The notes below the pieces were generated by a model. That model had not been told where the DNA came from, searched no databases, and saw nothing but the letters and a program-made list of their open reading frames with translations. This document shows, in pieces, positions 1 to 64,000 of a stretch of 64,000 bases of DNA. A program made the position numbers and the translations under genes. Position 1 is the first letter of the stretch, and every line of letters begins with the position of its first letter. Where the stretch lies: the NCBI RefSeq assembly GCF_016863255.1, contig NZ_BOON01000014.1:1-64000 (forward strand), written 5' to 3'. Source of the DNA: Planosporangium mesophilum (GTDB lineage: Bacteria; Actinomycetota; Actinomycetes; Mycobacteriales; Micromonosporaceae).

Positions 1-526
1 CCGGCACGAGCGGGATTCCGAGCGCCTTGCTGATCTGGTCATCGACCCCACGGAAGCTCCAGAGAGCGAAGTCTCCGCACGGCTGACGTTCAGCCGGCAG
101 CCGATTCCCAGCATCGTCTACGAAGGCCCCGGTCCAGGTGCGGAAGCAATGGACCGGCAGGAGATCGGCCGGTGTCAGCGGCTGGCTGGCGACGGTCTCG
201 AAGTAGCCGCGCGACCAGCCGAGGCGGTTGGTAAACAGGGGCGGTACCAGCAGGCGGTCGGGTGTGAGCTGGGCGAGCTCGGGCACCTTGGACCGGCAGC
301 GGTGGCGGTAGATATAGATCAGGTTCGAGCGCGGTGTCGGTGCGCACTCTTCCGGGATGTCAACACGGATCACCCGCCCGAAGATGTACGTCTCGTCTGG
401 AAGACCCACAACGAAGATGTCACCGGGTGTAAGGCGTCGCCGGGAGGGCTTCAACACCCGGATGTTGGTCAGGACCGATTCAGGCATGCAGCCATACTGG
501 CCCACCAGGTGCTCGTCAGTGGCCAT
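1..526 (-). CDS. Imm26-type immunity protein, 3' end cut by window edge
   Basis: The minus-strand frame stays open from the ATG at 526 to the left edge (about 175 codons) with no stop, so the C-terminus lies outside. Seen: LTPGDIFVVGLPDETYIFG near residue 30, then LLVPPLFTNRLGWSRGYFE, LPVHCF and DFALWSFRG. The GDxF...YxFGRV opening and the W-x-x-GYF and HCF blocks match my memory of the Imm26 (immunity 26/HocA) family, small cytoplasmic proteins that neutralise polymorphic toxins. No signal peptide or membrane segment is seen. The frame is open upstream of 526 and a GTG near 559 is possible, so the start is uncertain. No toxin gene is visible in the window; it could lie to the left. The neighbours (a small unknown gene and a transposase remnant) suggest an accessory island. 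Confidence 0.6.
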   Translation of the reverse strand, partial: MATDEHLVGQYGCMPESVLTNIRVLKPSRRRLTPGDIFVVGLPDETYIFGRVIRVDIPEECAPTPRSNLIYIYRHRCRSKVPELAQLTPDRLLVPPLFTNRLGWSRGYFETVASQPLTPADLLPVHCFRTWTGAFVDDAGNRLPAERQPCGDFALWSFRGVDDQISKALGIPLVP

Positions 527-617
527 CACCTGCGCAATAGCACTGGGTGGCGGCACACCGCTGGCTGCCAATCGATAAATGACGCTCCTATTTCACGCAA
601 GCGGCTTGACGCTGGTT

Positions 618-890
618 TCACCAACCGCCGTGCGGACTGTCCGCCAGGTCGCCTTCGACCTTGGCTCGTAGCGCTGCGAACGCCTGGTCCCGGTCGATGT
701 CCGCGGCATTGGCCCATAGTTGCAGGGCAACATCCGTGATCCGCGCCAACGCGTAGCAGGCCGCTTGCGGCTCTCGGGCGAGGTCGTCGGCGATGTTGGA
801 GATGTCGGCGTCCTCGTCGTGCATCCATGCCTCGACGAGATCGAGCGCCGCCACGTGGCGGGCATGGAATTGCTGTCGGTCACTGGGCAC
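618..890 (-). CDS. Hypothetical protein, 90 aa, helical
   Basis: Family not recognised. The 90-residue protein is acidic and probably all helical (WMHDEDADISNIADDLA; ALARITDVALQLWANAADI), with no signal peptide or membrane segment. Third codon positions are less GC-biased than in the rest of the window, as in the immunity gene next to it. It lies on the same strand as the Imm26-like gene, about 90 bp upstream of it, so the two may be co-transcribed. The reading frame of the IS110 remnant overlaps its start by 11 bp. It is likely a real accessory gene rather than a shadow, because neither opposite-strand frame makes a sensible protein. Confidence 0.5.
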   Translation of the reverse strand: MPSDRQQFHARHVAALDLVEAWMHDEDADISNIADDLAREPQAACYALARITDVALQLWANAADIDRDQAFAALRAKVEGDLADSPHGGW

Positions 891-1152
891 GAGCAGGTCC
901 TGGTCTACGGGTGATCGTCGTTTCTGCCAGGTAAGGATAGGTCTCGCAGGCTATGTCGCGCTTGAGGCAGCGCAGGATCTCGGGCTTGGTCTTGCCTTCG
1001 CTGATGCGGCGGGCGACGTAGTCCTTGGTGGGTTGGTGGCAGTGCATGCGGACCAAAGCGATGCGCCACAGGGCGTTGTTGGCCAGCCGGTCCCCGCCGC
1101 GGTGCAGGCGATGCCGGTCGGTGCGTCCCGAGGACACGGGAATGGGTGCGAC
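880..1152 (-). pseudogene. IS110-family transposase, C-terminal remnant
   Basis: About 75 codons (1152 down to 928) read VAPIPVSSGRTDRHRLHRGG, then DRLANNALWRIALVRM, TKDYVARR, KPEILRCLKR and ACETYPYL. This is the conserved C-terminal (transposase_20) end of IS110/IS116/IS902 DEDD transposases, including the S-G-[KR]-T...R-GGD-x-x-AN block and the RCLKR...E-[IT]-Y end. Nothing upstream of 1152 continues the catalytic DEDD part, and full-length members have about 350-400 residues, so this is a decayed 5'-truncated copy. I see no flanking repeats; IS110 elements usually lack terminal inverted repeats. It marks the left stretch as mobile-element-associated DNA. Confidence 0.75.
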
Positions 1153-1350
1153 TTCGACGCCCGACCCATCCTCGTTGACGCCTCGTCGAGTGGTTGCACC
1201 GACCACATGAACGCCTGTCACGTATTGACCGGAGTCCGACAAGCTGGCTGCCGGAGGCGAGGAACGAGCCGTCGCGAAGCGCTGCCCGCCGTTCCGATCG
1301 TCTCGCAGCCCCTGCTGTGCTGACCCCGTGACGCCTGGAACTCTTGGTGA

Positions 1351-1866
1351 TCACGGGGTGGTGGTCGCATCGTCCAGGTCGTCGCGCAACTTCGCGAGGT
1401 GGGTGACCGCCCGCCGGACGTCGAACGGCTCCAGCCCGGCCAGGTCCAGGTCCCGGCGAAGGAACGCGACGGCGAGGTTGCGGAACTCGTACAGTTGCGG
1501 CGGCCGCGGCCCACCGTTGCGCGCCCACCGGTCGCAACTGTCCCGCAGCCCCAGTATCGCGCCGCGCGTCGCCGCGTCCGCGCACATCCCGCCGGCGGAG
1601 TACAGCCATGCGTTCAGCTCCTCGGCCACCGCGGCGGCCACCTCCGCGGTCAGGTCGGTGCGGCGCAGCGACGACAGGGGCGCCATCGCGCTGAAGGCGG
1701 CGGGGTAGGACGCCAGCCGGGTCCGGTGCAGTTCGAGGGCGCGGGTCGAGCCGGCGGCCCCGACCAGGTCCCGGCGGATCTGTTCGCGCGTCAGGGCCCA
1801 GACGCCGCCGGCCGCGAGGAGCGCGACGAACCCCGAGAGTAGGAGCGCCGTGACTGCTGCGGGCAT
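1351..1866 (-). CDS. Membrane-anchored hypothetical protein, 171 aa
   Basis: Not recognised. The start ATG at 1866 is preceded by GGGGAGGAC about 9 bases upstream, a good ribosome site, although the same frame stays open much further upstream. One N-terminal membrane helix (about residues 3-25, AVTALLLSGFVALLAAGGVW) is followed by a roughly 145-residue cytoplasmic helical domain with EELNAWLYSAGGMC and RDSCDRWARNGG. The product looks like a single-pass protein with its C-terminus in the cytoplasm. It ends without a hairpin before the IS110 remnant. It is transcribed away from the MFS gene at 3623-1983, in the same direction and about 115 bp downstream, so read-through is possible. Confidence 0.6.
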   Translation of the reverse strand: MPAAVTALLLSGFVALLAAGGVWALTREQIRRDLVGAAGSTRALELHRTRLASYPAAFSAMAPLSSLRRTDLTAEVAAAVAEELNAWLYSAGGMCADAATRGAILGLRDSCDRWARNGGPRPPQLYEFRNLAVAFLRRDLDLAGLEPFDVRRAVTHLAKLRDDLDDATTTP

Positions 1867-1982
1867 GGTGGACCGTCCTCCCCGGTCCGGCCACCGTGAA
1901 CGGACCACGGACGCACAACTTACCCCGTATCGACGATTGTCAGTTGCTGTCAGTCGATGAGTGCATAAAGGGGCAACGGGGG

Positions 1983-3623
1983 TCAGCCCGGGACCGAGGA
2001 GGCAGGCTCCGCGAGGGTACGCAGATACGTACCGTCCATCGGGTCGTATCCGAGCCGCAGCGTCGTGTCCGCGGCCAGCCGTACCGCGAGCGCCCGGGCG
2101 GTCGGCCCCGGATCCGTGGTGGGTACGACGGCCACGGCCAGCGCGCCCTCGTCGAGCAGCTCGGCCAGCAGGGCGCACTCCGGCTCGCCGAGGTGCGGGT
2201 ACGCGTCGAGGAACACCGCGGTGACCCGGAACCGGGGCAGGCGGGCGCGGAGCGCCTCGACCAGGGCCGTCGGGCCGAACGCGGCGGACTCGTCGTGGCC
2301 GTACGTGATCACCAGTTCGTGGTGGGCGGCCAGGTCGGCCAGGGTGGCCGCGGTCTCGGCCGGTGACCTGGCGGCGTCCGCCGCGGCCACCGCGACGACG
2401 GTGGTGGCGGTCGCGTCCAGGTCGGCGGGGAGCGTCGGTGTCAGGGGGTAGGCCAGCGCGCCGTCCACCAGTTCGCGCCGCATGCGCAGGTGCAGCGCCG
2501 TCGCCAGCGCCACGTTGGCGAGCAGCATCAGGCCGATCTCGTACGAGCCGTCCAACCGCTCGACCACGGACAGGACCAGCGGCGGCAGCAGGGCGGCCAG
2601 GCACCCGGTGGCGCCGAGCACGCCGGCCACCAGGCCGGCCCGGCCGCGCGGGATGGTCCGGCCGACGAGGTCGCAGACGACGCCGCCCACCGTACCGAGG
2701 CCGACGGCGACGCCCAGGAACCCGACGACCGTCACCGGCAGCGGGGGCTGGAACGCCAGCACGACGCCGAGGGCGCCGACCCCGGCGAAGCAGCACGTCA
2801 GGACCGCGACGGCGTCCCGCCGCCCGGCGAGCCAGCCACCGAACGGCCGCGACAGCGCCGCCGCGGCGACCGACAGCGCCATCAGCACCGCCGCGCCGGC
2901 CCAGTCCATTCGGTACACACGGTTCAGGTAGGTCGGCAGGTACACGATCATCGCCAGCAGGCCGCCGGCGGCGACGGCGTAGAGCGCGACCCAGTACCGC
3001 ATCGCGCTCAGTCCCAGCATGGCGGCGATGTCCCGGAGCGTCGACCGGTCGGCGCGGCGGGCCGGGGCGTCCCGGACCAGGACGGCGGCGACGACGGCGT
3101 ACCCGGCCGGTACCGCGGCCGTCGCGAGCAGGGCGGTACCGGCCCCGAGCGGGCCGATCAGCGGCCGGACCACGGTGGCGCCGATCGCGGCGCCGCCGAT
3201 ACCGGCCCCGAAGGCGCTCAGCCGGAGCCCGCGCCGGCCCGGCCCGTCCCAGCGCGCCACCAGGCCCGCGCCCACCGTGAACGCGGTGCCGCCGGTGCCC
3301 AGGGCGCAGCAGGCCAGGATCAGGGCCGGGACGGTCCGGACCACCGCGAGGGCCGCCAGCGCGCCCGCCGAGACGAGACTGACCAGCGGGAACGTCCACC
3401 GCGCACCGTAGCGGTCGGTGAGCGCACCCACCGGTATGCACGCCAGCGCCCCGACCACGAGCGGTGCCGCGACCACGGCGGCCCGGGCCACCCGCCCCGG
3501 GCTGTACTGCTGCACCAGATACGGCTCGAGCGCGCTGACCAGCATCCAGGCCGCAGAGTTGACCGCGAAGCCGAGGGTGGCGAGCACCGTGATCGGCAAA
3601 CTCCGGGCCGGGCTGATCGTCAA
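1983..3623 (-). CDS. MFS transporter with C-terminal carbamate-kinase-like domain
   Basis: The 546-residue protein has about 12 hydrophobic segments across residues 8-390. The loop-2 MFS signature GALTDRYGARW lies near residue 66, so it is an inner-membrane major facilitator. After the last helix (LMLLANVALATALHLRM) comes a soluble tail of about 150 residues: SPAETAATLADLAAHHELVI then TYGH, and later LLAELLDEGALAVAVVPTT and RLAADTTLRL. The order and hydrophobic pattern resemble the carbamate-kinase fold (LA..HELVI.HGNGPQVG, then LLD.GAIVIA.GGGG and LGAD.L..LT), but the glycine-rich nucleotide loops are degraded and the domain is short, so catalysis is unlikely. I infer a regulatory or binding domain. 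The substrate is unknown; anion (nitrate/nitrite-like) transport is one possibility. Divergent from the ATPase gene at 3766. Confidence 0.75.
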   Translation of the reverse strand: MTISPARSLPITVLATLGFAVNSAAWMLVSALEPYLVQQYSPGRVARAAVVAAPLVVGALACIPVGALTDRYGARWTFPLVSLVSAGALAALAVVRTVPALILACCALGTGGTAFTVGAGLVARWDGPGRRGLRLSAFGAGIGGAAIGATVVRPLIGPLGAGTALLATAAVPAGYAVVAAVLVRDAPARRADRSTLRDIAAMLGLSAMRYWVALYAVAAGGLLAMIVYLPTYLNRVYRMDWAGAAVLMALSVAAAALSRPFGGWLAGRRDAVAVLTCCFAGVGALGVVLAFQPPLPVTVVGFLGVAVGLGTVGGVVCDLVGRTIPRGRAGLVAGVLGATGCLAALLPPLVLSVVERLDGSYEIGLMLLANVALATALHLRMRRELVDGALAYPLTPTLPADLDATATTVVAVAAADAARSPAETAATLADLAAHHELVITYGHDESAAFGPTALVEALRARLPRFRVTAVFLDAYPHLGEPECALLAELLDEGALAVAVVPTTDPGPTARALAVRLAADTTLRLGYDPMDGTYLRTLAEPASSVPG

Positions 3624-3765
3624 CGGATCACCTCTTGCGAGCGGTGGCGCGCCGGCACGCGCCGTGCCGAACGCTCTCCCAGCCTACGAATAGGTGGGCG
3701 TCACCGCGACCCGTGGTGATCCACGCCTCCGTACTGCGACGTGTAACGCTTTCGGGGGCTCTGTC

Positions 3766-4419
3766 GTGCTGATCGTTACCGACTGCGACGAGACTGTACC
3801 GGTGACCGAGCACCTACCTGGCGCGACTTCTCCCGACGTGTACCACGACCGGTGGCTGGACGGCCGTCGGCAACGGCTCTACACGGCGCGGGAGTGGCTG
3901 CTCGCCGGCGGGTGCGCGCTCCTGTACGGGCCGGTCGGGGTCGGCAAGTCCGCCGCGCTCGACATGGTCACCGCGACCGCGATCCAGTCGCGGGTACTGC
4001 GCTGGGCGCCGACCGTGCGGGACGCGGACCGGCGGTTCGCGTTCCTCGTCGGGCTGCTGGGCGCGGTCAGCCCGGCCGAGCTGGACGCGGTCACCGGGCC
4101 GCGCCGCCAGGTGCTCGCCGCGGCGGCCCGGGGCGAGCTGGCGCTGGTCGCTCCCGACGCGGTGCGGCTCTCCGTGCTGAGCCTGTTCCGGGCGCTGGCC
4201 CGGTCACGGCCGCTGCTCGTGGTCGTCGACGATCTCCAGTGGGTCGACGAGGCGAGCGCCGACGTCCTGCGGTTCGTGTCCTCCCGGGTGGACGATGTGC
4301 CGGTGCAGGTGGCGGCGGCGGAGTTGGTGGAGCCGGAGGGTCTGCCGCGGCGCCGCGCGCTGTGCCCCTCGCCGCTGCTGGTGGTGCGGCTGGAGCCGGT
4401 TGGCCCTACCACAGCGTGA
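3766..4419 (+). CDS. Truncated STAND/AAA ATPase, LuxR (LAL)-regulator N-terminus only
   Basis: The translation has Walker A (ALLYGPVGVGKSAAL) near residue 45 and Walker B (LLVVVDDLQWVDEAS) near residue 149, then stops at residue 217 shortly after. This is the layout of the ATPase module of LAL-type LuxR regulators, which run to 850-1000 residues and end in a helix-turn-helix. Here the sensor, TPR-like and DNA-binding parts are missing. A GTG at 3766 is a plausible start; the frame also opens at 3694. The last residues (RRALCPSPLLVVRLEPVGP) still fit the family, so the truncation looks like a 3' deletion or early stop. It faces the subtilase gene, with a perfect 26-bp palindrome between them. 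It may be a relic or a stand-alone ATPase. Confidence 0.6.
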   Translation: MLIVTDCDETVPVTEHLPGATSPDVYHDRWLDGRRQRLYTAREWLLAGGCALLYGPVGVGKSAALDMVTATAIQSRVLRWAPTVRDADRRFAFLVGLLGAVSPAELDAVTGPRRQVLAAAARGELALVAPDAVRLSVLSLFRALARSRPLLVVVDDLQWVDEASADVLRFVSSRVDDVPVQVAAAELVEPEGLPRRRALCPSPLLVVRLEPVGPTTA

Positions 4420-4444
4420 CGGGCCGGCTGATCAGCCGGCCCGT
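4419..4444. terminator. Perfect 26-bp palindrome between convergent genes
   Basis: ACGGGCCGGCTGA at 4419-4431 is followed directly by its exact complement at 4432-4444. It sits between the stop codon of the truncated ATPase and the stop of the subtilase gene on the other strand, so it probably works as a bidirectional transcription terminator. There is no U-tract, as is usual in high-GC actinomycetes. The palindrome has no loop, so the inner bases would form the turn. Confidence 0.6.
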
Positions 4445-4455
4445 CGCTCCTTCCC

Positions 4456-6012
4456 TTACTTCCAGTGCTTGCTGGACCACTTGTCGCCGGCCCAGTACGT
4501 GCCGGCCCAGTAGGTCCCGGCCCAGTACGTGCCGGTCCAGTAGTGCTTGGACCAGTCGTCGTCGGCCCACGCGGACGCACCGGCCCACGGGCGGCCCGGC
4601 CAGGCGGCCGACGCCCAGGTACGGGACGCCCAGGAACTTCCCGTCCAGCCGTCGCCGGCCATCCGGTACCCCATCCAGACGCCGCCGTTCCACGCGGTGC
4701 GCGCGGCGCTGCGGTACGTCCAGTCGGCCACGTTGAACGGGCCGAACAGCGAGACTTCGCCCACCAGCGGCAGGCCGTTGCGGGAGACGTGCAGGCTGCC
4801 CCGGCTCATCTCGAGCGAGCCCAGGCCCATCGACCGCATCGCCGCCTGCGTGCCCGACGGGGTCGACCTGGACAGCGCCGCCGCCAGGTTGAGCTCGCCC
4901 AGCCGCATGGTGGCGGCCTTGCCCTTCGTCAGCGGCGTGGCCGACGCCTTGAGCAGCGCCTTGACCTGGTCGGGGGTGAGGTCCGGCCGGTTCTGCAGCA
5001 GCAGCGCCACCGCCCCGGACACGACCGCGGTCGCCTGGGACGAGCCGGTGCCCTTGAACAGCCGGTCGCCGACCCGGGCGATCGGGAACGCGGTGTCGAT
5101 CGACGAGCCCGGGTCACGCAGCGAGACGATCGACTCGCCCGGGGCGAGCAGGTCCACGTTGCGCAGGTTGGAGACCGAGCTGAACAGCGACAGTTCGTCG
5201 TCGGCGTAGTCCCGGGTGCCCTTGGTCGACGCCGAGCCCACCGACAGGACGAACGGGTCGTACGCCGGGTTCGACAGGTTGGACGACCTGGTGCTGCCGT
5301 TGCCGCCCGCGACGACCACCACGATCCCGTTGCGCCAGGCGTTCTCGACCGCGTAGGTCAGCGGATCCACCAGGGCCGGCTGGCTGCTGTTCGACCCGTA
5401 CGCGAGGTTGATCACCCTGATCGGGTTGGCCGGGTCGTCGTTGCGGTGCGCGACCACCCAGTCCACCGCCGCGATCATCTGCGACACGTCGACCGCGCCG
5501 TGCGCCGTGCCGACCTTGACCGAGGTCAGCTTGGCCTTCGGGGCGAGGCCCCTGAACCCGCTGGCCGGATCGTCGCCGATGATGATCCCGGCCATGTGCG
5601 TACCGTGGCCGAACGTGTCCAGGTAGCGCACGGTGTCGCCCTGGGACTCGAAGGACAGGTCGGGCCCGTTGACCACCTGAGCCGCCGGCAGGCCCGGCAC
5701 CTGGACGACTCCGGTGTCGATCAGCGCGACGCCGACACCACTGCCGTCGGAGCCGCTCGGGGCGCCGATCATCGCCGCGATGTCGCTGACCTTCGTCGCG
5801 GTGGCGGTGCTGGACCAGTCGGTCGACTGCCATCCGCCGCCGTCGAAGGGCGGACGGGCTGACGGCGGATGCGCCGTCTGTACCGCGCCGGCGAGCGCGG
5901 CCGGCGGTGCCGGCAGCCCGCCCGGTACCGCGGGCGCGGCCACGACGGCGAGTGCGCCGATCGTGGCGAGCCAGCGGCCCCGTCGGGCTGCCCTCGTTCC
6001 ATCTCGTGACAC
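4456..6012 (-). CDS. Secreted subtilisin-like serine protease (S8) with tryptophan-repeat tail
   Basis: Start chosen at GTG 6012, which has GGAAGGAGA just upstream; this gives 518 residues. The N-terminus RRGRWLATIGALAVVAAPAV is a signal peptide. The S8 triad is visible: Asp in VALIDTGV (about residue 99), His in FGHGTHMAG (about 136), the oxyanion Asn region VVVAGGNGS, and Ser in GTGSSQATAVVSG (about 325). The last 90 residues contain a Trp every 5-7 positions (WTGSSW, WASRTW, WASAAW) and end in WAGTY units. Similar W-x(4-6)-W tails occur on many actinobacterial S8 proteases; their role is not known to me, and surface or glycan binding is an inference. The protein is probably exported or wall-associated. 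It faces the truncated ATPase gene. Confidence 0.88.
   Translation of the reverse strand: MSRDGTRAARRGRWLATIGALAVVAAPAVPGGLPAPPAALAGAVQTAHPPSARPPFDGGGWQSTDWSSTATATKVSDIAAMIGAPSGSDGSGVGVALIDTGVVQVPGLPAAQVVNGPDLSFESQGDTVRYLDTFGHGTHMAGIIIGDDPASGFRGLAPKAKLTSVKVGTAHGAVDVSQMIAAVDWVVAHRNDDPANPIRVINLAYGSNSSQPALVDPLTYAVENAWRNGIVVVVAGGNGSTRSSNLSNPAYDPFVLSVGSASTKGTRDYADDELSLFSSVSNLRNVDLLAPGESIVSLRDPGSSIDTAFPIARVGDRLFKGTGSSQATAVVSGAVALLLQNRPDLTPDQVKALLKASATPLTKGKAATMRLGELNLAAALSRSTPSGTQAAMRSMGLGSLEMSRGSLHVSRNGLPLVGEVSLFGPFNVADWTYRSAARTAWNGGVWMGYRMAGDGWTGSSWASRTWASAAWPGRPWAGASAWADDDWSKHYWTGTYWAGTYWAGTYWAGDKWSSKHWK
4490..4549 (-). repeat. Four 15-bp tandem repeats coding WAGTY units
   Basis: Four adjacent 15-bp units (4490, 4505, 4520, 4535), three near-identical (gcccagtacgtgccg type) and one diverged, lie in frame inside the 3' end of the subtilase gene. 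Each encodes W-x-G-T-Y on the minus strand. The period equals five codons, so copy number can change without breaking the frame. Confidence 0.8.
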
Positions 6013-6242
6013 CGGATCTCCTTCCGTGGGTCCGGAACCCTGGGGTCGGCTTCTCAACGATCCGGCTCTGATCACTGAATGTCACCGGCCTGCAACCGAA
6101 ATCGTCCGGAACGCGACCGCAAACACCGGGGCGGTGTACGACGACGGGCCGACACCGACGGACCGGTCGGCAAACAGGCTCAGGTGTGGTGCGCCGCTGC
6201 CGACCACGAGGTCATGACTCCACGGCCAGCAGGGACGGTGTC

Positions 6243-9200
6243 GTGACGTCCGGCCCGGCGCACGGCCCCGCCCAGCCCGTCACCGATCCGGTGACCGGGG
6301 CGTACCCGCGTGCCCTGCTGCAGCCACGACTGGACGAGGAGCTGGCCCGGGCCGACCGGGTGGGCGGCTCCTGCTCGGTGTTCCTGTTCGACGTGGACTT
6401 CTTCAAGACGGTGAACGACGCGTACGGGCACCTGCGCGGTGACGAGGTGCTGCGGCAGCTCTCCGAGCGGGTGAAGGCGGTCGTACGCGGCGGGGACGCC
6501 CTCTTCCGGTACGGCGGCGACGAGTTCGTGCTGGTCCTGCCCGGCACCGACCGGGCCGAGGCGATCGGCCTGGCACTGCGCCTGACCGAGGAGATCCGGG
6601 CCACCGACTTCGCCGGGCAGCCGCCGCTGCACCTGTCGATCAGCCTGGGGGTCGCCACCTACCCCGAGGACGCCGACGACACCGTCTCCCTGATCTCCTG
6701 CGCCGACCGGCGCAACTACCTGGCCAAGCGGCGGGGTCGGGGCGGCGCGGTCGCCGACGACGCCGACACCGACACCGGCACCGCGATCTCCCGGCTGTGG
6801 GAGCGGGACGCCCCGATGGCCGCGGCCCAGGAGTTCCTGACCCGGCTGCTGACCGCGCGGCGCGGTGCGCTGCGGGTGACCGGCGAGCCGGGCGCCGGGT
6901 ACACCCGGTTCCTGTCCGAGGTCGCCACCGTGGCCCGCCTGCGCGGCTTCGCCGTCGTACCGGTCTCGCCCGGCGGCGACGCGCGACCGGATGCCGCCGA
7001 GGGCGCTCCGGTGCTGCTGGTCAGCGACCTCGGTGACGATCAGCGGGCCGCCGAGGCGGTCGGCCGGCTGCTGGCAGGCGAGGACCCACCGGAGTCGCTC
7101 GGTCTGGTGTACGCGAGCACCGACGCCGAACCGGCGTCGGTCGGCCTTCCGCTGCTGGCCGGCGCCGAGCTGGCGCCGTGGTCACCGGCCGCGCTGCGGA
7201 TCTTCCTGCGCCACCGGTTGCAGGGCGAACCCACCCGGACGCTGGTGAACTGGCTGGCCGGGCACAGCGGCGGCCTGCCGGCCCGGGCGGTGGGCGAGCT
7301 GGAGCGGCTGCGGGCACGCGGCGGCCTGGTCGCCACGGCCAGCGGCGGCTGGACGCTGTCCCCGTCGATGCTGGGCCGTCCGCGCCGGCGCGGACGGTTG
7401 CCCGTACCCATGACCAAGCTGGTGGGGCGGCAACGGGAACGGATCCGGGTGGCCGAGCTGCTGGCGGGCGGCCGGCTGGTCACCCTCGTCGGCCCGGGCG
7501 GGATCGGCAAGACCCGGCTGTCGCTGGCCGTGGCCGGTGACGTCGCCGAGTCCTATGACGACGGTGCGGTCTTCGTCTCGCTTGCCGAGACCACCCGCGC
7601 CGACCTCGTCGTGGCCGCGATCGCGCGGGCTCTGGAGGTCGCCGAGGCGCCCGGCCAGCCGCTGCTCGACAGCGTCACCGAACACCTCGCCGAGGCGCGC
7701 CTGCTGCTCCTGCTGGACAACTTCGAGCAGGTCATGGAGGCGGCCGGGGTGGTGAGCGAGCTGCTCGCCGCCGCCCCCGGGGTCACCGTCCTGGTCACCA
7801 GCCGGCAGCGGCTGTCGCTCTACGGCGAGCAGGTCTACCCGGTACCCCCGCTGCCCCTGCCCGATCCCCGTACCCTCACCGGCGTCGAACAGGCGCTCGC
7901 CGACTCCCCGGCGCTGGCCCTGTTCGAGCAGCGGGCCCGGGCCGCCGACGTCGACTTCGCGCTCACGCCGGCGACGCTGCCGGTCGTCGCGGCGCTGTGC
8001 CGGCGCCTCGACGGGCTGCCGCTGGCGATCGAGCTGGCGGCCGCCCGGATCGACCGGCTCACCCCGGAGGAGCTGCTGGTCGCCCTCGCCCAGCACCTGG
8101 ACGCGCTCGGCGGAGGCCCCCGCGACCTGCCGGAGCGCCAGCAGACCCTGCGGGGCACCATCGACTGGAGCTTCGCCCTGCTCGATGAGGCGGACCAGCG
8201 CCTGTTCACCCGGCTCGGGGTGTTCGCCGGCGGGTGGACCGTTGAGGCGGCCGCCGACGTCTTCGCCGTCGCCGAGTCCTCCGATGTGGACCTTGCCCCG
8301 GCCGGCGACCTCGCCGCGCGGCTGGCCGCGCTCGCCGACAAGAGCCTGATCGTCGGAGAACCCGACGGCCGGTACCGGATGCTGGAGACGATCCGCGCGT
8401 ACGTGGTCGCCAAGCTGGCCTCCTGCCCGTCCGCCGGCGCCGTCCGGGCCCGGCACGCCGTCTACTACGCCGACCTGGCCGAGCGCTCCGCGGTCGGGCT
8501 GACCGGGCCGGAGCAGGCCGCCTGGGCGAGCCTGCTGGACTGCGAGTACCAGAACCTGCGGGCCGCCTTCGCGACCGGGGACCCGGACATCGCCGTCCGG
8601 CTGTGCCTGGGGCTGTGGCGGTACTGGATGGGCGGCAGCCGGATCGGGGAGGGGCGCGGCTGGCTGGCCCAGGTGCTGGCCCGTACCGACACGCTGACCG
8701 ACGCTGCCGCCGCCAAGCTGCTGTACGCCGCCGCGGTGCTCGCCGCCTGCCAGGACGACCACGAGGAGGCGTACCTGCTCGGTACCGACGGGCTGCGCCG
8801 GGCCGAGACGGCGGCCGACCCACGGGCCATCGCCCAGGCGCGTAACGCGCTCGGCCTGGCCGCCATCGGCTCGGGGCGGTACGCCATGGCCACCGAGCAC
8901 CTGCGGGAGAGCCTGGCGATCTGGCGCGCCCTGGACGCCGCTCCCGGAATGGCGATCGCACTGGGCAACCTGACCAAGGCCTCGCTGCGGCTGGGTGACA
9001 TCGACGCGGCGGACCGGTACGCCCACGAGTGCCTGGAGCTGGAGCGGGCCGCGGGCAACACCCGGGGCATCGTGCTGGGCCTCGGGTGCCTCGGCGAGAT
9101 CATGCTCGCCAAGGGCGACGTGCGCGGTGCGCGTACCGCCCTGGAGGAGAGCCTGAGCCTCAGCCGTACCCTCGGCGACCTGTTCGGCGAGGCGACCGTG

Positions 9201-9572
9201 CTCCATCTGCTCGGTACCGTCGCCCGGGCCGAGGGCGACGCCGACGAGGCGCTGCGCCTGTTCACCGGCGCGCTGGTCCGCCGCCACGAGGTCGGCGACC
9301 GCGAGGACCTCGCCGCTTCGCTGGACAGCGTCGCCGGCCTGGTGGTCGACCGCGACCCGACCCTGGCGGCGCACCTGCTCGGCGCGGCCGACGGGGTACG
9401 GGACCGGCACCGGCTGCCGGCGCCGGCTGCCGGCGACGGGGAGGCCACCCTCGACGCGGTACGGGCCAGGCTCGGCGCGCCGCAGTTCACGTCGGCGTGG
9501 ACGACCGGTCGGGCCGCGCCGATCGGGCTGATCGTCGACCAGGCGCTCGACCTGGTCCCCTCAGCAGCCTGA
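6243..9572 (+). CDS. GGDEF - STAND ATPase - TPR signalling protein
   Basis: 1109 residues from the GTG at 6243 (the frame opens at 6186). Residues about 15-175 form a GGDEF diguanylate cyclase domain: FLFDVDFFKTVNDAYGH, then RGGD five residues before GGDEF (an intact RxxD inhibitory site) in LFRYGGDEFVLVLPG. About residues 190-390 are a degenerate NTPase-like linker (RVTGEPGAGYTRF). An AfsR/NB-ARC-like STAND module follows, with Walker A LVGPGGIGKTRLS (about 416), Walker B LLLLLDNFEQV, LVTSRQRL and GLPLAIELAAARI. The C-terminal 350 residues are TPR-like (ALGLAAIGSGRYAMATEHL and so on). No DNA-binding domain is seen. The GGDEF motif is intact, so c-di-GMP synthesis gated by the STAND-TPR part is a reasonable inference. 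It is cytoplasmic; no membrane segment is seen. Confidence 0.85.
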   Translation: MTSGPAHGPAQPVTDPVTGAYPRALLQPRLDEELARADRVGGSCSVFLFDVDFFKTVNDAYGHLRGDEVLRQLSERVKAVVRGGDALFRYGGDEFVLVLPGTDRAEAIGLALRLTEEIRATDFAGQPPLHLSISLGVATYPEDADDTVSLISCADRRNYLAKRRGRGGAVADDADTDTGTAISRLWERDAPMAAAQEFLTRLLTARRGALRVTGEPGAGYTRFLSEVATVARLRGFAVVPVSPGGDARPDAAEGAPVLLVSDLGDDQRAAEAVGRLLAGEDPPESLGLVYASTDAEPASVGLPLLAGAELAPWSPAALRIFLRHRLQGEPTRTLVNWLAGHSGGLPARAVGELERLRARGGLVATASGGWTLSPSMLGRPRRRGRLPVPMTKLVGRQRERIRVAELLAGGRLVTLVGPGGIGKTRLSLAVAGDVAESYDDGAVFVSLAETTRADLVVAAIARALEVAEAPGQPLLDSVTEHLAEARLLLLLDNFEQVMEAAGVVSELLAAAPGVTVLVTSRQRLSLYGEQVYPVPPLPLPDPRTLTGVEQALADSPALALFEQRARAADVDFALTPATLPVVAALCRRLDGLPLAIELAAARIDRLTPEELLVALAQHLDALGGGPRDLPERQQTLRGTIDWSFALLDEADQRLFTRLGVFAGGWTVEAAADVFAVAESSDVDLAPAGDLAARLAALADKSLIVGEPDGRYRMLETIRAYVVAKLASCPSAGAVRARHAVYYADLAERSAVGLTGPEQAAWASLLDCEYQNLRAAFATGDPDIAVRLCLGLWRYWMGGSRIGEGRGWLAQVLARTDTLTDAAAAKLLYAAAVLAACQDDHEEAYLLGTDGLRRAETAADPRAIAQARNALGLAAIGSGRYAMATEHLRESLAIWRALDAAPGMAIALGNLTKASLRLGDIDAADRYAHECLELERAAGNTRGIVLGLGCLGEIMLAKGDVRGARTALEESLSLSRTLGDLFGEATVLHLLGTVARAEGDADEALRLFTGALVRRHEVGDREDLAASLDSVAGLVVDRDPTLAAHLLGAADGVRDRHRLPAPAAGDGEATLDAVRARLGAPQFTSAWTTGRAAPIGLIVDQALDLVPSAA

Positions 9573-9604
9573 TCACCAGGGTCGATTCTGGGTATCGTCC
9601 CGGT

Positions 9605-10825
9605 ATGGCAGCCCGTACCGAGATCCTCGACATCGCCGGCCGGGAGGTGACGATCACCAATCCCGACAAGGTCTTCTTCCCGCAGACCGGACACACCAAG
9701 CTGGACCTCGTCCGGTACTACCTGGCGGTGGCCGACGGGGCGCTGCGCGGCGTGGGCGGCCGGCCGATGGCGCTCAAGCGGTACGTCAACGGCGTCGAGG
9801 GGGAGGCGTTCTACCAGAAGCGGGCGCCGCAGTCGCGTCCCGACTGGATCTCCACGGTCGAGCTGCGGTTCCCGTCCGGGCGCACCGCCGAGGAGATCGT
9901 GGTCCGCGACGCCGCCCAGCTCGCCTGGGTGATCAATCTCGGCTGCGTCGACCTGCACGCCCATCCCGTCCGGGCCGACGATCTGGAGCACCCCGACGAG
10001 CTGCGGGTGGACCTCGACCCGGTACCGGGGGTGTCCTGGGACCAGGTGCGGCGGGTGGCCCTGGTGGCCCGCGAGGTCCTCGCCGACTTCGGGCTGACCG
10101 GCTGGCCGAAGACCTCCGGCTCGCGGGGCATGCACGTGTACGCGCGGATCGAGCGGCGCTGGACGTTCCCCGAGGTCCGCCGCGCCGCGGTCGCGCTGGC
10201 GCGCGAGATCGAGCACCGGGTACCGGACGAGGCGACGAGCCGGTGGTGGAAGGAGGAGCGGCACGGCGTCTTCGTGGACTTCAACCAGAACGCGAAGGAT
10301 CGCACCACCGCGAGCGCGTACTCCGTGCGGCCCACACCGCACGGGCGGGTCTCGACGCCGCTGACCTGGGACGAGGTACCCGGCTGCGACCCGGCGACGT
10401 TCACTCTTGCCACCGTGCCGGCCCGGTACGCGCAGGTGGGTGATCCGTGGGCCGGCATCGACGACGCGGCCGGCTCCCTGGAGCCCCTGCTGCGACTGGC
10501 GCAGGAGCACAAGGAGGCCGGCCTCGACGAGGCGCCGCCGGAACGGGCCGGTACGGCCAAGGGCGGCCGCCGCCGGTCCACCATGCCGCTCATCGAGATC
10601 GCGCGGGCGGCCGGCCGGGACGAGGCCATGGCCGGCCTGGAGCGCTGGAAGGCCCGGTACCCGAAGGTCTGGACCTACCTCGAACCCTCCGACGTGCTGG
10701 TCGACTCGATGCGCGGTCGCAGCAGCACGTGGACCCGGATCCGGCTCAACCTGCGCCACGTACCGGAGGCGGAGCGACCACCTCAGGAGGCCCTCGACGT
10801 CGACTTCGACCCGTGGAAGGGGTAG
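9605..10825 (+). CDS. LigD-type polymerase (archaeo-eukaryotic primase family), stand-alone
   Basis: 406 residues from ATG 9605. Residues about 1-290 match the polymerase domain of LigD: ITNPDKVFFPQTGHTK at the N-terminus, the metal-binding ELRVDLDPVPG (Asp-x-Asp), the nucleotide-binding SGSRGMHVYARI and the third aspartate in GVFVDFNQNAKDRTTASAYS. The family adds nucleotides during non-homologous end joining with Ku and a ligase. No ligase or phosphoesterase domain is fused and no ku gene is nearby. The tail (WTYLEPSDVLVDSMRGRSST) is an extra region of about 100 residues seen in the longer actinobacterial members. The next gene, a hemerythrin protein, starts 9 bp downstream, so the two are probably co-transcribed. 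Confidence 0.88.
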   Translation: MAARTEILDIAGREVTITNPDKVFFPQTGHTKLDLVRYYLAVADGALRGVGGRPMALKRYVNGVEGEAFYQKRAPQSRPDWISTVELRFPSGRTAEEIVVRDAAQLAWVINLGCVDLHAHPVRADDLEHPDELRVDLDPVPGVSWDQVRRVALVAREVLADFGLTGWPKTSGSRGMHVYARIERRWTFPEVRRAAVALAREIEHRVPDEATSRWWKEERHGVFVDFNQNAKDRTTASAYSVRPTPHGRVSTPLTWDEVPGCDPATFTLATVPARYAQVGDPWAGIDDAAGSLEPLLRLAQEHKEAGLDEAPPERAGTAKGGRRRSTMPLIEIARAAGRDEAMAGLERWKARYPKVWTYLEPSDVLVDSMRGRSSTWTRIRLNLRHVPEAERPPQEALDVDFDPWKG

Positions 10826-10834
10826 GTACCGGGC

Positions 10835-11338
10835 ATGGACGACATCACCGCACTCATCCTCGACGATCATCACGCCTTCCGCCGCGGCTTCGCCCGGCTC
10901 GACGACACCACGGACCGGCGGGAACTGGCGGCGGTGTGGAGCCAGCTCGCCACCCACCTGGAGATCCACGCCGAGGCGGAGGAGGAGATCCTCTACCCGC
11001 ACCTGCTCAGGCGCGGCGAGCCGGGCGCCGCGGAGGAGGAGACCGAGGACGCCATCCGCGACCACAACAACATCCGCGACGCCGTCGTCGAGGCCAACCG
11101 GCATCCGGTCGGGTCCGACGAGTGGTGGGCGGGGGTCTGGAAGGCCCGTACCGAGAACAGCGAGCACCTGGCCGAGGAGGAGGACCAGGCGCTGCCGGAC
11201 TTCCGCAAGCACGCGAGCGTGGACCTGCGCGCCGAGCTCGCCAGGAAGTGGCTCGTCTTCTACGGAGAGCACCCCTGCGGCAAGGGCCTGAAGATCAGGG
11301 ACAAGGATCCCGAAAAGTACGTCGAAACGCTCCGATGA
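10835..11338 (+). CDS. Hemerythrin-like (HHE) domain protein
   Basis: 167 residues. The HHE cation-binding pattern is clear: LDDHHAFRRGF near residue 8, HLEIHAEAEEEILYPHLL near 41, DHNNIRDAV near 72 and SEHLAEEEDQALP near 110. The His and Glu residues would hold a di-iron site that binds oxygen or nitric oxide, or senses redox state. The protein is soluble and cytoplasmic. It follows the LigD-type polymerase by 9 bp, so an operon is likely; the functional link (oxidative damage and break repair) is an inference only. The C-terminus RDKDPEKYVETLR is common to actinobacterial members of this group. Confidence 0.85.
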   Translation: MDDITALILDDHHAFRRGFARLDDTTDRRELAAVWSQLATHLEIHAEAEEEILYPHLLRRGEPGAAEEETEDAIRDHNNIRDAVVEANRHPVGSDEWWAGVWKARTENSEHLAEEEDQALPDFRKHASVDLRAELARKWLVFYGEHPCGKGLKIRDKDPEKYVETLR

Positions 11339-11379
11339 CCTGCTGAGCGCCGGCACCGGGTCGATGCCATCATCGAACG

Positions 11380-12000
11380 GTGCTGGCCAGGGCATGGTGC
11401 GCGGTGTCCACCGCGGTGCTGATCGCCGTCTCGGCGTGCGGTGACCGTCCGCTCAAGCGCGGCGACAGTGCGGGCTGGACCGTGACGATCTTCTACACCG
11501 CCGTGCAGGCGCACCACTCGGGCTTCCCGGCCAAGGTCACGGGCTGCCGCAGCATCGACTGCGAGTACGGCGGCGACGACCTCGGCACGTACCCGGCCGA
11601 CTTCGTCGCCGCCGTCCACGACCAGGGCACCGGCCGCACCGCCTCCGGCCGGTACCTCAACTGGTCGTACGACGTCGGGTACTGGCTGGACGACGCGCCG
11701 CGCGACGGCTCCGGCCGGCGGCTGCGCCCGTTCGAGTCGGCCGTCGCCGACCGGGACGTCCTGGCGGCCGCCACCCGGTTCACGATCTCGGACTGCGGCC
11801 GCGCCGACGACGGCAGGACGCTGCCGGCGGAGATCTGCGCGAAACTGCGGGCCGCGCGCTGGACCGTCGTCGACGAGTTCACCCCCGGCCTGGGCGGCCG
11901 GCGCAAGACCGACGTGTACATCGGCGAGGAGACCGGCAGCGACTTCACCGACGGGCCCTGGTACACGACGTTCGAGGAGGCCGCGCTGCACGTCGGCTAG
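11380..12000 (+). CDS. Putative lipoprotein, unknown function
   Basis: 206 residues from GTG 11380. The N-terminus RAWCAVSTAVLIAVSACGD is a lipoprotein signal with lipobox VSAC, so the mature protein is tethered to the outer face of the membrane from Cys-20. The body holds FYTAVQAHHSG, LGTYPADFVAAVHDQGTG, ATRFTISDCG and DVYIGEETGSDF. The last features hint at a double-psi beta-barrel (3D-type) fold, but I cannot confirm this. Its 3' end lies 10 bp from the end of rnz on the opposite strand, with no hairpin between. Confidence 0.65.
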   Translation: MLARAWCAVSTAVLIAVSACGDRPLKRGDSAGWTVTIFYTAVQAHHSGFPAKVTGCRSIDCEYGGDDLGTYPADFVAAVHDQGTGRTASGRYLNWSYDVGYWLDDAPRDGSGRRLRPFESAVADRDVLAAATRFTISDCGRADDGRTLPAEICAKLRAARWTVVDEFTPGLGGRRKTDVYIGEETGSDFTDGPWYTTFEEAALHVG

Positions 12001-12010
12001 CGGATACCCG

Positions 12011-12943
12011 CTACCGGCGGGGCGGCACCGGGATCCGGTCGAGGTCCGAGGCGACCACGATGTCGCCGGAGAACTCCTCGGCCGCCTCCGCCCCGAACGC
12101 GGTCGGATCGGTGTAGCGCTGCGAGAAGTGGGTGAGCACCAGGCGGCGTACGCCCGACTCGGCCGCCACCCGCGCGGCCTGCTTCGCGGTGAGGTGACCG
12201 TACTCGCGCGCCAGGCCTGAGTCGGCGTGCAGGAAGGTCGACTCGATGACGAGCAGGTCGACGCCCTCGGCCAGGGCGTAGACGGCGTCGCAGAGCCGGG
12301 TGTCCATGACGAACGCGAACCGCTGCCCGGGCCGGGGCTCGCTGACGTCGGCAATGTCGACACGGTCGGCGGCGCCGACACTGCCGGCGCCGGCGATCCA
12401 ACCTTGCCGTTGCAGCTCACCGATGCGCGGCCCGGAGATGCCGGCCGCCGCGAGCCGGTCCGGGAGCATCCGCCGGCCGTCCGGCTCGACCAGGCGGTAC
12501 CCGTACGCCTCGACCGGGTGGTCGAGCCGGCGCGCCTCCAGCCGCCCGAAGTCGCCGACCGCGACGACCGTCTCGGCCCCGGACACCGGCTCCTCGCGCA
12601 GGTCGGCCGTCTCGTGGAAGGCGCTGGCGCGGCGCAGCCGGGCGAAGTACTCCCGACCGGAGGCCGGGTAGTGGGCGTGGACGGGGTGCGGCACCCGGTC
12701 CAGGGACAGTCGCTGCACCACCCCCGGCACCCCCAGGCAGTGGTCACCGTGGAAGTGGCTCACGCAGATCCGGGTGACCGCGCTGGTGGAGACCCCGGCG
12801 AACAGCATCTGCCGCTGGGTGCCCTCACCCGGGTCGAACAGCAGCCCCTCGCGGTCCCAGCGCAGGAGGTAGCCGTTGTGGTTGCGGTACCGGCTCGGCA
12901 CCTGGCTGCCGGTACCGAGGACGACCAGTTCACGCACGGACAT
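12011..12943 (-). CDS. rnz: Ribonuclease Z
   Basis: 310 residues. The metallo-beta-lactamase motif [10 protein letters not shown] near residue 63, the N-terminus [20 protein letters not shown], the family block [23 protein letters not shown] (Asp ligand), LLVIESTFL and the C-terminal HFSQRY identify RNase Z. The enzyme cuts the 3' trailer of tRNA precursors in the cytoplasm, using two zinc ions. The length is normal for the family (about 305). It diverges from the HAD phosphatase gene with only 11 bp between the start codons, so both promoters must lie partly inside the neighbouring coding sequence. Confidence 0.93.
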
Positions 12944-12954
12944 ACGCTACTGGC

Positions 12955-13644
12955 GTGATCGTGGACCTGGAGTGCGAGGCCGTACTGTTCGACCTGGACG
13001 GTGTCCTGGTCGACTCGCTCGGCGTGGCCGAGCGCATCCTGCGCGACTGGGCGGCGGAGCACGGGGTCGACGGTGATCACGCGGTGGCGCTGTCGCACGG
13101 CCGGCGCGACGTCGACCTGATCGCGTTGCTGGCGCCGGACCTGGACGTGGCGGCCGAGGTCGCGTGGATCGTGGATCGCGAGGAGCGCGCGGTCGACGGG
13201 ATCACGGCGATGCCCGGTGCGCTCGACCTGCTCGCCGCGGTGCCGCCGGGGCGGTGGGCGGTCGTGACCTCGGGCGCCCGGGCCGTGGCGCGGGCCCGGA
13301 TGGGGGCCGCCCGGCTACCCGAGCCGGCGCACCTGGTCGCGGCCGAGGACGTCCGGCGGGGCAAGCCCGATCCGGAGCCTTACCTGCGCGGGGCGCGGCT
13401 GCTCGGCGTCGCGGCGGAACGCTGCGTCGTCATCGAGGACGCCATGTCCGGGGTACGGGCGGCGCTCGCGGCGGGCATGCGCTGCGTGGGCGTCGGCGCC
13501 GAGGTGGTGCCGTCGGCCGTGACGCTGCACGTGGCGAACCTGAACGAGCTGAGCGCGGTCGTCGACGGTGGCGTTATTTCTCTTTCGGCCACTGCGGCAT
13601 CTTCGCGATCGACTCGGCGATCTGGTGCACCTCACGCGGGTTAG
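12955..13644 (+). CDS. HAD-superfamily phosphatase (sugar-phosphatase type)
   Basis: 229 residues. HAD motif I is VLFDLDGVLVDS (nucleophile Asp near residue 14), motif II VVTSGAR, motif III Lys in VRRGKPDPEPYL and motif IV VVIEDAMSGVRAAL. The small helical cap after motif I fits beta-phosphoglucomutase or sugar-phosphate phosphatases of subfamily I. The substrate is unknown. GTG 12955 is used; a GTG at 12961 is equally possible. The last 70 bp overlap the convergent small gene at 13574-13822, and the C-terminal 25 residues (SLSATAASSRSTRRSG) look like read-through rather than fold, so a recently lost stop is likely. Confidence 0.8.
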   Translation: MIVDLECEAVLFDLDGVLVDSLGVAERILRDWAAEHGVDGDHAVALSHGRRDVDLIALLAPDLDVAAEVAWIVDREERAVDGITAMPGALDLLAAVPPGRWAVVTSGARAVARARMGAARLPEPAHLVAAEDVRRGKPDPEPYLRGARLLGVAAERCVVIEDAMSGVRAALAAGMRCVGVGAEVVPSAVTLHVANLNELSAVVDGGVISLSATAASSRSTRRSGAPHAG

Positions 13645-13822
13645 GGTTCACCCCGAGCCCGCGCAGCCGCTCGGTGAGTATCTTGGCGACCTCCTGCTCC
13701 GGCGAGCCGGCGTGGCTGGTCACCACCTGGGCGACGACGTACTGCAGGCGCTGCGCGACCTGCGCCTGATACGGCGACAACGAGACGCGGTCCAGGGTGA
13801 CCGCGGGGATCTTCTGCTCCAT
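13574..13822 (-). CDS. Small conserved hypothetical protein, 82 aa
   Basis: Not recognised beyond resembling small actinomycete proteins of this type. It reads as a helical protein (YQAQVAQRLQYVVAQVV; PEQEVAKILTERLRGLG; EVHQIAESIAKM) without membrane segments. The start ATG at 13822 has no strong ribosome site. Its 3' end overlaps the last 70 bp of the HAD phosphatase gene on the opposite strand. Codon use is normal for the window. It is the only frame in 13650-13822 with the expected third-position bias. Confidence 0.6.
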   Translation of the reverse strand: MEQKIPAVTLDRVSLSPYQAQVAQRLQYVVAQVVTSHAGSPEQEVAKILTERLRGLGVNPNPREVHQIAESIAKMPQWPKEK

Positions 13823-13861
13823 GGGTTCAGAAAATAGTCATCGATGCGTACGGAACAAGAA

Positions 13862-13893
13862 GTGGCGGCCAGCCGCAACCGGTTAGCCGCCAC
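13862..13893 (-). terminator. Hairpin after the integral membrane protein gene
   Basis: GTGGCGGC at 13862-13869 pairs with GCCGCCAC at 13886-13893 around a 16-base spacer that itself contains CCGG. It lies just past the stop of the minus-strand membrane protein gene (13917) and before the 82-residue gene, so it probably ends that transcript. Confidence 0.5.
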
Positions 13894-13916
13894 CTTGCAC
13901 CCGACACGTCCCCCGC

Positions 13917-14885
13917 TCAGCCGGACAGCAGTCGGCCGATCGTGGTAACGAGGTCGCCGTAGAACGTCCCGTCGAGGTTGCGGAAAAGCTCGAACTTCTC
14001 GCCCGGGCTGCCGAAGAACGGCCGCAGCGTCCAGCCGAGCTGGGTGCCGACGAAGCCGAACAGCAGGATCCAGATGTACAGCAGCGTCATGCTCGTCGGC
14101 CGCTGGCCGGCGGGCGGCTGCGGCTGCACCGGCCGCGGGCGGTCGGCCGGGAACTGCACCCGGACCGGGGGCGCCGTCGGCAGGTGCTGGGCGACCGCCA
14201 CGGTCCCGTCGACCGTCGCGCCGTCGCCGGCCGCTGCCGCCAGCACCTTCTCGGGCTCTTTCACCTCGGCCGGCGCGGCGACCGCGCGCCTGGCCTCGGC
14301 CTCGACGGCGGCCAGGTGCTCCTGATGGTCGTTGAGCATGCGCATCCCGGCCGTCAGGAACCGGAGGCCGACGAACGCCGTGAGCACCAGGATGCACACG
14401 TTGAGCAGCTTGAAGAACGAGTAGCTGTGCGCGCTGATCAGGAAGAACAGGCTGATCGGGGCGAACGCGAGCGTCAGCACCGAGGTGACGGTGACGGCCA
14501 CCATGATCAGCGTCACCGTCTGGAGCACCGACAGGCGGGCGCCGAAGACCAGGTTGAACAGGTACAGCGTGGGGAGGCAGATGGCCAGCGTGGCGAGGAA
14601 CAGCAGCGGTAGCTTCACGGCCGAGGAGAGCGCCTGTAGCCAGCCGTAGTTGGCGCCGAGGACCGCACCGTAGATCGCCAGGCTCACCGCGGAGGTACCG
14701 AGCATCTGGCCGGTCAGTTGGCGCAGCCCCTGCTCGTCGATGATCTGTCGCCAGAGCCCGTCCCGGTCTCGCAGAATCCGCTCGATGACCAGAAGACCCG
14801 ATTGCTGCTGCTCCACATGCCCTCCGACTGGCTCCGGGGTGGATGTCGCGTGGACGACAGCCGGAGAGTACCGGCGCCGGCGCAT
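13917..14885 (-). CDS. Integral membrane protein, unknown function
   Basis: Start ATG 14885 has AAGGGGG about 9 bases upstream, giving 322 residues. Hydrophobic segments include SAVSLAIYGAVLGANYGW, LPLLFLATLAICLPTLYLF, VTLIMVAVTVTSVLTLAFA, LLNVCILVLTAFVGLRFL and, after a long Ala/Pro-rich charged loop (about residues 195-270), a last helix LLYIWILLFGFVGTQLGW. It probably has six membrane helices with a disordered loop. The family is not recognised. It diverges from the DUF1707 gene about 105 bp away. Confidence 0.7.
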   Translation of the reverse strand: MRRRRYSPAVVHATSTPEPVGGHVEQQQSGLLVIERILRDRDGLWRQIIDEQGLRQLTGQMLGTSAVSLAIYGAVLGANYGWLQALSSAVKLPLLFLATLAICLPTLYLFNLVFGARLSVLQTVTLIMVAVTVTSVLTLAFAPISLFFLISAHSYSFFKLLNVCILVLTAFVGLRFLTAGMRMLNDHQEHLAAVEAEARRAVAAPAEVKEPEKVLAAAAGDGATVDGTVAVAQHLPTAPPVRVQFPADRPRPVQPQPPAGQRPTSMTLLYIWILLFGFVGTQLGWTLRPFFGSPGEKFELFRNLDGTFYGDLVTTIGRLLSG

Positions 14886-14990
14886 CCGCGCTGCCCCCTT
14901 ACGCTGCGGCGATGATGCGGTCACGCATGTGCCACGGTCGATGTGACCGCCGGTCGGGGCGATAGCCTGTCCGGCGAGGGGGTGTGCGCT

Positions 14991-15257
14991 GTGGACGGTC
15001 TTCGGGTCTCGGACGCCGATCGGATGCGGGTCGTGGCCGCCCTCGAGCGGCACACCGCCGCCGGCCGGCTCAGCCTCGACGAGTTCTCCGACCGGGTCGG
15101 CCGGGCGCTCGCCGCGGCGACCCGCCACGACCTCGCGCGGGTCACCAGCGACCTGCCGGCCGAGCCGGCGTCGCAGTCGCGCCAACTGCTGCTGGCGTTC
15201 CTGCTGGCGATGCTGACCATGGCCGGGCTCGCGCTGGTCCTCGTCCTGGGGCGCTAG
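14991..15257 (+). CDS. DUF1707 (SHOCT-like) membrane protein
   Basis: 88 residues from GTG 14991 (GAGGGGG 9 bases upstream); a GTG at 14982 is also in frame. The N-terminal half reads LRVSDADRMRVVAALERHTA, then GRLSLDEFSDRVGRALAA and LARVTSDLP, the DUF1707 pattern found in many actinobacterial membrane-associated proteins. One C-terminal membrane helix follows (LLLAFLLAMLTMAGLALVLVL). The function is unknown; such domains are usually single-pass with the N-terminus in the cytoplasm. It converges on the SpoIIE phosphatase gene. Confidence 0.8.
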   Translation: MDGLRVSDADRMRVVAALERHTAAGRLSLDEFSDRVGRALAAATRHDLARVTSDLPAEPASQSRQLLLAFLLAMLTMAGLALVLVLGR

Positions 15258-15296
15258 GTCGGGGTCCTGGGGCGCCGGGCTCCGGGGCGTCGATCT

Positions 15297-17822
15297 TCAG
15301 CCGTTGACGCGCACCAGCATCGCCGCCATGTCGGCATCCGCCCCGCCGTGCAACGCACCGACCACATGGGACACGACCGCTTCCAGGTCGTCGCGGCCGG
15401 CGTGCGTACCCGCGCCGAGCAGGGGATCGAGCGCGCCGACCAGGTCGGTGCCGCGGGCGCCGACGAGACTGTCGGTGTACAGCAGCAGCCGGTCGCCCGG
15501 CGCCACCTCGAGCGTCGAGTCCTCGTACGTCACCTGGGCCACCACGCCCACCGGCAGGCCCAGCGGCCCCGGCAGCAGCTCCGCCCCGCCATCGCCGCGG
15601 TACCGCACCGGCACCGCCTGCCCGGCCGACGCCCAGCACAGCCGGTGTTCCCGGGAGTCGTACCGGGCTACGACCAGGGTCGCCGTCCGCTCCGGCTCCA
15701 GGGCGCACAGCATCGTGTTGACCGCCGCCAGGATCTCGCCCGGTGACATGTTCAGCGCGGCGTAGGAGCGCACCGCGTACCGCAGCCGCGCCGCCGCCGC
15801 CATCGCCGCCAGCCCGCTGCCGGCCACGTCGCCCACGACCAGCAGGCTGGCGCCGTCGGGCAGCGCGCACGCGTCGTGCCAGTCGCCGTTGACCTGCCCG
15901 GTGGAGTTCGAGGTACGGCTGCGGCCGGTGACCCACAGCCCCTCGGTGGTCCCCAGCTCCGGCTCGCTGGGCAGCAGCGCCCGCTGCAGCGACTGCGCCG
16001 CCCGCAGCTCCGCGTCCACCCGGCGGCGCTGCGCGGTCAGGGCCTCCTCGGCCAGTCGCAGCCGGCCCTGCAGCGCGCGCTCCTCGGTGACGTCCTGCAC
16101 GGTGCCGCGGACCGTGGTGACCGTACCGCCGGCGTCGACCACCGGCGCGGCGACGATGCGAAGCTGGCGCCCGGCCAGCCGGCCCGCACCCCGGAACTCC
16201 CAGCTCAGCTGCTCGCCACCGGTCAGGGTGCGGTGGATGGCGTCCTGGACGGCCGGCAGGTCGTCCTCGTGTACGCAGCCGGCCAGCCCCTCCGCGCTGA
16301 TCCGGCCGGGCCGCTCGTCGCCCCGGTACATGCGGTAGAGCTGCGGCGAGCAGCGTGGCTCGGGGTCGGCCAGGTCCCAGTGGAACGAGCCGATCCGGGC
16401 GATCCGCTCCGCGTCCAGCAGCTGCGGGTGGATCAGTTCGTGCTCGGAGTGCTCCCGCCACACCAGGAGCACCCGGTCCCAGAGGCGACCGGCCTGCGCG
16501 GTGATCAGCCGGGTGCTCGCCGGGTCCACCCGGGTCGGGCCCAGTCGCACGGCCCCGCCGTTGTGCAGCAGGTCGGCGAGGCGGGGCAGCAGCCGTTCGC
16601 TGCCGACCCGGGGGTACGCCAGCAGCAGCGTGGCGTCCTCGCCGGCGCGGGCCGGGGAGATCAGCTCGGCCGCGGCGGCGTTGGCGTGCCAGATCCGGAA
16701 GTCGACGATCCGCCCGTCCTCCGTCACCGGCGCGAGCACCGCGGCCGGCTCGGGCACGGTCTCCAGCACGATGGCCAGCCAGGACGCCGGATCGGAGTCC
16801 GGGCCGGCGGTGAGGTCGGGGCCGCCGGAGGCCGGTGACGGTGCCCGGTCGGCCACCTGGGCGGCCGCGCGGGCGACCGGCGGAGCCAGCGCGGACAGGT
16901 AGCGACGGGAGGTGTCGTCGAGGTCGATCGGCTCGTCCCAGGACAGGCCGAGCGAACCGATCACCCGGTCGCCGTCCAGCAGCGGCGCGGCGAAGACCGC
17001 CTCGGCCGCGTACGGGAGCTCCGCCATGGCCGGGAACCGCTCGGCGAGCACCTTCGGGTCGGTGATCAGCAGCGCGGCGCGGTCCTGGGCGGCCGTCACG
17101 ATCGGGACGTCGAACTGCGGCGGTACCCGCCTCCAGGCGCCGCGCTCGCCGGCGCTCATCCCGTGGGCGCCGACGAGGCGGTGCGCCCCGGCCGGCTCGA
17201 GCAGGGTGATGACCACGGTCGCCGGCGCGGGCCAGCTGGTGACCGCGGTACCGATCACCTCGGCAACCTCGTCGAAGGTCGTCGAGGCGGCCACCCGCGA
17301 GCTGATGAGCTGGTGCTGGGCCTGCAGTGCCTCGTGCTCCGGCGCCCGCGCCGACCGGCCGGTCGCAGCCGCCCCGCCCGCCGGCCGCCTGCCTGTTGCC
17401 GGGGTCGGGGTCGCGCGCCGGACCGGCGTCGCCCGTCGGGCCGGGGCGGGGGTCGTGCCCCGCGCCGGGGCCGGCCGTCCGCCGTCGGAGAGTTCGGTGA
17501 CCGGCGTGACCTGCGGGTCGGCGGCGGTACCGCCGACGATCGACGCGGCGACCTCGATGAGTTTGATGTTGGCCCGCTGGGACAGCTTCACCAGGTGGTC
17601 GAAGCCCTCGTCGGGAGTGACGCCCAGGCGTTCCACGAGGACGCCCTTGGCCTGCTCGATCACCGCCCGGTTGCGCATCGCCGCGCGTACCCCGGTCAGT
17701 TCCGTCCGCAGCTTGGCCACCAGCGCGGCGAGCGCCTCGGTCGGCTCCGGCGTGTCGGCCGCACCGGGCGCAGGCTGCCGCCCGGCCCCGTCGCGCCGAA
17801 GATCACCCGGCCGCTCCCGCAT
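15297..17822 (-). CDS. ANTAR-GAF-PAS-SpoIIE (PP2C) phosphatase
   Basis: Start ATG 17822 (AAGGAG nine bases upstream) gives 841 residues; a GTG at 17852 is an alternative. Domains in order: ANTAR-like RNA-binding helices near residues 40-95 (MRNRAVIEQAKGVLVERLGV), an Ala/Pro/Thr-rich linker, GAF (about 160-320), two PAS-like domains (about 340-580, with GTVQDVTEERALQGR) and a C-terminal SpoIIE/PP2C serine phosphatase (about 610-835) with NGDWHDACALPDG, LLVVGDVAGSG and DADMAAMLVR. Such proteins dephosphorylate anti-anti-sigma factors in partner-switching circuits that control SigB/F-type sigma factors. A sigma factor of this class lies 9 kb away, so a link is plausible but unproven. The first PP2C motif has Asn for the usual Gly and His for Tyr. 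Confidence 0.88.
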   Translation of the reverse strand: MRERPGDLRRDGAGRQPAPGAADTPEPTEALAALVAKLRTELTGVRAAMRNRAVIEQAKGVLVERLGVTPDEGFDHLVKLSQRANIKLIEVAASIVGGTAADPQVTPVTELSDGGRPAPARGTTPAPARRATPVRRATPTPATGRRPAGGAAATGRSARAPEHEALQAQHQLISSRVAASTTFDEVAEVIGTAVTSWPAPATVVITLLEPAGAHRLVGAHGMSAGERGAWRRVPPQFDVPIVTAAQDRAALLITDPKVLAERFPAMAELPYAAEAVFAAPLLDGDRVIGSLGLSWDEPIDLDDTSRRYLSALAPPVARAAAQVADRAPSPASGGPDLTAGPDSDPASWLAIVLETVPEPAAVLAPVTEDGRIVDFRIWHANAAAAELISPARAGEDATLLLAYPRVGSERLLPRLADLLHNGGAVRLGPTRVDPASTRLITAQAGRLWDRVLLVWREHSEHELIHPQLLDAERIARIGSFHWDLADPEPRCSPQLYRMYRGDERPGRISAEGLAGCVHEDDLPAVQDAIHRTLTGGEQLSWEFRGAGRLAGRQLRIVAAPVVDAGGTVTTVRGTVQDVTEERALQGRLRLAEEALTAQRRRVDAELRAAQSLQRALLPSEPELGTTEGLWVTGRSRTSNSTGQVNGDWHDACALPDGASLLVVGDVAGSGLAAMAAAARLRYAVRSYAALNMSPGEILAAVNTMLCALEPERTATLVVARYDSREHRLCWASAGQAVPVRYRGDGGAELLPGPLGLPVGVVAQVTYEDSTLEVAPGDRLLLYTDSLVGARGTDLVGALDPLLGAGTHAGRDDLEAVVSHVVGALHGGADADMAAMLVRVNG

Positions 17823-18126
17823 CCGCTCCCGCTCCTTACATTCGCCGGTCACATCGTATTCGAGTATCGCCGCCGCCTCGAAAGGGCGAGCAGCGCCGCA
17901 GGCCCTGCCGGCCCACCATCGTGCCTCATCGGTGGGCGGATCCCCGGTGACCTGGGTCGCATACGGCCGTGTCGATCAGCAACCGCTCAGCGTACCTGGT
18001 GCAGCGCAAATTGATGTTTGCCGGGCATGGGGCCGGGTAGTGCATCGGCACAGGCAGTCGGCGTCGGCGCGGCCCAACGGGTCGCGCTAGCCGTAAGTGT
18101 GCACCGGGGTGGGGAGCGGGGGTCGG
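17823..18126. other. Divergent intergenic region, SpoIIE gene / heptose cluster
   Basis: 304 bp with no credible gene. It holds the ribosome site of the SpoIIE-type gene at its left end and a SigB/F-like promoter (listed separately) on the plus strand at 18016-18040. The rest is G-rich leader (18090-18126) before the GTG of the first glycan gene; I see no riboswitch or strong hairpin. Confidence 0.5.
18016..18040 (+). promoter_or_regulatory. Candidate SigB/SigF-type promoter of the heptose glycan cluster
   Basis: GTTT at 18016-18019, a 15-base spacer and GGGTAG at 18035-18040 match the GTTT-N15-17-GGGTAT form recognised by SigF/SigB-class sigma factors in actinobacteria. The start codon of the first glycan gene is about 87 bp downstream. 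The same layout occurs before the carbamoyltransferase gene at 29653-29677. Confidence 0.5.
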
Positions 18127-19707
18127 GTGTTGCAGGGCCAACGGTTCGCGGCAGCGCTCCTCGACCGGGACGGCACGCTCGTGGAGGACGTGCCCTACAA
18201 CGGTAATCCGGACCTGGTCCGGCCGGTACCCGGCGCCCGTGCCGCGCTCGACCGGCTGCGTGGGGCCGGGCTGCGGCTGGCGGTGGTCAGCAACCAGTCC
18301 GGCGTGGCCCGGGGCCTGCTGACGCACGAGCAGGTACGACGCGTCAACGAGCGCGTCGAGGAGCTGCTCGGTCCGTTCGACACCTGGCACTACTGTCCCC
18401 ACGGCCCCGACGACGCCTGCGACTGCCGCAAGCCGGCTGCGGGCATGGTACTCGGCGCGGCCCGGGCGCTCGGCGTACCGGTGGAGCGCTGCGTGATGAT
18501 CGGCGACATCGGCGCCGACGTGGCGGCCGGGCTGGCCGCCGGTGCCGCCGCGGTACTGGTACCCACGCAGGTCACCCGGGCCGAGGAGGTCGCCGCGGCT
18601 CCGGTCGTGGCCGCTGATCTCGCCGCCGCCGCGGACTGGATCCTCGGGACACCGCCGCAGCGCCCCAGAGTTCTCGTCGCCCGCACCGACTCCGCCGGCG
18701 ACGTCCTCCTCACCGGCCCCGCCATCCGAGCCGTGGCTGCCGGAGCAGCGCATACCACTCTGTTGTGCGGGCCGCGCGGACATGACGCGGCCCGTTTGCT
18801 TCCCGGCGTCGACGAGCTGATCGAGTGGCGGGTGCCGTGGATCGACCCGCAGCCGCCGCCGGTCGACGGTTCCGAGATCGACGCCCTGGTCAAAGACCTC
18901 GAGGCGCGGCAGTTCGACAAGGCCATCATCTTCACCTCGTTCCACCAGTCCCCGCTGCCACTCGCGCTGCTGCTGCGGCTGGCCGGCGTCCCGTACATCG
19001 CGGCGATCTCCGAGGACTACCCGGGATCGCTGCTCGACGTCCGGCACCGGGGCGTCGACGAGGACATCTCGGAGGTCGAGCGGGCGCTGTCGCTGACCGC
19101 CGCGGCGGGCTTCCCGCTGCCGGCCGGCGACGACGGGCGGCTGCGGGTACGCCTGCCGTTGCCGGCCGGCGACAGATCTTCGGCCGACGCCGTCGTCGCA
19201 GGGCTGCCGGACGGGTACGTCGTCGTGCACCCCGGTGCCAGCGTGGCGGCGCGGGCCTGCCCGCCCCGGCGGTGCCGGGAGTTCGTGGCCGGGCTGGTCG
19301 GGGCAGGGCACCCGGTCGTGGTCACCGGCGCGGAGAGCGAGCGCGAGCTGACCCGGTACGTGGCCGCCGACGAGGCGGTCGATCTGGGCGGGCGGACCAC
19401 GATGGCGCAGCTGGCGGCGGTCCTGGGCGGTGCCCGTTGCGCGGTGGTCGCCAACACCGGCCCGGCCCACCTGGCCGCGGCGGTCGGCACCCCGGTGGTG
19501 AGCCTGTTCGCGCCGACCGTGCCGTTCCAGCGGTGGCGGCCGTACGGCGTACCGGTCGTTCGGCTGGGCGATCCCGACGCGCCCTGCCGCGACACCCGCG
19601 CCGCGGTCTGCCCGGTACCCGAACACCCATGCCTGTCCACTGTGACCGCCGCTGACGTCGTCGGCGCGGTGGCGGCCCTGACCACCCGAAACGGCGGTGG
19701 AGTTTGA
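18127..19707 (+). CDS. GmhB-like phosphatase fused to GT9 heptosyltransferase
   Basis: 526 residues from GTG 18127. Residues about 5-170 form a HAD-IIIA domain of the D,D-heptose-1,7-bisphosphate 7-phosphatase (GmhB) type: ALLDRDGTLVEDVPYNGNP, VVSNQSGVARG, the zinc loop YCPHGPDDACDCRKPAAGM and MIGDIGADV. Residues about 180-520 form a GT9 (WaaF/ADP-heptose transferase) domain: VLVARTDSAGDVLLTGPAIR, YVVVHPGAS, NTGPAHLAAAVGTPVVSLFA and PFQRWRPYG. The fusion joins a step of nucleotide-heptose synthesis to heptose transfer. It is the first gene of a coupled operon; the next gene starts 4 bp inside it. The protein is cytoplasmic or peripheral to the membrane. Confidence 0.88.
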   Translation: MLQGQRFAAALLDRDGTLVEDVPYNGNPDLVRPVPGARAALDRLRGAGLRLAVVSNQSGVARGLLTHEQVRRVNERVEELLGPFDTWHYCPHGPDDACDCRKPAAGMVLGAARALGVPVERCVMIGDIGADVAAGLAAGAAAVLVPTQVTRAEEVAAAPVVAADLAAAADWILGTPPQRPRVLVARTDSAGDVLLTGPAIRAVAAGAAHTTLLCGPRGHDAARLLPGVDELIEWRVPWIDPQPPPVDGSEIDALVKDLEARQFDKAIIFTSFHQSPLPLALLLRLAGVPYIAAISEDYPGSLLDVRHRGVDEDISEVERALSLTAAAGFPLPAGDDGRLRVRLPLPAGDRSSADAVVAGLPDGYVVVHPGASVAARACPPRRCREFVAGLVGAGHPVVVTGAESERELTRYVAADEAVDLGGRTTMAQLAAVLGGARCAVVANTGPAHLAAAVGTPVVSLFAPTVPFQRWRPYGVPVVRLGDPDAPCRDTRAAVCPVPEHPCLSTVTAADVVGAVAALTTRNGGGV

Positions 19708-20672
19708 GGATCCTGCTCTGGCACGTGCACGGGGCCTGGACCACGGCATTCGTCCAGGGGGGACACGAGTACCTGGTGCCCACCACGCCGGACCGGGGGC
19801 CGTACGGGCTCGGTCGGGCCCGCACCTATCCGTGGCCGGACAGCGTCCGCGAGGTCGCGCCGGAGGCACTGCCGGACACCGACGTCGACCTGGTACTGCT
19901 CCAGCGCCCCGAGGAGTGGGAGCTGGCCGAGGGCTGGCTCGGCCGCCGGCTGGGGGTCGACGTGCCGGCCGTCTTCGTCGAGCACAACACGCCCAAGCAG
20001 GGCGACGTGCCGAACAGCCGGCACCCGATGGCCGACCGCGACGACGTGACACTCGTCCACGTCACCCACTACAACCGGCTGATCTGGGACAGCGGGGGCA
20101 CCCGCACCGAGGTCGTGGAGCACGGCATCCCCGACCCCGGCCCGATCTACACCGGCGACCTGCGGCGCATCGCGACCGCGATCAACGAGCCGATCCGCCG
20201 GTGGCGCGTGACCGGTACCGACCTGCTGCCGCGGTTCACCGCGGTCGCGCCGGTCGACGTGTACGGCATGAAGGTGACCGGTCTGGCAGACAAGCTCGGC
20301 CTTCCCGGCGAGCGGATGGAGGTCTTCGAGGATCCGCCGCAGGCGCGGATGCACGCCGCGATCGCCCGGCGCCGGGTGTACCTGCACCCGCACCGGTGGA
20401 CCTCGCTGGGGCTGTCCCTGCTGGAGGCCATGAGCTGCGGCGTGCCGGTGGTCGTCCTGGCTACGACCGAGTCGGTGATGGCCGTCCCGCCGGGCGCGGG
20501 CGTGCTGTCGACGAACGTGGACGAGCTGGTGGAAGGGGCCCGGTGGCTCGCGTCCGACGCCGAGGCCGCCCGCTGCTGCGGTGAGGCGGCCCGTCGCGCC
20601 GCACGGACCAGGTACGGACTGGGTCGGTTCCTTGCCGACTGGGACGCGCTGATGAAGGAGGTAACTTCGTGA
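19704..20672 (+). CDS. Glycosyltransferase, GT4-like
   Basis: 322 residues. The TTG start at 19704 overlaps the upstream stop by 4 bp. The C-terminal half holds the GT-B nucleotide-sugar site: RVYLHPHRWTSLGLSLLEAM then SCGVPVVVL, with the E-x7-E region reduced. The N-terminus MRILLWHVHGAWTTAFVQGG is the acceptor-side Rossmann opening. It probably adds one sugar to a heptose-containing glycan; donor and acceptor are unknown. It is coupled to the next gene by GTGA (20669-20672), so the two transferases are made in fixed ratio. Confidence 0.82.
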   Translation: MRILLWHVHGAWTTAFVQGGHEYLVPTTPDRGPYGLGRARTYPWPDSVREVAPEALPDTDVDLVLLQRPEEWELAEGWLGRRLGVDVPAVFVEHNTPKQGDVPNSRHPMADRDDVTLVHVTHYNRLIWDSGGTRTEVVEHGIPDPGPIYTGDLRRIATAINEPIRRWRVTGTDLLPRFTAVAPVDVYGMKVTGLADKLGLPGERMEVFEDPPQARMHAAIARRRVYLHPHRWTSLGLSLLEAMSCGVPVVVLATTESVMAVPPGAGVLSTNVDELVEGARWLASDAEAARCCGEAARRAARTRYGLGRFLADWDALMKEVTS

Positions 20673-21913
20673 CGCGACTGCGGATTGCGATGGTCTCCGA
20701 ACACGCCAGTCCGCTGGCTTCGATCGGAGGCGTCGACTCGGGTGGGCAGAACACCCACGTAGCCGAGTTGGCGGTCGCCCTCGCCCACCGTGGCCACGAG
20801 GTACGCGTATACACCCGCCGTGACGACCCCGACCTGCCCGACGTGGTGCCGTTCGCCGACGGGGTCCAGGTCGAGCACGTGCCGGCCGGTCCGCCGGAGT
20901 TCGTACCCAAGGACGATCTGCTGCCGTTCATGGGTGAGTTCGGGCGATGGATGGCCGGGCGCTGGGCATCGTCGGAGTTCGCCCCCGACGTCGTCCACGC
21001 GCACTTCTGGATGAGCGGCCTCGCGGCGCTCACCGCGACGTCGTCCAGCCGCATCCCGGTGGTGGTCACCTACCACGCGCTGGGCTCGATCAAGCGCCGT
21101 TACCAGGGTTCGAAGGACACCAGCCCGTACACCCGGCTGGGCCTGGAGCGGGAGCTCGGCCACCTCGCCGACCGGGTGATCGCCCAGTGCGCCGAGGAGG
21201 TCGAGGAGCTGGGCAAGATGGGGATCCCGCGCGGATCTATCCATGTCGTGCCCAGCGGCGTCAACACCGACCGGTTCGCCCCGAGCGGGCCCCGGGCCGA
21301 GCGCTCGCCGGGCGGGCGGCCCCGGATCCTGAGCGTGGGCCGGATGGTGGAGCGCAAGGGTTTCGGCGATCTGATCCAGGCGCTCTACCTCGTACCCGAG
21401 GCGGAGCTCGTCCTGCTCGGCGGGCCGCCACCCGACGAGCTGGACCGCGAGCCGATGGTCGGCCAACTGCGCCGCCTGGCGGACAAGCGCGGCGTCGCCG
21501 ACCGGGTGCGCATCGTCGGCTGCGTACCGAAGGAGGACATGCCCGCCTGGTACCGGTCGGCCGACGTGGTCGCCTGCGCACCCTGGTACGAGCCGTTCGG
21601 GCTGACCCCGCTGGAGGCGATGGCGTGCGGGGTCCCCGTCGTCGCGTACGCGGTCGGCGGGCTGGCCGAGAGCGTCATCGACGGCGTGACCGGCGTCCTG
21701 GTGCCGGGCCGCGACATCCGGCGGCTGGCGGCCGCGCTGCGCTCGGTGCTCAGCGACGACGTGCGGCGGATGAGCTACGCCAGCGCCGCCGTCGACCGGG
21801 TGCGGTCCCGGTACACCTGGGAACGCACGGCCGCCGACGTCGAGCGGGTGTACGCGTCGGTCACCGGTGAACCCATCATCGCCGGTGGAGCGCTCACGGA
21901 GGTTTCGTCATGA
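20669..21913 (+). CDS. GT4 family glycosyltransferase
   Basis: 414 residues. It starts MTRLRIAMVSEHASPLASIG, then GGVDSGGQNTHVAELAVALA, a glycine-rich acceptor loop like that of sucrose-synthase/MshA-type GT4 enzymes. The donor-site block is WYEPFGLTPLEAMACGVPVV (E-x7-E) followed by AYAVGGLAESVIDGVTG. A retaining transfer from a nucleotide sugar is expected. No membrane segment is visible. It is coupled by 4-bp overlaps to the previous gene and to a 27-codon mini-ORF after it. Confidence 0.88.
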   Translation: MTRLRIAMVSEHASPLASIGGVDSGGQNTHVAELAVALAHRGHEVRVYTRRDDPDLPDVVPFADGVQVEHVPAGPPEFVPKDDLLPFMGEFGRWMAGRWASSEFAPDVVHAHFWMSGLAALTATSSSRIPVVVTYHALGSIKRRYQGSKDTSPYTRLGLERELGHLADRVIAQCAEEVEELGKMGIPRGSIHVVPSGVNTDRFAPSGPRAERSPGGRPRILSVGRMVERKGFGDLIQALYLVPEAELVLLGGPPPDELDREPMVGQLRRLADKRGVADRVRIVGCVPKEDMPAWYRSADVVACAPWYEPFGLTPLEAMACGVPVVAYAVGGLAESVIDGVTGVLVPGRDIRRLAAALRSVLSDDVRRMSYASAAVDRVRSRYTWERTAADVERVYASVTGEPIIAGGALTEVSS

Positions 21914-21993
21914 CCGAGCGGAGCGAGATCGACCGGGAGCTCAGCGTGCTCCAGCGAAGCGAGACCGACGGGCCGTGTGAGGTGTCGCGATGA
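21910..21993 (+). CDS. 27-aa mini-ORF bridging two genes by ATGA overlaps (or REP-like element)
   Basis: ATG at 21910 overlaps the stop of the GT4 gene (ATGA) and its own TGA at 21991 overlaps the ATG of gmhA (ATGA). The peptide starts MTERSEIDRELSVLQRSE. The DNA carries two copies of a GAGCGRAGCGAG-type motif (21915-21926 and 21953-21963 region) that looks like the repetitive extragenic elements of Micromonosporaceae. It may therefore be a translated repeat that keeps ribosomes coupled across the gap rather than a functional peptide. Confidence 0.35.
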   Translation: MTERSEIDRELSVLQRSETDGPCEVSR

Positions 21994-22721
21994 CCTTGCT
22001 GTCCGGACGCGAGTCGCGCAGCGACCGCACCGACGACGCCGAGGCCAACGACGGCACATCGGGACTACCCGGTCTTGATCCGTTCGTCGAGCGGCGGCTC
22101 GACTTGGTGTGGCGCCGGTCCAGCGTGGACGCGAAGCTGGATCGGTTGGCCGACGCGCTGGAGCTGTTCCGGGCCGAGGCGCCGCGACTGGCCCGGTGGG
22201 GCCAGCACCTGGCCGAGGTACTGGTCTCCGGTGGGCGGCTGCTGGTGGCCGGCAACGGGGGCAGCGCCGCCGAGGCGCAGCACCTGAGCGCGGAGCTGGT
22301 CGGCAAGCTGCACGACGACCGGCCGGCCTACTCGGCGATCGCGCTGAACGCCGAGACCTCCAGCCTCACCGCGATCAGCAACGACTACGGGTACGAGCGG
22401 GTCTTCGCCCGGCAGGTGCAGGCCCACGGCCGGGAGGGCGACGTCCTCGTACTGATCTCCAGCAGCGGCCGGAGCCGGAACCTCATCGCCGCCGCCGAGA
22501 CAGCGCGCGACCTGGGCGTCACCTCCTGGGCGATGACCGGTCCCCTGCCCAACCCCCTCGGAACGTGCAGCGACGACGTGCTGGCCATCCAGTGCGACCC
22601 GCAGACCGCGCAGGAACTGCACCTGGTCGCGGTCCACGTGCTGTGCGAACAGGTCGAGGCCGCGCTGCCCGCTGCTGAGATACGCGCCGGACGGCGGGTC
22701 GGCAGGGGAGTGCGGCGGTGA
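21990..22721 (+). CDS. gmhA: Sedoheptulose-7-phosphate isomerase (GmhA-like SIS domain)
   Basis: 243 residues. The SIS-domain signature LVAGNGGSAAEAQHLSAELV (about residues 87-106), then SSLTAISNDYGYERVFARQV, LVLISSSGRSRNLIAAAE and a C-terminal AQELHLVAVHVLCEQVE match GmhA, which turns sedoheptulose 7-phosphate into D-glycero-D-manno-heptose 7-phosphate, the first step to activated heptoses. There is an extra N-terminus of about 40 residues compared with the enterobacterial enzyme (about 192). It is coupled by GTGA to the kinase gene that follows. Confidence 0.88.
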   Translation: MTLLSGRESRSDRTDDAEANDGTSGLPGLDPFVERRLDLVWRRSSVDAKLDRLADALELFRAEAPRLARWGQHLAEVLVSGGRLLVAGNGGSAAEAQHLSAELVGKLHDDRPAYSAIALNAETSSLTAISNDYGYERVFARQVQAHGREGDVLVLISSSGRSRNLIAAAETARDLGVTSWAMTGPLPNPLGTCSDDVLAIQCDPQTAQELHLVAVHVLCEQVEAALPAAEIRAGRRVGRGVRR

Positions 22722-24001
22722 GCCGGGCGCCCCTGGTGGTCGTCGGTGACGTACTGCTGGACCGGGAGGTGCTGGGCCGGGTCGAGCGGCTGTGCCCGGA
22801 GGCGCCGGTACCGGTGTTCGACGAGTCGGAGGTCCTCGACCGGCCCGGCGGCGCCGGGCTCGCCGCGCTCTTCACCGCCTCGGCGGCGGCGAGTGGACCG
22901 CCCGGTCGTACCCGTCCCGGCCGCCCTCCCCGCGAGGTGGTGCTCGTCGCCGCGGTCAGCGCCGACACGGCCGGCGACCGGATCCGGGAACTGTTGGCCC
23001 GCGCGGCGGTACGCCTGGTCGAGGTGCCGCTGCTCGGGCCGACCCCGGAGAAGATCCGGCTGCGCGCCGGCGGCCACCTGCTGATGCGGCTGGACCGGGG
23101 CAGCGGCCCGGCCGAGATCGCCGCCGCACCCGCCGCCGCGATCGAGGCGATCCGCGCGGCCGGCGCGATCCTGGTCAGCGACTACGGGCGCGGCATCTGC
23201 GCACATCCGCAGTTGCGGGCCGCGCTGACCGAGCGCGCCCAGTGCGTACCGCTGGTCTGGGACCCGCACCCGCGCGGCGGTCACCCGGTGCCCGCCACCC
23301 GGCTCGTGACCCCCAACCGGGCGGAGGCCAGCGGCTTCGTGTCGTCGAACCTGGGCGGCCCGCGCAGCGGGGAGTGGCCGCTGACCGCGGCGCTGCACCC
23401 GGCTGACGGGGTCGCCGTGCACGTGGGCGGCAACGGGCACGGCGCGAGCAACGGCGCGAGCGCGAGCAACGGTGCCGGCGCCGCCGGGAACGGCAACGGC
23501 CGGGCGGCGAACAACCGCGTCACTCCCAACCACGCCGTCCCCACCGGCGCCGTCGGGAACGGCAACGGCCGGGTGGCCGGCAACGGCGGCGCCGCCAAGG
23601 GCGACGCGACGACGAGCAGCAATGGCCACGCGACCGCGCACGCCGACGCCGCCACCGCCGACCTGGCGCAGGCGGCCGGCATGGCGGTGCGGCTGCGCCG
23701 GTACTGGGGAGCCAGCGCGGTCGTCGTCACGCTCGACGACCGCGGCGCGGTGATGTCCGACGGCGTGAACCCGCCGCTGCTGGTACCCACCCCGTTCAGC
23801 GCGCGGGGCGACAGTTGCGGTGCGGGCGACCGGTTCGCCAGCGCCGCGCTGGCCTCGCTGTCCGAGGGCTCGTCGATTCTGGAGGCGGTGACGACCGCCG
23901 TGACCGCGGCGACCGCGTACGTCGCCGCCGGGGGAGCGCTGTCCCTGTGTCCGGAGCTGCACGAGCGCGCCGACGACCCCGCGTCGGTAGTGATCATTTG
24001 A
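22718..24001 (+). CDS. HldE-like (PfkB) heptose-7-phosphate kinase with low-complexity insert
   Basis: 427 residues. The N-terminus VVVGDVLLDREVLGRVERL, then CPEAPVPVFDESEVLDRPGG matches the kinase half of HldE/RfaE. PfkB motif 2 is ARGDSCGAGDRFASAALA (catalytic Asp). It would phosphorylate C1 of heptose 7-phosphate, giving the substrate of the GmhB domain. The adenylyltransferase half of HldE is absent. Residues about 230-315 are an Asn/Gly/Ala-rich, probably disordered insert (GGNGHGASNGA; GNGNGRAANN; VGNGNGRVAGNGG) placed between the two halves of the kinase fold, which is unusual. It starts within gmhA by 4 bp; the SDR gene follows after 16 bp. Confidence 0.85.
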   Translation: MSRAPLVVVGDVLLDREVLGRVERLCPEAPVPVFDESEVLDRPGGAGLAALFTASAAASGPPGRTRPGRPPREVVLVAAVSADTAGDRIRELLARAAVRLVEVPLLGPTPEKIRLRAGGHLLMRLDRGSGPAEIAAAPAAAIEAIRAAGAILVSDYGRGICAHPQLRAALTERAQCVPLVWDPHPRGGHPVPATRLVTPNRAEASGFVSSNLGGPRSGEWPLTAALHPADGVAVHVGGNGHGASNGASASNGAGAAGNGNGRAANNRVTPNHAVPTGAVGNGNGRVAGNGGAAKGDATTSSNGHATAHADAATADLAQAAGMAVRLRRYWGASAVVVTLDDRGAVMSDGVNPPLLVPTPFSARGDSCGAGDRFASAALASLSEGSSILEAVTTAVTAATAYVAAGGALSLCPELHERADDPASVVII

Positions 24002-24017
24002 TCTTGAGGAGGAGTCA

Positions 24018-24698
24018 ATGCCCGGTGCGGTCATCGTCACGGGTGGTGCGAGCGGACTCGGTGCCGCGGTGGTCTCCGCGGTACGCGAGGCCGGCGGCAC
24101 CCCGTACGTGCTGGACCTGAAACCCCCCACCGTTGACGTGCCCTACGTGGCGGTCGACCTGTCCGACACGCGGGCCGCCGAGCGGGCCACCCGGGAGTTG
24201 ATCGAGCGGGCCGGCACGATCAAGGGCGTCGTCACCGCGGCCGGCATGGACATCCCGGCGCCGCTGACCGGTATTTCGGGAGAGGACTGGGAGCGGATCG
24301 TCGCGATCAACCTCTTCGGCACCGCGGCGGTGGTACGGGCCGCCGTACCCGCGCTGCGCGTCAGCCACGGCACGATCGTCACGGTCGCCTCCACGCTGGG
24401 CATCAAGGCCGTCGGCGACGCCACCGCGTACTGCGCGTCGAAGTTCGGCGTGGTCGGGTTCACCCGGGCCCTCGCCGCCGAGCTGGCCGGCGAGGTCGGG
24501 GTCACGCTGCTCATCCCGGGCGGCATGAAGACCAACTTCTTCGACGCCCGCGACGCCAAGTACAAGCCGGGGCCGGACGCGCCGCTCAACGACCCGGCCA
24601 ACACGGCCGCCGCGGTCATGTTCGCGCTGTCCCAGCCCCCCGGCAGCGCGGTACGGGAAATGATCGTCTGTTCCGAGGTGGAGTCGTCGTACCCGTGA
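24018..24698 (+). CDS. Short-chain dehydrogenase/reductase
   Basis: 226 residues, preceded by AGGAGG. NAD(P) motif VTGGASGLGAAVV (TGxxxGxG) at residues 7-19, VTAAGMDIP (NAG-like), catalytic Ser in TVASTLGIKA and YCASK (Y-x3-K) in DATAYCASKFGVVG. This is a classical SDR, not the extended HldD epimerase type. In this operon it may oxidise or reduce a sugar of the glycan, but the substrate is unknown. It overlaps the next GT9 gene by 4 bp (GTGA). Confidence 0.85.
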   Translation: MPGAVIVTGGASGLGAAVVSAVREAGGTPYVLDLKPPTVDVPYVAVDLSDTRAAERATRELIERAGTIKGVVTAAGMDIPAPLTGISGEDWERIVAINLFGTAAVVRAAVPALRVSHGTIVTVASTLGIKAVGDATAYCASKFGVVGFTRALAAELAGEVGVTLLIPGGMKTNFFDARDAKYKPGPDAPLNDPANTAAAVMFALSQPPGSAVREMIVCSEVESSYP

Positions 24699-25651
24699 GA
24701 CCCGTTCTGTTGGCTCTGCGGGCGCTGGGCATCGGCGACCTGGCCACCGCCGTACCCGCCCTGCGGGCCCTGCGGCGCGCGTTCCCGCGCCACGAGCTGG
24801 TCCTCGCCGCCCCGACCGGCCTCACCCCCCTGATCACGGCCACCGGCGCGGTCGACCGGGTCTTCGGTACCGGCTCCTTCGTCCGCGAGCCGATCGACTC
24901 CCTGTGCTGGTCGGGGCCGCGGCCGGACATCGCGGTCAACCTGCACGGCCGGGGGCCGGAGAGCCACCGCGCGCTGCTGGCCACCGATCCGGTCCGGTTC
25001 ATCGGGTACGCCCAGCCGGCGGCCGGCTGGCCGGACGGTCCGGAGTGGGTCGGCGAGGAGCACGAGCGGACCCGCTGGTGCCGGCTGCTGCACTGGCACG
25101 GTATCCCCGCCGACGACGAGGATCTGGGTATCGCGGCGCCGCCACCGGTACCGGGCCGGGCCGGCGCGGTCGTCGTGCACCCCGGGGCGAGCGGGCCGGA
25201 GCGGCGCTGGCCGGTCGACCGGTTCGCCGCCGTGGCCGGCCGGCTCGCGGCCGCGGGCCACCGGGTCCTGGTCTCCGGCTCGCCCGGTGAGGCCGCGGCC
25301 GCGCACGCGCTCGCCACGGCGGCCGGGCTGCCGCCGGACGCGGTCCTGGCCGGCCGCACCGACCTGGGCGAACTCTCCGCGCTCATCGCGCACGCCCGGC
25401 TGCTGATCTGCGGCGACACCGGGGTCGCGCACCTGGCGACCGGGTACGGCACCCGCTCGGTGGTGCTGTTCGGGCCGGTATCGCCGCGACTGTGGGGCCC
25501 GCCGGTCACCGGCCGGCACACCGTGCTGTGGCGCGGCCCGCGCGGGCTCGCCAGGATCGGCGTGGATGAGGTGTACGCGGCGGCCCGCCGCCAGCTCGAC
25601 GCGGACGCCACCGAGCGGGGTGGGGTATCCCATGCGGCTGCGACGCGCTGA
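24695..25651 (+). CDS. GT9 family (ADP-heptose-type) glycosyltransferase
   Basis: 318 residues. MRPVLLALRALGIGDLATAV is the GT9 N-terminal signature, followed by VVVHPGASGPERRWPVDRFA and ICGDTGVAHLATGYGTRSVV then LFGPVSPRLWGPP. It is the second GT9 enzyme of the cluster, so at least two heptose-like residues may be transferred. It is coupled to the SDR gene (4-bp overlap) and overlaps the start of the topoisomerase gene by 20 bp. It is cytoplasmic, with no membrane segment. Confidence 0.87.
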   Translation: MRPVLLALRALGIGDLATAVPALRALRRAFPRHELVLAAPTGLTPLITATGAVDRVFGTGSFVREPIDSLCWSGPRPDIAVNLHGRGPESHRALLATDPVRFIGYAQPAAGWPDGPEWVGEEHERTRWCRLLHWHGIPADDEDLGIAAPPPVPGRAGAVVVHPGASGPERRWPVDRFAAVAGRLAAAGHRVLVSGSPGEAAAAHALATAAGLPPDAVLAGRTDLGELSALIAHARLLICGDTGVAHLATGYGTRSVVLFGPVSPRLWGPPVTGRHTVLWRGPRGLARIGVDEVYAAARRQLDADATERGGVSHAAATR

Positions 25652-26681
25652 CCCGAACGGGCCGGGCCTCACCCGTCGCCGCAGTGGCAAGGGGTTCCGC
25701 TACCTCGACGCGGCCGGGCGGCCGGTGCGCGACCCGGACGAGGTGGCGCGCATCCGGGCCCTGGTCATCCCGCCGGCGTGGGAGGACGTCTGGATCTGCC
25801 CTGATCCGTGCGGGCACATCCAGGCCACCGGCGTCGACCAGGCGGGCCGGCGACAGTACCGCTACCACGACGTGTGGCGGGCCAAGCGCGACGCCGAGAA
25901 GTTCGAGCGCATCCTCGTCGTCGGCGAGCACCTGCCGCAGCTTCGTAAACGGGTCAGTGACGACCTGGCGGGCCGGGGGCTGGGGCGGGAGCGGGTGCTC
26001 GCGGTCGCGGTCCGGCTGCTCGACCAGGGGGTGTTCCGCATCGGCGGCGAGGCGTACGCGACCGCCGACAGCTCCTCCGGCGAGCCCACGTACGGGCTGG
26101 CCACACTGCAGCGCGACCACGTGAGCCTGCGTGGGGCCGTGATGGCGTTCCGGTACACCGCCAAGGGCGGCATCGAGCGGGCCCAGCGCCTCGTCGACGC
26201 CGAGGTGGCGCCGGTGGTACGGGCGCTGCTCAAGCGGCCGGACCCCAACCCGGAACTGCTGGGCTACCGGGTCGGCCGGCGCGGGTCGTGGCGCGACGTC
26301 CGCAGCGCCGACATCAACGATTACCTCAAGGAGGCGACCGACTGCGAGATCAGCGCCAAGGACTTCCGGACCTGGCACGCCACCGTCCTCGCGGCCGTGG
26401 CGTTGGCCCAGCCGGAGGCCGTCTCCGTGAACTCGGCGACCGCGCGCAGGAAAGTGGTGAGCCGGGCGTACCGGGAGGTGGCCGGGTACCTGGGCAACAC
26501 ACCGGCGGTGGCGAAGGCGTCGTACGTCAACCCGCGCGTCGTCGATCTGTACCACGCCGGCGAGACCATCGCGCCCGCACTGCGGGCTGAGTCCGACGAC
26601 GCCGACGACGCCGGTGACTTCGCCGTTCGCCGCCAGGCTGAGCAGGCCGTACTGGCGCTGCTGGGCGATGGTTCCGACTGA
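25632..26681 (+). CDS. DNA topoisomerase IB
   Basis: 349 residues from ATG 25632, inside the last 20 bp of the GT9 gene. Family blocks: GKGFRYLDAAGRPV, IPPAWEDVWICPDPCGHIQA then TGVDQAGRRQYRYH, DFRTWHATV (active-site His) and KASYVNPRVVDLY with the nucleophile Tyr. The poxvirus-like bacterial type IB enzymes relax supercoils of either sign without ATP. The length is normal for the family. A link to glycan synthesis is not expected; it probably shares the transcript only by position. The C-terminal tail is acidic (DDADDAGDF). Confidence 0.9.
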   Translation: MRLRRADPNGPGLTRRRSGKGFRYLDAAGRPVRDPDEVARIRALVIPPAWEDVWICPDPCGHIQATGVDQAGRRQYRYHDVWRAKRDAEKFERILVVGEHLPQLRKRVSDDLAGRGLGRERVLAVAVRLLDQGVFRIGGEAYATADSSSGEPTYGLATLQRDHVSLRGAVMAFRYTAKGGIERAQRLVDAEVAPVVRALLKRPDPNPELLGYRVGRRGSWRDVRSADINDYLKEATDCEISAKDFRTWHATVLAAVALAQPEAVSVNSATARRKVVSRAYREVAGYLGNTPAVAKASYVNPRVVDLYHAGETIAPALRAESDDADDAGDFAVRRQAEQAVLALLGDGSD

Positions 26682-26989
26682 CGCTCCGCTACGAAACCCT
26701 TCCACGGGCCGTGCCCGGGAGGTAACGTCGACGCAGGCTCATATCATCCGAACGGGCGACTTCTGGTCACCCTGTGACGATGGCAAGCTGACCAATCGTC
26801 GTCCAGAAGAGGGCGGCGGCGGCCAGCGGGACGTGATGTCCACCGACGGTGATGGGTTCAAGCAACGGGCCCCTGTCGTAACGGTTCACAACTCTGGTCG
26901 AAGGGCCTGTCCGCCTGTGGGCGGACGGCTGCGCCGCGGATCCGCGGATCGGTTCCCACCGCTTCGACCTCGCCGGACAGGGGACGACC
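26682..26989 (+). other. Leader region of the sigma factor gene
   Basis: 308 bp with no credible gene. It carries two symmetric elements at 26909-26947 (listed separately). No GTTT/GGGTA-type promoter is seen here, unlike at the other sites in the locus, so this sigma gene is probably read from a different promoter or from the cluster transcript. Confidence 0.4.
26909..26947. promoter_or_regulatory. Hairpin plus 14-bp palindrome upstream of the sigma factor gene
   Basis: GTCCGCC (26909-26915), loop TGTG, GGCGGAC (26920-26926) form a 7-bp stem. Seven bases on, CCGCGGATCCGCGG (26934-26947) is a perfect palindrome. They end 42 bp before the start codon, where an operator or a leader hairpin would act. 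No ribosome site is masked by either. Confidence 0.4.
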
Positions 26990-27874
26990 ATGACCACGAC
27001 CACCACCCCCGACCTCCGTGGGCACGACACGCTCTCCGAGGATCTCGCTGTCGCGACGGTGTCGGATGCTGTCGCTGTCGCGACGGTGTCCGCCGGTACC
27101 GACGGCGCGACCCGTCCCGGCAGCGAAGCCGAGTCCGTGGCTCAGTCGCTGCTGGCGCTGCTGGCCGACCTACCGGCCGACAGCCCCGACCACGGGCGTG
27201 TGCGGGACCGGATCATCGAGCACTACCTGCCGCTGGCCACGTACCTGGCCCGGCGCTTCCGCAACCGCGGCGAGCAGCTGGACGACCTGGTCCAGGTGGC
27301 CAACCTCGGCCTGATCAAGTCGGTCGACGGCTACGACGCCGGTCACGGGACCGCGTTCTCCAGCTACGCGATTCCGATGATCCTCGGCGAGCTCAAGCGG
27401 CACTTCCGGGACAAGGGCTGGGACATCCGGGTACCCCGGCGGATCCAGGAACTCCGCTTGGAGATCATCCGGGCGACCGGCGACCTGGCGCAGCGGCTCG
27501 GCCGCGCGCCGACAGTGGCTGACCTGGCCGAGCACCTCGGCGTACGCGAGGAGGACATCGTCGAGGGGCTCGAGTCCGCCCACGCGTACCGCGCGCTGTC
27601 GTTGCAGTCGCCGGTCCCCGGCGACGAGTCGAGCACCGAACTGGCCGACCTGATGGGTACGGTCGACCGCCACCTGGAGCAGGTCGAGGACCGGGAGGCG
27701 CTCCGCCCGCTGATCGCCCGGCTGCCGCAGCGGGAGCAGCGGATCATCGCGCTGCGGTTCTTCGGCAACATGACCCAGTCGCAGATCGCCGCCGATCTCG
27801 GCATCTCGCAGATGCACGTGTCCCGGCTGCTCTCCCACGCGCTCGGCGTACTGCGCCGGGGCCTGCTCTCCTAG
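26990..27874 (+). CDS. SigB/SigF/SigG-type RNA polymerase sigma factor
   Basis: 294 residues. Region 2 is IEHYLPLATYLARRFRNRGE, then QLDDLVQVANLGLIKSVDGY and GTAFSSYAIPMILGELKRHF; region 3 RDKGWDIRVPRRIQELRLEI; region 4 LPQREQRIIALRFFGNMTQS, then QIAADLGISQMHVSRLLSHA. This is the alternative sigma class used in stress and differentiation and usually controlled by anti-sigma/anti-anti-sigma partner switching. No anti-sigma gene is adjacent, so control would be in trans; the SpoIIE-type phosphatase at 15297-17822 is a candidate partner. An N-terminal extension of about 50 residues is Thr/Ala/Val-rich with an internal VAVATVS repeat. Its stop overlaps the convergent phosphoesterase gene by 4 bp. 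Confidence 0.92.
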   Translation: MTTTTTPDLRGHDTLSEDLAVATVSDAVAVATVSAGTDGATRPGSEAESVAQSLLALLADLPADSPDHGRVRDRIIEHYLPLATYLARRFRNRGEQLDDLVQVANLGLIKSVDGYDAGHGTAFSSYAIPMILGELKRHFRDKGWDIRVPRRIQELRLEIIRATGDLAQRLGRAPTVADLAEHLGVREEDIVEGLESAHAYRALSLQSPVPGDESSTELADLMGTVDRHLEQVEDREALRPLIARLPQREQRIIALRFFGNMTQSQIAADLGISQMHVSRLLSHALGVLRRGLLS

Positions 27875-28668
27875 ACGCCGGCAGGTTCCCCGGCCTTCTC
27901 CGTCTCCTCGGCCCTGGCGGGCACCGCGACCTGGTACACGCTGTACGCCTGCTTGATCACCGGGTGCGCGACGTTCCGGACGTGCACCCCGCCCGGGGTC
28001 ATCCCGCGCTCGGTACCGGCGTGCGCGTGCCCGTGTACGGCGAGCGCCGGGCACACCGCGTCGATCGCCTCGCCCAGCAGGTACGAGCCCAGGAAGGGGT
28101 AGATCTCCAGCGGCTCGCCCAGCAGCGTGTCCGGCGTCGGCGCGTAGTGCGTCAGCGCGATCCGCATGTCGCAGTCCAACCCGGCCAGCGCGGCGCCGAA
28201 CTCCTGGGAGACGACGCGGGTGTGCCGGATGAACGCCTTCATCTCCGGCTCGCCGAACTCGCTGGCGCACCGGCCGGCGAACCCGCCGCCGAAGCCCTTC
28301 GCGCCCGCGATCCCCAGCCGGATCCCGAAGCAGTCGAGGACCACGCCGGTGCGTTCCAGGACGATGATGCCGGCATCGTCGAGGATCTTGGTGACCTCCT
28401 CCTGGGCGTCGGAGTGGTAGTCGTGGTTGCCGAGCACCGCGACCACGGGTACGGGGAGCCCGCCGAACTCGGTCGCGACACAGCGCGCCTCGTCGCCGGT
28501 ACCGTGCCGGGTCAGATCGCCGGCGAGCAGCAGCACGTCGGCCTTTTCGCCGATGCGCTCCAGCGCCGGTCGGTACCGACCCAGCACGTCCTCGTCGATG
28601 TGCACATCGCCGACCGCTGCCACCCGAACACAGTTGGGCGGCCGGTTGGAATTTTGGGCCGTGCTCAC
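27871..28668 (-). CDS. Calcineurin-like metallophosphoesterase
   Basis: 265 residues. Metal-binding motifs in order: VGDVHIDED (residues about 19-27), LLLAGDLTRHG, VLGNHDYHSD, ALTHYAPTPD and ALAVHGHAHAGTE. The enzyme would hydrolyse a phosphoester with two metal ions; the substrate is unknown. No signal peptide. It is the third gene of a coupled operon (nucleotidyltransferase, BON-like protein, phosphoesterase), each joined by a 4-bp overlap. A nucleotidyltransferase paired with a phosphoesterase could make and remove the same modification, but this is inference. Confidence 0.88.
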   Translation of the reverse strand: MSTAQNSNRPPNCVRVAAVGDVHIDEDVLGRYRPALERIGEKADVLLLAGDLTRHGTGDEARCVATEFGGLPVPVVAVLGNHDYHSDAQEEVTKILDDAGIIVLERTGVVLDCFGIRLGIAGAKGFGGGFAGRCASEFGEPEMKAFIRHTRVVSQEFGAALAGLDCDMRIALTHYAPTPDTLLGEPLEIYPFLGSYLLGEAIDAVCPALAVHGHAHAGTERGMTPGGVHVRNVAHPVIKQAYSVYQVAVPARAEETEKAGEPAGV

Positions 28669-28913
28669 ACTTCCTCCACCTCTTCCGGTTCGTGTACCCG
28701 GGTGACGCCGATGTCGGACTTCACCGTCAGGTCGGGGAACCGCTCGGCCACCACCTGCTCGATGCGCTCCTTGCGCTTCTGGCTCTCCACCTCGCCGGAC
28801 AGTGCGAACGTGCGCTCCTCCAGGTGGCTCACCCGGATCCCCTGCTCCGACACGCGCTCGTCCTCGGTGAGCACGCGCTGCAGTTCGCTCTCCTTGTACT
28901 GGTCCGGGTTCAT
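28665..28913 (-). CDS. Small BON-like domain protein
   Basis: 82 residues. VSHLEERTFALSGEVESQKR then RIEQVVAERFPDLTVKSDIG follows the alpha-beta BON pattern (strand, gly-turn, amphipathic helix, strand); the C-terminus is acidic (EPEEVEEV). There is no signal peptide, so unlike OsmY-type BON proteins it is cytoplasmic. It may tether the operon's two enzymes or bind lipid or nucleic acid; this is unknown. Both ends overlap neighbouring genes by 4 bp, which argues for a fixed ratio with them. Confidence 0.65.
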   Translation of the reverse strand: MNPDQYKESELQRVLTEDERVSEQGIRVSHLEERTFALSGEVESQKRKERIEQVVAERFPDLTVKSDIGVTRVHEPEEVEEV

Positions 28914-29521
28914 CCGGACACCTCCTTGAGCTGTGCCCGGCGCTCGGTGGCGGAGCTGATCCCCGCCAGCGAGACCACGTTGAGGCGGTCCAGCAGCACC
29001 ATGAACGCCTGGGCGTACGGGGAGTGCGCCGTCTCGCGCTCGACCCGTGCCCAGTCGATCTGCTCGCGCATGGACTGGGCCACGGGTAGCGCCTTCGACA
29101 GGTCGCAGTAGTGCGGTCCCATCGAGAGCAGCTTGTGGATCATGAGTTCGGTGGCCGAGAGGACGGGCATATGGCAGGCGTTGACCGACAGCACGTCGGT
29201 GTCGGCGAGCGTCTCGTCGGTGACCGGGCGCTGCACCGGGGAGAAGATCAGATCAACGAGGCGGTCCTCGTCGTAGACCTTGACCAGCCAACCCTCGGGG
29301 GGTATTTCGGCGCGGAAGCCGACTTCGACCAGCCCCGTGAGTATCCGGTCCGCGTCCTCCTCCTTGATCAGGAAGTCCACGTCATGGTCGCAACCGCCTC
29401 CGCCGCGGGCATACACGGCGAAGCTACCTGCCAGTGCGAACGGGACGCCCATCTGCTTGAGGTGGTACGCCACCCGCTTCAACGTCTGGATGAGCGGCTG
29501 TTGATCCTCAGCTAGAGGCAT
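28910..29521 (-). CDS. Nucleotidyltransferase-fold protein
   Basis: 203 residues. GVPFALAGSFAVYARGGGGC, then DHDVDFLIKEEDADRIL holds the GS-x(n)-DxD signature of the polymerase-beta nucleotidyltransferase superfamily (Gly-Ser near residues 32-33; Asp-x-Asp near 46-48), close to the AbiEii/MNT group. The later part (VYDEDRLVDLIFSP, with a third acidic residue) and ATELMIHKLLSMGPHYCD fit the same family. It would transfer a nucleotide to a protein, RNA or small molecule. It is the first gene of a three-gene coupled operon and sits behind a GGGTAT promoter-like element. It is not paired with a typical antitoxin. Confidence 0.75.
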   Translation of the reverse strand: MPLAEDQQPLIQTLKRVAYHLKQMGVPFALAGSFAVYARGGGGCDHDVDFLIKEEDADRILTGLVEVGFRAEIPPEGWLVKVYDEDRLVDLIFSPVQRPVTDETLADTDVLSVNACHMPVLSATELMIHKLLSMGPHYCDLSKALPVAQSMREQIDWARVERETAHSPYAQAFMVLLDRLNVVSLAGISSATERRAQLKEVSG

Positions 29522-29581
29522 CGCAGGCTCCTAGTGGTCAGGTCGGCCGCTCATTCGGGGCCGACCGGGACCCTCGTGCAG

Positions 29582-29607
29582 ATACCCGCAGGCTCACGGT
29601 CTCACAC
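29582..29607 (-). promoter_or_regulatory. Possible SigB/F-type promoter of the nucleotidyltransferase operon
   Basis: On the minus strand GGGTAT (29587 down to 29582) is preceded, 16 bases upstream, by GTGT (29607-29604), one base from the GTTT of the class consensus. Transcription would start about 55 bp before the ATG at 29521. Weaker than the two other sites. Confidence 0.3.
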
Positions 29608-29652
29608 GCATCGGTGCCGCAGTTAGCCGCTGACCAGGTAGATATCTCCGCT

Positions 29653-29677
29653 GTTTGATCACCTTGGCGAGGGGTAC
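29653..29677 (+). promoter_or_regulatory. Candidate SigB/SigF-type promoter of the carbamoyltransferase gene
   Basis: GTTT at 29653-29656, a 15-base spacer and GGGTAC at 29672-29677. The ATG at 29687 is only 9 bp after the -10, so the mRNA would be leaderless or nearly so, which is common in actinomycetes and fits the absence of a ribosome site here. Confidence 0.5.
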
Positions 29678-29686
29678 GACGCGCCC

Positions 29687-31339
29687 ATGCGGGTCCTGGG
29701 CATCAATGCCGTCTTCCACGATCCCTCGGCGGCGCTCGTGGTCGACGGGCGGGTCGTGGCGGCGGCCGAGGAGGAGCGGTTCAGCCGGCGCAAGCACGGC
29801 AAGCGACCGGTGCCCTTCTCCGCCTGGGAGCTGCCCGAGCGGGCGGCGGCCTGGTGCCTGGAGAGCGCGGGCCTCGACGCCACGCAGGTGGACGCGGTCG
29901 CGTACTCGTTCGACCCGGCGCTGTGCCGCCCCGCCGACTCGCTCGGCCTGGACGACCCGTGGGACTGGCTGCGCCAGGAGTACGCGAAGCGCGCCCCCGG
30001 ATTCCTCGCCGCGGCGCTGCCCGGGCTGGACCCGTCCCAGGTACGGTTCGTCGCCCACCACGCCGCACACGCCGCCTCGGCCGCCTTGGCCGCGCCGGCC
30101 GAGGCCGGCCACGGCGACTGCGCGGTGCTGGTACTCGACGGCCGCGGCGAGGTCGCCAGCCACCTGGCCGGCCAGTACCGCGACGGCGTGCTCAACCCGC
30201 TGTACGCGCAGTCGCTGCCGCACTCGCTCGGCCTGATGTACGAGGACCTGACCGCCCACCTCGGCTTCCTGCGCTCGTCCGACGAGTACAAGGTGATGGC
30301 GCTGGCCAGCTACGGCACGCCGCGGTTCCTGCCGGAGCTGCGGGAGCTGGTACGGGCGACCGGCGACGGCGGCTTCGAGGTCGCCAAGATCGATTGGGCG
30401 ACGCTGACCAAGCCGGTCGCGCCGGGCGCTTCACTCGGCACCGACCAGGCGGACCTGGCCTGCAGCGTGCAGACCCGGCTGGAGGAGGTGATCCTCGACC
30501 TGGCCCGCTGGCTGTACGACGCGACCGGCGGGCAGAAGCACATCGCCCTGGCCGGCGGTACCGCGCTCAACTGCGTGGCCAACGCCCGGCTCGCCGCGGA
30601 GGGGCCGTTCGAGACGGTCTGGGTGCAGCCGGCCGCCGGCGACTCCGGTACCGCGCTCGGGGCCGCCCTGCACGTGGCCCGCGGTCTCGGTGACCGCACC
30701 GCCCCGATGCCCGGCGCCGACCTCGGCCGCGGCTTCACCGACGACGAGATCGAGGCCGAGCTGCGCCGCGCCCGGCTGCCGTTCACCCGGCCGGCGTCGA
30801 TCGCCGAGGAGGCCGCCGAGGTGCTCGCCGCCAACGGCATCGTGGCCTGGTTCCAGGGGCGCAGCGAGTACGGCCCGCGCGCGCTCGGGCACCGCTCGCT
30901 GCTGGCCAACCCGACCGACCCGGACAACACCGAGCGGCTCAACCTGGTCAAGGGGCGCGAGCAGTTCCGGCCGGTTGCGCCGATGGTGCTCGCCGAGCGC
31001 GCCGGCGAGGTCTTCGACGGACTCCTGGACAGCCCGTACATGCTCTTCGTGCAGCAGGTGAAGCCGGAGTGGCGGGAGAAGATCCCGGCCGTCACCCACG
31101 TCGACGGCACCGCGCGCATCCAGTCCGTCAGCGACGCGCGCGAGCCCCTGGTCGCGGAGCTGCTGCGGGCCTTCGAGCGCCGCACCGGCGTACCGGTCGT
31201 CGTCAACACCTCGCTCAACACGGCCGGCCGGCCGATGGTCGACTCGCCGTTCGACGTCCTCGAACTCTTCGGCTCGGCCCCCATCGACGCGCTGGCGATC
31301 GGACCCTTCGCGGTCCGGCGCGCCGAGAGTTGGCGCTGA
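29687..31339 (+). CDS. Carbamoyltransferase (NodU/CmcH family)
   Basis: 550 residues, normal for the family. The N-terminal Kae1-like ATPase part begins MRVLGINAVFHDPSAALVVD and EEERFSRRKHGK and includes FVAHHAAHAASAAL and the LALAGGTALNCVANARL block. The C-terminal carbamoyltransferase domain has WFQGRSEYGPRALGHRSLLA and FRPVAPMVL. The family uses carbamoyl phosphate and ATP to carbamoylate a hydroxyl group of a sugar or antibiotic. With a GT2 gene 1 bp downstream and a heptose glycan cluster nearby, decoration of a surface sugar is a fair inference. No membrane segment. Confidence 0.9.
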   Translation: MRVLGINAVFHDPSAALVVDGRVVAAAEEERFSRRKHGKRPVPFSAWELPERAAAWCLESAGLDATQVDAVAYSFDPALCRPADSLGLDDPWDWLRQEYAKRAPGFLAAALPGLDPSQVRFVAHHAAHAASAALAAPAEAGHGDCAVLVLDGRGEVASHLAGQYRDGVLNPLYAQSLPHSLGLMYEDLTAHLGFLRSSDEYKVMALASYGTPRFLPELRELVRATGDGGFEVAKIDWATLTKPVAPGASLGTDQADLACSVQTRLEEVILDLARWLYDATGGQKHIALAGGTALNCVANARLAAEGPFETVWVQPAAGDSGTALGAALHVARGLGDRTAPMPGADLGRGFTDDEIEAELRRARLPFTRPASIAEEAAEVLAANGIVAWFQGRSEYGPRALGHRSLLANPTDPDNTERLNLVKGREQFRPVAPMVLAERAGEVFDGLLDSPYMLFVQQVKPEWREKIPAVTHVDGTARIQSVSDAREPLVAELLRAFERRTGVPVVVNTSLNTAGRPMVDSPFDVLELFGSAPIDALAIGPFAVRRAESWR

Positions 31340-31340
31340 G

Positions 31341-32333
31341 ATGGGTACCGGAGTCTCCATCGTCGTACCGACGGTCGGCCGGCCCAGCCTGGCGACGCTG
31401 CTGGACGCGCTCGCACCCGCCGACGGCGTACTGCCGATGCCGCTGGAACTGATCCTCGTCGACGACCGGCGGGACCGGCCGGCTGCGCTGGTGGAGATCC
31501 CGCCCGCCTTCGCGCCCGTCACCCGGATCGTGCCCGGCGGCGGCGCCGCCGGCCCGGCCGCCGCCCGCAACGCCGGCTGGCGTGCGGCCGCGTACCCGTG
31601 GATCGCCTTCCTCGACGACGACGTGGTGCCGTCGCCGGACTGGCTGGCCGCGCTCGAGGACGACCTGGACGTGGACGAGTCGGTCGCCGGGGTGCAGGGG
31701 ATCGTCGAGGTGCCGCTGCCGGACGACCGGCCGCCGACCGACTGGGAACGGGTCACCGGCGGCCTGGCCGGCGCCCGGTGGATCACGGCGGACATGGCGT
31801 ACCGCCGGGACGCCCTCGCTGCCGTGGGCGGCTTCGACGAGCGCTTCCCGCGCGCCTTCCGGGAGGACACCGACATCGCGTACCGGGTGCGACGCGCGGG
31901 CGGCGCGCTCACCGTCGGGCGCCGGCGGGTGACCCATCCGGTACGCCCGGAGAGCCCCTGGGTCAGCCTGCGCACCCAGGCCGGCAACGCCGACGACGCG
32001 CTGCTGCGCACGCTGTACGGGCCGCGCTGGCGGGAGGTGCTGGAGCTACCGCCCGGCCGGCGCTCACGGCACGCCGCCGTCACGCTCGCCGGCCTGGTGG
32101 CCGTCGGCTCGCTCGGTTTCTCCCTGATGTCGTCGCGTCCGCGGCGCGCCGCCCGGGTCGTCGGGGCGCTCGCCGGCGCGGCCTGGCTCGCCGGCACCGC
32201 CGAGTTCGCGGCGGCCCGGATCGCGCCGGGGCCGCGCACTCGTGATGAGGTGAGCCGGATGGTGGCGACCAGCGCGCTGATCCCCCCGTACGCGATGGCG
32301 CAGTGGCTGCGCGGCTGGCTCCGCGCTCGTTGA
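31341..32333 (+). CDS. GT2 family glycosyltransferase with C-terminal membrane segment
   Basis: 330 residues. The GT-A fold signature is present: VSIVVPTVGRPSLATLLDAL, AARNAGWRAAAYPWIAFLDD then DVVPSPDW (DxD motif), ADMAYRRDALAAVGGFDERF, and FREDTDIAYRVRRAGG (the ED acid/base region). The C-terminal 80 residues hold one or two hydrophobic segments (AVTLAGLVAVGSLGFSLM; VVGALAGAAWLAGTAEFAAA), so it is probably membrane-associated. It starts just after the carbamoyltransferase stop (1-bp gap), so the two are co-expressed. Confidence 0.87.
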   Translation: MGTGVSIVVPTVGRPSLATLLDALAPADGVLPMPLELILVDDRRDRPAALVEIPPAFAPVTRIVPGGGAAGPAAARNAGWRAAAYPWIAFLDDDVVPSPDWLAALEDDLDVDESVAGVQGIVEVPLPDDRPPTDWERVTGGLAGARWITADMAYRRDALAAVGGFDERFPRAFREDTDIAYRVRRAGGALTVGRRRVTHPVRPESPWVSLRTQAGNADDALLRTLYGPRWREVLELPPGRRSRHAAVTLAGLVAVGSLGFSLMSSRPRRAARVVGALAGAAWLAGTAEFAAARIAPGPRTRDEVSRMVATSALIPPYAMAQWLRGWLRAR

Positions 32334-32432
32334 TCATTTCGTGCCCGGGTGACCGGTTCGGTTCACCCGGATGATCTACTTCGGCCGAACGATCCCTGCA
32401 CACGCTGTCGTACGTGTGTTCGAATCAGTGTC

Positions 32433-32648
32433 GTGGAACGACGAAAGCACTGGTGGAACGGCACCTGGGGCCGGCTGGCCCGGCACGACGTGTACCTGTA
32501 CGAGGACGGCGGCCGGTGGACGGTGGAGTCGCGGGAGGGCGGCGCCGACGGATGCAGCCGGTGGTACGAGTACGGCGACGAGGACGCCGCGATGGAGTGC
32601 GTGCGCGGCCTGCTGTCCGACAGTCCACACTGGCGCGAGATGAGCTAG
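32433..32648 (+). CDS. Small conserved hypothetical protein, 71 aa
   Basis: GTG 32433 is chosen because the family-like part begins VERRKHWWNGTWGRLARHDV; the frame opens further upstream but with atypical residues. It continues YLYEDGGRWTVESREGG and MECVRGLLSDSPHWREMS. It is Trp-rich and soluble and resembles small actinobacterial proteins of unknown function. Its stop overlaps by 4 bp the end of the large membrane protein gene on the other strand. Confidence 0.55.
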   Translation: MERRKHWWNGTWGRLARHDVYLYEDGGRWTVESREGGADGCSRWYEYGDEDAAMECVRGLLSDSPHWREMS

Positions 32649-34378
32649 CCGGCCCCGTCCCAGACCCAGACGTCGTCGACCCGGCGGCCCGGCCCCAGCA
32701 GGTTCGTCACCGTGGCGGCCAGGTCGCCCCGGTGGGCCTCGACGACGACGCAGCCTACGTCCAGCCTGGCCAGGTCGCGCCTGGCCTGTAGACGTTCCTT
32801 CCCGCCGACCTCGCCGGCCGGCATCGTCCAGACGCCGCTCGCCGTCGGGCGGATCAGCTCGCCGTGGCCGTCCTCGCCGGGTACCACGCCGATGCCCTGG
32901 GGGATGGGGAATTCGAGGCCGGCGGTTGCGGCCCAGCGCATGCCGTCGGGGTGGTAGTAGTCGGGCAGCGGTACCGGCATCAGGGTGCGGCCCGCCGGAA
33001 GGCAGGACCTCCAGTGGCCGGAGGTGACGAACCGGGGGATCGGCGGCCGGTCGGCCGCCGGCAGCGGTACCGGTAGCAGCGGGACCAGCGCCCCGGCCAG
33101 GGCGACCCGGGCCAGTGCCGGCCGGCCGCCCGCTCCGAGGTCGGCGGTGCGCTGCCAGAGCACCGCCAGCAGGACCCCGATCAGGGTCGCGAGCGGGAGG
33201 TTGAAGCGGGTCGGCAGGGTGGCGTCGAAGATCGGCAGGTGTGCGACCAGACGGTACGGCGCCGGGATCGGCAGCGGGTGGCCCTGCGCGTGCGGCGACG
33301 GCCCGAGGGTCAGCGCGATCATCGGCAGCGTGCTCGCGGCCAGGACGCGCGGCAGCCCGCGGCCGGCGACGAGCGCATACCCGACCAGGGCCAGCAGCGG
33401 CACGCCGAAGAACGCCCCGGTCTCGGTCAGGTCGTAGCCGGTCCAGTCCAGCGGAAGCAGGTGCCCGCCGATCGCCGTCGGACCGGGTACCAGGAACGCC
33501 GAGGCGTCGGTGCTGTAGCGGGCGAGGTCCCACCGGATGCCCCGGTAGCTCTGCGGGCCGAAGAAGAACGTCCACAACGGATAGGCCAGGAGAACGAACG
33601 CCACCCCGGCACCGGTCAGCCAGCCCGGCAGCGCCTCGACGCTCCGCCGGCACGCCTCCCGGTGCGACGTCGCGGCATGGGCGGCCAGGAACACCACGCA
33701 GCCGACGGCGGTCAGGAAAAGGATCTCCAGGCCGACGAACGCCTGGGCGGCCAGCAGGAGACCCAGGACCGCGCCGTCACGCCACCGGTGCTCGCGGCGC
33801 ATCGCCAGGACCCCCCGGACGATGAACGGCACGAGGTACTGGCCGGTCAGGTGCGGGTGGGCGTTGCTGTGCCCGAGCATCACCGGCGCGAAGCCGCAGA
33901 ACGCGGCCCCGACGAACGCGGCCGCCCGGGACGCCACGACGTGCCGGGACAGCACGTGGTACCAGGCGGCGGCGGTACCGGCCAGGCTCAACGCGATCAG
34001 CAGCACCAGCGAGACGGCGGGGCCGGCGACGAGGGTGACCGGGCTGAGCACGACACCCGGCAGCAGCACCGTCGTGTTCGCCATGACGTTCACCCCGAAC
34101 GGCGCGTTCATCAGCGGAGTGAAGAACGGGTCGTCGAGGTGGGTCACCACGCGGGCCGCGTACGCGAGGTTCCACTCGAACAGCGCGGTGTCGCCGGCGT
34201 TGGCGCTCGCGGCGCGCCCGGCCGGGTCGGGCCACAGCCGCGCGGTCACCCACAGCCCGGCGGCGAGGTACCCGAGCACGGCGAGCAGGTCGGCCGGGCG
34301 GGCACGCCGGGAACGGCCCGGCGCGGCGGCTGATGGCGCCGGGCCGGCAGGCCGGGGGAGGCCAACGGTCGCCGTCAC
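32645..34378 (-). CDS. Polytopic membrane protein, GT-C-like
   Basis: 577 residues from GTG 34378; the frame is open further upstream and no strong ribosome site decides the start. About 11 hydrophobic segments are present (ADLLAVLGYLAAGLWVTARL, TVLLPGVVLSPVTLVAGPAV, VSLVLLIALSLAGTAAAWYH and others). The first extracytoplasmic loop has NAGDTALFEWNLAYAARVV, with an acidic pair where GT-C enzymes carry their catalytic Asp/Glu. A soluble C-terminal domain of about 130 residues (YYHPDGMRWAATAGLEFPIP) follows. It probably transfers sugars from polyprenyl phosphate; acceptor unknown. It is one of three giant membrane genes in a row. Confidence 0.75.
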   Translation of the reverse strand: MTATVGLPRPAGPAPSAAAPGRSRRARPADLLAVLGYLAAGLWVTARLWPDPAGRAASANAGDTALFEWNLAYAARVVTHLDDPFFTPLMNAPFGVNVMANTTVLLPGVVLSPVTLVAGPAVSLVLLIALSLAGTAAAWYHVLSRHVVASRAAAFVGAAFCGFAPVMLGHSNAHPHLTGQYLVPFIVRGVLAMRREHRWRDGAVLGLLLAAQAFVGLEILFLTAVGCVVFLAAHAATSHREACRRSVEALPGWLTGAGVAFVLLAYPLWTFFFGPQSYRGIRWDLARYSTDASAFLVPGPTAIGGHLLPLDWTGYDLTETGAFFGVPLLALVGYALVAGRGLPRVLAASTLPMIALTLGPSPHAQGHPLPIPAPYRLVAHLPIFDATLPTRFNLPLATLIGVLLAVLWQRTADLGAGGRPALARVALAGALVPLLPVPLPAADRPPIPRFVTSGHWRSCLPAGRTLMPVPLPDYYHPDGMRWAATAGLEFPIPQGIGVVPGEDGHGELIRPTASGVWTMPAGEVGGKERLQARRDLARLDVGCVVVEAHRGDLAATVTNLLGPGRRVDDVWVWDGAG

Positions 34379-34497
34379 GGCGGAAACGATACGGGGCAGC
34401 GGGTTCGACCTCGTTTGATACCCGTGGCGGCCGATGGCCGGACCGGAGATCGTACGATGCCTGTCGGTCGACAGCCGGGACGGTCGAAGGGTGCTCG

Positions 34498-35988
34498 ATG
34501 ACCATCGGAACTGAAGACGTCGCGGCGGCGACCGACGCTCCGGTGGCGGCACGGGCGCCGAGCCCCGAGGCGTCGCGGCGGGTCCGGGACCCGTACCTGT
34601 GGGCCGTCGTCTGCTTCGCGCTCTACGCGCCGTTCTCGCTGCTGAAGCACTGGCGGCTGGAGACCTACGGGTATGACCTGGGCATTTTCGACCAGGCCGT
34701 GCTCGCCTACTCCCGGTTCCAGGCGCCGACCTCCGACATCCGCGGCATCGGCTTCAACCTGTACGGGGACCACTTCCACCCCATCCTGGCGACGCTCGCC
34801 CCGCTGTACTGGATCCACGCCGGCCCGGCGACGCTGCTGCTGGCGCAGGCCGCGCTGCTGGCGGTCTCGGTGATCCCGATCGCCCGACTGGCGATCGGTC
34901 GCGTCGGACGGCTCGGCGGCAACGCCGTCGCGGCGGCGTACGGGCTGTCCTGGGGCATCCAGGCGGCGCTCGCCTTCGACTTCCACGAGGTCTGCTTCGC
35001 GGTACCGCTGCTGGCCTTCGGCCTGGTCGCGCTGGCCGAGGGGCGGTGGCGGGCGACCGTGCTCTGGACGCTGCCGCTGCTGCTGGTCAAGGAGGAGTTC
35101 GGGCTCTACCTCGCGATGATCGGGGTCGTGCTGCTGCTCCGGGGGCGCCGCCGCGCCGGGGCCGGCCTGATCGTGGTGGGGCTGGCGGCGTTCGCCGTGG
35201 TGGTCGGCCTCGTGATCCCGCACTTCAACCCGGACCACGTCAACCCGTACACGGTCAAGTTCACCAGCGACAGCAACGGGCAGCCCGTCGGCTCGGGCGG
35301 CCTGGCCGAGCGGGTCGCGCTCCGGCTGCTCAAGGCGCCGCTGCTGCTGTTCACCCCGCTGGTGAAGGTGGAGAACCTCGCGCTGCTCGGCGCGCTGACC
35401 GGCTTCCTGGCGCTGCGCTCACCGGTCGCGCTGGTCGCCGTGCCCAACCTGGCGATGCGGTACCTCACCGATTACGAGCCGTTCTGGGGGCCGGGGCTGC
35501 TGCACTACAACCTCGTGCTGATGCCGGTCGCGTTCGTCGCCTACCTCGACGCGTACCCGAGGCTGCTGGCGAGCCGGTGGCGGCTGCTGCGCGCGTACAC
35601 GCTGCGCTCGGCCGCGGTGATCGCCGGGGTGGCGGTCGTGACGGCCCAGTTCTACCCGTTCCAGCGCGCGCTGATCCACCCCGGCCGGGCGCTCACGCTC
35701 GACCAGCGGGCGCGCACCGGGTACGAGCTGATGGCGCGCATCCCCGACGGCGTCACGGTCGAGGCGGCCAACCGGCTGGCACCGCACCTCAGCGACCGGT
35801 GCCGGGTGGTGCAGTACCCGCGCGGGATCGTGGAGTGGCCGACCTGGGTGGTCACCGACACCAGCGACCCGTTCCCGAACACCGTGGACGGTCTGAAGGC
35901 CCGGGTCGAGGAGCTGAAGCGCCGGGGCTACCGGGTCGTCGACGAGCGAGACGGGTACACCCTGCTGCGCAGCCCACGCGCAGACTAG
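34498..35988 (+). CDS. DUF2079 polytopic membrane protein
   Basis: 496 residues. YGYDLGIFDQAVLAYSRFQA, then NLYGDHFHPILATLAPLYWI and FDFHEVCFAVPLLAFGLVAL are the hallmark motifs of DUF2079, a family with GT-C-like topology and conserved acidic/His residues on the outer face. About 9-10 membrane helices are followed by a soluble C-terminus of about 110 residues (DGVTVEAANRLAPHLSDRC). A role in transferring a sugar from a lipid carrier to a surface polymer is inferred from topology. Its 3' end overlaps the convergent large membrane gene by 4 bp; it diverges from the gene at 34378. Confidence 0.85.
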   Translation: MTIGTEDVAAATDAPVAARAPSPEASRRVRDPYLWAVVCFALYAPFSLLKHWRLETYGYDLGIFDQAVLAYSRFQAPTSDIRGIGFNLYGDHFHPILATLAPLYWIHAGPATLLLAQAALLAVSVIPIARLAIGRVGRLGGNAVAAAYGLSWGIQAALAFDFHEVCFAVPLLAFGLVALAEGRWRATVLWTLPLLLVKEEFGLYLAMIGVVLLLRGRRRAGAGLIVVGLAAFAVVVGLVIPHFNPDHVNPYTVKFTSDSNGQPVGSGGLAERVALRLLKAPLLLFTPLVKVENLALLGALTGFLALRSPVALVAVPNLAMRYLTDYEPFWGPGLLHYNLVLMPVAFVAYLDAYPRLLASRWRLLRAYTLRSAAVIAGVAVVTAQFYPFQRALIHPGRALTLDQRARTGYELMARIPDGVTVEAANRLAPHLSDRCRVVQYPRGIVEWPTWVVTDTSDPFPNTVDGLKARVEELKRRGYRVVDERDGYTLLRSPRAD

Positions 35989-38249
35989 CGGAGCTCGTAG
36001 ACGGCCAGCCGCCCGTTGTCGTACCGGAGCGCGGCGAGCGTGGCCAGGTCGCCGGACCCGGGCGACACCTGACGGTCGACCACCAGGTAGCGCACCCGGT
36101 ACCGGCGGCGCAGCTCACCGAAAAGGTCGGCGGTCGGCGCGCTGATCGCGGAGTCGTTCAGGAGCAGTCGCGGCGCGTCCCAGAAGGCGGGGACCGTCCC
36201 GCCGTTGTTGCGCGGAGCGAAGCCCCACCCCTCGACCAGGACCGAGCGTTCCGAGTACGCGCTGAGCCAGAACGACCGGGCGTCGCAGTCGGGCGGGTCG
36301 GCGGTGGCCGAGCCGGACAGGCAGTGCACGTTGGTGGCGAGTACGTCGTCGGGCCGGCTGTGGTCGCGTACCCAGCGCGCCGCCTCCACCCGGGAGCGCG
36401 GCAGGCCGATCGCGGTGTACGGGCCGCCGTTCGGTACCCGTACCGACTTGACCACGTCCATGACCAGGCCGGGCGCGCCCGCGGCCAGGACGACGGTGAG
36501 CGCGACGAGCGGACCCCGGCCGCGCAGGCCCGGGAGCACCCGGCTGGCCGGTCGCCACAGCAGGGCGGCCACCAGCCCGATCGCGCCGAGCCCGGCGGCG
36601 AGCTGCCAGATGGGTACCAGCGCGGCGGCCGGCCAGCCGTCGAGCGAGGGGAAGGGCTGTGGCCGGCCGGCGTACCCGATCTCCACCACCACCAGGGCCG
36701 CCGCGAGGACGACGGTACCGGCGGCCAGGGCGGCCTTCCCCTCGCGCGACAGTCGCGCCCGCTCCACGAGCGCCGCGTACCCCGCGCCGGAGAGCAGCAC
36801 GCCGAAGGTGAAGCCGGCCCGGGTGAAGTACTGGCTGTTGATGCTGCCGAACGTCAGCCACAGCGCCGGCCCGGCGACCGCCCCGGCGAGCAGGAAGACG
36901 TGGGCCGGCCGCAGCCGCTCGTACCGGAGGACCGCGACGATGCCGGCGGTGCGCGCCTGCAGGTTGAGCAGGACGGCGATCCACACCGCCGGTACGAGGA
37001 TCCAGGCCGGCCACTCCGGCGGCGCCGCCCAGTACCCCCGGATCTGCGCCAGCGGGTCGACGACCAGCCCGTACGTCTGGAAGTGGAACAGCGCGGCGGT
37101 GGCGAAGACCTGCGCGGCGGCGACGATCGCACCGACCGCGACCACCAGCCACGGCACCCGGCGCCGCGCCGCCAGCAGGGTCACGCCGGTGACGCCCAGC
37201 GCGACCAGGACCACCGGGAGCGAGCTGGCCTTGGCGCCGGAGGAGGCGACCGCGAGCAGCGCCACGAGCAGGTACGAGCCGGCCTTCTCGAGCACGCATG
37301 TGATCGCCGCGATGAGCGCGAGCAGCAGCACCCAGCTGTAGATCATCGACATGCCGTGCCAGACGACGAACGTCGCCTGGGTACCGAACGGCGCCGTCAC
37401 CGGGTCGGTGAAGTTGAACTCGCCGACGACCCAGAACAGGGCGGCCGCCGCGGCGCCGGCGTACGGCCGCCCGCTGATCCGCCATCCCACCACGGCCGTG
37501 AGCAGGACGGCGGCGGCGCACAGGCCGGGGATCGCCAGCCGCAGCGCGACCACCGGCAGGTCGATGTGGCCGATCAGGCTGACGCTCGCCATGTGGGCGT
37601 AGCCGAACCAGTGGTAGTACAGCGGCTCGCCCGCCACCTGCGGCAGTTGCGGCGGGAACTGGTGCTTGGCGTTGCCGGCGAGCGACAACTGGTACGCGAG
37701 ATCGAGGTACTGCCGGGTGTCCTCGGACGTCGGCAGGATCGGGTTGCGCGCGAGGAACACCTGCGACAGGTACAGGGTGAAGAAGGTCGTCGCCCCGGCC
37801 ACCGACCACGACCAGCCCAGCGGGGTCGGGGTGTAGCCGTGCACCCGCCAGTGCCGGCGCAGGCGCGGTACCGCCGCGAACAGCGCCACGATCACGGCCG
37901 GCCACAGCGCCAGCCACGACCGCAGGTCGAGCGCGGAGAAGGTGGCCCACGCGGCCAGCTCCAGCGCGAGCCCGACCGCGATGCCCATCGCGACGTCCTC
38001 GACGAAGGTACGCGGGGTCGGGCGCAGCCACCGGTAGACCAGCGTGCCGGGGAGCGCGACTGCGAAGAGCACGTAGGCGGCGTACCGGAGCAGGTCCGGC
38101 GCCGGGGTGCCGGTCGCCAGCAGGACGCCGGCCAGCGCGCCGACGCCTGCTCCGGCCGGCAGCCAGCGCCACGCCGCCGTGGTACCGGCCCGCTGCCCGG
38201 GACCTGCCGGCTCGCGCGCAGCCACCCGGGTGGGCGCCGAATCCTCCAT
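35985..38249 (-). CDS. Very large polytopic membrane protein, GT-C-like
   Basis: 754 residues with about 14 hydrophobic segments and a soluble C-terminal part of about 130 residues. The region IGHIDLPVVALRLAIPGLCA follows a loop with DTRQYLDLAYQLSLAGNAKH and EPLYYHWFGYAHM, typical of multi-membrane polyprenyl-linked glycosyltransferases. The late part, EAARWVRDHSRPDDVLATNV, is shared with other proteins of this kind in actinomycetes. I cannot name the family with certainty. It forms a group with the two preceding membrane genes; the rocD regulatory region lies immediately upstream. Confidence 0.75.
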   Translation of the reverse strand: MEDSAPTRVAAREPAGPGQRAGTTAAWRWLPAGAGVGALAGVLLATGTPAPDLLRYAAYVLFAVALPGTLVYRWLRPTPRTFVEDVAMGIAVGLALELAAWATFSALDLRSWLALWPAVIVALFAAVPRLRRHWRVHGYTPTPLGWSWSVAGATTFFTLYLSQVFLARNPILPTSEDTRQYLDLAYQLSLAGNAKHQFPPQLPQVAGEPLYYHWFGYAHMASVSLIGHIDLPVVALRLAIPGLCAAAVLLTAVVGWRISGRPYAGAAAAALFWVVGEFNFTDPVTAPFGTQATFVVWHGMSMIYSWVLLLALIAAITCVLEKAGSYLLVALLAVASSGAKASSLPVVLVALGVTGVTLLAARRRVPWLVVAVGAIVAAAQVFATAALFHFQTYGLVVDPLAQIRGYWAAPPEWPAWILVPAVWIAVLLNLQARTAGIVAVLRYERLRPAHVFLLAGAVAGPALWLTFGSINSQYFTRAGFTFGVLLSGAGYAALVERARLSREGKAALAAGTVVLAAALVVVEIGYAGRPQPFPSLDGWPAAALVPIWQLAAGLGAIGLVAALLWRPASRVLPGLRGRGPLVALTVVLAAGAPGLVMDVVKSVRVPNGGPYTAIGLPRSRVEAARWVRDHSRPDDVLATNVHCLSGSATADPPDCDARSFWLSAYSERSVLVEGWGFAPRNNGGTVPAFWDAPRLLLNDSAISAPTADLFGELRRRYRVRYLVVDRQVSPGSGDLATLAALRYDNGRLAVYELR

Positions 38250-38365
38250 GTATGTTCACCGCCGGTGTCCGTGCCTGTGGCAGCGCCCCTGCCTGCCCGT
38301 ACGGCGCGCCAGCACATGCTACGGCGCCGGGGCGAGGGGCGTGGACAGCCTCCGGGTTCCCCCGT

Positions 38366-38400
38366 GCAACAACGTTGCGTCAGATCCTGATCTACGCAAC
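38366..38400. promoter_or_regulatory. Array of GCAAC/GTTGC inverted repeats, candidate operator
   Basis: GCAAC-AAC-GTTGC lies at 38366-38378, overlapping GTTGCGTCAGATC (38374-38386), which pairs with GATCTACGCAAC (38389-38400) apart from one extra base. Three half-sites of the same word in 35 bp suggest a binding site for a dimeric regulator, possibly bound cooperatively, about 200 bp before rocD. A leader hairpin is the alternative. Confidence 0.45.
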
Positions 38401-38454
38401 AAACCGCCGGTACCGCGCAAGGCGAAGCAATGGCTCGCCCGGCCGGGCACCCTT

Positions 38455-38470
38455 ACATTCGACGGAATGT
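38455..38470. promoter_or_regulatory. Inverted repeat ACATTC-GACG-GAATGT
   Basis: ACATTC (38455-38460) and GAATGT (38465-38470) are exact complements around GACG. The element is AT-rich against the background and lies 123 bp before the rocD start, just upstream of the possible promoter, where an activator would bind. Confidence 0.4.
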
Positions 38471-38511
38471 CACCGAGCGGCCGGCCGGCAGGGCCGCTCG
38501 GACCGACGTCA

Positions 38512-38539
38512 TGGACGAAAAATCCCTTTCACATAGAAT
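38512..38539 (+). promoter_or_regulatory. Possible promoter of rocD
   Basis: TAGAAT at 38534-38539 is a fair -10, with a poor -35 (TGGACG, 38512-38517) 16 bases upstream. A weak -35 would fit activator control from the inverted repeats just upstream. It leaves about 48 bp of leader before the ATG. Confidence 0.3.
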
Positions 38540-38593
38540 TTCGACGACTGCGCGAAGCTGGGCCGAGCGCTGGACGCAGCAGGAGGTACGCCG

Positions 38594-39808
38594 ATGACCG
38601 CCGTCTTCCCCGACCTGACGACCCCCGCGGTCGCCGAGGCCGAGCACTGGACCGCCCACAACTACCACCCGTTGCCGGTGGTCGTCGCCGACGCCTCCGG
38701 CGCGTGGGTCACCGATGTCGACGGCAGGCGGTACCTCGACTGCCTGGCCGGCTACTCCGCCCTCAACTTCGGCCACCGGCACCCGGTGCTGATCTCGGCG
38801 GCCCGGGAGCAGCTGGACCGGGTGACCCTGACCAGCCGCGCGTTCCTGCACGACCAGTTCGGCCCGTTCTGCCGGGAGCTGGCGGAGCTGTGCGACATGG
38901 ACCTGGTCCTGCCCATGAACACCGGCGCCGAGGCGGTCGAGACCGCGATCAAGGTCGCCCGCAAGTGGGGGTACCGCGTCAAGGGTGTACCTGACGGGAA
39001 GGCCACCATCGTGGTCGCCGAGAACAACTTCCACGGGCGTACGACCACGATTGTCAGCTTCTCCACCGACCCGGACGCCTACCGTGACTACGGGCCGTTC
39101 ACGCCCGGGTTCCGGATCGTCCCGTACGGCGACCTGGCCGCTCTCTCGGCGGCCGTCGACGACACGACGGTCGCGGTCCTGATCGAGCCGATCCAGGGCG
39201 AGGCCGGTGTCCTCGTGCCGCCGCCGGACTACCTGCCCGGGATCCGTGCTCTCTGCTCCGAGCGGAACGTGCTGTTCATCGCCGACGAGGTGCAGTCCGG
39301 GCTGGGCCGCACCGGGGCGACGTTCGCCTGCGAGCACGAGGGCGTCAAGCCCGACATGTACGTGCTGGGCAAGGCCCTCGGCGGCGGCGTCGTGCCGGTG
39401 TCCGCCGTCGCCTCCTCCCGCGAGGTTCTCGGCGTGCTGCGGCCGGGGGAGCACGGCTCCACCTTCGGCGGCAACCCCCTCGCCTGCGCGGTGGGGCGCG
39501 CCGTGGTGGGGCTGCTCCAGAGCGGGGAGTACCAGGAGCGCGCCCGTGAGCTGGGTTCGCGGCTGCACGAGGGGCTCGGGAAGCTGGTGGGCCAGGGACT
39601 GACGGCGGTACGGGGCCGGGGCCTGTGGGCCGGGCTGGACATCGACCCGGCGCTGATGACGGGGCGGGAGGCGTGTGAGCGGCTCGCGGCCGAGCACGGC
39701 ATCCTGGCCAAGGACACCCACGGCTCGACGATCCGCCTCGCGCCGCCGCTGGTGGTCACGCCCGAAGAGGTGGACCTGGCGGTAGACGCCATCGCCGCGA
39801 TTCTCTGA
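38594..39808 (+). CDS. rocD: Ornithine aminotransferase
   Basis: 404 residues; AGGAGG lies 7 bases before the ATG. Class III PLP aminotransferase blocks: WVTDVDGRRYLDCLAGYSAL and NFGHRHP at the N-terminus, LPMNTGAEAVETAIKVARKW, FHGRTTT, LIEPIQGEAGV, FIADEVQSGLGRTG and the PLP lysine in YVLGKALGGGVVPVSAV. These match ornithine--oxo-acid transaminase, which makes glutamate semialdehyde from ornithine and 2-oxoglutarate. The length is normal (about 400). It is monocistronic, with symmetric elements upstream and a strong hairpin downstream. Confidence 0.92.
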   Translation: MTAVFPDLTTPAVAEAEHWTAHNYHPLPVVVADASGAWVTDVDGRRYLDCLAGYSALNFGHRHPVLISAAREQLDRVTLTSRAFLHDQFGPFCRELAELCDMDLVLPMNTGAEAVETAIKVARKWGYRVKGVPDGKATIVVAENNFHGRTTTIVSFSTDPDAYRDYGPFTPGFRIVPYGDLAALSAAVDDTTVAVLIEPIQGEAGVLVPPPDYLPGIRALCSERNVLFIADEVQSGLGRTGATFACEHEGVKPDMYVLGKALGGGVVPVSAVASSREVLGVLRPGEHGSTFGGNPLACAVGRAVVGLLQSGEYQERARELGSRLHEGLGKLVGQGLTAVRGRGLWAGLDIDPALMTGREACERLAAEHGILAKDTHGSTIRLAPPLVVTPEEVDLAVDAIAAIL

Positions 39809-39849
39809 CCGATCTCGAAGCGGGGGGTGGGCGCGCGCCGGAAAGCAAT

Positions 39850-39887
39850 CTGCCCGCCCGGGGCGACGAATCGTCCCGGACGGGCAG
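39850..39887. terminator. Bidirectional terminator between rocD and galK
   Basis: CTGCCCGCCCGGGGCGACGA at the left pairs with TCGTCCCGGACGGGCAG on the right, with one mismatch and one bulge. It sits between two convergent stop codons (39808 and 39976). Confidence 0.75.
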
Positions 39888-39975
39888 TGCTGGCTCACCC
39901 CCACAGCGGCCTACACGAATTCACCCATGCTCGCCCGCACCGTGTCAACACGGACGAACAATTGCGCAATGCGGA

Positions 39976-41109
39976 TCACGTCCGCCGGACCCCTTCGCCC
40001 GGGGTCACGACGAACGAGTCCGGGGCGGTGAAGCCGGCCGACGCGAAGGCCGACGCGACGGCCGACGAGACCGCCTCCGCACGGGAAGCGTCCACCAGGG
40101 CGAGCACGCAGCCACCGAAGCCGCCACCGGTCATGCGCGCCCCGTACGCGCCGGCCTCCAGGGCCGCCGAGACCGCGGTGTCGACCTCCGGCACGGTGAT
40201 CTCGAAGTCGTCGCGCATCGACTCGTGGGACGCGGTCATCAGCGGGCCGATGCCGGCGATGTCGCCGGCGCGCAGCAGGTCGACGGTGTCGAGTACCCGC
40301 TGGTTCTCGGTCACGACGTGGCGGACCCGGCGTGCGGAGACCTCGTCCAGGCGCGCCAGCGCGCCGGGCAGGGCAGCCGCGGAGACATCCCGCAGGGCGG
40401 CCACGCCCAGAACCCGCGCGGCCGCCTCACACGCCGCGCGCCGATTCGCGTACTCGCCGTCGACGTGCCGGTGCGGCGCGTTGGTGTTGACGACCAGTAC
40501 CGCCAGCCCGGCCGCGGCGACGTCGAACGGGATGTGCTCGACGTCGAGGGTGCGGCAGTCGAGGAAGAGCGCGTGGCCGGCCCGTGACAGCGTCGACGCC
40601 GACTGGTCCATGATCCCGGTCGGCGCGCCGACGTACTCGTTCTCGGCGCGCTGCGCGAGCCGGACCAGCTTCTGGTCGGGGACCGACGCGCCGGCGAGGT
40701 CGACCAGTGCCGCCATGACGGCACACTCGATCGCGGCCGACGACGAGAGGCCGGCGCCGACGGGTACGTCGCTGGCGATCGTGATCCGGGCCGCCGGCAC
40801 GTCGACGCCGGCCTCCCGCAGCGCCCACACGACCCCGGCCACGTAGGCGGCCCAGTCGGTCACCCCGCCGGGCTTCAGGTCGTCCTCGCCGAACGAGACC
40901 GCACCGTCGTGCCCCTCGGAACAGACCGTCCAGCCAGCGTCCGCGGGCAGCACCGCCGCGGCGGTGACCTGGGGGAGCGCGAAGGGCAGCACGTACCCGT
41001 CGTTGTAGTCGGTGTGCTCGCCGATCAGGTTGACCCGGCCGGGTGCCACCCAGACGGCGGCCGGCTCGGCCCCGGACAGCCGAGCCGCCCGTTCGGACGG
41101 GGACGTCAC
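39976..41109 (-). CDS. galK: Galactokinase
   Basis: 377 residues from GTG 41109. GHMP kinase motifs: VAPGRVNLIGEHTDYNDGYV (sugar binding, residues about 20-39), DVPVGAGLSSSAAIECAVMA (ATP loop, about 119) and RMTGGGFGGCVLALV (motif 3). It phosphorylates galactose at C1, the first Leloir step. It overlaps galT by 4 bp and is the last gene of deoR-galT-galK. It would process galactose released by the alpha-galactosidase encoded 5 kb away on the other strand. Confidence 0.95.
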   Translation of the reverse strand: MTSPSERAARLSGAEPAAVWVAPGRVNLIGEHTDYNDGYVLPFALPQVTAAAVLPADAGWTVCSEGHDGAVSFGEDDLKPGGVTDWAAYVAGVVWALREAGVDVPAARITIASDVPVGAGLSSSAAIECAVMAALVDLAGASVPDQKLVRLAQRAENEYVGAPTGIMDQSASTLSRAGHALFLDCRTLDVEHIPFDVAAAGLAVLVVNTNAPHRHVDGEYANRRAACEAAARVLGVAALRDVSAAALPGALARLDEVSARRVRHVVTENQRVLDTVDLLRAGDIAGIGPLMTASHESMRDDFEITVPEVDTAVSAALEAGAYGARMTGGGFGGCVLALVDASRAEAVSSAVASAFASAGFTAPDSFVVTPGEGVRRT

Positions 41110-42179
41110 AGCTCCACCTCCCGCAGCCGCTGCGCGGCCTGCTCCGGGCGTACGTCGTTGATGAACACGCCCATCCCCGACTCCGAACCGGCGAGGTACT
41201 TCAGCTTGCCGGGCGCCCGCTGGCTGCTGAACACCTGAAGGTGCAGGTAGGACAGGTCGCGGTCGACGCGTACCGGCGCCTGGTGCCAGGCGGAGATGTA
41301 GGGCATCGGGAACCCGAACAGCCCGTCGAGGCGGCGCAGCACCTCCAGGTACGCCGGCCCGAACGCGTCGCGCTCCTCGGCCGACAGGGCGGGAAGATCG
41401 GGCACCCGGCGGTTCGGGTACAGGTGGATCTCGTACGGCCAGCGCGCGGTCGCCGGCACGAACGCCGTCCAGTGCTCGTTCTGTACGATCACCCGCTCGC
41501 CCGAGGAACGCTCGGCGGCGAGCACGTCGGCGAACAGGTTCCCGCCCGAGTACCGGCGCGCCGAGTCGAGCATCCGCCGGCTCCGGGGCGTGACGAACGG
41601 GTACGCGTAGATCTGTCCGTGCGGGTGGTGCAGCGTCACGCCGATCGCCTCGCCCCGGTTCTCGAAGCAGAACACCTGCTCGACGCCGGGGAGCGTGTTC
41701 AGTTCGGCGGTGCGGTCGGCCCACGCCTCCATGACCAGGCGGACCCGCGACGGGGTCAGCGACGCGAACGACGCGTCGTGGTCGGAGGTGAAGCAGACCA
41801 CCTCGCAGCGGCCGTACCCGATCCGGGTGTCGGTCAGCCCGGGCAGGTGCGGTGGGTCGACCTCGCCCTCGCGGTGGGAGAACGACGGGAACCGGTTCTC
41901 GAACACCGCCACGTCGTAGTCGTACGCGGGGATCTCGCTCGACCGGGTCGGCGTGGACGGGCAGAGGGGGCACTGGTCGGACGGCGGCAGGAAGGTACGG
42001 GTCTGCCGGTGGGCCGCGATCGCGACCCACTCGTCCAGGATCGGGTCGTAGCGGATCTCCGACGCCGCGGGTGGCGGTGGCAGGTGCCGGCGGTCCTGCT
42101 GGTCGCGCACCACCGCGTCGTTGTCGTCGAAATAGATCAGCTCCCGGCCGTCGGCCAGGTGCGTTACGGTGCGTTTCAC
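41106..42179 (-). CDS. galT: Galactose-1-phosphate uridylyltransferase
   Basis: 357 residues from GTG 42179. Motifs: WVAIAAHRQTRTFLP, CPLCPS (zinc cysteines), VAVFENRFPSF, the active-site TLHHPHGQIYAYP (His-Pro-His, His near residue 180) and SAWHQAPVR. It exchanges UMP between UDP-glucose and galactose 1-phosphate. It overlaps deoR upstream and galK downstream by 4 bp each, so the three are translated together. Confidence 0.94.
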   Translation of the reverse strand: MKRTVTHLADGRELIYFDDNDAVVRDQQDRRHLPPPPAASEIRYDPILDEWVAIAAHRQTRTFLPPSDQCPLCPSTPTRSSEIPAYDYDVAVFENRFPSFSHREGEVDPPHLPGLTDTRIGYGRCEVVCFTSDHDASFASLTPSRVRLVMEAWADRTAELNTLPGVEQVFCFENRGEAIGVTLHHPHGQIYAYPFVTPRSRRMLDSARRYSGGNLFADVLAAERSSGERVIVQNEHWTAFVPATARWPYEIHLYPNRRVPDLPALSAEERDAFGPAYLEVLRRLDGLFGFPMPYISAWHQAPVRVDRDLSYLHLQVFSSQRAPGKLKYLAGSESGMGVFINDVRPEQAAQRLREVEL

Positions 42180-42964
42180 TCTTGATCTCCCGTTACGTCG
42201 GCGACGATCAGGTCGCCGACGCGTTCGTTCAGTTGTATCCGCGCCTCCTCGGGCAGGCCCGAGTCGGTGATGAGGACGTCGGCGTCCTCCAGTGGTGCGA
42301 TGGTGGCGATGCCCACCGTCTCCCACTTGGTGTGATCGGCCAGGACGACCAGCCGGCGGGCCGCCGCCACCAGCAGCCGGTTGGTCCCGGCCTCCATCAG
42401 GTTCGGGGTGGTGAACCCGGTGCGCGGGCTCATCCCGTGTACGCCGAGGAAGAGCACGTCGACGTTCAGCGAGGCGATCGCGGCCTCCGCGACCGGGCCG
42501 GCGAGCGCGTCCGACGGGGTGCGGATGCCGCCGGTGAGCACCACCGTCTGGTCGGAGCGGCCGGAGCGGTAGAGCGCGTCGGCGACCGGGATCGAGTTGG
42601 TCACCACGGTCAGGCCGGGCACGTCCAGGAGGAGTGCGGCGAGCGCCGCCGTGGTCGTACCCGCCGACAGCGCGACCGCCGTACCGGGCTCGACCAGCCG
42701 CGCGGCCCGGGCGGCGATCTCGGCCTTCTCGGTACGTTGCCGGACCGACTTCGCGTCGAAGCCCGGTTCCTCGGTCGATCCCGGGCCGGCGACGGTGGCG
42801 CCGCCGTGCACCTTGTCGACCAGGCCCCGCTCGGAGAGCGCCTCCAGGTCGCGGCGGATGGTCATGTCCGAGACGCCGAACTGCCGTACCAGCTGGCTGA
42901 CCCGCACGCCGCCCTGACGCCGTACCAGGTCGAGGATCGCCGACTGCCGCTGCTGGGCGAGCAT
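42176..42964 (-). CDS. DeoR/GlpR-family transcriptional regulator
   Basis: 262 residues; ATG 42964 has AAGGGGG upstream. The N-terminal winged helix-turn-helix is RQSAILDLVRRQGGVRVSQL and VSDMTIRRDLEALSERGLVD. The C-terminal sugar-phosphate-binding (DeoRC) domain has VALSAGTTTAALA, TVVTNSIPVADAL and VLADHTKWETVG. It is likely the repressor of the galactose locus, with a galactose phosphate as inducer; this is inferred from family and position. It is the first gene of the galT-galK operon, divergent from the galactoside uptake operon. Confidence 0.9.
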   Translation of the reverse strand: MLAQQRQSAILDLVRRQGGVRVSQLVRQFGVSDMTIRRDLEALSERGLVDKVHGGATVAGPGSTEEPGFDAKSVRQRTEKAEIAARAARLVEPGTAVALSAGTTTAALAALLLDVPGLTVVTNSIPVADALYRSGRSDQTVVLTGGIRTPSDALAGPVAEAAIASLNVDVLFLGVHGMSPRTGFTTPNLMEAGTNRLLVAAARRLVVLADHTKWETVGIATIAPLEDADVLITDSGLPEEARIQLNERVGDLIVADVTGDQE

Positions 42965-43014
42965 CACGGACCCCCTTCCCGTCGGCGCCGGACACACCGC
43001 GGCGGCCAGAAGTC

Positions 43015-43028
43015 AACAAATCCGAACA
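43015..43028. promoter_or_regulatory. AACA direct repeats one helical turn apart, candidate DeoR site
   Basis: AACA at 43015-43018 and at 43025-43028 are spaced exactly 10 bp. On the other side of the region the complement TGTT occurs at 43229-43232 and 43237-43240, spacing 8. DeoR-family operators often are direct repeats of short A/T-rich words, so these could be paired sites bridging the two promoters. Confidence 0.3.
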
Positions 43029-43177
43029 GTACCTCACCTCCGCTCCGGGCCTCGCTCACCCGGTCGCGTAATACATCGGATGTGTTCACCCAATCGTTAC
43101 GCACGCAGGACCGGAAAACTTTACTTACAAAAGACCATCAATATGGACATAGAGTAACGTTGATGCGTCGACGGCCA

Positions 43178-43206
43178 TTGACTTTGCTGAGCGGGAGATT
43201 CAATGT
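43178..43206 (+). promoter_or_regulatory. Possible promoter of the galactoside uptake operon
   Basis: TTGACT (43178-43183), 17 bases, then CAATGT (43201-43206). The -35 is close to consensus and the -10 is weak. The TGTT repeats lie about 23 bp downstream of the -10, where a repressor would block transcription. Confidence 0.35.
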
Positions 43207-43274
43207 GCGTCTTCTGAAGGTTCACGTTTGTTTCTGTGTTTCCCCGTGTACTTCGGCGTGGATCAGGAGGGGCC

Positions 43275-44597
43275 ATGGCCCAGTACCCAGCCGGCCAGTC
43301 ACCGGCGCCAAGCACCGTCGGCCACCCGTCGCGCCGGGCCGTGCTCCGTGGCTCGACGCTCGCGGCCGGCGCCGTCACCCTGCCCGGCCTGCTGGCCGCC
43401 TGTGGGGGCGGTGCGGGCGGAGATGCCGGCGACAAGACGGTGTCCTTCGGTTCCAACCATTCCGACCCGGTCGACAAGGCGGCGATGGAAGCCTCGCTCA
43501 AGGCCTACGAAGCCAAGTCCGGCAAGACCGTCAAGATCAACACGGTCTCGCACAACGACTTCCAGACCAACATCAGCCGGTACCTGCAGGGCAACCCGGA
43601 CGACGTGTTCTCCTGGTTCGCCGGCAACCGCATGCAGTTCTTCGCCAAGAAGGGCCTCGCCGCCGACATCTCCGACATCTGGCAGGGCTTCGACGGGTTC
43701 ACGCCCGCGCTGAAGGCCGCGTCCACCGGCGAGGACAACAAGCAGTACTTCGTGCCGTTCTACTACTACCCGTGGGCGGTCTTCTACCGCAAAAGCGTGT
43801 GGCAGCAGCGCGGCTACCAGGCCCCGAAGACGTGGGATGAATACAGGGCCCTCGCCGCCAGGATGAAAAGCGACGGCCTGATCCCGATCTCGCTCGGCGA
43901 CAAGGACGGCTGGCCGGCGATGGGCACCTTCGACTACATCGACATGCGGCTCAACGGGTACGACTTCCACATCAGCCTGATGGCGGGCAAGGAGGACTGG
44001 ACCGGCCCGAAGGTCAAGGGCGTCTTCGACACGTGGAAGTCGATCCTCGCCTACACCCAGGAGGCGCCCAACGGCCGCACCTGGCAGGAGGCCGCCAACA
44101 CGCTGGTGAACAAGCAGGCGGGCATGCACACGCTCGGGATGTTCGTCGGCCAGCAGTTCAAGCCCGAGGAGCTCGACGACCTCGACTACTTCCCGTACCC
44201 GGTGATCGACCCGGCGAACGGGCAGGACGCGGTCGAGGCGCCCATCGACGGTTTCATGGTCTCCAAGAAGGCCAAGAACCTGGCCGGGGCCAAGGACCTG
44301 ATGAAGTTCCTGGCGGGCCCACAGGCCGAGGACGCCTTCCTGAAGGTCTTCCCCAGCAACGTCGCCTGCCACGCCAAGGCCGATACCGCCTCCTACAACG
44401 CGCTGCAGAAGAAGGCGGTCGAGCTGGTCAGCGGCGCCAAGCACATCTCGCAATTCATGGACCGCGACACCCGGCCGGACTTCGCGCAGACCGTGATGAT
44501 CCCGGCGATCCAGCAGTTCCTCGGCAACCCCAATGACGTCGACAACATCCTCAGGAGCATCGAGGCGCAGAAGAAGACCATCTTCGCTGCCGAGTGA
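43275..44597 (+). CDS. Sugar ABC transporter binding lipoprotein (Tat-type signal)
   Basis: 440 residues from ATG 43275, AGGAGG 4 bases upstream. The N-terminus has a twin-arginine motif (SRRAVLRG) followed by LAAGAVTLPGLLAACGGG with lipobox LAAC, so a folded lipoprotein is exported and anchored outside. The mature part is a family 1 solute-binding protein (NRMQFFAKKGLAADISDIW; PAIQQFLGNPNDVDNILRS). With two permeases and an alpha-galactosidase downstream, it probably binds alpha-galactosides such as melibiose or raffinose; the ligand is inferred. It overlaps by 4 bp a possible GTG start of the first permease gene. Confidence 0.9.
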   Translation: MAQYPAGQSPAPSTVGHPSRRAVLRGSTLAAGAVTLPGLLAACGGGAGGDAGDKTVSFGSNHSDPVDKAAMEASLKAYEAKSGKTVKINTVSHNDFQTNISRYLQGNPDDVFSWFAGNRMQFFAKKGLAADISDIWQGFDGFTPALKAASTGEDNKQYFVPFYYYPWAVFYRKSVWQQRGYQAPKTWDEYRALAARMKSDGLIPISLGDKDGWPAMGTFDYIDMRLNGYDFHISLMAGKEDWTGPKVKGVFDTWKSILAYTQEAPNGRTWQEAANTLVNKQAGMHTLGMFVGQQFKPEELDDLDYFPYPVIDPANGQDAVEAPIDGFMVSKKAKNLAGAKDLMKFLAGPQAEDAFLKVFPSNVACHAKADTASYNALQKKAVELVSGAKHISQFMDRDTRPDFAQTVMIPAIQQFLGNPNDVDNILRSIEAQKKTIFAAE

Positions 44598-44632
44598 CCG
44601 TCCGGAATGACCGTCCGAGCGAAAGGGCCGTC

Positions 44633-45589
44633 GTGACGCTCCCCGCGACACAGGCCGGGCCGTCCGGGCCACGGGCGACGCCACCCCCGACAGGGCGGCG
44701 GCGCCCGCGACGCCGGATCCGGCGGTTGACCTCCCGCGACGTCATCACGCTGAGCGTGCTGCTCGGCGTCGCGGTCTTCCTCGACGTCGCGCTGATCTGG
44801 GGGCCGACGCTCGCGTCGGTGCTGCTGTCGTTCACCTCCTGGGACGGGCTGAGCCCGATCAAGCCCATCGGTACGAGGAACTACCACGCGATCTTCGAGA
44901 CCTACCCGCTGTTCTGGCCCGCGGCGCGCCACAACCTGCTGTGGCTGGCGTTCCTCGGGCTGGTCGCCACCCCGCTGGGGCTGTTGCTGGCCGTACTGCT
45001 GGACAAGCAGATCCGGTTCACCCGCTTCTACCAGAGCGCGCTGTTCCTGCCGGTCGTGCTGTCGCTGGCGATCGTCGGCTTCATCTCCCAGCTGGTGTTC
45101 TCCCGCGACTACGGCGCGCTCAACAGCGTGCTGGGCCGCGGCGCGCACCCGGTCGACTGGCTGGGCGACCCACACCTCAACATTTGGGTGATGATGGTCG
45201 CCGCCAGCTGGCGGCATGTCGGGTACGTGATGATCCTCTACCTGGCCGGCCTGAAGGCCGTCGACCAGTCGCTGAAGGAGTCGGCCGCGATCGACGGCGC
45301 CAACGAGGTGCAGACCTTCTTCCGGGTCACGTTCCCGACGCTGCGGCCGGTCAACATCATCGTCCTCGTCATCACGGTGATCGAGGCCCTGCGCGCCTTC
45401 GACATCGTGTACGTCGTCAACTCCGGCCGCAACGGTCTGGAACTGCTGTCGGTCCTGGTCTTCGACAACATTGTGGGCGAGGCGAGCCGGATCGGGTTCG
45501 GCTCGGCGCTGGCGGTGATCCTCTTCGTGATCTGCCTCGGCTTCATCGTCGTGTACCTGTCACGCATCCTCCGTCAGGAGGATCAGTGA
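44633..45589 (+). CDS. ABC sugar permease (MalF-like)
   Basis: 318 residues from GTG 44633, which has GAAAGGG upstream; a GTG at 44594 overlapping the binding-protein stop would add 13 residues. About six membrane helices (VITLSVLLGVAVFLDVALIW and others) and the ATPase-contact EAA loop LKESAAIDGANEVQTFFRVT are present. It is one half of the channel that takes the sugar from the binding protein. The operon has no ATPase gene, so a shared MsiK-type ATPase elsewhere must energise it. Confidence 0.9.
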   Translation: MTLPATQAGPSGPRATPPPTGRRRPRRRIRRLTSRDVITLSVLLGVAVFLDVALIWGPTLASVLLSFTSWDGLSPIKPIGTRNYHAIFETYPLFWPAARHNLLWLAFLGLVATPLGLLLAVLLDKQIRFTRFYQSALFLPVVLSLAIVGFISQLVFSRDYGALNSVLGRGAHPVDWLGDPHLNIWVMMVAASWRHVGYVMILYLAGLKAVDQSLKESAAIDGANEVQTFFRVTFPTLRPVNIIVLVITVIEALRAFDIVYVVNSGRNGLELLSVLVFDNIVGEASRIGFGSALAVILFVICLGFIVVYLSRILRQEDQ

Positions 45590-46482
45590 CGGCCGTGGCC
45601 ACGAGCGTGGAAGGGTTCCGGCGGCAGGCACCGCGCCCCGCCCGTCTGCTGCTGCACGCCTTCCTGGCGCTCGTGTCGCTGGGCTGGCTCGCGCCGCTGG
45701 CGCTGGCGGTGTACGCGTCGCTGCGGCCGTACCACGAGACGGCGGAGGACGGATACTTCTCCCTGCCGCGCACGCTCACACTGCACTACTACGCCTCGGC
45801 GTGGCGCGACGCGGAGCTCACGAAGTACTTCCTCAACAGCCTGCTGATCGCGGTACCGGGCGTCGTCCTGACGCTGTTCCTGGCCTCGTTCGTGGCGTTC
45901 GCCATCACCCGGGTGCGGCTGCGCTTCGGCGTACCGCTGCTGGTGCTGTTCACCGCGGGCAACCTGCTGCCGCCGCAGATCATCGTGGTGCCGCTGTACG
46001 AGCTGTTCAAGCGGGTACCGCTGCCGGCGTCCATGTCGGACTCGCTGACGCTCTACGACTCGTACTGGGGAGTCATCGCCATCCACGTGGCGTTCCAGAC
46101 CGGATTCTGCGTGTTCGTGCTGGCCAACTACATGAGGACCGTCCCGTACGAGATCACCGAGGCGGCCAGGGTCGACGGCGCCGGGGTGTGGCTCCAGTAC
46201 TGGCGCGTGATCCTGCCGCTGTGCCGGCCGGCCCTGGCCGCGCTCGGCACCCTCGAGTTCACCTGGATGTACAACGACTTCCTCTGGGCCCTGGTACTGA
46301 TGTCCACGGGGGACAAGATGCCGGTCACCAGTGCGCTCAACAACCTGCGCGGCCAGTTCTTCACCGACTACAACCTGCTCGCAGCGGGCGCCGTCATCGT
46401 CGCGCTGCCCACCATGGTCGTGTTCTTCGCGCTGCAGCGACAGTTCATCGCCGGGCTCACGCTCGGCTCGAGCAAGGGGTGA
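45586..46482 (+). CDS. ABC sugar permease (MalG-like)
   Basis: 298 residues; the GTG overlaps the first permease stop by 4 bp, with AGGAGG just upstream. Six membrane helices and the EAA loop ITEAARVDGAGVWLQYWRVI identify the MalG-type partner. The conserved NDFLWALVLMS and the late GLTLGSSKG ending fit carbohydrate uptake family 1 permeases. It pairs with the previous gene in one transporter. Confidence 0.9.
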   Translation: MTAVATSVEGFRRQAPRPARLLLHAFLALVSLGWLAPLALAVYASLRPYHETAEDGYFSLPRTLTLHYYASAWRDAELTKYFLNSLLIAVPGVVLTLFLASFVAFAITRVRLRFGVPLLVLFTAGNLLPPQIIVVPLYELFKRVPLPASMSDSLTLYDSYWGVIAIHVAFQTGFCVFVLANYMRTVPYEITEAARVDGAGVWLQYWRVILPLCRPALAALGTLEFTWMYNDFLWALVLMSTGDKMPVTSALNNLRGQFFTDYNLLAAGAVIVALPTMVVFFALQRQFIAGLTLGSSKG

Positions 46483-46488
46483 TCCTGG

Positions 46489-47826
46489 GTGACCTTCCAC
46501 ATCCTGGAGGAGCTGCCGGTCGACCCGGACCGGGCGCGGGTGTACGAGCACGGCTGGCAGAGTTGGAGCCCGACCACGACGTACCCGGTCACCGCGACGT
46601 CGTGGCGCCCGGTGCGGCCGGCCACCCAGGTCATGGCCTACCGGCCGGGCAAGCCGGGTCCGGAGCGCGGCTTCCAGGGCGAGGGCCTGCTCGCGGTCGA
46701 CCCCGGCGACGGCGGCGCGGTGCGGCTGTACGCCACCACCGACGGTCTGGCCGAGGTGGCGTCGATCCGGGCGTCCTTCGTGGAGGGACGGGTACGGGTC
46801 AGCAGCGACGGACCGGTCGTCACCCTGACCCACGAATCGATGGAGGGTGGGCTCGCCGCGTGGGGCGACGCGTTCGCCAGCGCGGTCGGGGTGGTGCCGC
46901 CGCGGCCGGCGCCGACGGTCTGGTGCTCGTGGTACCACTACTTCACCGAGGTCACCGAGGCCGACATCGACGAGAACCTGGCCGCCCTGGGCGGCCACGA
47001 CCTGCCGGTGGACGTGGTACAGGTCGATGACGGCTGGCAGTCCGAGATCGGGGACTGGCTGACCCTCTCCGACCGGTTCGCCTCCCTGCCCGGCCTGGTG
47101 GCCCGTGTTCGGGACGCCGGTAGGCGTACCGGCATCTGGGTGGCTCCGTTCCTGGTCAGCCGGCGCAGCGAGACGGCCCGGGAACACCCCGACTGGCTGC
47201 TGCGCGACGCCGAGGGCGACCCGGTCGACGCCGGGTTCAACTGGGGCGCGCCGCTGTACGCACTGGACACCACCCACCCGGGGGTGCGCGGCTACCTCAC
47301 CGAGGCGTTCGGCCGGCTCCGCTCGTACGGTATCGACTATTTCAAGATTGATTTCATCTACGCCGGCGCCCTGGACGGCGTGCGCCACGACGACTCCCGC
47401 CCGCTGGACGCGTACCGGTCCGGGGTCAACCTGATCCGCGAGGCGATCGGGGACGAGTCGTACCTGCTGGGCTGCGGCGCGCCGATCCTGCCCAGCGTCG
47501 GCCTGGTCGACGCGGTGCGGGTCTCGGCCGATGTGGCCCCGGCGTACGAGCCGGCCGACGGAGACCCGTCACAGCCCTCCCAGGTGGGCGCGACGATCTC
47601 GACGGTGGCCCGGGCCTGGCAGCACGGCCGGTTCTGGGTCAACGACCCGGACTGCGTGGTGGCCCGGCCGGAGATCGAGCGGCGCGAGGAGTGGGCCGGC
47701 GTGGTGGCCCGGTACGGCGGACTGCGGGCCTCGTCGGACCGGATCGCCGCGCTCGACGACTGGGGTCTGGAGACGACGAGACGCCTCCTGACCGACGTGC
47801 CGCCACCCACCCCCTTCCCCTCATGA
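46489..47826 (+). CDS. Alpha-galactosidase (GH36-like)
   Basis: 445 residues from GTG 46489, with no signal peptide, so cytoplasmic. The (beta/alpha)8 barrel motifs are clear: PTVWCSWYHYFTEVTEADID, VVQVDDGWQSEIGDW, the nucleophile Asp in GIDYFKIDFIYAGAL and the acid/base Asp in DAVRVSADVAPAYEP. The protein is shorter than the 700-residue GH36 type because the N-terminal beta-sandwich is reduced to about 130 residues. It would free galactose from imported alpha-galactosides for galK and galT. Its stop overlaps the end of the helicase gene by 6 bp. Confidence 0.88.
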   Translation: MTFHILEELPVDPDRARVYEHGWQSWSPTTTYPVTATSWRPVRPATQVMAYRPGKPGPERGFQGEGLLAVDPGDGGAVRLYATTDGLAEVASIRASFVEGRVRVSSDGPVVTLTHESMEGGLAAWGDAFASAVGVVPPRPAPTVWCSWYHYFTEVTEADIDENLAALGGHDLPVDVVQVDDGWQSEIGDWLTLSDRFASLPGLVARVRDAGRRTGIWVAPFLVSRRSETAREHPDWLLRDAEGDPVDAGFNWGAPLYALDTTHPGVRGYLTEAFGRLRSYGIDYFKIDFIYAGALDGVRHDDSRPLDAYRSGVNLIREAIGDESYLLGCGAPILPSVGLVDAVRVSADVAPAYEPADGDPSQPSQVGATISTVARAWQHGRFWVNDPDCVVARPEIERREEWAGVVARYGGLRASSDRIAALDDWGLETTRRLLTDVPPPTPFPS

Positions 47827-50052
47827 GGGGGACGGGGGGAGCCAGGACGCGTCCGTGCCGACGGTGGTCAGGCGTTGGGTGGCCCGCGACAGGGCGACGT
47901 AGAGCGTACGCACGCCGGAGCGCCCCTCGTCCCGGATCGCCGACGGCTCGACGACGATCACGCCGTCGTACTCCATGCCCTTCGCCTCCAGGCTGCCCAC
48001 CACCTGCAGGCGCTCGTCGCCCGCGCCGGTGAACCAGCCGGCCACCTCGGCCCGCATTTCCATCGGCGTGATCACACCCACCGTGCCGGCCACCTCGGCC
48101 AGGACCTGCGACGCCGCCCGCACCGTCAGGTCGCGCAGGTCGGACGGGGCCACGGTGTGGTGGACCGGGAGCATGCCCGACGAGCGCACCGCGGTGGGCA
48201 GCTCAAGCTGCGGCTCGGCGCGGCGGATCACCGCGGCGGCCAGGTCGAAGATCTCGGCGGCGTTGCGGTAGTTGGTGGTGAGCGTGTACTCGCTGCGGCG
48301 CCGTGTCCCGATCGCCGCCTCCATCGCCCGGGCGGCCTCGGCCGCGTCGGTCCAGGCGGCCTGCGCCGGGTCGCCCACGATCGTCCAGCTCGCGTGCGGA
48401 CCGCGCCGCCCGATCATCCGCCACTGCATCGGCGAGACGTCCTGCGCCTCGTCCACCACGACGTGCGCGTAGTCGCGGTAGTCCTCGGGGCGCTCGGTGG
48501 CGGCCGCGCGGGCCGCGGCCATCCGGTCCGCGTACGTGGTGAGCTCCCGGATCCCGTCGGCGACGTGATACGGGTCGCGGCGGGCCCGCTTACGTACCGG
48601 CGGCTTGCCGAGCAGGTCGTCCAGCTCGTCGAGCAGGGCCACGTCGGCGACCGTGTACCCGTCCGGATTGAACGCCCCCGCCAGCCGGTCGATCTCGACC
48701 CGCGACAGGATGCCGTCGCACGACCGGCGCAGCCGCTTCGGGTCGGTCAGCCAGCCCAGGACGGTCTGCGGGGTCAGCAGCGGCCACCAAGCGCCCATGA
48801 ACTGGATGAACTCGCGGTTCGAGGCGATCTCCGAGGCGAACTCCTCGCGGGTCTGCTGCCGGTGAGCCGGCAGCAGCTGCAGGCTCTGCCGCCAGAGTGC
48901 GTCCAGCACGTGCCCGGCGGCCTTCGCCCGGACCGCGTTGCGCCGGGGGCCCGGAGCCAGCAGGTCTCGACGGATCTCGTCGAGCGCCCGTCGGTCGAGT
49001 TGGAGGAGCTGGCCGCGGTAGAGCACCCGGAACCGGTCGGGTGTGCCGGGCACCGCGTCCCGGACGGCGCGGGCCAGGACCCGCGCCATCCGCAGCGACC
49101 CTTTGACGGCGGCGATCTCGTTCGGGTCGTGCCGGGTGGCGGTGACGTCCTCCACGACCTGGGCCAGCGAGCGCAGGGTCACGGTCTCCTCGCCGAGCGA
49201 GGGCAGCACCCGGCTGACGTAGTTGACGAACACCTCCGACGGGCCGACGACCAGTACGCCGCCGCTCTCGAACCGGTTGCGGTCGGCGTAGAGCAGGTAC
49301 GCCGCCCGGTGCAGGGCCACGGCGGTCTTCCCGGTGCCGGGACCGCCGCGTACGAGCGTCACGCCGAGGGCGGGGGAGCGGATCGCGTCGTCCTGTTCGC
49401 GCTGGATCGTCGCCACGATGTCGCGCATGCCGTGGCCGGTGGCCCGGCTGAGCGTGGCGAGCAGCGCGCCGTCGCCGACGACCGGCATGTCCTGTGGCGC
49501 CGCGGCCGGGTCGAGCAGGTCGTCCTCGACGTCGAGGACGGTCTCCCCGGAGCTGCGCAGGGTCCGGCGGCGTACCACACCCATCCGGTCGGTGGGGGTG
49601 GCGCGGTAGAAGGGCGCGGCGGCCGGTGCCCGCCAGTCGACCACGAGCGACTCGTGCTCCTCGTCGCGCAGGCCGAGACGCCCGATGTACCGGGCCTCGC
49701 CGCCCGGTACCGCCGGCTCCACGGGGCTGGAGTACTCGTCGCTGCGCCGGGCCTCCGGAGCCAGGTCGAGTCGGCCGAAGACCAGGCCCTCGTACTCGGC
49801 GTCCAGGGCGTGCCGGCGGCGCGCGGCGTGGAACACCATCGCGTCGCGCTCGACCAGTGAGCCGTGCGTGCCCACCCGGGACATGCCGTAGCCGGCCTTC
49901 TCCGCCTCGGCGACGGTGCGGCGCAGTTCACCCAGCCGGGTGTACACCCGGTCCACGTACCGTTGCTCGTTGTCGATCTCGACCTGACGGATGGGGTCGG
50001 AGTCGTGTACAGGTGCGGACAAGCGTGACTCCAGCGGTCGGGAACGGGCCAT
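47821..50052 (-). CDS. HelD-like UvrD/Rep-family helicase
   Basis: 743 residues. Walker A is VRGGPGTGKTAVALHRAAYL (about 236), motif II VVVDEAQDVSPMQWRMIGRR, motif III WTIVGDPAQAAWTD, and late motifs KGMEYDGVIVVEP and TLYVALSRATQRL. The N-terminal coiled-coil (IDNEQRYVDRVYTRLGELRR, TVAEAEKAGYG) and the insert before motif II fit HelD, which binds RNA polymerase and recycles stalled enzyme. Some actinobacterial HelD proteins (HelR) give rifamycin tolerance; I see no rifamycin-associated element in the 96 bp upstream. The DedA gene lies upstream on the same strand. Confidence 0.87.
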   Translation of the reverse strand: MARSRPLESRLSAPVHDSDPIRQVEIDNEQRYVDRVYTRLGELRRTVAEAEKAGYGMSRVGTHGSLVERDAMVFHAARRRHALDAEYEGLVFGRLDLAPEARRSDEYSSPVEPAVPGGEARYIGRLGLRDEEHESLVVDWRAPAAAPFYRATPTDRMGVVRRRTLRSSGETVLDVEDDLLDPAAAPQDMPVVGDGALLATLSRATGHGMRDIVATIQREQDDAIRSPALGVTLVRGGPGTGKTAVALHRAAYLLYADRNRFESGGVLVVGPSEVFVNYVSRVLPSLGEETVTLRSLAQVVEDVTATRHDPNEIAAVKGSLRMARVLARAVRDAVPGTPDRFRVLYRGQLLQLDRRALDEIRRDLLAPGPRRNAVRAKAAGHVLDALWRQSLQLLPAHRQQTREEFASEIASNREFIQFMGAWWPLLTPQTVLGWLTDPKRLRRSCDGILSRVEIDRLAGAFNPDGYTVADVALLDELDDLLGKPPVRKRARRDPYHVADGIRELTTYADRMAAARAAATERPEDYRDYAHVVVDEAQDVSPMQWRMIGRRGPHASWTIVGDPAQAAWTDAAEAARAMEAAIGTRRRSEYTLTTNYRNAAEIFDLAAAVIRRAEPQLELPTAVRSSGMLPVHHTVAPSDLRDLTVRAASQVLAEVAGTVGVITPMEMRAEVAGWFTGAGDERLQVVGSLEAKGMEYDGVIVVEPSAIRDEGRSGVRTLYVALSRATQRLTTVGTDASWLPPSPS

Positions 50053-50148
50053 GGCGAGCTTACGCAGTGTGTCGACGCGAAGGATCGGTCGTCGGGACAG
50101 TGTCGCGCGTGCCTGCGGTCGGTGACGACGACCGCGGGCGTCCTACCG

Positions 50149-50805
50149 TCAGCCGACGGCCGTCGTCTTCTCTTCGGCCGGCGCGGTCTTCGCCTCCTCG
50201 TGCAGGTGTCGGGCGGCCCTGTGCTTGAGGAAGATCGTCGTGGCCAGGCCGGCGACCACGGCGACGACCAGAGCCACCCAGGAGAACTGCTTGAGCCAGT
50301 GCTCGGCGGCCCGGCCGAGGTAGAAGATCGCGAAGGCGGTGCCGTACGCCCACACGATGCCGCCGGCGGCGTTGGCCAGCAGGAACTTCGGGTACGGCAC
50401 CCGGAGCGCGCCCGCCAGCGGACCCGCGAGGATGCGCAGCAGCGCCACGAACCGGCCGAAGAACACCGCCCACACGCCGTACCGCTGGAAAAGGCGCTCG
50501 GCGTGGGCCAGGTGCGCCGGACCGAAGTGCTTGGGGAACCGACGGCCGAACCGCTCCAGGACGGCGCGCCCGCCGCGCCGGCCCACCGCGTACCCCACCG
50601 AGTCCCCGACGACGGCGCCGATCGAGGCGGCCAGCCCCACGAGCCACGGGCTGGTCAGCCCGGTGGAGGCCAACAGCGACGCGCCCACCAGGGTGATCTC
50701 GCCGGGCAGCGGGATGCCCATGCTCTCGAGGCCGATGACCAGGCACACCAGCGCGTAGATCGCGAACGGCGGGAGGCTACCCATCCATGCCTCGATGAAA
50801 TGCAC
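50149..50805 (-). CDS. DedA-family membrane protein
   Basis: 218 residues from GTG 50805 (GGGAGG upstream). MGSLPPFAIYALVCLVIGLE then SMGIPLPGEITLVGASLLAS is the DedA N-terminal signature, followed by GDSVGYAVGRRGGR, FFGRFVALLRILAGPLAGAL and GGIVWAYGTAF. The family comprises inner-membrane proteins linked to lipid-carrier (undecaprenyl phosphate) or phospholipid recycling. The C-terminal tail is charged and cytoplasmic (HEEAKTAPAEEKTTAVG). Confidence 0.9.
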   Translation of the reverse strand: MHFIEAWMGSLPPFAIYALVCLVIGLESMGIPLPGEITLVGASLLASTGLTSPWLVGLAASIGAVVGDSVGYAVGRRGGRAVLERFGRRFPKHFGPAHLAHAERLFQRYGVWAVFFGRFVALLRILAGPLAGALRVPYPKFLLANAAGGIVWAYGTAFAIFYLGRAAEHWLKQFSWVALVVAVVAGLATTIFLKHRAARHLHEEAKTAPAEEKTTAVG

Positions 50806-50929
50806 GGTGTTCCTCCCATGGCCGGCACCGGCTGCCATGGGGAGTTTACGCGGGTACGGCCACGGAGGAGGCGCCACCGCTGCAGGCGGGGGCAAACGTG
50901 GGGGCCTTACCCCGAGAAGCGGAACCCTC

Positions 50930-51928
50930 TCAGGCGGCTTCGGCCGTCGCCTCGCCCCGGGTCCGGCGCCGCAGTCGCTGCCCGGTACGGGGCGGGATCG
51001 TCGGCACCCCGCTGGCCCGCTGGCAGACCCGCGCGATCGCGCCGGTGACCTCGTCGGGGCACTCCAGCGGCAGCATGTGTCCGGCGTCCGGGCAGATCAC
51101 GTGCTCGGCCCCGGGCAGTGCGCCGACGATCGTGTCCGCGCAGTTGCTGGGGGTCAGCCGGTCCTGGCCGCCGACCAGGACGGCCGACGGCAGCTTCGCC
51201 ATGTGCACCAGCGCGTCGACCCGGTGCTGCTCCTCGAACCAGGGCCGGAAGCCGCCGATCGTGGCGAGCCGGGCCTTGCTGATCATGCCGAGCGTCAGGC
51301 GTACCGCCGCCGGATCGGCGGTACGGCCGAAGCCGAAGAACCGGATGCCGGGGGAGAGGACGGGCATCATCGGGCGGTGCAGCCGCCACGGGCCGGACCG
51401 GGCCAGCAGCGCCGCCCCGGTGAGTTCGAGCGTGCGCACGATCCGCGCGACCCCGGGAGCCAGCCCGTACGTGGTGTGCGTGGTGCCCTCGGCCGTCGTG
51501 CACATGAGCGCCACCCCGGCCACCCGCTCGGTGAACTCGGTCGCGTGGCGGTGCGCGTACTCCATGATCGTCATGCCGCCCATCGAGTGGCCGGCGAGGA
51601 CGACCTTGCCCTCCGGTACCCGTTCGCGCAGGACCGCATGGAGATCGTCGGCGAGCTGGGCCAGGGTCGTGGTGGTACGCGGACAGGCCGTCGAGTGACC
51701 GTGTCCGCGCAGGTCGAAGGCGAGGATGCGGAGCGGGGCACCCATCAGGGCCGGCAGGTCGGCGACCTGGCGCCGCCACAGCCGGGCGTCGAGCGTCCAG
51801 CCGTGGAGCAGAACGACGGTCAGCGGACTCGAGGGGTCGCCGTGTTCCTCGACGTGCAGGCGTACCCCGTCGGGGAGGCTGACGGTGGATACCGAGGGCA
51901 TGCCTTCTGATACCCGTGACGTACTCAT
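50930..51928 (-). CDS. Alpha/beta-hydrolase
   Basis: 332 residues from ATG 51928; an ATG at 51901 (323 residues) is possible, and no strong ribosome site favours either. Motifs: VVLLHGWTLDARLWRRQVAD (oxyanion hole), ILAFDLRGHGHS, the nucleophile elbow VLAGHSMGGMTIME (Ser near residue 125), Asp in LVGGQDRLTP and His in CPDAGHMLPLE. It is a soluble hydrolase of ester- or peroxidase-type with unknown substrate. It diverges from the carbonic anhydrase gene 99 bp away. Confidence 0.88.
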   Translation of the reverse strand: MSTSRVSEGMPSVSTVSLPDGVRLHVEEHGDPSSPLTVVLLHGWTLDARLWRRQVADLPALMGAPLRILAFDLRGHGHSTACPRTTTTLAQLADDLHAVLRERVPEGKVVLAGHSMGGMTIMEYAHRHATEFTERVAGVALMCTTAEGTTHTTYGLAPGVARIVRTLELTGAALLARSGPWRLHRPMMPVLSPGIRFFGFGRTADPAAVRLTLGMISKARLATIGGFRPWFEEQHRVDALVHMAKLPSAVLVGGQDRLTPSNCADTIVGALPGAEHVICPDAGHMLPLECPDEVTGAIARVCQRASGVPTIPPRTGQRLRRRTRGEATAEAA

Positions 51929-52027
51929 AGGTAACAAGGTAAATATCCGAGTCCCTCGGACGTGATCACTGTCGCACTTCTGCCGGTTCGGCTGTTCGTA
52001 GCCGACCTCGCGGGTGATCCTTGAGAG

Positions 52028-52687
52028 ATGATGGGGCTCCCGCCGTTCGACGAACCGTTGACCACCGGGGCCGGCCGGGACGCCGGCGAGCGGTCCTCGC
52101 TCGAGGCGAGCACGCCGCTGGCCCGGCTGCTCGCCGGCAACCAGCGGTTCGCCGCCGGGCGGCCGCGGTACGGGCACGACGTCAACGCGCCCCGGGCGCG
52201 TACCGCCGAGCACCGGCCGTGGGCCCTGGTGATCGGCTGCCTGGACTCGCGGGTGCCGCCGGAGGCCGTCTTCGACCAGGACTTCGGCGACATCGTGGTG
52301 GTCCGTACCGGTGGGCACGTGCTCGACGACGCGGGGCTCGGCTCGGTCGAGTTCTGCGTCTCCGCCTTCGGCGTGCCGCTCGTCGTGGTCCTCGGCCACC
52401 AGTACTGCGGCGCGGTCACCGCCACCGTCCGGGCTCTGGACAGCGGCGTGCGGCCGGGTGGCCTGACCGACCGGCTGGTGGACGAGATCGCGCCGGCGGT
52501 CGACCGGAGCGGCGACGCGGATCCGGCGGAGCGCGTGGAGGAGGCGATCGACCGGCACGTCGCCCGTACCGTGGCGAAGGTGTCGGAACTGCGGCTGGTC
52601 GCCGAGCGCGTCGCGGCCGGCGCGCTGGAGGTCGTCGGCGCCCGCTACCAGGTGGAGACCGGGCAGGTCAGGGTCCTCGGCCGGTAG
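52028..52687 (+). CDS. Beta-class carbonic anhydrase
   Basis: 219 residues. Zinc ligands are in place: Cys and Asp in ALVIGCLDSRVPPE (about residues 72-85), and His and Cys in VVLGHQYCGAV (about 121-131). The N-terminal LLAGNQRFAAG is typical. It converts CO2 to bicarbonate in the cytoplasm. No signal peptide is seen. It is followed by a short tandem duplication and a perfect terminator. Confidence 0.92.
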   Translation: MMGLPPFDEPLTTGAGRDAGERSSLEASTPLARLLAGNQRFAAGRPRYGHDVNAPRARTAEHRPWALVIGCLDSRVPPEAVFDQDFGDIVVVRTGGHVLDDAGLGSVEFCVSAFGVPLVVVLGHQYCGAVTATVRALDSGVRPGGLTDRLVDEIAPAVDRSGDADPAERVEEAIDRHVARTVAKVSELRLVAERVAAGALEVVGARYQVETGQVRVLGR

Positions 52688-52729
52688 GGCACCTCAGACA
52701 CGATCGGCCGGTAGGACTCTCAGACACGA
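52677..52729 (+). repeat. 26-bp tandem duplication over the carbonic anhydrase stop
   Basis: A 27-bp stretch beginning TCGGCCGGTAGG (52677-52703) is repeated at 52704-52729 with a few changes (ggcacct versus actct). The duplicated unit includes the TAG stop codon, so the second copy lies outside the gene. It is a local slippage event. Confidence 0.6.
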
Positions 52730-52730
52730 A

Positions 52731-52760
52731 GAGCGCCCCACGGACATCCGTGGGGCGCTC
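52731..52760. terminator. Perfect 14-bp-stem terminator
   Basis: GAGCGCCCCACGGA (52731-52744), loop CA, TCCGTGGGGCGCTC (52747-52760), followed by AAACG. It lies between the convergent carbonic anhydrase gene and the 110-residue gene at 52781, so it probably serves both. Confidence 0.85.
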
Positions 52761-52780
52761 AAACGTTGGTTATGACGAGG

Positions 52781-53113
52781 TCACTCGCCGAAGACGCCGG
52801 CCTCGACCAGGCGCTTCTCGGTGGCGTCCCAACCGTGGTCGGGGTTGGCCTCGTTCAGGGCGCCCAGCTCGGCGCGGATCTTGGCGGCGTGCCCGGCCGT
52901 GGCCAGCACCCGGATCTCCTCGATGAAGGCCTCGGAGTCGGTGCGCAGGTGGAGGGTCTTGCCGTTGGTCAGGTTACGCACGTAGGCGTTCCGACCGTTG
53001 TTCAGCGGGATGACGTACTTGAACTCACCCAGCACGCTCAGGGCGCCACCAGCCGCGCCGGCCTGGCCGGCGCGGACAGAGGCGCGCGCGGTCTTCGAGG
53101 TGTTGCTCGCCAC
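52781..53113 (-). CDS. Conserved hypothetical protein, 110 aa
   Basis: GTG 53113 has AAGGAG nine bases upstream, so this start is preferred over the further open frame. An Ala/Gly-rich, probably unfolded N-terminus (SKTARASVRAGQAGAAGGAL) precedes a compact part (LGEFKYVIPLNNGRNAYVRN, LHLRTDSEAFIEEIRVLATA). No membrane segment is seen. The family is not recognised; it looks like a small actinomycete-specific cytoplasmic protein. It is monocistronic between a strong terminator and a 290-bp upstream gap. Confidence 0.65.
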   Translation of the reverse strand: MASNTSKTARASVRAGQAGAAGGALSVLGEFKYVIPLNNGRNAYVRNLTNGKTLHLRTDSEAFIEEIRVLATAGHAAKIRAELGALNEANPDHGWDATEKRLVEAGVFGE

Positions 53114-53406
53114 GGCGGGACTCCTTGCACAATCAAGCGGGTAATAGAGAAGCGGCACAGGGCGCCGAGGAAACTTTACACGACCACACCTGGTGATCTC
53201 ATCCTCGACAGTGCCTACCGACCGTCTCGCCTTGCGTTACGGACCGGTCACTAGTTACCTGAACAGGTGCCAGGCGTTAGATATTTCGTCACGAGCCTGC
53301 CTTAACGTTCACTGGCGCGCTCCTGGCTACAACCGTCATCATGAACACGGTCCTTTCGGGATCGAGGTCGTAGGGGAAGACGCACCTCGGCTCCGGGAGG
53401 TTGATC

Positions 53407-53898
53407 GTGCCAACACGTGGCGTTGTATACGTCCACTCGACCCCGCTCGCCGTGTGTCCACACGTCGAGTGGGCGATCGCTCGCGTCCTTTCGGCGCCGG
53501 TGCGCCTGGAATGGACCGCTCAGCGCGTCGAGCCCGGCGCTCGGCGGGCCGAGTGCGGGTGGACCGGCCAGCCCGGTACCGGTGGGGAGCTCGCCGCGGC
53601 GCTGCGACAGTGGCCCATGATCCGTTTCGAGGTCACCGAGGAGCCGAGCCCGGGGGTGGACGGCGAGCGTTACATGCACGTACCGGACCGGGGCCTGTTC
53701 CGCGCGACCACCAGCGCCAACGGCGACATCCAGCTCTCCGAGGACCGGCTACGGGCGCTCATGGCCTCCGCGGTCGGGTACGAGGCGCTCACCCACGCGC
53801 TGGACAAGGCGCTCGGCAATCCGTGGGACATCGAGTTGGAGCCGTACCGGCAGGCCGGGGAAGGCAGTCCGATGACGCTTCTCACCCGGGTCGGCTGA
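53407..53898 (+). CDS. DUF3145 family protein
   Basis: 163 residues from GTG 53407, six bases after GGGAGG (a TTG at 53401 is less likely). The pattern TRGVVYVHSTPLAVCPHVEW, AECGWTGQPGTGGELAAALR and FEVTEEPSPGVDGERYMHVP matches DUF3145, an actinobacteria-specific family of unknown function. It lacks signal and membrane segments. The 290 bp upstream hold no other gene. The GH3 gene begins about 30 bp downstream, so they may share a transcript. Confidence 0.85.
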   Translation: MPTRGVVYVHSTPLAVCPHVEWAIARVLSAPVRLEWTAQRVEPGARRAECGWTGQPGTGGELAAALRQWPMIRFEVTEEPSPGVDGERYMHVPDRGLFRATTSANGDIQLSEDRLRALMASAVGYEALTHALDKALGNPWDIELEPYRQAGEGSPMTLLTRVG

Positions 53899-53928
53899 AC
53901 CGGGCACTCTTCTGGTTGAGTGGGGCGC

Positions 53929-55626
53929 GTGCGTGCGCTTGCCGGAATCGCTGCCCTCACCGCCATGACGCTGCTCGCCGGGTGCGGCCCGGGGCCGAGC
54001 GGGGCGAGCGCCGGGCCGGCCACCTGGCGCGGCCCGAGCGCGACGGGATCGGCGACCGACCCGGCCGCCCGCGCATCCGCCCTCGTCGCCGGGTTCAGCG
54101 ACGAGGACCTGGTGGGGCAGGTGCTGATGCCCTTCGCCTACGGCGAGGACGCGACGAAGGCCAGTTCGCAGGCGGCCACCGCCAACCGCGGGTACGCCGG
54201 GGTGGACACCGCGGCGCAGATGGTCGAGAAGTACCGGCTGGGCGGCCTCATCCTGATGAACCGGGCGGCGGGTGACCCGACCGCCAGCACGAACAAGACC
54301 AGCAACATCACGTCCCCGGCCCAGGTGCGCACCCTCACCGACGGGCTGCAGCGCGTCGCGGCGACGCTGCCGTCCCGGGCGCCGCTACTGGTCGCCACGG
54401 ACCAGGAGTACGGCGTGGTCAACCGGCTGCGCGACGGGGTGACCCAACTGCCGAGTGCGATGGCGTTCGGGGCCGCCGGTGACCCGGCCCTGACCAGGGC
54501 CGCCTGGGCCGCCGCCGGGTCCGATCTGCGTGCCGTCGGGATCAACGTCGACTTCGCGCCCATCGCCGACGTGGTGGAGCAGGGCGGTGGGGTCATCGGC
54601 TCGCGCTCGTACGGCTCCGACCCGGCCGCGGTGTCCGGCCAGGTGCGCGCCGCGGTGCAGGGCCTGCGGGACGCGGGGCTCGCCGCCACGCTCAAGCACT
54701 TCCCCGGGCACGGCCACACCAACGGCGACAGCCACACCCAGCTCCCGGTCCTGGGCCAGAGCCGCGACCAACTGGCCGCCGGCGACCTGCCGCCGTTCTC
54801 GGCCGGCATCGGCGCCGGCGTCGACCTGGTCATGTCCGGGCACCTGGACGTGCGCGCGATCGACCCCGGCGTACCGGCGTCGTTCTCCTCAAAGGTCCTG
54901 ATCGACCTGCTCCGCGGTCAGCTCGGCTTCAGGGGCGTGGTGGTCAGCGACGCGCTGAACATGGCGCCGGCGCAGAAGTACCCGCCGGGCGAGGCGGCCG
55001 TACGGGCCCTCGTCGCCGGCAACGACCTGCTGCTCATGCCGCCGGACCTGACCGCCGCCCAGCGCGGCCTGCTCGACGGGTTGCGGAGCGGCCAGTTGCC
55101 GAAGCAGCGCCTGGTCGAGGCCGCGACGAGGGTACTGACGCTGCGACTGCGCCTGGCCGGGTACCGGCAGCCCGACCTGGCGAGCGTCGCCGGCGCCCCG
55201 CGCCAGGCGGCTGCCGCCAAGGTGACGGCCGCGGCCGTGACCCTCCTGCGCGGCGGTTGCCAGGGCCCCCTGGTACCGCGGGGGCCGGTCCGGGTGACCG
55301 CGTCCAGCGGGCGTGACCAGCAGACCCGGTGGCTGAGCGAGGCGCTGCGGGCGCAGGGGTACGCGGTGGGCCAGAGCGGGCCCGAGGTGCGGCTGGTCGG
55401 CTACGGCGACGAGAAGACCGACCTGAGCTCCGGCGCCGCGGTGACGGTCGCGATGGATGAGCCGCTCATCCTCGCAGGCTCGAAGTCGCCGGTCCTGCTG
55501 GCCACCTACTCCTCGAGCCAGGCGGCCATGACCTCACTCGCGGCGGTCATCGCCGGCGCGGCACCGGCGCCCGGCCGGTCCCCGCTGGACGTCCCCGGCC
55601 TGCCGCGGTCGGGCTGCGTGCGCTAG
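53929..55626 (+). CDS. GH3 beta-N-acetylhexosaminidase-like lipoprotein
   Basis: 565 residues from GTG 53929. Lipoprotein signal with lipobox in ALTAMTLLAGCG, so it sits on the outer face. The catalytic barrel of GH3 is present: ATDQEYGVVNRL, INVDFAPIADV, the signature KHFPGHGHTNGDSHTQLPVL (NagZ-type His/Asp loop) and the nucleophile Asp in GVVVSDALNMAP. A C-terminal alpha/beta-sandwich of about 180 residues follows. It may trim N-acetylglucosamine from wall-derived fragments. A long perfect hairpin follows the stop. Confidence 0.88.
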   Translation: MRALAGIAALTAMTLLAGCGPGPSGASAGPATWRGPSATGSATDPAARASALVAGFSDEDLVGQVLMPFAYGEDATKASSQAATANRGYAGVDTAAQMVEKYRLGGLILMNRAAGDPTASTNKTSNITSPAQVRTLTDGLQRVAATLPSRAPLLVATDQEYGVVNRLRDGVTQLPSAMAFGAAGDPALTRAAWAAAGSDLRAVGINVDFAPIADVVEQGGGVIGSRSYGSDPAAVSGQVRAAVQGLRDAGLAATLKHFPGHGHTNGDSHTQLPVLGQSRDQLAAGDLPPFSAGIGAGVDLVMSGHLDVRAIDPGVPASFSSKVLIDLLRGQLGFRGVVVSDALNMAPAQKYPPGEAAVRALVAGNDLLLMPPDLTAAQRGLLDGLRSGQLPKQRLVEAATRVLTLRLRLAGYRQPDLASVAGAPRQAAAAKVTAAAVTLLRGGCQGPLVPRGPVRVTASSGRDQQTRWLSEALRAQGYAVGQSGPEVRLVGYGDEKTDLSSGAAVTVAMDEPLILAGSKSPVLLATYSSSQAAMTSLAAVIAGAAPAPGRSPLDVPGLPRSGCVR

Positions 55627-55635
55627 CCCTTGAAC

Positions 55636-55683
55636 GATCTTGGACACCTGTGCGACCGATAGCTCGCACAGGTGTCCAAGATC
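55636..55683. terminator. 20-bp perfect inverted repeat between convergent genes
   Basis: GATCTTGGACACCTGTGCGA (55636-55655) is repeated as its exact complement (55664-55683) around an 8-base loop. Located between the GH3 and accD stops, it can terminate both. It is longer than usual and may be a dispersed repeat used as a terminator. Confidence 0.7.
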
Positions 55684-55699
55684 CGCGCGGTACCCCCCG

Positions 55700-57112
55700 T
55701 TACAGCGGGATGTTGCCGTGCGCGCCACGCGCGGCGGGTGCCGCCGCGAGCGCCTCCGCGATGCGCCGCCGGGTCTCGGTCGGCTTCACCACGTCGTCGA
55801 CGACGCCGATCTCCAGCGCCCGGTTGACCCCGCCGGCGACCCGGGTCTGCTCCTCGATCAGTTCGGCGCGCAGCGCCTCCCGGCCCTCGGCCGGTGCCGC
55901 GGCGAGCTTCTTGCGGTACAGGATGTTCACGGCGGCCGAGGCGCCCATCACGGCGACCTCGGCGTTGGGCCAGGCGAACACCGCGGTGGCCCCCAGCGAG
56001 CGGGAGTTCATGGCGATGTACGCGCCGCCGTACGCCTTGCGGGTCACCAGCGTGACGCGCGGTACGACGGCCTCCGCGAAGGCGTGCAGCAGCTTGGCGC
56101 CCCGACGTACCACGCCGTCCCACTCCTGGCCCACGCCCGGCAGGTAGCCGGGCACGTCGACCAGCACGATCAGCGGTACGCCCAGCGAGTCGCACATCCG
56201 CACGAAGCGGGCCGCCTTCTCGGCGCTGGTCGAGTCCAGGCAGCCGCCGAGGCGCAGCGGGTTGTTGGCGATGACCCCGACGGTACGGCCGGCGAAGCGG
56301 CCCAGCGTGGTCACGATGTTGGGCGCCCACTTGGCGTGCAACTCCACGCCGGGCTTGTCCAGCACCGCGCTGACCAGCGGCTTGACGTCGTAGGCGCGGT
56401 TGGTCTGCTCGGGCAGCAGGCTGGCCAGGTCGACCTCGCCGGACACGTCCGCCGGCTCCACCCGGCCCTGGCGGCCCAGCAGCGAGGCCAGTTCGCGGGC
56501 CGTGGCCAGCGCGGACTCGTCGTCCTTCGTGGTCACGTGCACCACGCCGGAGCGCCGCCCGTGCGGCTCCGGGCCGCCCAGGCGCGCCATGTCGACCTGT
56601 TCGCCGGTGACGCTGCGGACCACCTCCGGCCCGGTGACGAAGATCCGGCCGGTGTCGGACATCACCACGATGTCGGTGAGCGCGGGCCCGTACGCGGCGC
56701 CACCCGCGGCGGGGCCCAGGACGACCGAGATCTGCGGCACCCGTCCGGAGGCGCGCACCATGGCGGCGAAGACCTGGCCGACCGCGTCGAGGGCGACCAC
56801 GCCCTCCTGCAGTCGCGCGCCGCCGCAGTGCCACAGCCCGATCACCGGCATCCGCTCGCGCACCGCCGTGTCGATGGAGTCGACGATGTGGCGGCAGCCC
56901 TCGGTACCCATGGCGCCGCCCATCCGGGTCGCGTCCGTGGCGTACGCGACCACCGGGGTGCCGTCGACCTCACCGCGCGCAGCCAGTACGCCGGAGTCGT
57001 CGCGCGGTGCGAGCAGTCGCAGCGTTCCCTGGTCGAACAGCGCCCGGAGACGTAGCTCCGGGTCGCGGAGATCGATCGCCTGGGTATCAGGGGAACTCGA
57101 TGTCAACGTCAT
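55700..57112 (-). CDS. accD: Acyl-CoA carboxylase carboxyltransferase (AccD-like)
   Basis: 470 residues. Crotonase-like halves: GTEGCRHIVDSIDTAVRERM, HCGGARLQEGVVALDAVGQV and GPAAGGAAYGPALTDIVVMS in the first; NNPLRLGGCLDSTSAEKAAR, DVPGYLPGVGQEWDGVVRRG and RKAYGGAYIAMNSRSLGATA in the second. It transfers CO2 from carboxybiotin to acetyl- or propionyl-CoA to give malonyl-CoA for the same operon. This gene order with fabF upstream resembles mycobacterial kasA-accD6. The stop faces the hairpin at 55636-55683. Confidence 0.92.
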   Translation of the reverse strand: MTLTSSSPDTQAIDLRDPELRLRALFDQGTLRLLAPRDDSGVLAARGEVDGTPVVAYATDATRMGGAMGTEGCRHIVDSIDTAVRERMPVIGLWHCGGARLQEGVVALDAVGQVFAAMVRASGRVPQISVVLGPAAGGAAYGPALTDIVVMSDTGRIFVTGPEVVRSVTGEQVDMARLGGPEPHGRRSGVVHVTTKDDESALATARELASLLGRQGRVEPADVSGEVDLASLLPEQTNRAYDVKPLVSAVLDKPGVELHAKWAPNIVTTLGRFAGRTVGVIANNPLRLGGCLDSTSAEKAARFVRMCDSLGVPLIVLVDVPGYLPGVGQEWDGVVRRGAKLLHAFAEAVVPRVTLVTRKAYGGAYIAMNSRSLGATAVFAWPNAEVAVMGASAAVNILYRKKLAAAPAEGREALRAELIEEQTRVAGGVNRALEIGVVDDVVKPTETRRRIAEALAAAPAARGAHGNIPL

Positions 57113-57126
57113 GCGTCCTCCGAGGA

Positions 57127-58344
57127 TCAGGCGCGGGCGAAGACCAACGCCGCGTTGTGGCCACCAAAGCCGAACGAGTTGTTCAGAGCAGCGGGGATCT
57201 CCATGTGGCGCGCCTTGTGGGCGGCCACGTCCAGGTCGACCCGCTCGTCCGGGTCGTCCAGGTTGATGGTGGGCGGTACCACGCCGTGGTGGACGGCGAG
57301 GATCGTGGCGATCGACTCGATCGCGCCCGCGGCGCCGAGCAGGTGCCCGGTCATCGACTTGGTCGACGTCACCACCGGGTGGTCACCCAGCGCCTTGTGC
57401 AGCGACACGATCTCCGCCATGTCGCCGACCGGCGTGGAGGTGGCGTGCGCGTTGACGTGTACCACGTCGGACCTGGCGATACCGGAGTCCTTGAGGGCCA
57501 GGCTGATGGCGCGGGTCGCGCCGTTGCCCTCCGGGTCCGGCTGGACGATGTCGAAGCCGTCGGAGGTCATGCCGGCACCCGCGAGCCGCGCGTACACCTT
57601 GGCCCCGCGGGCCCGGGCCGAGTCGGCACGCTCGAGCACGATCACCCCGGCGCCCTCGCCGAGGACGAAGCCGTCGCGGCCCTTGTCGAACGGGCGGGAG
57701 GCCTTCTCGGGCTCGTCGTTACGGGTCGACATGGCGCGCATCGAGGCGAAGGCGGCGATCGGCAGCGGGTGGATGACGGACTCGGTACCGCCGGCGACGA
57801 CCACGTCGGCCCGGCCGGACCGGATCATGTCGAGCGCCCAGGCGATCGACTCGGCGCCGGTCGCGCAGGCGCTCGTCGGGGCGTGTACCCCTGCCTTGGC
57901 CTTCAGTTCCAGGCCGATCCACGCCGCCGGCCCGTTGGGCATGAGCATGGGGATGGTGTGCGGCGACACCCGGCGGGGGCCGCTCGCTTCGAGGACGTCG
58001 TCCTGGTTGAGCAGCGTGGTCGCGCCACCGATGCCCGAACCGACGATCACGCCGAGGCGCTCCGGGTCCAGCCCCGCGTCGGCGAGGCCCGCGTCGGCCC
58101 ACGCCTGGCGGGCGGCGACCACGGCGACCTGCTCCGAACGGTCCATCCGCCGGGCCTGCACCCGGTCGATGGTCGGCTCGACGGCGAGGTGACCGGCGAT
58201 GCGCACCGGAAGTTGCGCCGCCCACTCCTCGGTCAGGGCGCTGATCCCGGAGCGGCCGGCGAGCATGGCGTCCCAGGTCGACGCGACGTCCCCGCCGAGC
58301 GGGGTCGTCGCGCCGAGTCCGGTGACTACGACGTCAACAGTCAC
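57127..58344 (-). CDS. fabF: 3-oxoacyl-ACP synthase II
   Basis: 405 residues. The catalytic triad Cys-His-His is in TSACATGAESIAWALDMI (about residue 164), VNAHATSTPVGDMAEI and KSMTGHLLGAAGAIES, with C-terminal NNSFGFGGHNAALVF. It condenses malonyl-ACP with acyl-ACP. The start at 58344 overlaps the acyl carrier protein gene by 4 bp; accD follows after 14 bp. Confidence 0.96.
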   Translation of the reverse strand: MTVDVVVTGLGATTPLGGDVASTWDAMLAGRSGISALTEEWAAQLPVRIAGHLAVEPTIDRVQARRMDRSEQVAVVAARQAWADAGLADAGLDPERLGVIVGSGIGGATTLLNQDDVLEASGPRRVSPHTIPMLMPNGPAAWIGLELKAKAGVHAPTSACATGAESIAWALDMIRSGRADVVVAGGTESVIHPLPIAAFASMRAMSTRNDEPEKASRPFDKGRDGFVLGEGAGVIVLERADSARARGAKVYARLAGAGMTSDGFDIVQPDPEGNGATRAISLALKDSGIARSDVVHVNAHATSTPVGDMAEIVSLHKALGDHPVVTSTKSMTGHLLGAAGAIESIATILAVHHGVVPPTINLDDPDERVDLDVAAHKARHMEIPAALNNSFGFGGHNAALVFARA

Positions 58345-58583
58345 GCCTGTGCCTTGGAGATGTACGACACGGCGTCGCCCACCGTCTTGAGGTTCTGCAC
58401 CTCGTCGTCCGGGATCTTCACGCCGAACTTCTCCTCGGCCGCCACCACGACCTCCACCATCGACAGCGAGTCGACGTCGAGGTCCTCGGTGAACGACTTC
58501 TCCTCGGTGACGTCGTCGGGGTTGACCCCGGCGACCTCTTCGAGGATCTCGGCAAGTCCGGCAACGATCTCGTCACGGGTCAT
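58341..58583 (-). CDS. acpP: Acyl carrier protein
   Basis: 80 residues, acidic, with the 4'-phosphopantetheine site Ser in DLDVDSLSMVEVV (about residue 40). The start ATG is preceded by GGAAGG. It carries the growing acyl chain between fabD, fabH and fabF products encoded beside it. Overlap with fabF is 4 bp and the gap to fabH is 40 bp. Confidence 0.96.
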   Translation of the reverse strand: MTRDEIVAGLAEILEEVAGVNPDDVTEEKSFTEDLDVDSLSMVEVVVAAEEKFGVKIPDDEVQNLKTVGDAVSYISKAQA

Positions 58584-58623
58584 TGGGTTGTTTTCCTTCC
58601 TGATGTGGAACTCTTGCGGGGGC

Positions 58624-59580
58624 TTAGGGGCAGCGGACGACCTGTCCGGCGTAGGTGAGACCGCCGCCGAAGCCGAAGAGGAGGACCGGGGCGCCCGAGG
58701 GCACCTCGCCTCGCTCGACCAACTTCGACAGCGCCAGCGGCATGCTGGCCGCGGAGGTGTTGCCCGACTCGACGATGTCCTTGGCGACGACGGCGTCGGG
58801 CAGGTTCAGCCGCTTGGCGATGCCTTCGATGATGCGCAGGTTGGCCTGGTGGCACACGAGCGCCTTGATGTCGCCCGGCTCGTACCCGGACCGCTTGACG
58901 GCGTCCAGCGCCAGCGGGGCGAGCGCGGTTGTGGCCCAGCGGAAGACCTGCTGGCCCTCCTGCTGGATGTAGGGCCGCCAGCCCTCGATACGCACCGCGT
59001 CGCTGCGCTCGGGTACCGAGCCCCACAGCACCGGGCCGATGCCGGGCTCCTCGCCCTCGGCCACGGCGGTGACCACGGCCGCGCCGGCCGCGTCGCCGAA
59101 CAGGATGCAGGTCGAGCGGTCGGTCCAGTCGGTGAAGTCGGACAGCTTCTCGGCGCCGATCACGATGACGTTGCGGGCCGAACCGGCGCGGATGGCGTGG
59201 TCGGCGGTGGCCAGGGCGTACGAGAAACCGGAGCAGGCGGTGTTGATGTCGTACGCGGCCGGCGCGCCGATGCCCAGCTTCGCCGCCACCCGGCAGGCCA
59301 CGTTGGGGGAGCGGTCGACCGAGCTGCAGGTGGCGACGACGACCAGGTCGATGTCGTCGGCGTTGAGGCCGGAGCCCGCGAGCGCCTTCTCCGCCGCGGC
59401 GGCGGCCATGTCGGCGACGGTCTCGTTGTCGGCGATGCGGCGGGTGGCGATGCCGACCCGGTCCCTGATCCACTGGTCGTTGGTGTCGACCATCTGCGCC
59501 AGGTCGTCGTTGGTGAGTACGCGGGCGGGCTGGTAGTGGCCCATGGACAGGATCCGGGAGCCGGCAACGGTTTGGGTCAC
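58624..59580 (-). CDS. fabH: 3-oxoacyl-ACP synthase III
   Basis: 318 residues from GTG 59580, with AAAGG seven bases upstream and the family-like start TQTVAGSRILSMGHYQPARV. An ATG at 59631 overlapping the fabD stop (ATGA) would add 17 residues and is a real alternative. Triad: Cys in DINTACSGFSYALATA, His in KALVCHQANLRIIEG, Asn in ESGNTSAASMPLAL. It starts chains from acyl-CoA and malonyl-ACP. In actinomycetes branched starter units are typical. Confidence 0.95.
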   Translation of the reverse strand: MTQTVAGSRILSMGHYQPARVLTNDDLAQMVDTNDQWIRDRVGIATRRIADNETVADMAAAAAEKALAGSGLNADDIDLVVVATCSSVDRSPNVACRVAAKLGIGAPAAYDINTACSGFSYALATADHAIRAGSARNVIVIGAEKLSDFTDWTDRSTCILFGDAAGAAVVTAVAEGEEPGIGPVLWGSVPERSDAVRIEGWRPYIQQEGQQVFRWATTALAPLALDAVKRSGYEPGDIKALVCHQANLRIIEGIAKRLNLPDAVVAKDIVESGNTSAASMPLALSKLVERGEVPSGAPVLLFGFGGGLTYAGQVVRCP

Positions 59581-59627
59581 TGCGGTACCTTTCTGATCAA
59601 CTCGCTCGCTCGGCGTGCCCGGGTCGG

Positions 59628-60785
59628 TCATAGCAGGCGCTCGATACGGGCGACGGGATGGCCGGGCGCCACCGGGTCGTCGGGGTGGACCAGCCACTCG
59701 GCGAGGATGCCCGCGTGCGCGGCCACCTCCACCGGTCCCTGGCGCGTGACCACATGGCCGATGACCTGGCCCGTGCGCACCTCGATGCCCTCGACCAGCT
59801 GTTCGGCGGGGGTGAAGGTGCCGGCGGCGGTCGCCACCACGACCCGGAACTGCGGCGTCGGCTCGAAGCTCGGCGCGGTGCCGTGGCGGGCGATCGCGTC
59901 CCGCGCCGCGGCGAGGTCGTCGGGCGTGTTCACGGTGACGATCTCGATGCCCTTCAGCTCCCGCTTGGCGAGGCCCGCGAGGGTACCGGCCGGCGGCAGC
60001 TCGATGATCGCCGTGACGCCGATCTCGGCCAGCGTCCGCATGCAGAGGTCCCAGCGGACCGGCGCGGTGACCTGGCGGACCAGCCGCTGGAGCATCGTCG
60101 GTCCGTGGTCGACGGCGGAACCGTCGCGGTTGGACAGCAGCAGGCGGCCGGGCGTGCCGGTGGTGATGCCGCCGGACATCGCGGCGAGGGCCTGCTCGGC
60201 GGGGGCCATGTACGGGGTGTGGAAGGCGCCGGCGACCGACAGCGGGATCACGCGCACCCGGGCGGGCGGCTCAGCGGCGAGCTTCTCCAGACTGGACAGC
60301 GCGCCGGCGGCGACGATCTGGCCGGCGCCGTTGCGGTTGGCCGGGTAGAGCCCGGCGGCCTCGATCGCGGCGATGACCTCGTCGGCGTCGCCACCGAGCA
60401 CGGCGCTCATGCCGGTCGGCTCGAGTGCACACGCCGCCGCCATCTCCCGGCCGCGTACCGCGGCGAACGTGATGGCGGCCTCGGGCGTGAGCACCGCGGC
60501 GAGGGCGGCGGCGCCGACCTCGCCGATGCTGTGCCCGGCGACCACGCCCACGTCGTACATCGGCAGGTGCTCGGCGGCCAGCAGCGCGGCGGCGACCAGC
60601 AGCGGCTGGGTACGAGCGGTGTCCTTGATCTCGTCGGCGTCGGCGTCGGTGCCCAGGTGTACGAGGTCGAGCCCGGCGAGGGCCGACCACCATCGCAGGC
60701 GCGCCTCGGCGCCGGGGAGGTCGAGCCAGGGGGCGAGGAAGCCGGGTTTCTGTGACCCCTGTCCGGGGGCGAGTACGGCGAGCAC
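59628..60785 (-). CDS. fabD: Malonyl-CoA:ACP transacylase with biotinyl/lipoyl-like tail
   Basis: 385 residues against about 310 for the usual FabD. The transacylase has LAVLAPGQGSQKPGFLAPWL, the nucleophile GHSIGEVGAA (Ser near residue 86) and the catalytic His in SVAGAFHTPYMAPA. The last 75 residues form a separate domain: TPAEQLVEGIEVRTGQVIGH, VVTRQGPVEVAAHAGILAEW, LVHPDDPVAPGHPVARIE, which has the strand-turn pattern of a biotinyl/lipoyl carrier but RQGPV where the modified lysine motif should be. GTG 60785 fits the family N-terminus though its ribosome site is poor. First gene of the fatty acid operon. Confidence 0.9.
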   Translation of the reverse strand: MLAVLAPGQGSQKPGFLAPWLDLPGAEARLRWWSALAGLDLVHLGTDADADEIKDTARTQPLLVAAALLAAEHLPMYDVGVVAGHSIGEVGAAALAAVLTPEAAITFAAVRGREMAAACALEPTGMSAVLGGDADEVIAAIEAAGLYPANRNGAGQIVAAGALSSLEKLAAEPPARVRVIPLSVAGAFHTPYMAPAEQALAAMSGGITTGTPGRLLLSNRDGSAVDHGPTMLQRLVRQVTAPVRWDLCMRTLAEIGVTAIIELPPAGTLAGLAKRELKGIEIVTVNTPDDLAAARDAIARHGTAPSFEPTPQFRVVVATAAGTFTPAEQLVEGIEVRTGQVIGHVVTRQGPVEVAAHAGILAEWLVHPDDPVAPGHPVARIERLL

Positions 60786-60842
60786 CTCTATGACTGTTCC
60801 GGATATGCGCCCACCACGCGGGTACCGCTAGGCACGAAACTC

Positions 60843-60881
60843 GACGACTTCTTTTGGAGGGTTCCTCCAAAGGATGTCGTC
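60843..60881. promoter_or_regulatory. Imperfect 18-bp inverted repeat upstream of fabD, candidate FasR operator
   Basis: GACGACTTCTTTTGGAGG (60843-60860), GTT, then its complement with two mismatches (60864-60881); the inner TTTGGAGG-GTT-CCTCCAAA is perfect. It lies 58-96 bp before the fabD start and just beyond the fasR stop, the right place for activation of the fatty acid operon by FasR. A terminator for fasR is the alternative reading. Confidence 0.5.
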
Positions 60882-60916
60882 CGGTTCCCCTCGGCAACAC
60901 CCGCTGTTTTGCCGTG

Positions 60917-62167
60917 TCATGTGGAGTTAACCGAGGTCGGGGGTGTTGCCGACGGATCAAGCCGGCCAACCGTCAGTGCGATGCGGAGCGCGAACGCGTC
61001 GCGCGTCGTGAGCGGCGTGAAACCGGTCACCTCGCCGATGCGCCGCAGGCGGTACCGAACGGTATTCGGATGTACGTACAGGGTGCGTGCCGCGCTCTCC
61101 AGTACCCCGCCGGCGGCGAAGAACGCGTCCAGAGTGTCCAGTAGTTCGCCGCCGGCGCGCAGCAGCGCCCCGTACACGTCCTGGCGCAGGATCCGGCGCG
61201 CCTCCGCGTCGCCGGCCAGGGCCCGTTCCGGGAGGAGGTCGGCGGCGGCCACCGGCCGGGGCGCCGCGGGCCAGGCCGGAGCCGCGCGGAACCCGGCGAG
61301 CGCGGCCCGGGCCGACTCGGTCGCCTCGTCCAGGCTCGGCACGGCCGGGCCGACGACCACCGGGCCGTCGCCGAACCCGACCAGCAGCTTGTGGGTGGCG
61401 TCGAGGGGGTCGGCCGCGCCGCCGAGTACGACCACGAGCCGGTCGCCGTGCACCCCGCCGAGGATCTCCACGCCGATGCGGCGCGCCACCCGGTACACGG
61501 TGTGCAGCACCATCGCCACTTCGCCGCCGGGTGAGCGGCCGACCGCGACGGCGACCGGCGGGGCGTCGCCCCACCCGAGGGCCGCGGCCCGGCTCGCCAG
61601 TACGTCGGAGGAGTCACCGCGCAGCAGCGCGTCGACCAGCAGGGCCTGCAGCCGGGCGTCCCACGAGCCGCGGGTCTCGGCGGCCCGGGCGTACACCCGG
61701 GCGGCGGCGAAGGCGATCTCCCGGCTGAAGCGCAGGATCGCCTCCTGGATGGCCAGCTCCTCGCCCTCGGCGGCGAGGTGGGGCACCTGCTGCTCGGCGA
61801 CCTCGATGGTGATCCTGATGAGCTGGACCGTCTGCTGAAGGTTGATCGAGCGCGCGAGGGCCCGGGGCGCGGCGTCGAACACCTCGTCGGAGACCTCCTG
61901 GGGGCCGCCGCCGTCACTCTCGCGTCGGCGCAGCCACTCCACCAGCGACCGGACGCCGGCCTGCGCGACCAGCATCACCCAGGCGCGCTGGTCGGCGGGG
62001 AGCTCCCGGAACCACGGCAGGACCTCGTCCATCCGTGCGACGCTCGCGGTGGCGAGGGAGCCGGCGGCCCGCTCGATGGCGCGGATGCTGGCCGCCAGGG
62101 GCGTGGCGTCACCCGTGGCGCCGCTCGTGCCGTCGGTCCCGGCCGGGGTACCTGCCTGCCTGGTCAT
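60917..62167 (-). CDS. fasR: PucR-type transcriptional activator FasR
   Basis: 416 residues from ATG 62167. The C-terminal PucR helix-turn-helix is clear: DTLDAFFAAGGVLESAARTL, YVHPNTVRYRLRRIGEVTGF. The N-terminal 280 residues contain a GGDEF-like/CdaR-type region (VEILGGVHGDRLVVVLGGAA) but no catalytic motif. Position directly before fabD on the same strand is the arrangement in streptomycetes, where FasR activates the fabD-fabH-acpP-fabF operon. The gap to fabD holds the inverted repeat at 60843-60881. Confidence 0.9.
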   Translation of the reverse strand: MTRQAGTPAGTDGTSGATGDATPLAASIRAIERAAGSLATASVARMDEVLPWFRELPADQRAWVMLVAQAGVRSLVEWLRRRESDGGGPQEVSDEVFDAAPRALARSINLQQTVQLIRITIEVAEQQVPHLAAEGEELAIQEAILRFSREIAFAAARVYARAAETRGSWDARLQALLVDALLRGDSSDVLASRAAALGWGDAPPVAVAVGRSPGGEVAMVLHTVYRVARRIGVEILGGVHGDRLVVVLGGAADPLDATHKLLVGFGDGPVVVGPAVPSLDEATESARAALAGFRAAPAWPAAPRPVAAADLLPERALAGDAEARRILRQDVYGALLRAGGELLDTLDAFFAAGGVLESAARTLYVHPNTVRYRLRRIGEVTGFTPLTTRDAFALRIALTVGRLDPSATPPTSVNST

Positions 62168-62239
62168 GGCCCTGAGCTTGTCATGAGCCGGCACGAGGCG
62201 GGGAGGCGGTGCATCCCCACCGGCATATATTGATGACCG

Positions 62240-62268
62240 TTGACATATTTGGGCGCTGCTGCTAAAAC
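62240..62268 (+). promoter_or_regulatory. Housekeeping-type promoter of the GH16 gene
   Basis: TTGACA (62240-62245), a 17-base spacer and TAAAAC (62263-62268). The -35 is a perfect consensus and the spacing is ideal. The palindrome at 62275-62286 covers the expected transcription start. Confidence 0.7.
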
Positions 62269-62274
62269 GAGCGT

Positions 62275-62286
62275 GAGAGCGCTCTC
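62275..62286. promoter_or_regulatory. LacI-type palindromic operator (CebR-like)
   Basis: GAGAGCGCTCTC is a perfect 12-bp palindrome with the central GCGC of actinomycete LacI-family sites such as the CebR box (TGGGAGCGCTCCCA). It overlaps the start of transcription, so a repressor released by a glucan-derived oligosaccharide would switch the gene on. Confidence 0.6.
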
Positions 62287-62331
62287 TCGCGCGCTTGACC
62301 GCCGAAAACGGCCCTGTCGAAAGGCGTCCCC

Positions 62332-63747
62332 ATGAGCCCACCCACGCACGCGCTCCCCCGATCACGCGGGCGCGCCTTCCGGCTCCTCACCGTCGCGGCG
62401 GCCCTCCTGGTCGTCGTGGCGAGCTGGCTGACCACCAGGGTCAGCGCCGCCGCGGCGCCACCCGCCCCGCCCGGCTGGAGCCTCGCGTTCAGCGACGACT
62501 TCAGCGGTGCGGCCAACACCGGGGTCAACCGGTCCAACTGGCTCTACGACCTCGGCCACGGTTACCCCGGCGGCGCGGGTAACTGGGGCACCGGCGAGAT
62601 CGAGAACATGACCGACAGCACCGCCAACGTGTACCAGGACGGCGCCGGTCATCTCGCCATCAAGCCGATCCGCGACGGCGCCGGCAACTGGACGTCGGGT
62701 CGGATCGAGACCCAGCGCACCGACTTCGCCGCGCCGGCCGGCGGCAAGCTGCGGGTCGAGGCGTCGCTGCAGCAGCCCAACGTCAGTGGCGCGGCGGCGG
62801 CCGGCTACTGGCCCGCCTTCTGGATGCTCGGTGCCGCCGCACGGCCGGTGGGCGCCACCAACTGGCCGAGCATCGGCGAGATCGACATCATGGAGGACAT
62901 CAACGGGCGCAGCTCCGAGTTCTCTACTCTCCACTGTGGAACCGCCTCGGGCGGTCCGTGCAACGAGACCACCGGCATCGGCAGCGGTGAGCGGGCCTGC
63001 GGTGGCTGTCAGACCGGCTTCCACACGTACGCCATGGAGTACGACCGCAGTGTGTCGCCCGAGCAGATCCGCTGGTACCTCGACGGCAACAACTTCTTCA
63101 CCGTCGACTCGAACCGCGTCGACGCCACCACCTGGAACAACGCGACGCACCACGGATTCTTCATCATCCTGAACGTGGCCATGGGCGGCGGGTTCCCGGG
63201 CGCGTTCGGCGGCGGGCCCACGGCCGCCACCCAGTCGGGCGTACCGATGCTCGTCGACTACGTCGCCGTGTACACCAGTGGCGGCGGTGGCGGCGGCACG
63301 ACCCCGCCCCCGCCGCCCCCGCCGTCGGGTGGTGGCTCCGACGCGTACTCGACCATCCAGGCGGAGAGTTTCAACGCCCAGGGCGGCACGCAGACCGAGG
63401 CCTGCTCCGACAGCGGCGGCGGCCAGGACGTCGCGTTCATCGCCAACGGTGACTGGCTGCAGTTCAACAACGTCAACTTCGGCTCGAACGCGGCACACCA
63501 GTTCAGCGCGCGGGTCGCGTCCGGCGCGGCCGGCGGCGTCAGCGGCCTGGTCGAGGTACGCCTGGACAGCCGGTCGAACGCCCCGATCGGCAGCTTCTCG
63601 GTCGCGAACACCGGCGGCTGGCAGAGTTGGCGCACCGTGCCGGCCAACACCTCCGCGGTCACCGGTACCCACACGGTGTACCTGACGTTCACCAGCGGCC
63701 AGCCGGCTGACTTCGTCAACGTCAACTGGTTCACGTTCGGTCACTGA
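62332..63747 (+). CDS. Secreted GH16 endo-beta-1,3-glucanase-like enzyme with CBM6-like domain
   Basis: 471 residues. Signal peptide RGRAFRLLTVAAALLVVVAS with cleavage near VSA-AAA. The GH16 domain (about 48-305) has WPSIGEIDIMEDINGRSSEF (nucleophile Glu and acid/base Glu in E-I-D-I-M-E) and RWYLDGNNFFTVD. A Gly/Pro linker (GGGGGGTTPPPPPPPSGGGS) joins a C-terminal domain of about 130 residues (IQAESFNAQGGTQTEACSDS, VAFIANGDWLQFNNVNFGSN) of CBM6 type. It would cut laminarin or similar beta-1,3-glucans outside the cell. A ribosome site (GAAAGG) precedes the ATG. A strong terminator follows. Confidence 0.92.
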   Translation: MSPPTHALPRSRGRAFRLLTVAAALLVVVASWLTTRVSAAAAPPAPPGWSLAFSDDFSGAANTGVNRSNWLYDLGHGYPGGAGNWGTGEIENMTDSTANVYQDGAGHLAIKPIRDGAGNWTSGRIETQRTDFAAPAGGKLRVEASLQQPNVSGAAAAGYWPAFWMLGAAARPVGATNWPSIGEIDIMEDINGRSSEFSTLHCGTASGGPCNETTGIGSGERACGGCQTGFHTYAMEYDRSVSPEQIRWYLDGNNFFTVDSNRVDATTWNNATHHGFFIILNVAMGGGFPGAFGGGPTAATQSGVPMLVDYVAVYTSGGGGGGTTPPPPPPPSGGGSDAYSTIQAESFNAQGGTQTEACSDSGGGQDVAFIANGDWLQFNNVNFGSNAAHQFSARVASGAAGGVSGLVEVRLDSRSNAPIGSFSVANTGGWQSWRTVPANTSAVTGTHTVYLTFTSGQPADFVNVNWFTFGH

Positions 63748-63754
63748 TCCCGGG

Positions 63755-63788
63755 GTGCGGGAGGCGGGTGCAGCCCCGCCTCCCGCAC
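63755..63788 (+). terminator. Strong terminator after the GH16 gene
   Basis: GTGCGGGAGGCGGG (63755-63768), 6-base loop, CCCGCCTCCCGCAC (63775-63788). The 14-bp stem is perfect. It starts 7 bp after the stop codon. Confidence 0.88.
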
Positions 63789-63867
63789 CAGGATCGGACG
63801 CCAGGGCCCCTCGTCGAGAGCGAAGCGCACGTCCGGCAGATCGGCGCGTCCCGGTTCGATTCCGTCG

Positions 63868-64000
63868 TCAGCCCCGTCGGTACCGGTTCAACGCCACTCC
63901 GGCGCCGGTGACGGAGGCCCGCGCCGTGACGTACGACCGGGACAGCCGGCGGACCATGGCCGCGCAGAAGAGGGCCTGACCGGCCGCGAGATCGATCACG
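63868..64000 (-). CDS. C-terminal end of an unidentified gene cut by the window edge
   Basis: The minus-strand frame entering from the right edge is open for 44 codons to a TGA at 63868-63870. Nearly all third positions are G or C, as in real genes here. The peptide ends with GQALFCAAMVRRLSRSYVTA, then RASVTGAGVALNRYRRG. The family is not recognised from so short a piece. Convergent with the GH16 gene. Confidence 0.35.
   Translation of the reverse strand, partial: VIDLAAGQALFCAAMVRRLSRSYVTARASVTGAGVALNRYRRG

What the first reader, a model, noticed from the sequence alone, without database searches (positions are those of the whole stretch)
18016..29677. Shared SigB/SigF-type promoter signature around a SigB/F-type sigma gene
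GTTT-N15-GGGTAG (18016-18040) precedes the heptose glycan cluster, GTTT-N15-GGGTAC (29653-29677) sits 9 bp before the carbamoyltransferase start, and GGGTAT with a near -35 (29607-29582, minus strand) precedes the nucleotidyltransferase operon. The sigma factor class known to read such promoters is encoded at 26990-27874 between them, and a SpoIIE-type phosphatase, the usual regulator of such sigmas, flanks the cluster. This suggests one sigma-controlled surface-modification regulon.
Basis: partly seen in the sequence, partly recalled or inferred. Interest (0 to 1): 0.7.

Follow-up and report, generated by a model that had tools for sequence, protein, structure and literature searches.

The report
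Stress-sigma promoters driving heptose glycan cluster
Three short promoter signals in this soil-bacterium genome are real and conserved across much of its family, so an uncharacterised sugar-coat gene cluster, together with a stress-type regulator gene inside it, appears to be switched on as part of the cell's general stress and dormancy programme.

Summary
GTTT-N15-GGGTAG (18016-18040), GTTT-N15-GGGTAC (29653-29677) and, on the minus strand, GTGT-N16-GGGTAT (29607-29582) are present as described, and each recurs at the orthologous gene in other Micromonosporaceae. The carbamoyltransferase box sits 8-11 nt before the start codon in 20 of 26 family loci (window included) and 0 of 64 loci of other families. 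Shine-Dalgarno-like sequences: 3 of 26 against 62 of 64. So its mRNA is probably leaderless.

The motif is not private to surface modification: the genome holds 73 GTTT-N14-17-GGGTA sites. Of the 71 outside the window, 54 are promoter-like, against 4 of 20 spacing-control sites; genes behind them include catalase, hemerythrins, DUF2267 and STAS proteins: a SigB-type stress regulon. The nearby sigma gene is one of four close paralogues. In the genus it ends the heptose operon (gap 22, 191 or 308 bp), so feedback is possible. Elsewhere linked sigmas are of other subclades or absent. SpoIIE linkage was seen only in the genus.

A new member of a known promoter/regulon kind; which sigma acts is unproven.

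The parts
18016..18040 (+). SigB/F-type promoter GTTT-N15-GGGTAG of the heptose-glycan operon
   Evidence: A GTTT-GGGTAG box is kept in the 3 other genomes of the genus (L088, L089, L090) and a GTTT-GGG[TA]A box in 18 of 20 family loci (window included) where the gene does not follow CTase-GT2 on the same strand. G follows GGGTA in 36 of 71 sites.
18127..19707 (+). Fused GmhB-like HAD phosphatase and GT9 heptosyltransferase; first gene of the operon (start uncertain, 18097-18130)
   Evidence: Pfam, NCBIfam (below NCBIfam equivalog cutoffs)
19725..25651 (+). Rest of heptose-glycan operon: two GT1/GT4-type glycosyltransferases, SIS isomerase (GmhA-like), PfkB/HldE-like kinase, SDR, GT9
   Evidence: Pfam; HldE domain I match below cutoff; gaps -4 to 76 bp
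25632..26681 (+). Topoisomerase IB, overlapping the last glycosyltransferase gene
   Evidence: Pfam; gap -20 bp
26990..27874 (+). SigB/SigF/SigG-family sigma factor, last gene on the operon's strand
   Evidence: Same position in G001 (P. thailandense) and G002; gap after topoisomerase 308 bp here, 191 and 22 bp there; no terminator-like site in 26600-27100.
27871..29521 (-). Operon: nucleotidyltransferase (NTP_transf_5; 28910-29521), 82-aa protein (28665-28913), calcineurin-like phosphoesterase (27871-28668)
   Evidence: Pfam; three-gene order also in L187 and L135
29582..29607 (-). SigB/F-type promoter GTGT-N16-GGGTAT of the nucleotidyltransferase operon
   Evidence: GTGT-N16-GGGTA at 7 of 7 Micromonosporaceae orthologues read, window included (L185, L186, L188, L187, L106 by eye; L135 by pattern; the start codon is uncertain in L187 and L106); not seen at 2 Streptomyces loci
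29653..29677 (+). SigB/F-type promoter GTTT-N15-GGGTAC, 9 nt before the start codon; predicted leaderless mRNA
   Evidence: Box at this position in 20 of 26 family loci (window included), 0 of 64 others; Shine-Dalgarno-like sequence in 3 of 26 against 62 of 64
29687..31339 (+). NodU/CmcH-type O-carbamoyltransferase
   Evidence: Pfam Carbam_trans_N and _C; NodU model matched below cutoff
31341..32333 (+). GT2 glycosyltransferase, 1 bp after the carbamoyltransferase
   Evidence: Pfam, gap
15297..17852 (-). ANTAR-GAF-PAS-SpoIIE phosphatase, divergent from the heptose operon; membership in the system uncertain
   Evidence: Pfam; among the 20 regions a divergent match only in L185 and L186

Best explanation
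The three sites are working promoters for RNA polymerase carrying a SigB/SigF-family sigma factor. They place an uncharacterised surface-glycan system (heptose precursor synthesis and transfer, O-carbamoylation, plus a nucleotidyltransferase/phosphoesterase operon) inside the genome's general stress/dormancy regulon. The carbamoyltransferase transcript begins at or within a few nucleotides of its ATG, so it is translated as a leaderless mRNA. In Planosporangium a SigB/F-type sigma gene is the last gene of the heptose operon, so transcription from its promoter can also raise sigma level. Shown here: sequence, conservation, genome-wide enrichment, regulon content, gene order. Inferred: that the sites are transcribed, the transcription start positions, which of the four sigma paralogues acts, read-through into the sigma gene, and that the glycan is exported.
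For: Conservation at fixed position across a family that rearranges the genes: carbamoyltransferase box in 20 of 26 family loci (window included), 2 of 3 unplaced MAGs, 0 of 64 others; chance about 0.0015 per locus. HAD-GT9 box in 24 of 37 family loci: 18 of 20 where the gene does not follow CTase-GT2, 6 of 17 where it does. Upstream of other cluster genes the same scan found: GT1a 0 of 36, GT4 1 of 30, SIS 0 of 2, SDR 0 of 18, GT9 0 of 22, GT2 0 of 25 family rows. Nucleotidyltransferase site 7 of 7. Genome-wide: 54 of 71 promoter-like against 4 of 20 control sites; downstream genes include many typical SigB-type stress genes. Published: sigma-SsdA of Actinoplanes missouriensis, same family, has the motif GnTT-n14-CGGGTA, shown in vitro on two templates, with catalase, luciferase-like monooxygenase and alcohol dehydrogenase genes among 17 probable targets (PMC10733313, passages); sigma-H of Actinoplanes SE50/110 has a GTTT/GGGTA motif (PMC11205660, passages).
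Against: Six of 26 family carbamoyltransferase loci lack a strict box; four of these keep a GGGTA or GGGAA element at the same place with an off-consensus -35, one has GCGGTA, one has nothing near. Two of 20 HAD-GT9 loci that would need their own promoter show none. The motif is degenerate and 26 spacing-control hits show a sizeable background. The box is not strictly family-bound: 1 of 16 HAD-GT9 loci of other families (L085, Nonomuraea) has it, and the motif exceeds its reversed control in some other families' genomes too. No SigB-type box was found upstream of the window's sigma gene. The window sigma's clade is genus-restricted in the tree. Nine of 55 downstream proteins have no Pfam match and several are not obviously stress genes. 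Gene calls came from a home-made caller that recovered 15 of 15 of its own training genes, which is not an independent check.
Confidence: 0.87

Rival explanations
1. The sigma gene at 26990-27874 is the dedicated regulator of a private surface-modification regulon: it alone reads the three sites and few others.
For: Gene order fixed in the three genomes of the genus where it could be seen (window, L185, L186); 22-bp gap to the operon in G002. SigB/F-type genes lie in or within about 10 kb of the cluster also in L018, L187, L200/L022, L203/L023 and L015 and L135. In 18 regions outside the genus 3 have one, 0.38 expected, P about 0.007; this is rough, and I had already seen coordinates for G061 and G024 when I chose the regions.
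Against: The same motif is in front of about 54 other genes, many of stress type. Four paralogues share the recognition segments. Linked sigmas in other genera are from other subclades. In 15 of 18 regions outside the genus no such gene was found, yet 11 of those 15 keep a strict box at CTase or HAD-GT9 (not L189, L195, L197, L198).
Confidence: 0.2
2. Another paralogue, most likely the C5 sigma with its STAS-HATPase partner gene (or the C1 or C12 sigma), reads the sites; the window sigma is a recent duplicate of the C1 type with a minor or different role.
For: The C5 sigma has an N-terminal STAS domain and an upstream STAS-HATPase gene with a GGTTA...GGGGTAG box about 170 nt in front, resembling the A. 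missouriensis SipA/sigma-SsdA pair (PMC10733313). The C1-type group (support 93/73) spans more genera than the window's clade. Family members without a linked sigma mostly keep the promoters.
Against: The domain order differs from sigma-SsdA, whose antagonist domain is C-terminal as printed. No sequence feature distinguishes which paralogue binds.
Confidence: 0.45
3. The three sites are chance matches in GC-rich DNA.
For: GGGTA[CT] alone is three times over-represented in the window, and spacing controls still give 26 genome-wide hits.
Against: Position-locked recurrence in other genera, absence at 64 other-family carbamoyltransferase starts, 54 of 71 against 4 of 20 promoter-like placement.
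Confidence: 0.02

Closest known systems
sigma-SsdA / SipA regulon of Actinoplanes missouriensis (PMC10733313; passages read)
   Same: Same family; promoter motif GnTT-n14-CGGGTA, shown in vitro for two templates; target genes overlap in kind (catalase, luciferase-like monooxygenase, alcohol dehydrogenase, response regulator); STAS-HATPase partner resembles the C5 neighbour here.
   Different: The words heptose and glycosyltransferase have no occurrence in that paper's main text. Sigma-SsdA has a C-terminal antagonist domain as printed; the window sigma has none and C5 has an N-terminal one.
SigB-homologue regulons of Streptomyces coelicolor (PMC8346170; passages read) and sigma-H of Actinoplanes sp. 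SE50/110 (PMC11205660; passages read)
   Same: GTTT-like -35, GGGTAN -10 including GGGTAG, 12-15 nt between hexamers; several paralogues per genome; cross-recognition reported for S. coelicolor.
   Different: No heptose or carbamoyltransferase operon in the passages read of PMC8346170; 'heptos' and 'carbamoyl' do not occur in the main text of PMC11205660. The other-family carbamoyltransferase loci here, Streptomyces among them, have no such box (0 of 64) and mostly a Shine-Dalgarno context (62 of 64).
Sporangium polysaccharide clusters imp, wps-1, gsf of A. missouriensis (PMC13390465; abstract and passages read)
   Same: Surface or matrix glycan clusters of a sporangium-forming member of the same family.
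   Different: Wzx/Wzy or GtrA systems; 'heptos' and 'carbamoyl' have no occurrence in the main text.

Membership tests
SigB/SigF-type promoter class of actinomycetes | -35 GTTT-like, -10 GGG[T/A]A, spacing about 12-15 between hexamers (14-17 after GTTT) | tested here: met
   the third site has GTGT, as SCO5749p has in the S. coelicolor table (PMC8346170)
SigB/SigF-type promoter class of actinomycetes | Position upstream of genes, more than chance genome-wide | tested here: met
   54 of 71 against 4 of 20 controls; 73 against 26 and 7
SigB/SigF-type promoter class of actinomycetes | Transcription start shortly after the -10, dependent on such a sigma | not testable with these tools
   Needs RNA
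SigB/SigF/SigG sigma subfamily (26990-27874) | Passes the subfamily model and has regions 2, 3, 4 | tested here: met
   TIGR02980 291.7 bits, cutoff 234.35; Pfam regions
SigF model NF005514 | Score above the curated cutoff | tested here: not met
   309.4 bits against 372; so not named SigF here
sigma-SsdA orthologue | Antagonist (STAS) domain fused to the sigma, SipA-type anti-sigma gene nearby | tested here: not met
   Window sigma has no STAS match and none of the flanking genes scanned matched an RsbW/HATPase domain; the C5 paralogue has both parts but with the STAS N-terminal
General stress regulon | Downstream genes for oxidative/osmotic stress and partner-switch proteins | tested here: met
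   Catalase, hemerythrin, DUF2267, STAS, mechanosensitive channel and others; 9 of 55 without Pfam match
Leaderless mRNA (carbamoyltransferase) | Start codon at or next to the transcription start, no Shine-Dalgarno sequence | tested here: inconclusive
   Promoter to ATG distance 9 nt; SD-like 3 of 26 in the family; start site not mapped

The most novel reading that the evidence does not exclude
A SigB/F-type sigma gene that ends the very operon its promoter class drives forms a positive-feedback switch for an unknown carbamoylated heptose glycan of dormant or stressed Micromonosporaceae. Sigma genes of several subclades have been recruited into or beside this cluster repeatedly, and a leaderless carbamoyltransferase mRNA lets the coat be made when ordinary initiation is reduced.
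Probability: 0.25. Interest if true: 0.6.

Novelty: new member of a known kind. Interest (0 to 1): 0.45.

Why it matters
It gives a regulatory context to a heptose/carbamoyltransferase cluster found in 15 (carbamoyltransferase) to 27 (HAD-GT9) of 44 sampled genera of the family, for which none of the seven literature searches here listed a paper that by title or abstract start characterises it. It predicts when the glycan is made (stress, stationary phase, sporangium maturation) and supplies a cross-genus set of position-locked SigB-type promoters, including a leaderless class, that can be tested directly in Actinoplanes or Planosporangium.

Tried and rejected
Chance origin of the motif: rejected by spacing, reversed-pattern, placement and cross-family controls.

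Autoregulation by a SigB-type box directly upstream of the window's sigma gene: no such box found. The 308-bp gap has no terminator-like site and no unusual RNA structure (z about 0); no Rfam family reached its gathering score in 17000-36000.

SpoIIE phosphatase as a conserved partner: among the 20 regions a match (E up to 1e-10) was found next to the cluster only in L185 and L186; some regions hold little sequence upstream of HAD-GT9. It stays possible but weak.

Orthology of linked sigmas: the tree puts the linked sigmas of L203/L200, L187/L015 and L018 outside the window's clade; L200 and L015 have long branches, so their exact places are unsure. L135, found later to be linked, falls in yet another clade of the same tree. 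For most genomes only the best-scoring sigma locus is in the tree.

Counting caveats. One search kept the best 80 of 401 relatives, and the 64 'other family' starts come from these. Two family rows of the 26 (L135, L186) were added by hand because they turned out to hold the gene; without them the count is 18 of 24. The HAD-GT9 count of 27 of 43 holds duplicates; the 37-row set is used instead. L089 (same genus) keeps the box but is not in that set. The 20 regions are from 20 of the 36 genomes with a HAD-GT9 hit, chosen by me. Control sites: 20 of 26 were fetched. Pfam was run on 55 downstream proteins (54 promoter-like sites plus 1 site that lies inside a called gene).

Literature: in searches no listed paper ties a heptose/carbamoyltransferase cluster to a SigB-type sigma in actinomycetes, judged by titles and abstract starts; this covers only that open library.
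Full report
Observation. The three sites are in the sequence at the stated coordinates. The window lies in an unnamed 6.62-Mb genome (G000). Its genus includes G001, whose carbamoyltransferase coordinates coincide with those of Planosporangium thailandense TBRC 5610, so the window is taken to be from a Planosporangium species, family Micromonosporaceae.

Chance. GGGTA[CT] is over-represented by itself (111 against 38 expected in the window), so the -10 alone carries no weight. The two-part motif does: GTTT-N14-17-GGGTA has 73 places in the genome, 26 when the halves are set N20-23 apart, and 7 when the pattern is reversed. I fetched about 3 kb around all 71 places outside the window and around 20 of the 26 control places. 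With a simple codon-usage gene caller, 54 of 71 motif places are not inside a called gene and lie within 250 bp upstream of one on the same strand, against 4 of 20 controls; 6 of 71 and 13 of 20 are inside called genes; 11 of 71 and 3 of 20 are outside genes without a called start in range. The caller recovered 15 of 15 window genes, but these were its training set. Spacers of the 54 are 15 (20), 16 (14), 14 (13), 17 (7). All 21 genomes of a relatives scan hold the motif; in all 13 Micromonosporaceae among them it exceeds the reversed control, for example 92 against 11 in G001. It does so in some other families as well (G025 33 against 12, G031 68 against 27), but not in all (G026 6 against 8).

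Conservation at the three genes. Carbamoyltransferase: among 93 distinct starts, a box ends 6-13 nt before the start codon in 20 of 26 Micromonosporaceae (window included), 2 of 3 unplaced MAGs and 0 of 64 others (Streptomyces, Geodermatophilaceae and others); chance is about 0.0015 per locus. Of the six family misses, two keep GGGTAC/GGGTAT and two GGGAA at the same place with a changed -35, one has GCGGTA, one has nothing near. A Shine-Dalgarno-like tetramer lies in the 4-16 nt upstream in 3 of 26 family starts and 62 of 64 others; the start is ATG in 24 of 26 and 18 of 64. Together these make a leaderless transcript likely in the family. In the genome-wide set the distance from -10 to the called start is also two-peaked: nine of 54 at 9-12 nt, none at 13-19, the rest at 20 or more.

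HAD-GT9, first gene of the heptose operon: 24 of 37 distinct family loci (window included) have GTTT-N13-18-GGG[TA]A between -250 and +60. Split by gene order it is 18 of 20 where the gene does not directly follow CTase-GT2 on the same strand, and 6 of 17 where it does, so the promoter tends to be absent where the operon can be fed by the carbamoyltransferase promoter. The other members of the genus keep it (L088, L089, L090). In other families 1 of 16 rows has it (L085, Nonomuraea). Other cluster genes scanned the same way show 0-1 hits each; PfkB was not scanned.

Nucleotidyltransferase: GTGT-N16-GGGTA[T/C/A] stands upstream in the seven Micromonosporaceae orthologues read (window, L185, L186, L188, L187, L106, L135) and was not seen in two Streptomyces loci. 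In L187 and L106 the protein match begins at residue 10, so the distance to the start is uncertain there. In L135 the site persists although a sigma gene lies between the nucleotidyltransferase and the carbamoyltransferase.

What the regulon is. Pfam on the 55 downstream proteins gives catalase, three hemerythrin-domain proteins, four DUF2267 proteins (one behind the site that lies inside a called gene), three STAS proteins, two alcohol dehydrogenases, aldehyde dehydrogenase, two luciferase-like monooxygenases, two mechanosensitive-channel-type proteins, cytochrome bd subunit I, ChaB, DksA/TraR, two erythromycin-esterase-like proteins, glucose-6-phosphate isomerase, a GAF-ANTAR protein, a LuxR-type response regulator, a second carbamoyltransferase (L225) and a GT2 (L252). 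Others are not obviously stress genes (RecQ-like helicase, MFS transporter, alpha-amylase, thiamine-diphosphate enzymes, protein kinase, gamma-glutamyltranspeptidase and more), and nine have no match. The whole is what I expect of a SigB-type stress regulon (from general knowledge) and overlaps in kind with the sigma-SsdA targets of A. missouriensis (PMC10733313, passages). So the surface-glycan operons are one module of a wider regulon.

The sigma factor. The gene at 26990-27874 passes TIGR02980 but not the SigF or SigB models. Three close paralogues exist (C1, C12, C5). The four proteins share region 2.4 (ELKRHFRD/EIKRHFRD ... RVPRR) and the region 4 helix (ISQMHVSRLL) almost unchanged (region names recalled). 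The genus has the gene at the end of the heptose operon: gap 22 bp in G002, 191 bp in P. thailandense, 308 bp here, with no terminator-like site in the window gap. Read-through and feedback are therefore possible, and most likely in G002. Outside the genus, 3 of 18 fetched regions carry a SigB/F-type gene near the cluster, where 0.38 would be expected (rough, and I had seen two of these coordinates before choosing the regions). Further linked cases are L018 and L015 and L135. The tree puts the linked rows in several clades, and the window's clade holds three genomes of the genus. Fifteen of 18 regions have no such gene, though 11 of the 15 keep a strict box at the carbamoyltransferase or HAD-GT9. 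The simplest reading is that any of several paralogues can serve. C5, with an N-terminal STAS domain, a STAS-HATPase neighbour and a GGTTA...GGGGTAG box in front of that neighbour, is a good candidate for the master sigma.

What the operons make. The HAD and PfkB proteins match GmhB- and HldE-type models below their equivalog cutoffs. With the SIS protein and two GT9 proteins this points to a heptose-type sugar and its transfer, but the product is unknown. The carbamoyltransferase and GT2 form a second operon. I did not identify export genes, so 'surface' remains an inference.

Judgement. The promoters are real with high probability, and the cluster belongs to a SigB-type regulon. The class of promoter and of regulon is known, in this family too; what is added is the target, its conservation, its likely leaderless form and the sigma gene's place in the operon.

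Noticed in passing
window 51935-51910 (minus): GTTA-N16-GGGTAT about 8 nt before the called start of an alpha/beta hydrolase gene (50930-51901, minus): another possible leaderless SigB-type promoter.
   Followed up: partly
L004 985-2136 and 212-886 (G000 contig C5): A SigB/F-type sigma with an N-terminal STAS domain, next to a STAS-HATPase gene with a SigB-type box in front; the published sigma-SsdA has its antagonist domain C-terminal as printed.
   Followed up: partly
L185 upstream of 531; L007: In P. thailandense the carbamoyltransferase sits on another contig with its box kept, and the old place seems to hold a remnant of its 5' end beside the nucleotidyltransferase promoter (by eye).
   Followed up: no
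upstream of carbamoyltransferase starts in L010, L012, L015, L151, L156, L159, L161: A recurring GAGAAGTCGATGATC-like stretch just upstream of the -35 in several loci, and GATCAT-containing stretches in Geodermatophilaceae loci; possibly a regulator site (by eye).
   Followed up: no
L225 1563-3023 (G000 contig C10): A second NodU-type carbamoyltransferase gene with its own GTTT-N-GGGTAG box 36 nt upstream.
   Followed up: no
G000 contig C7: Six of the 71 motif places lie on one contig of 96 kb, which may be a cluster of stress genes.
   Followed up: no
window 25632-26681: A topoisomerase IB gene overlaps the end of the heptose operon; a relative lies after the last GT9 gene in 11 of the 20 regions.
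   Followed up: no
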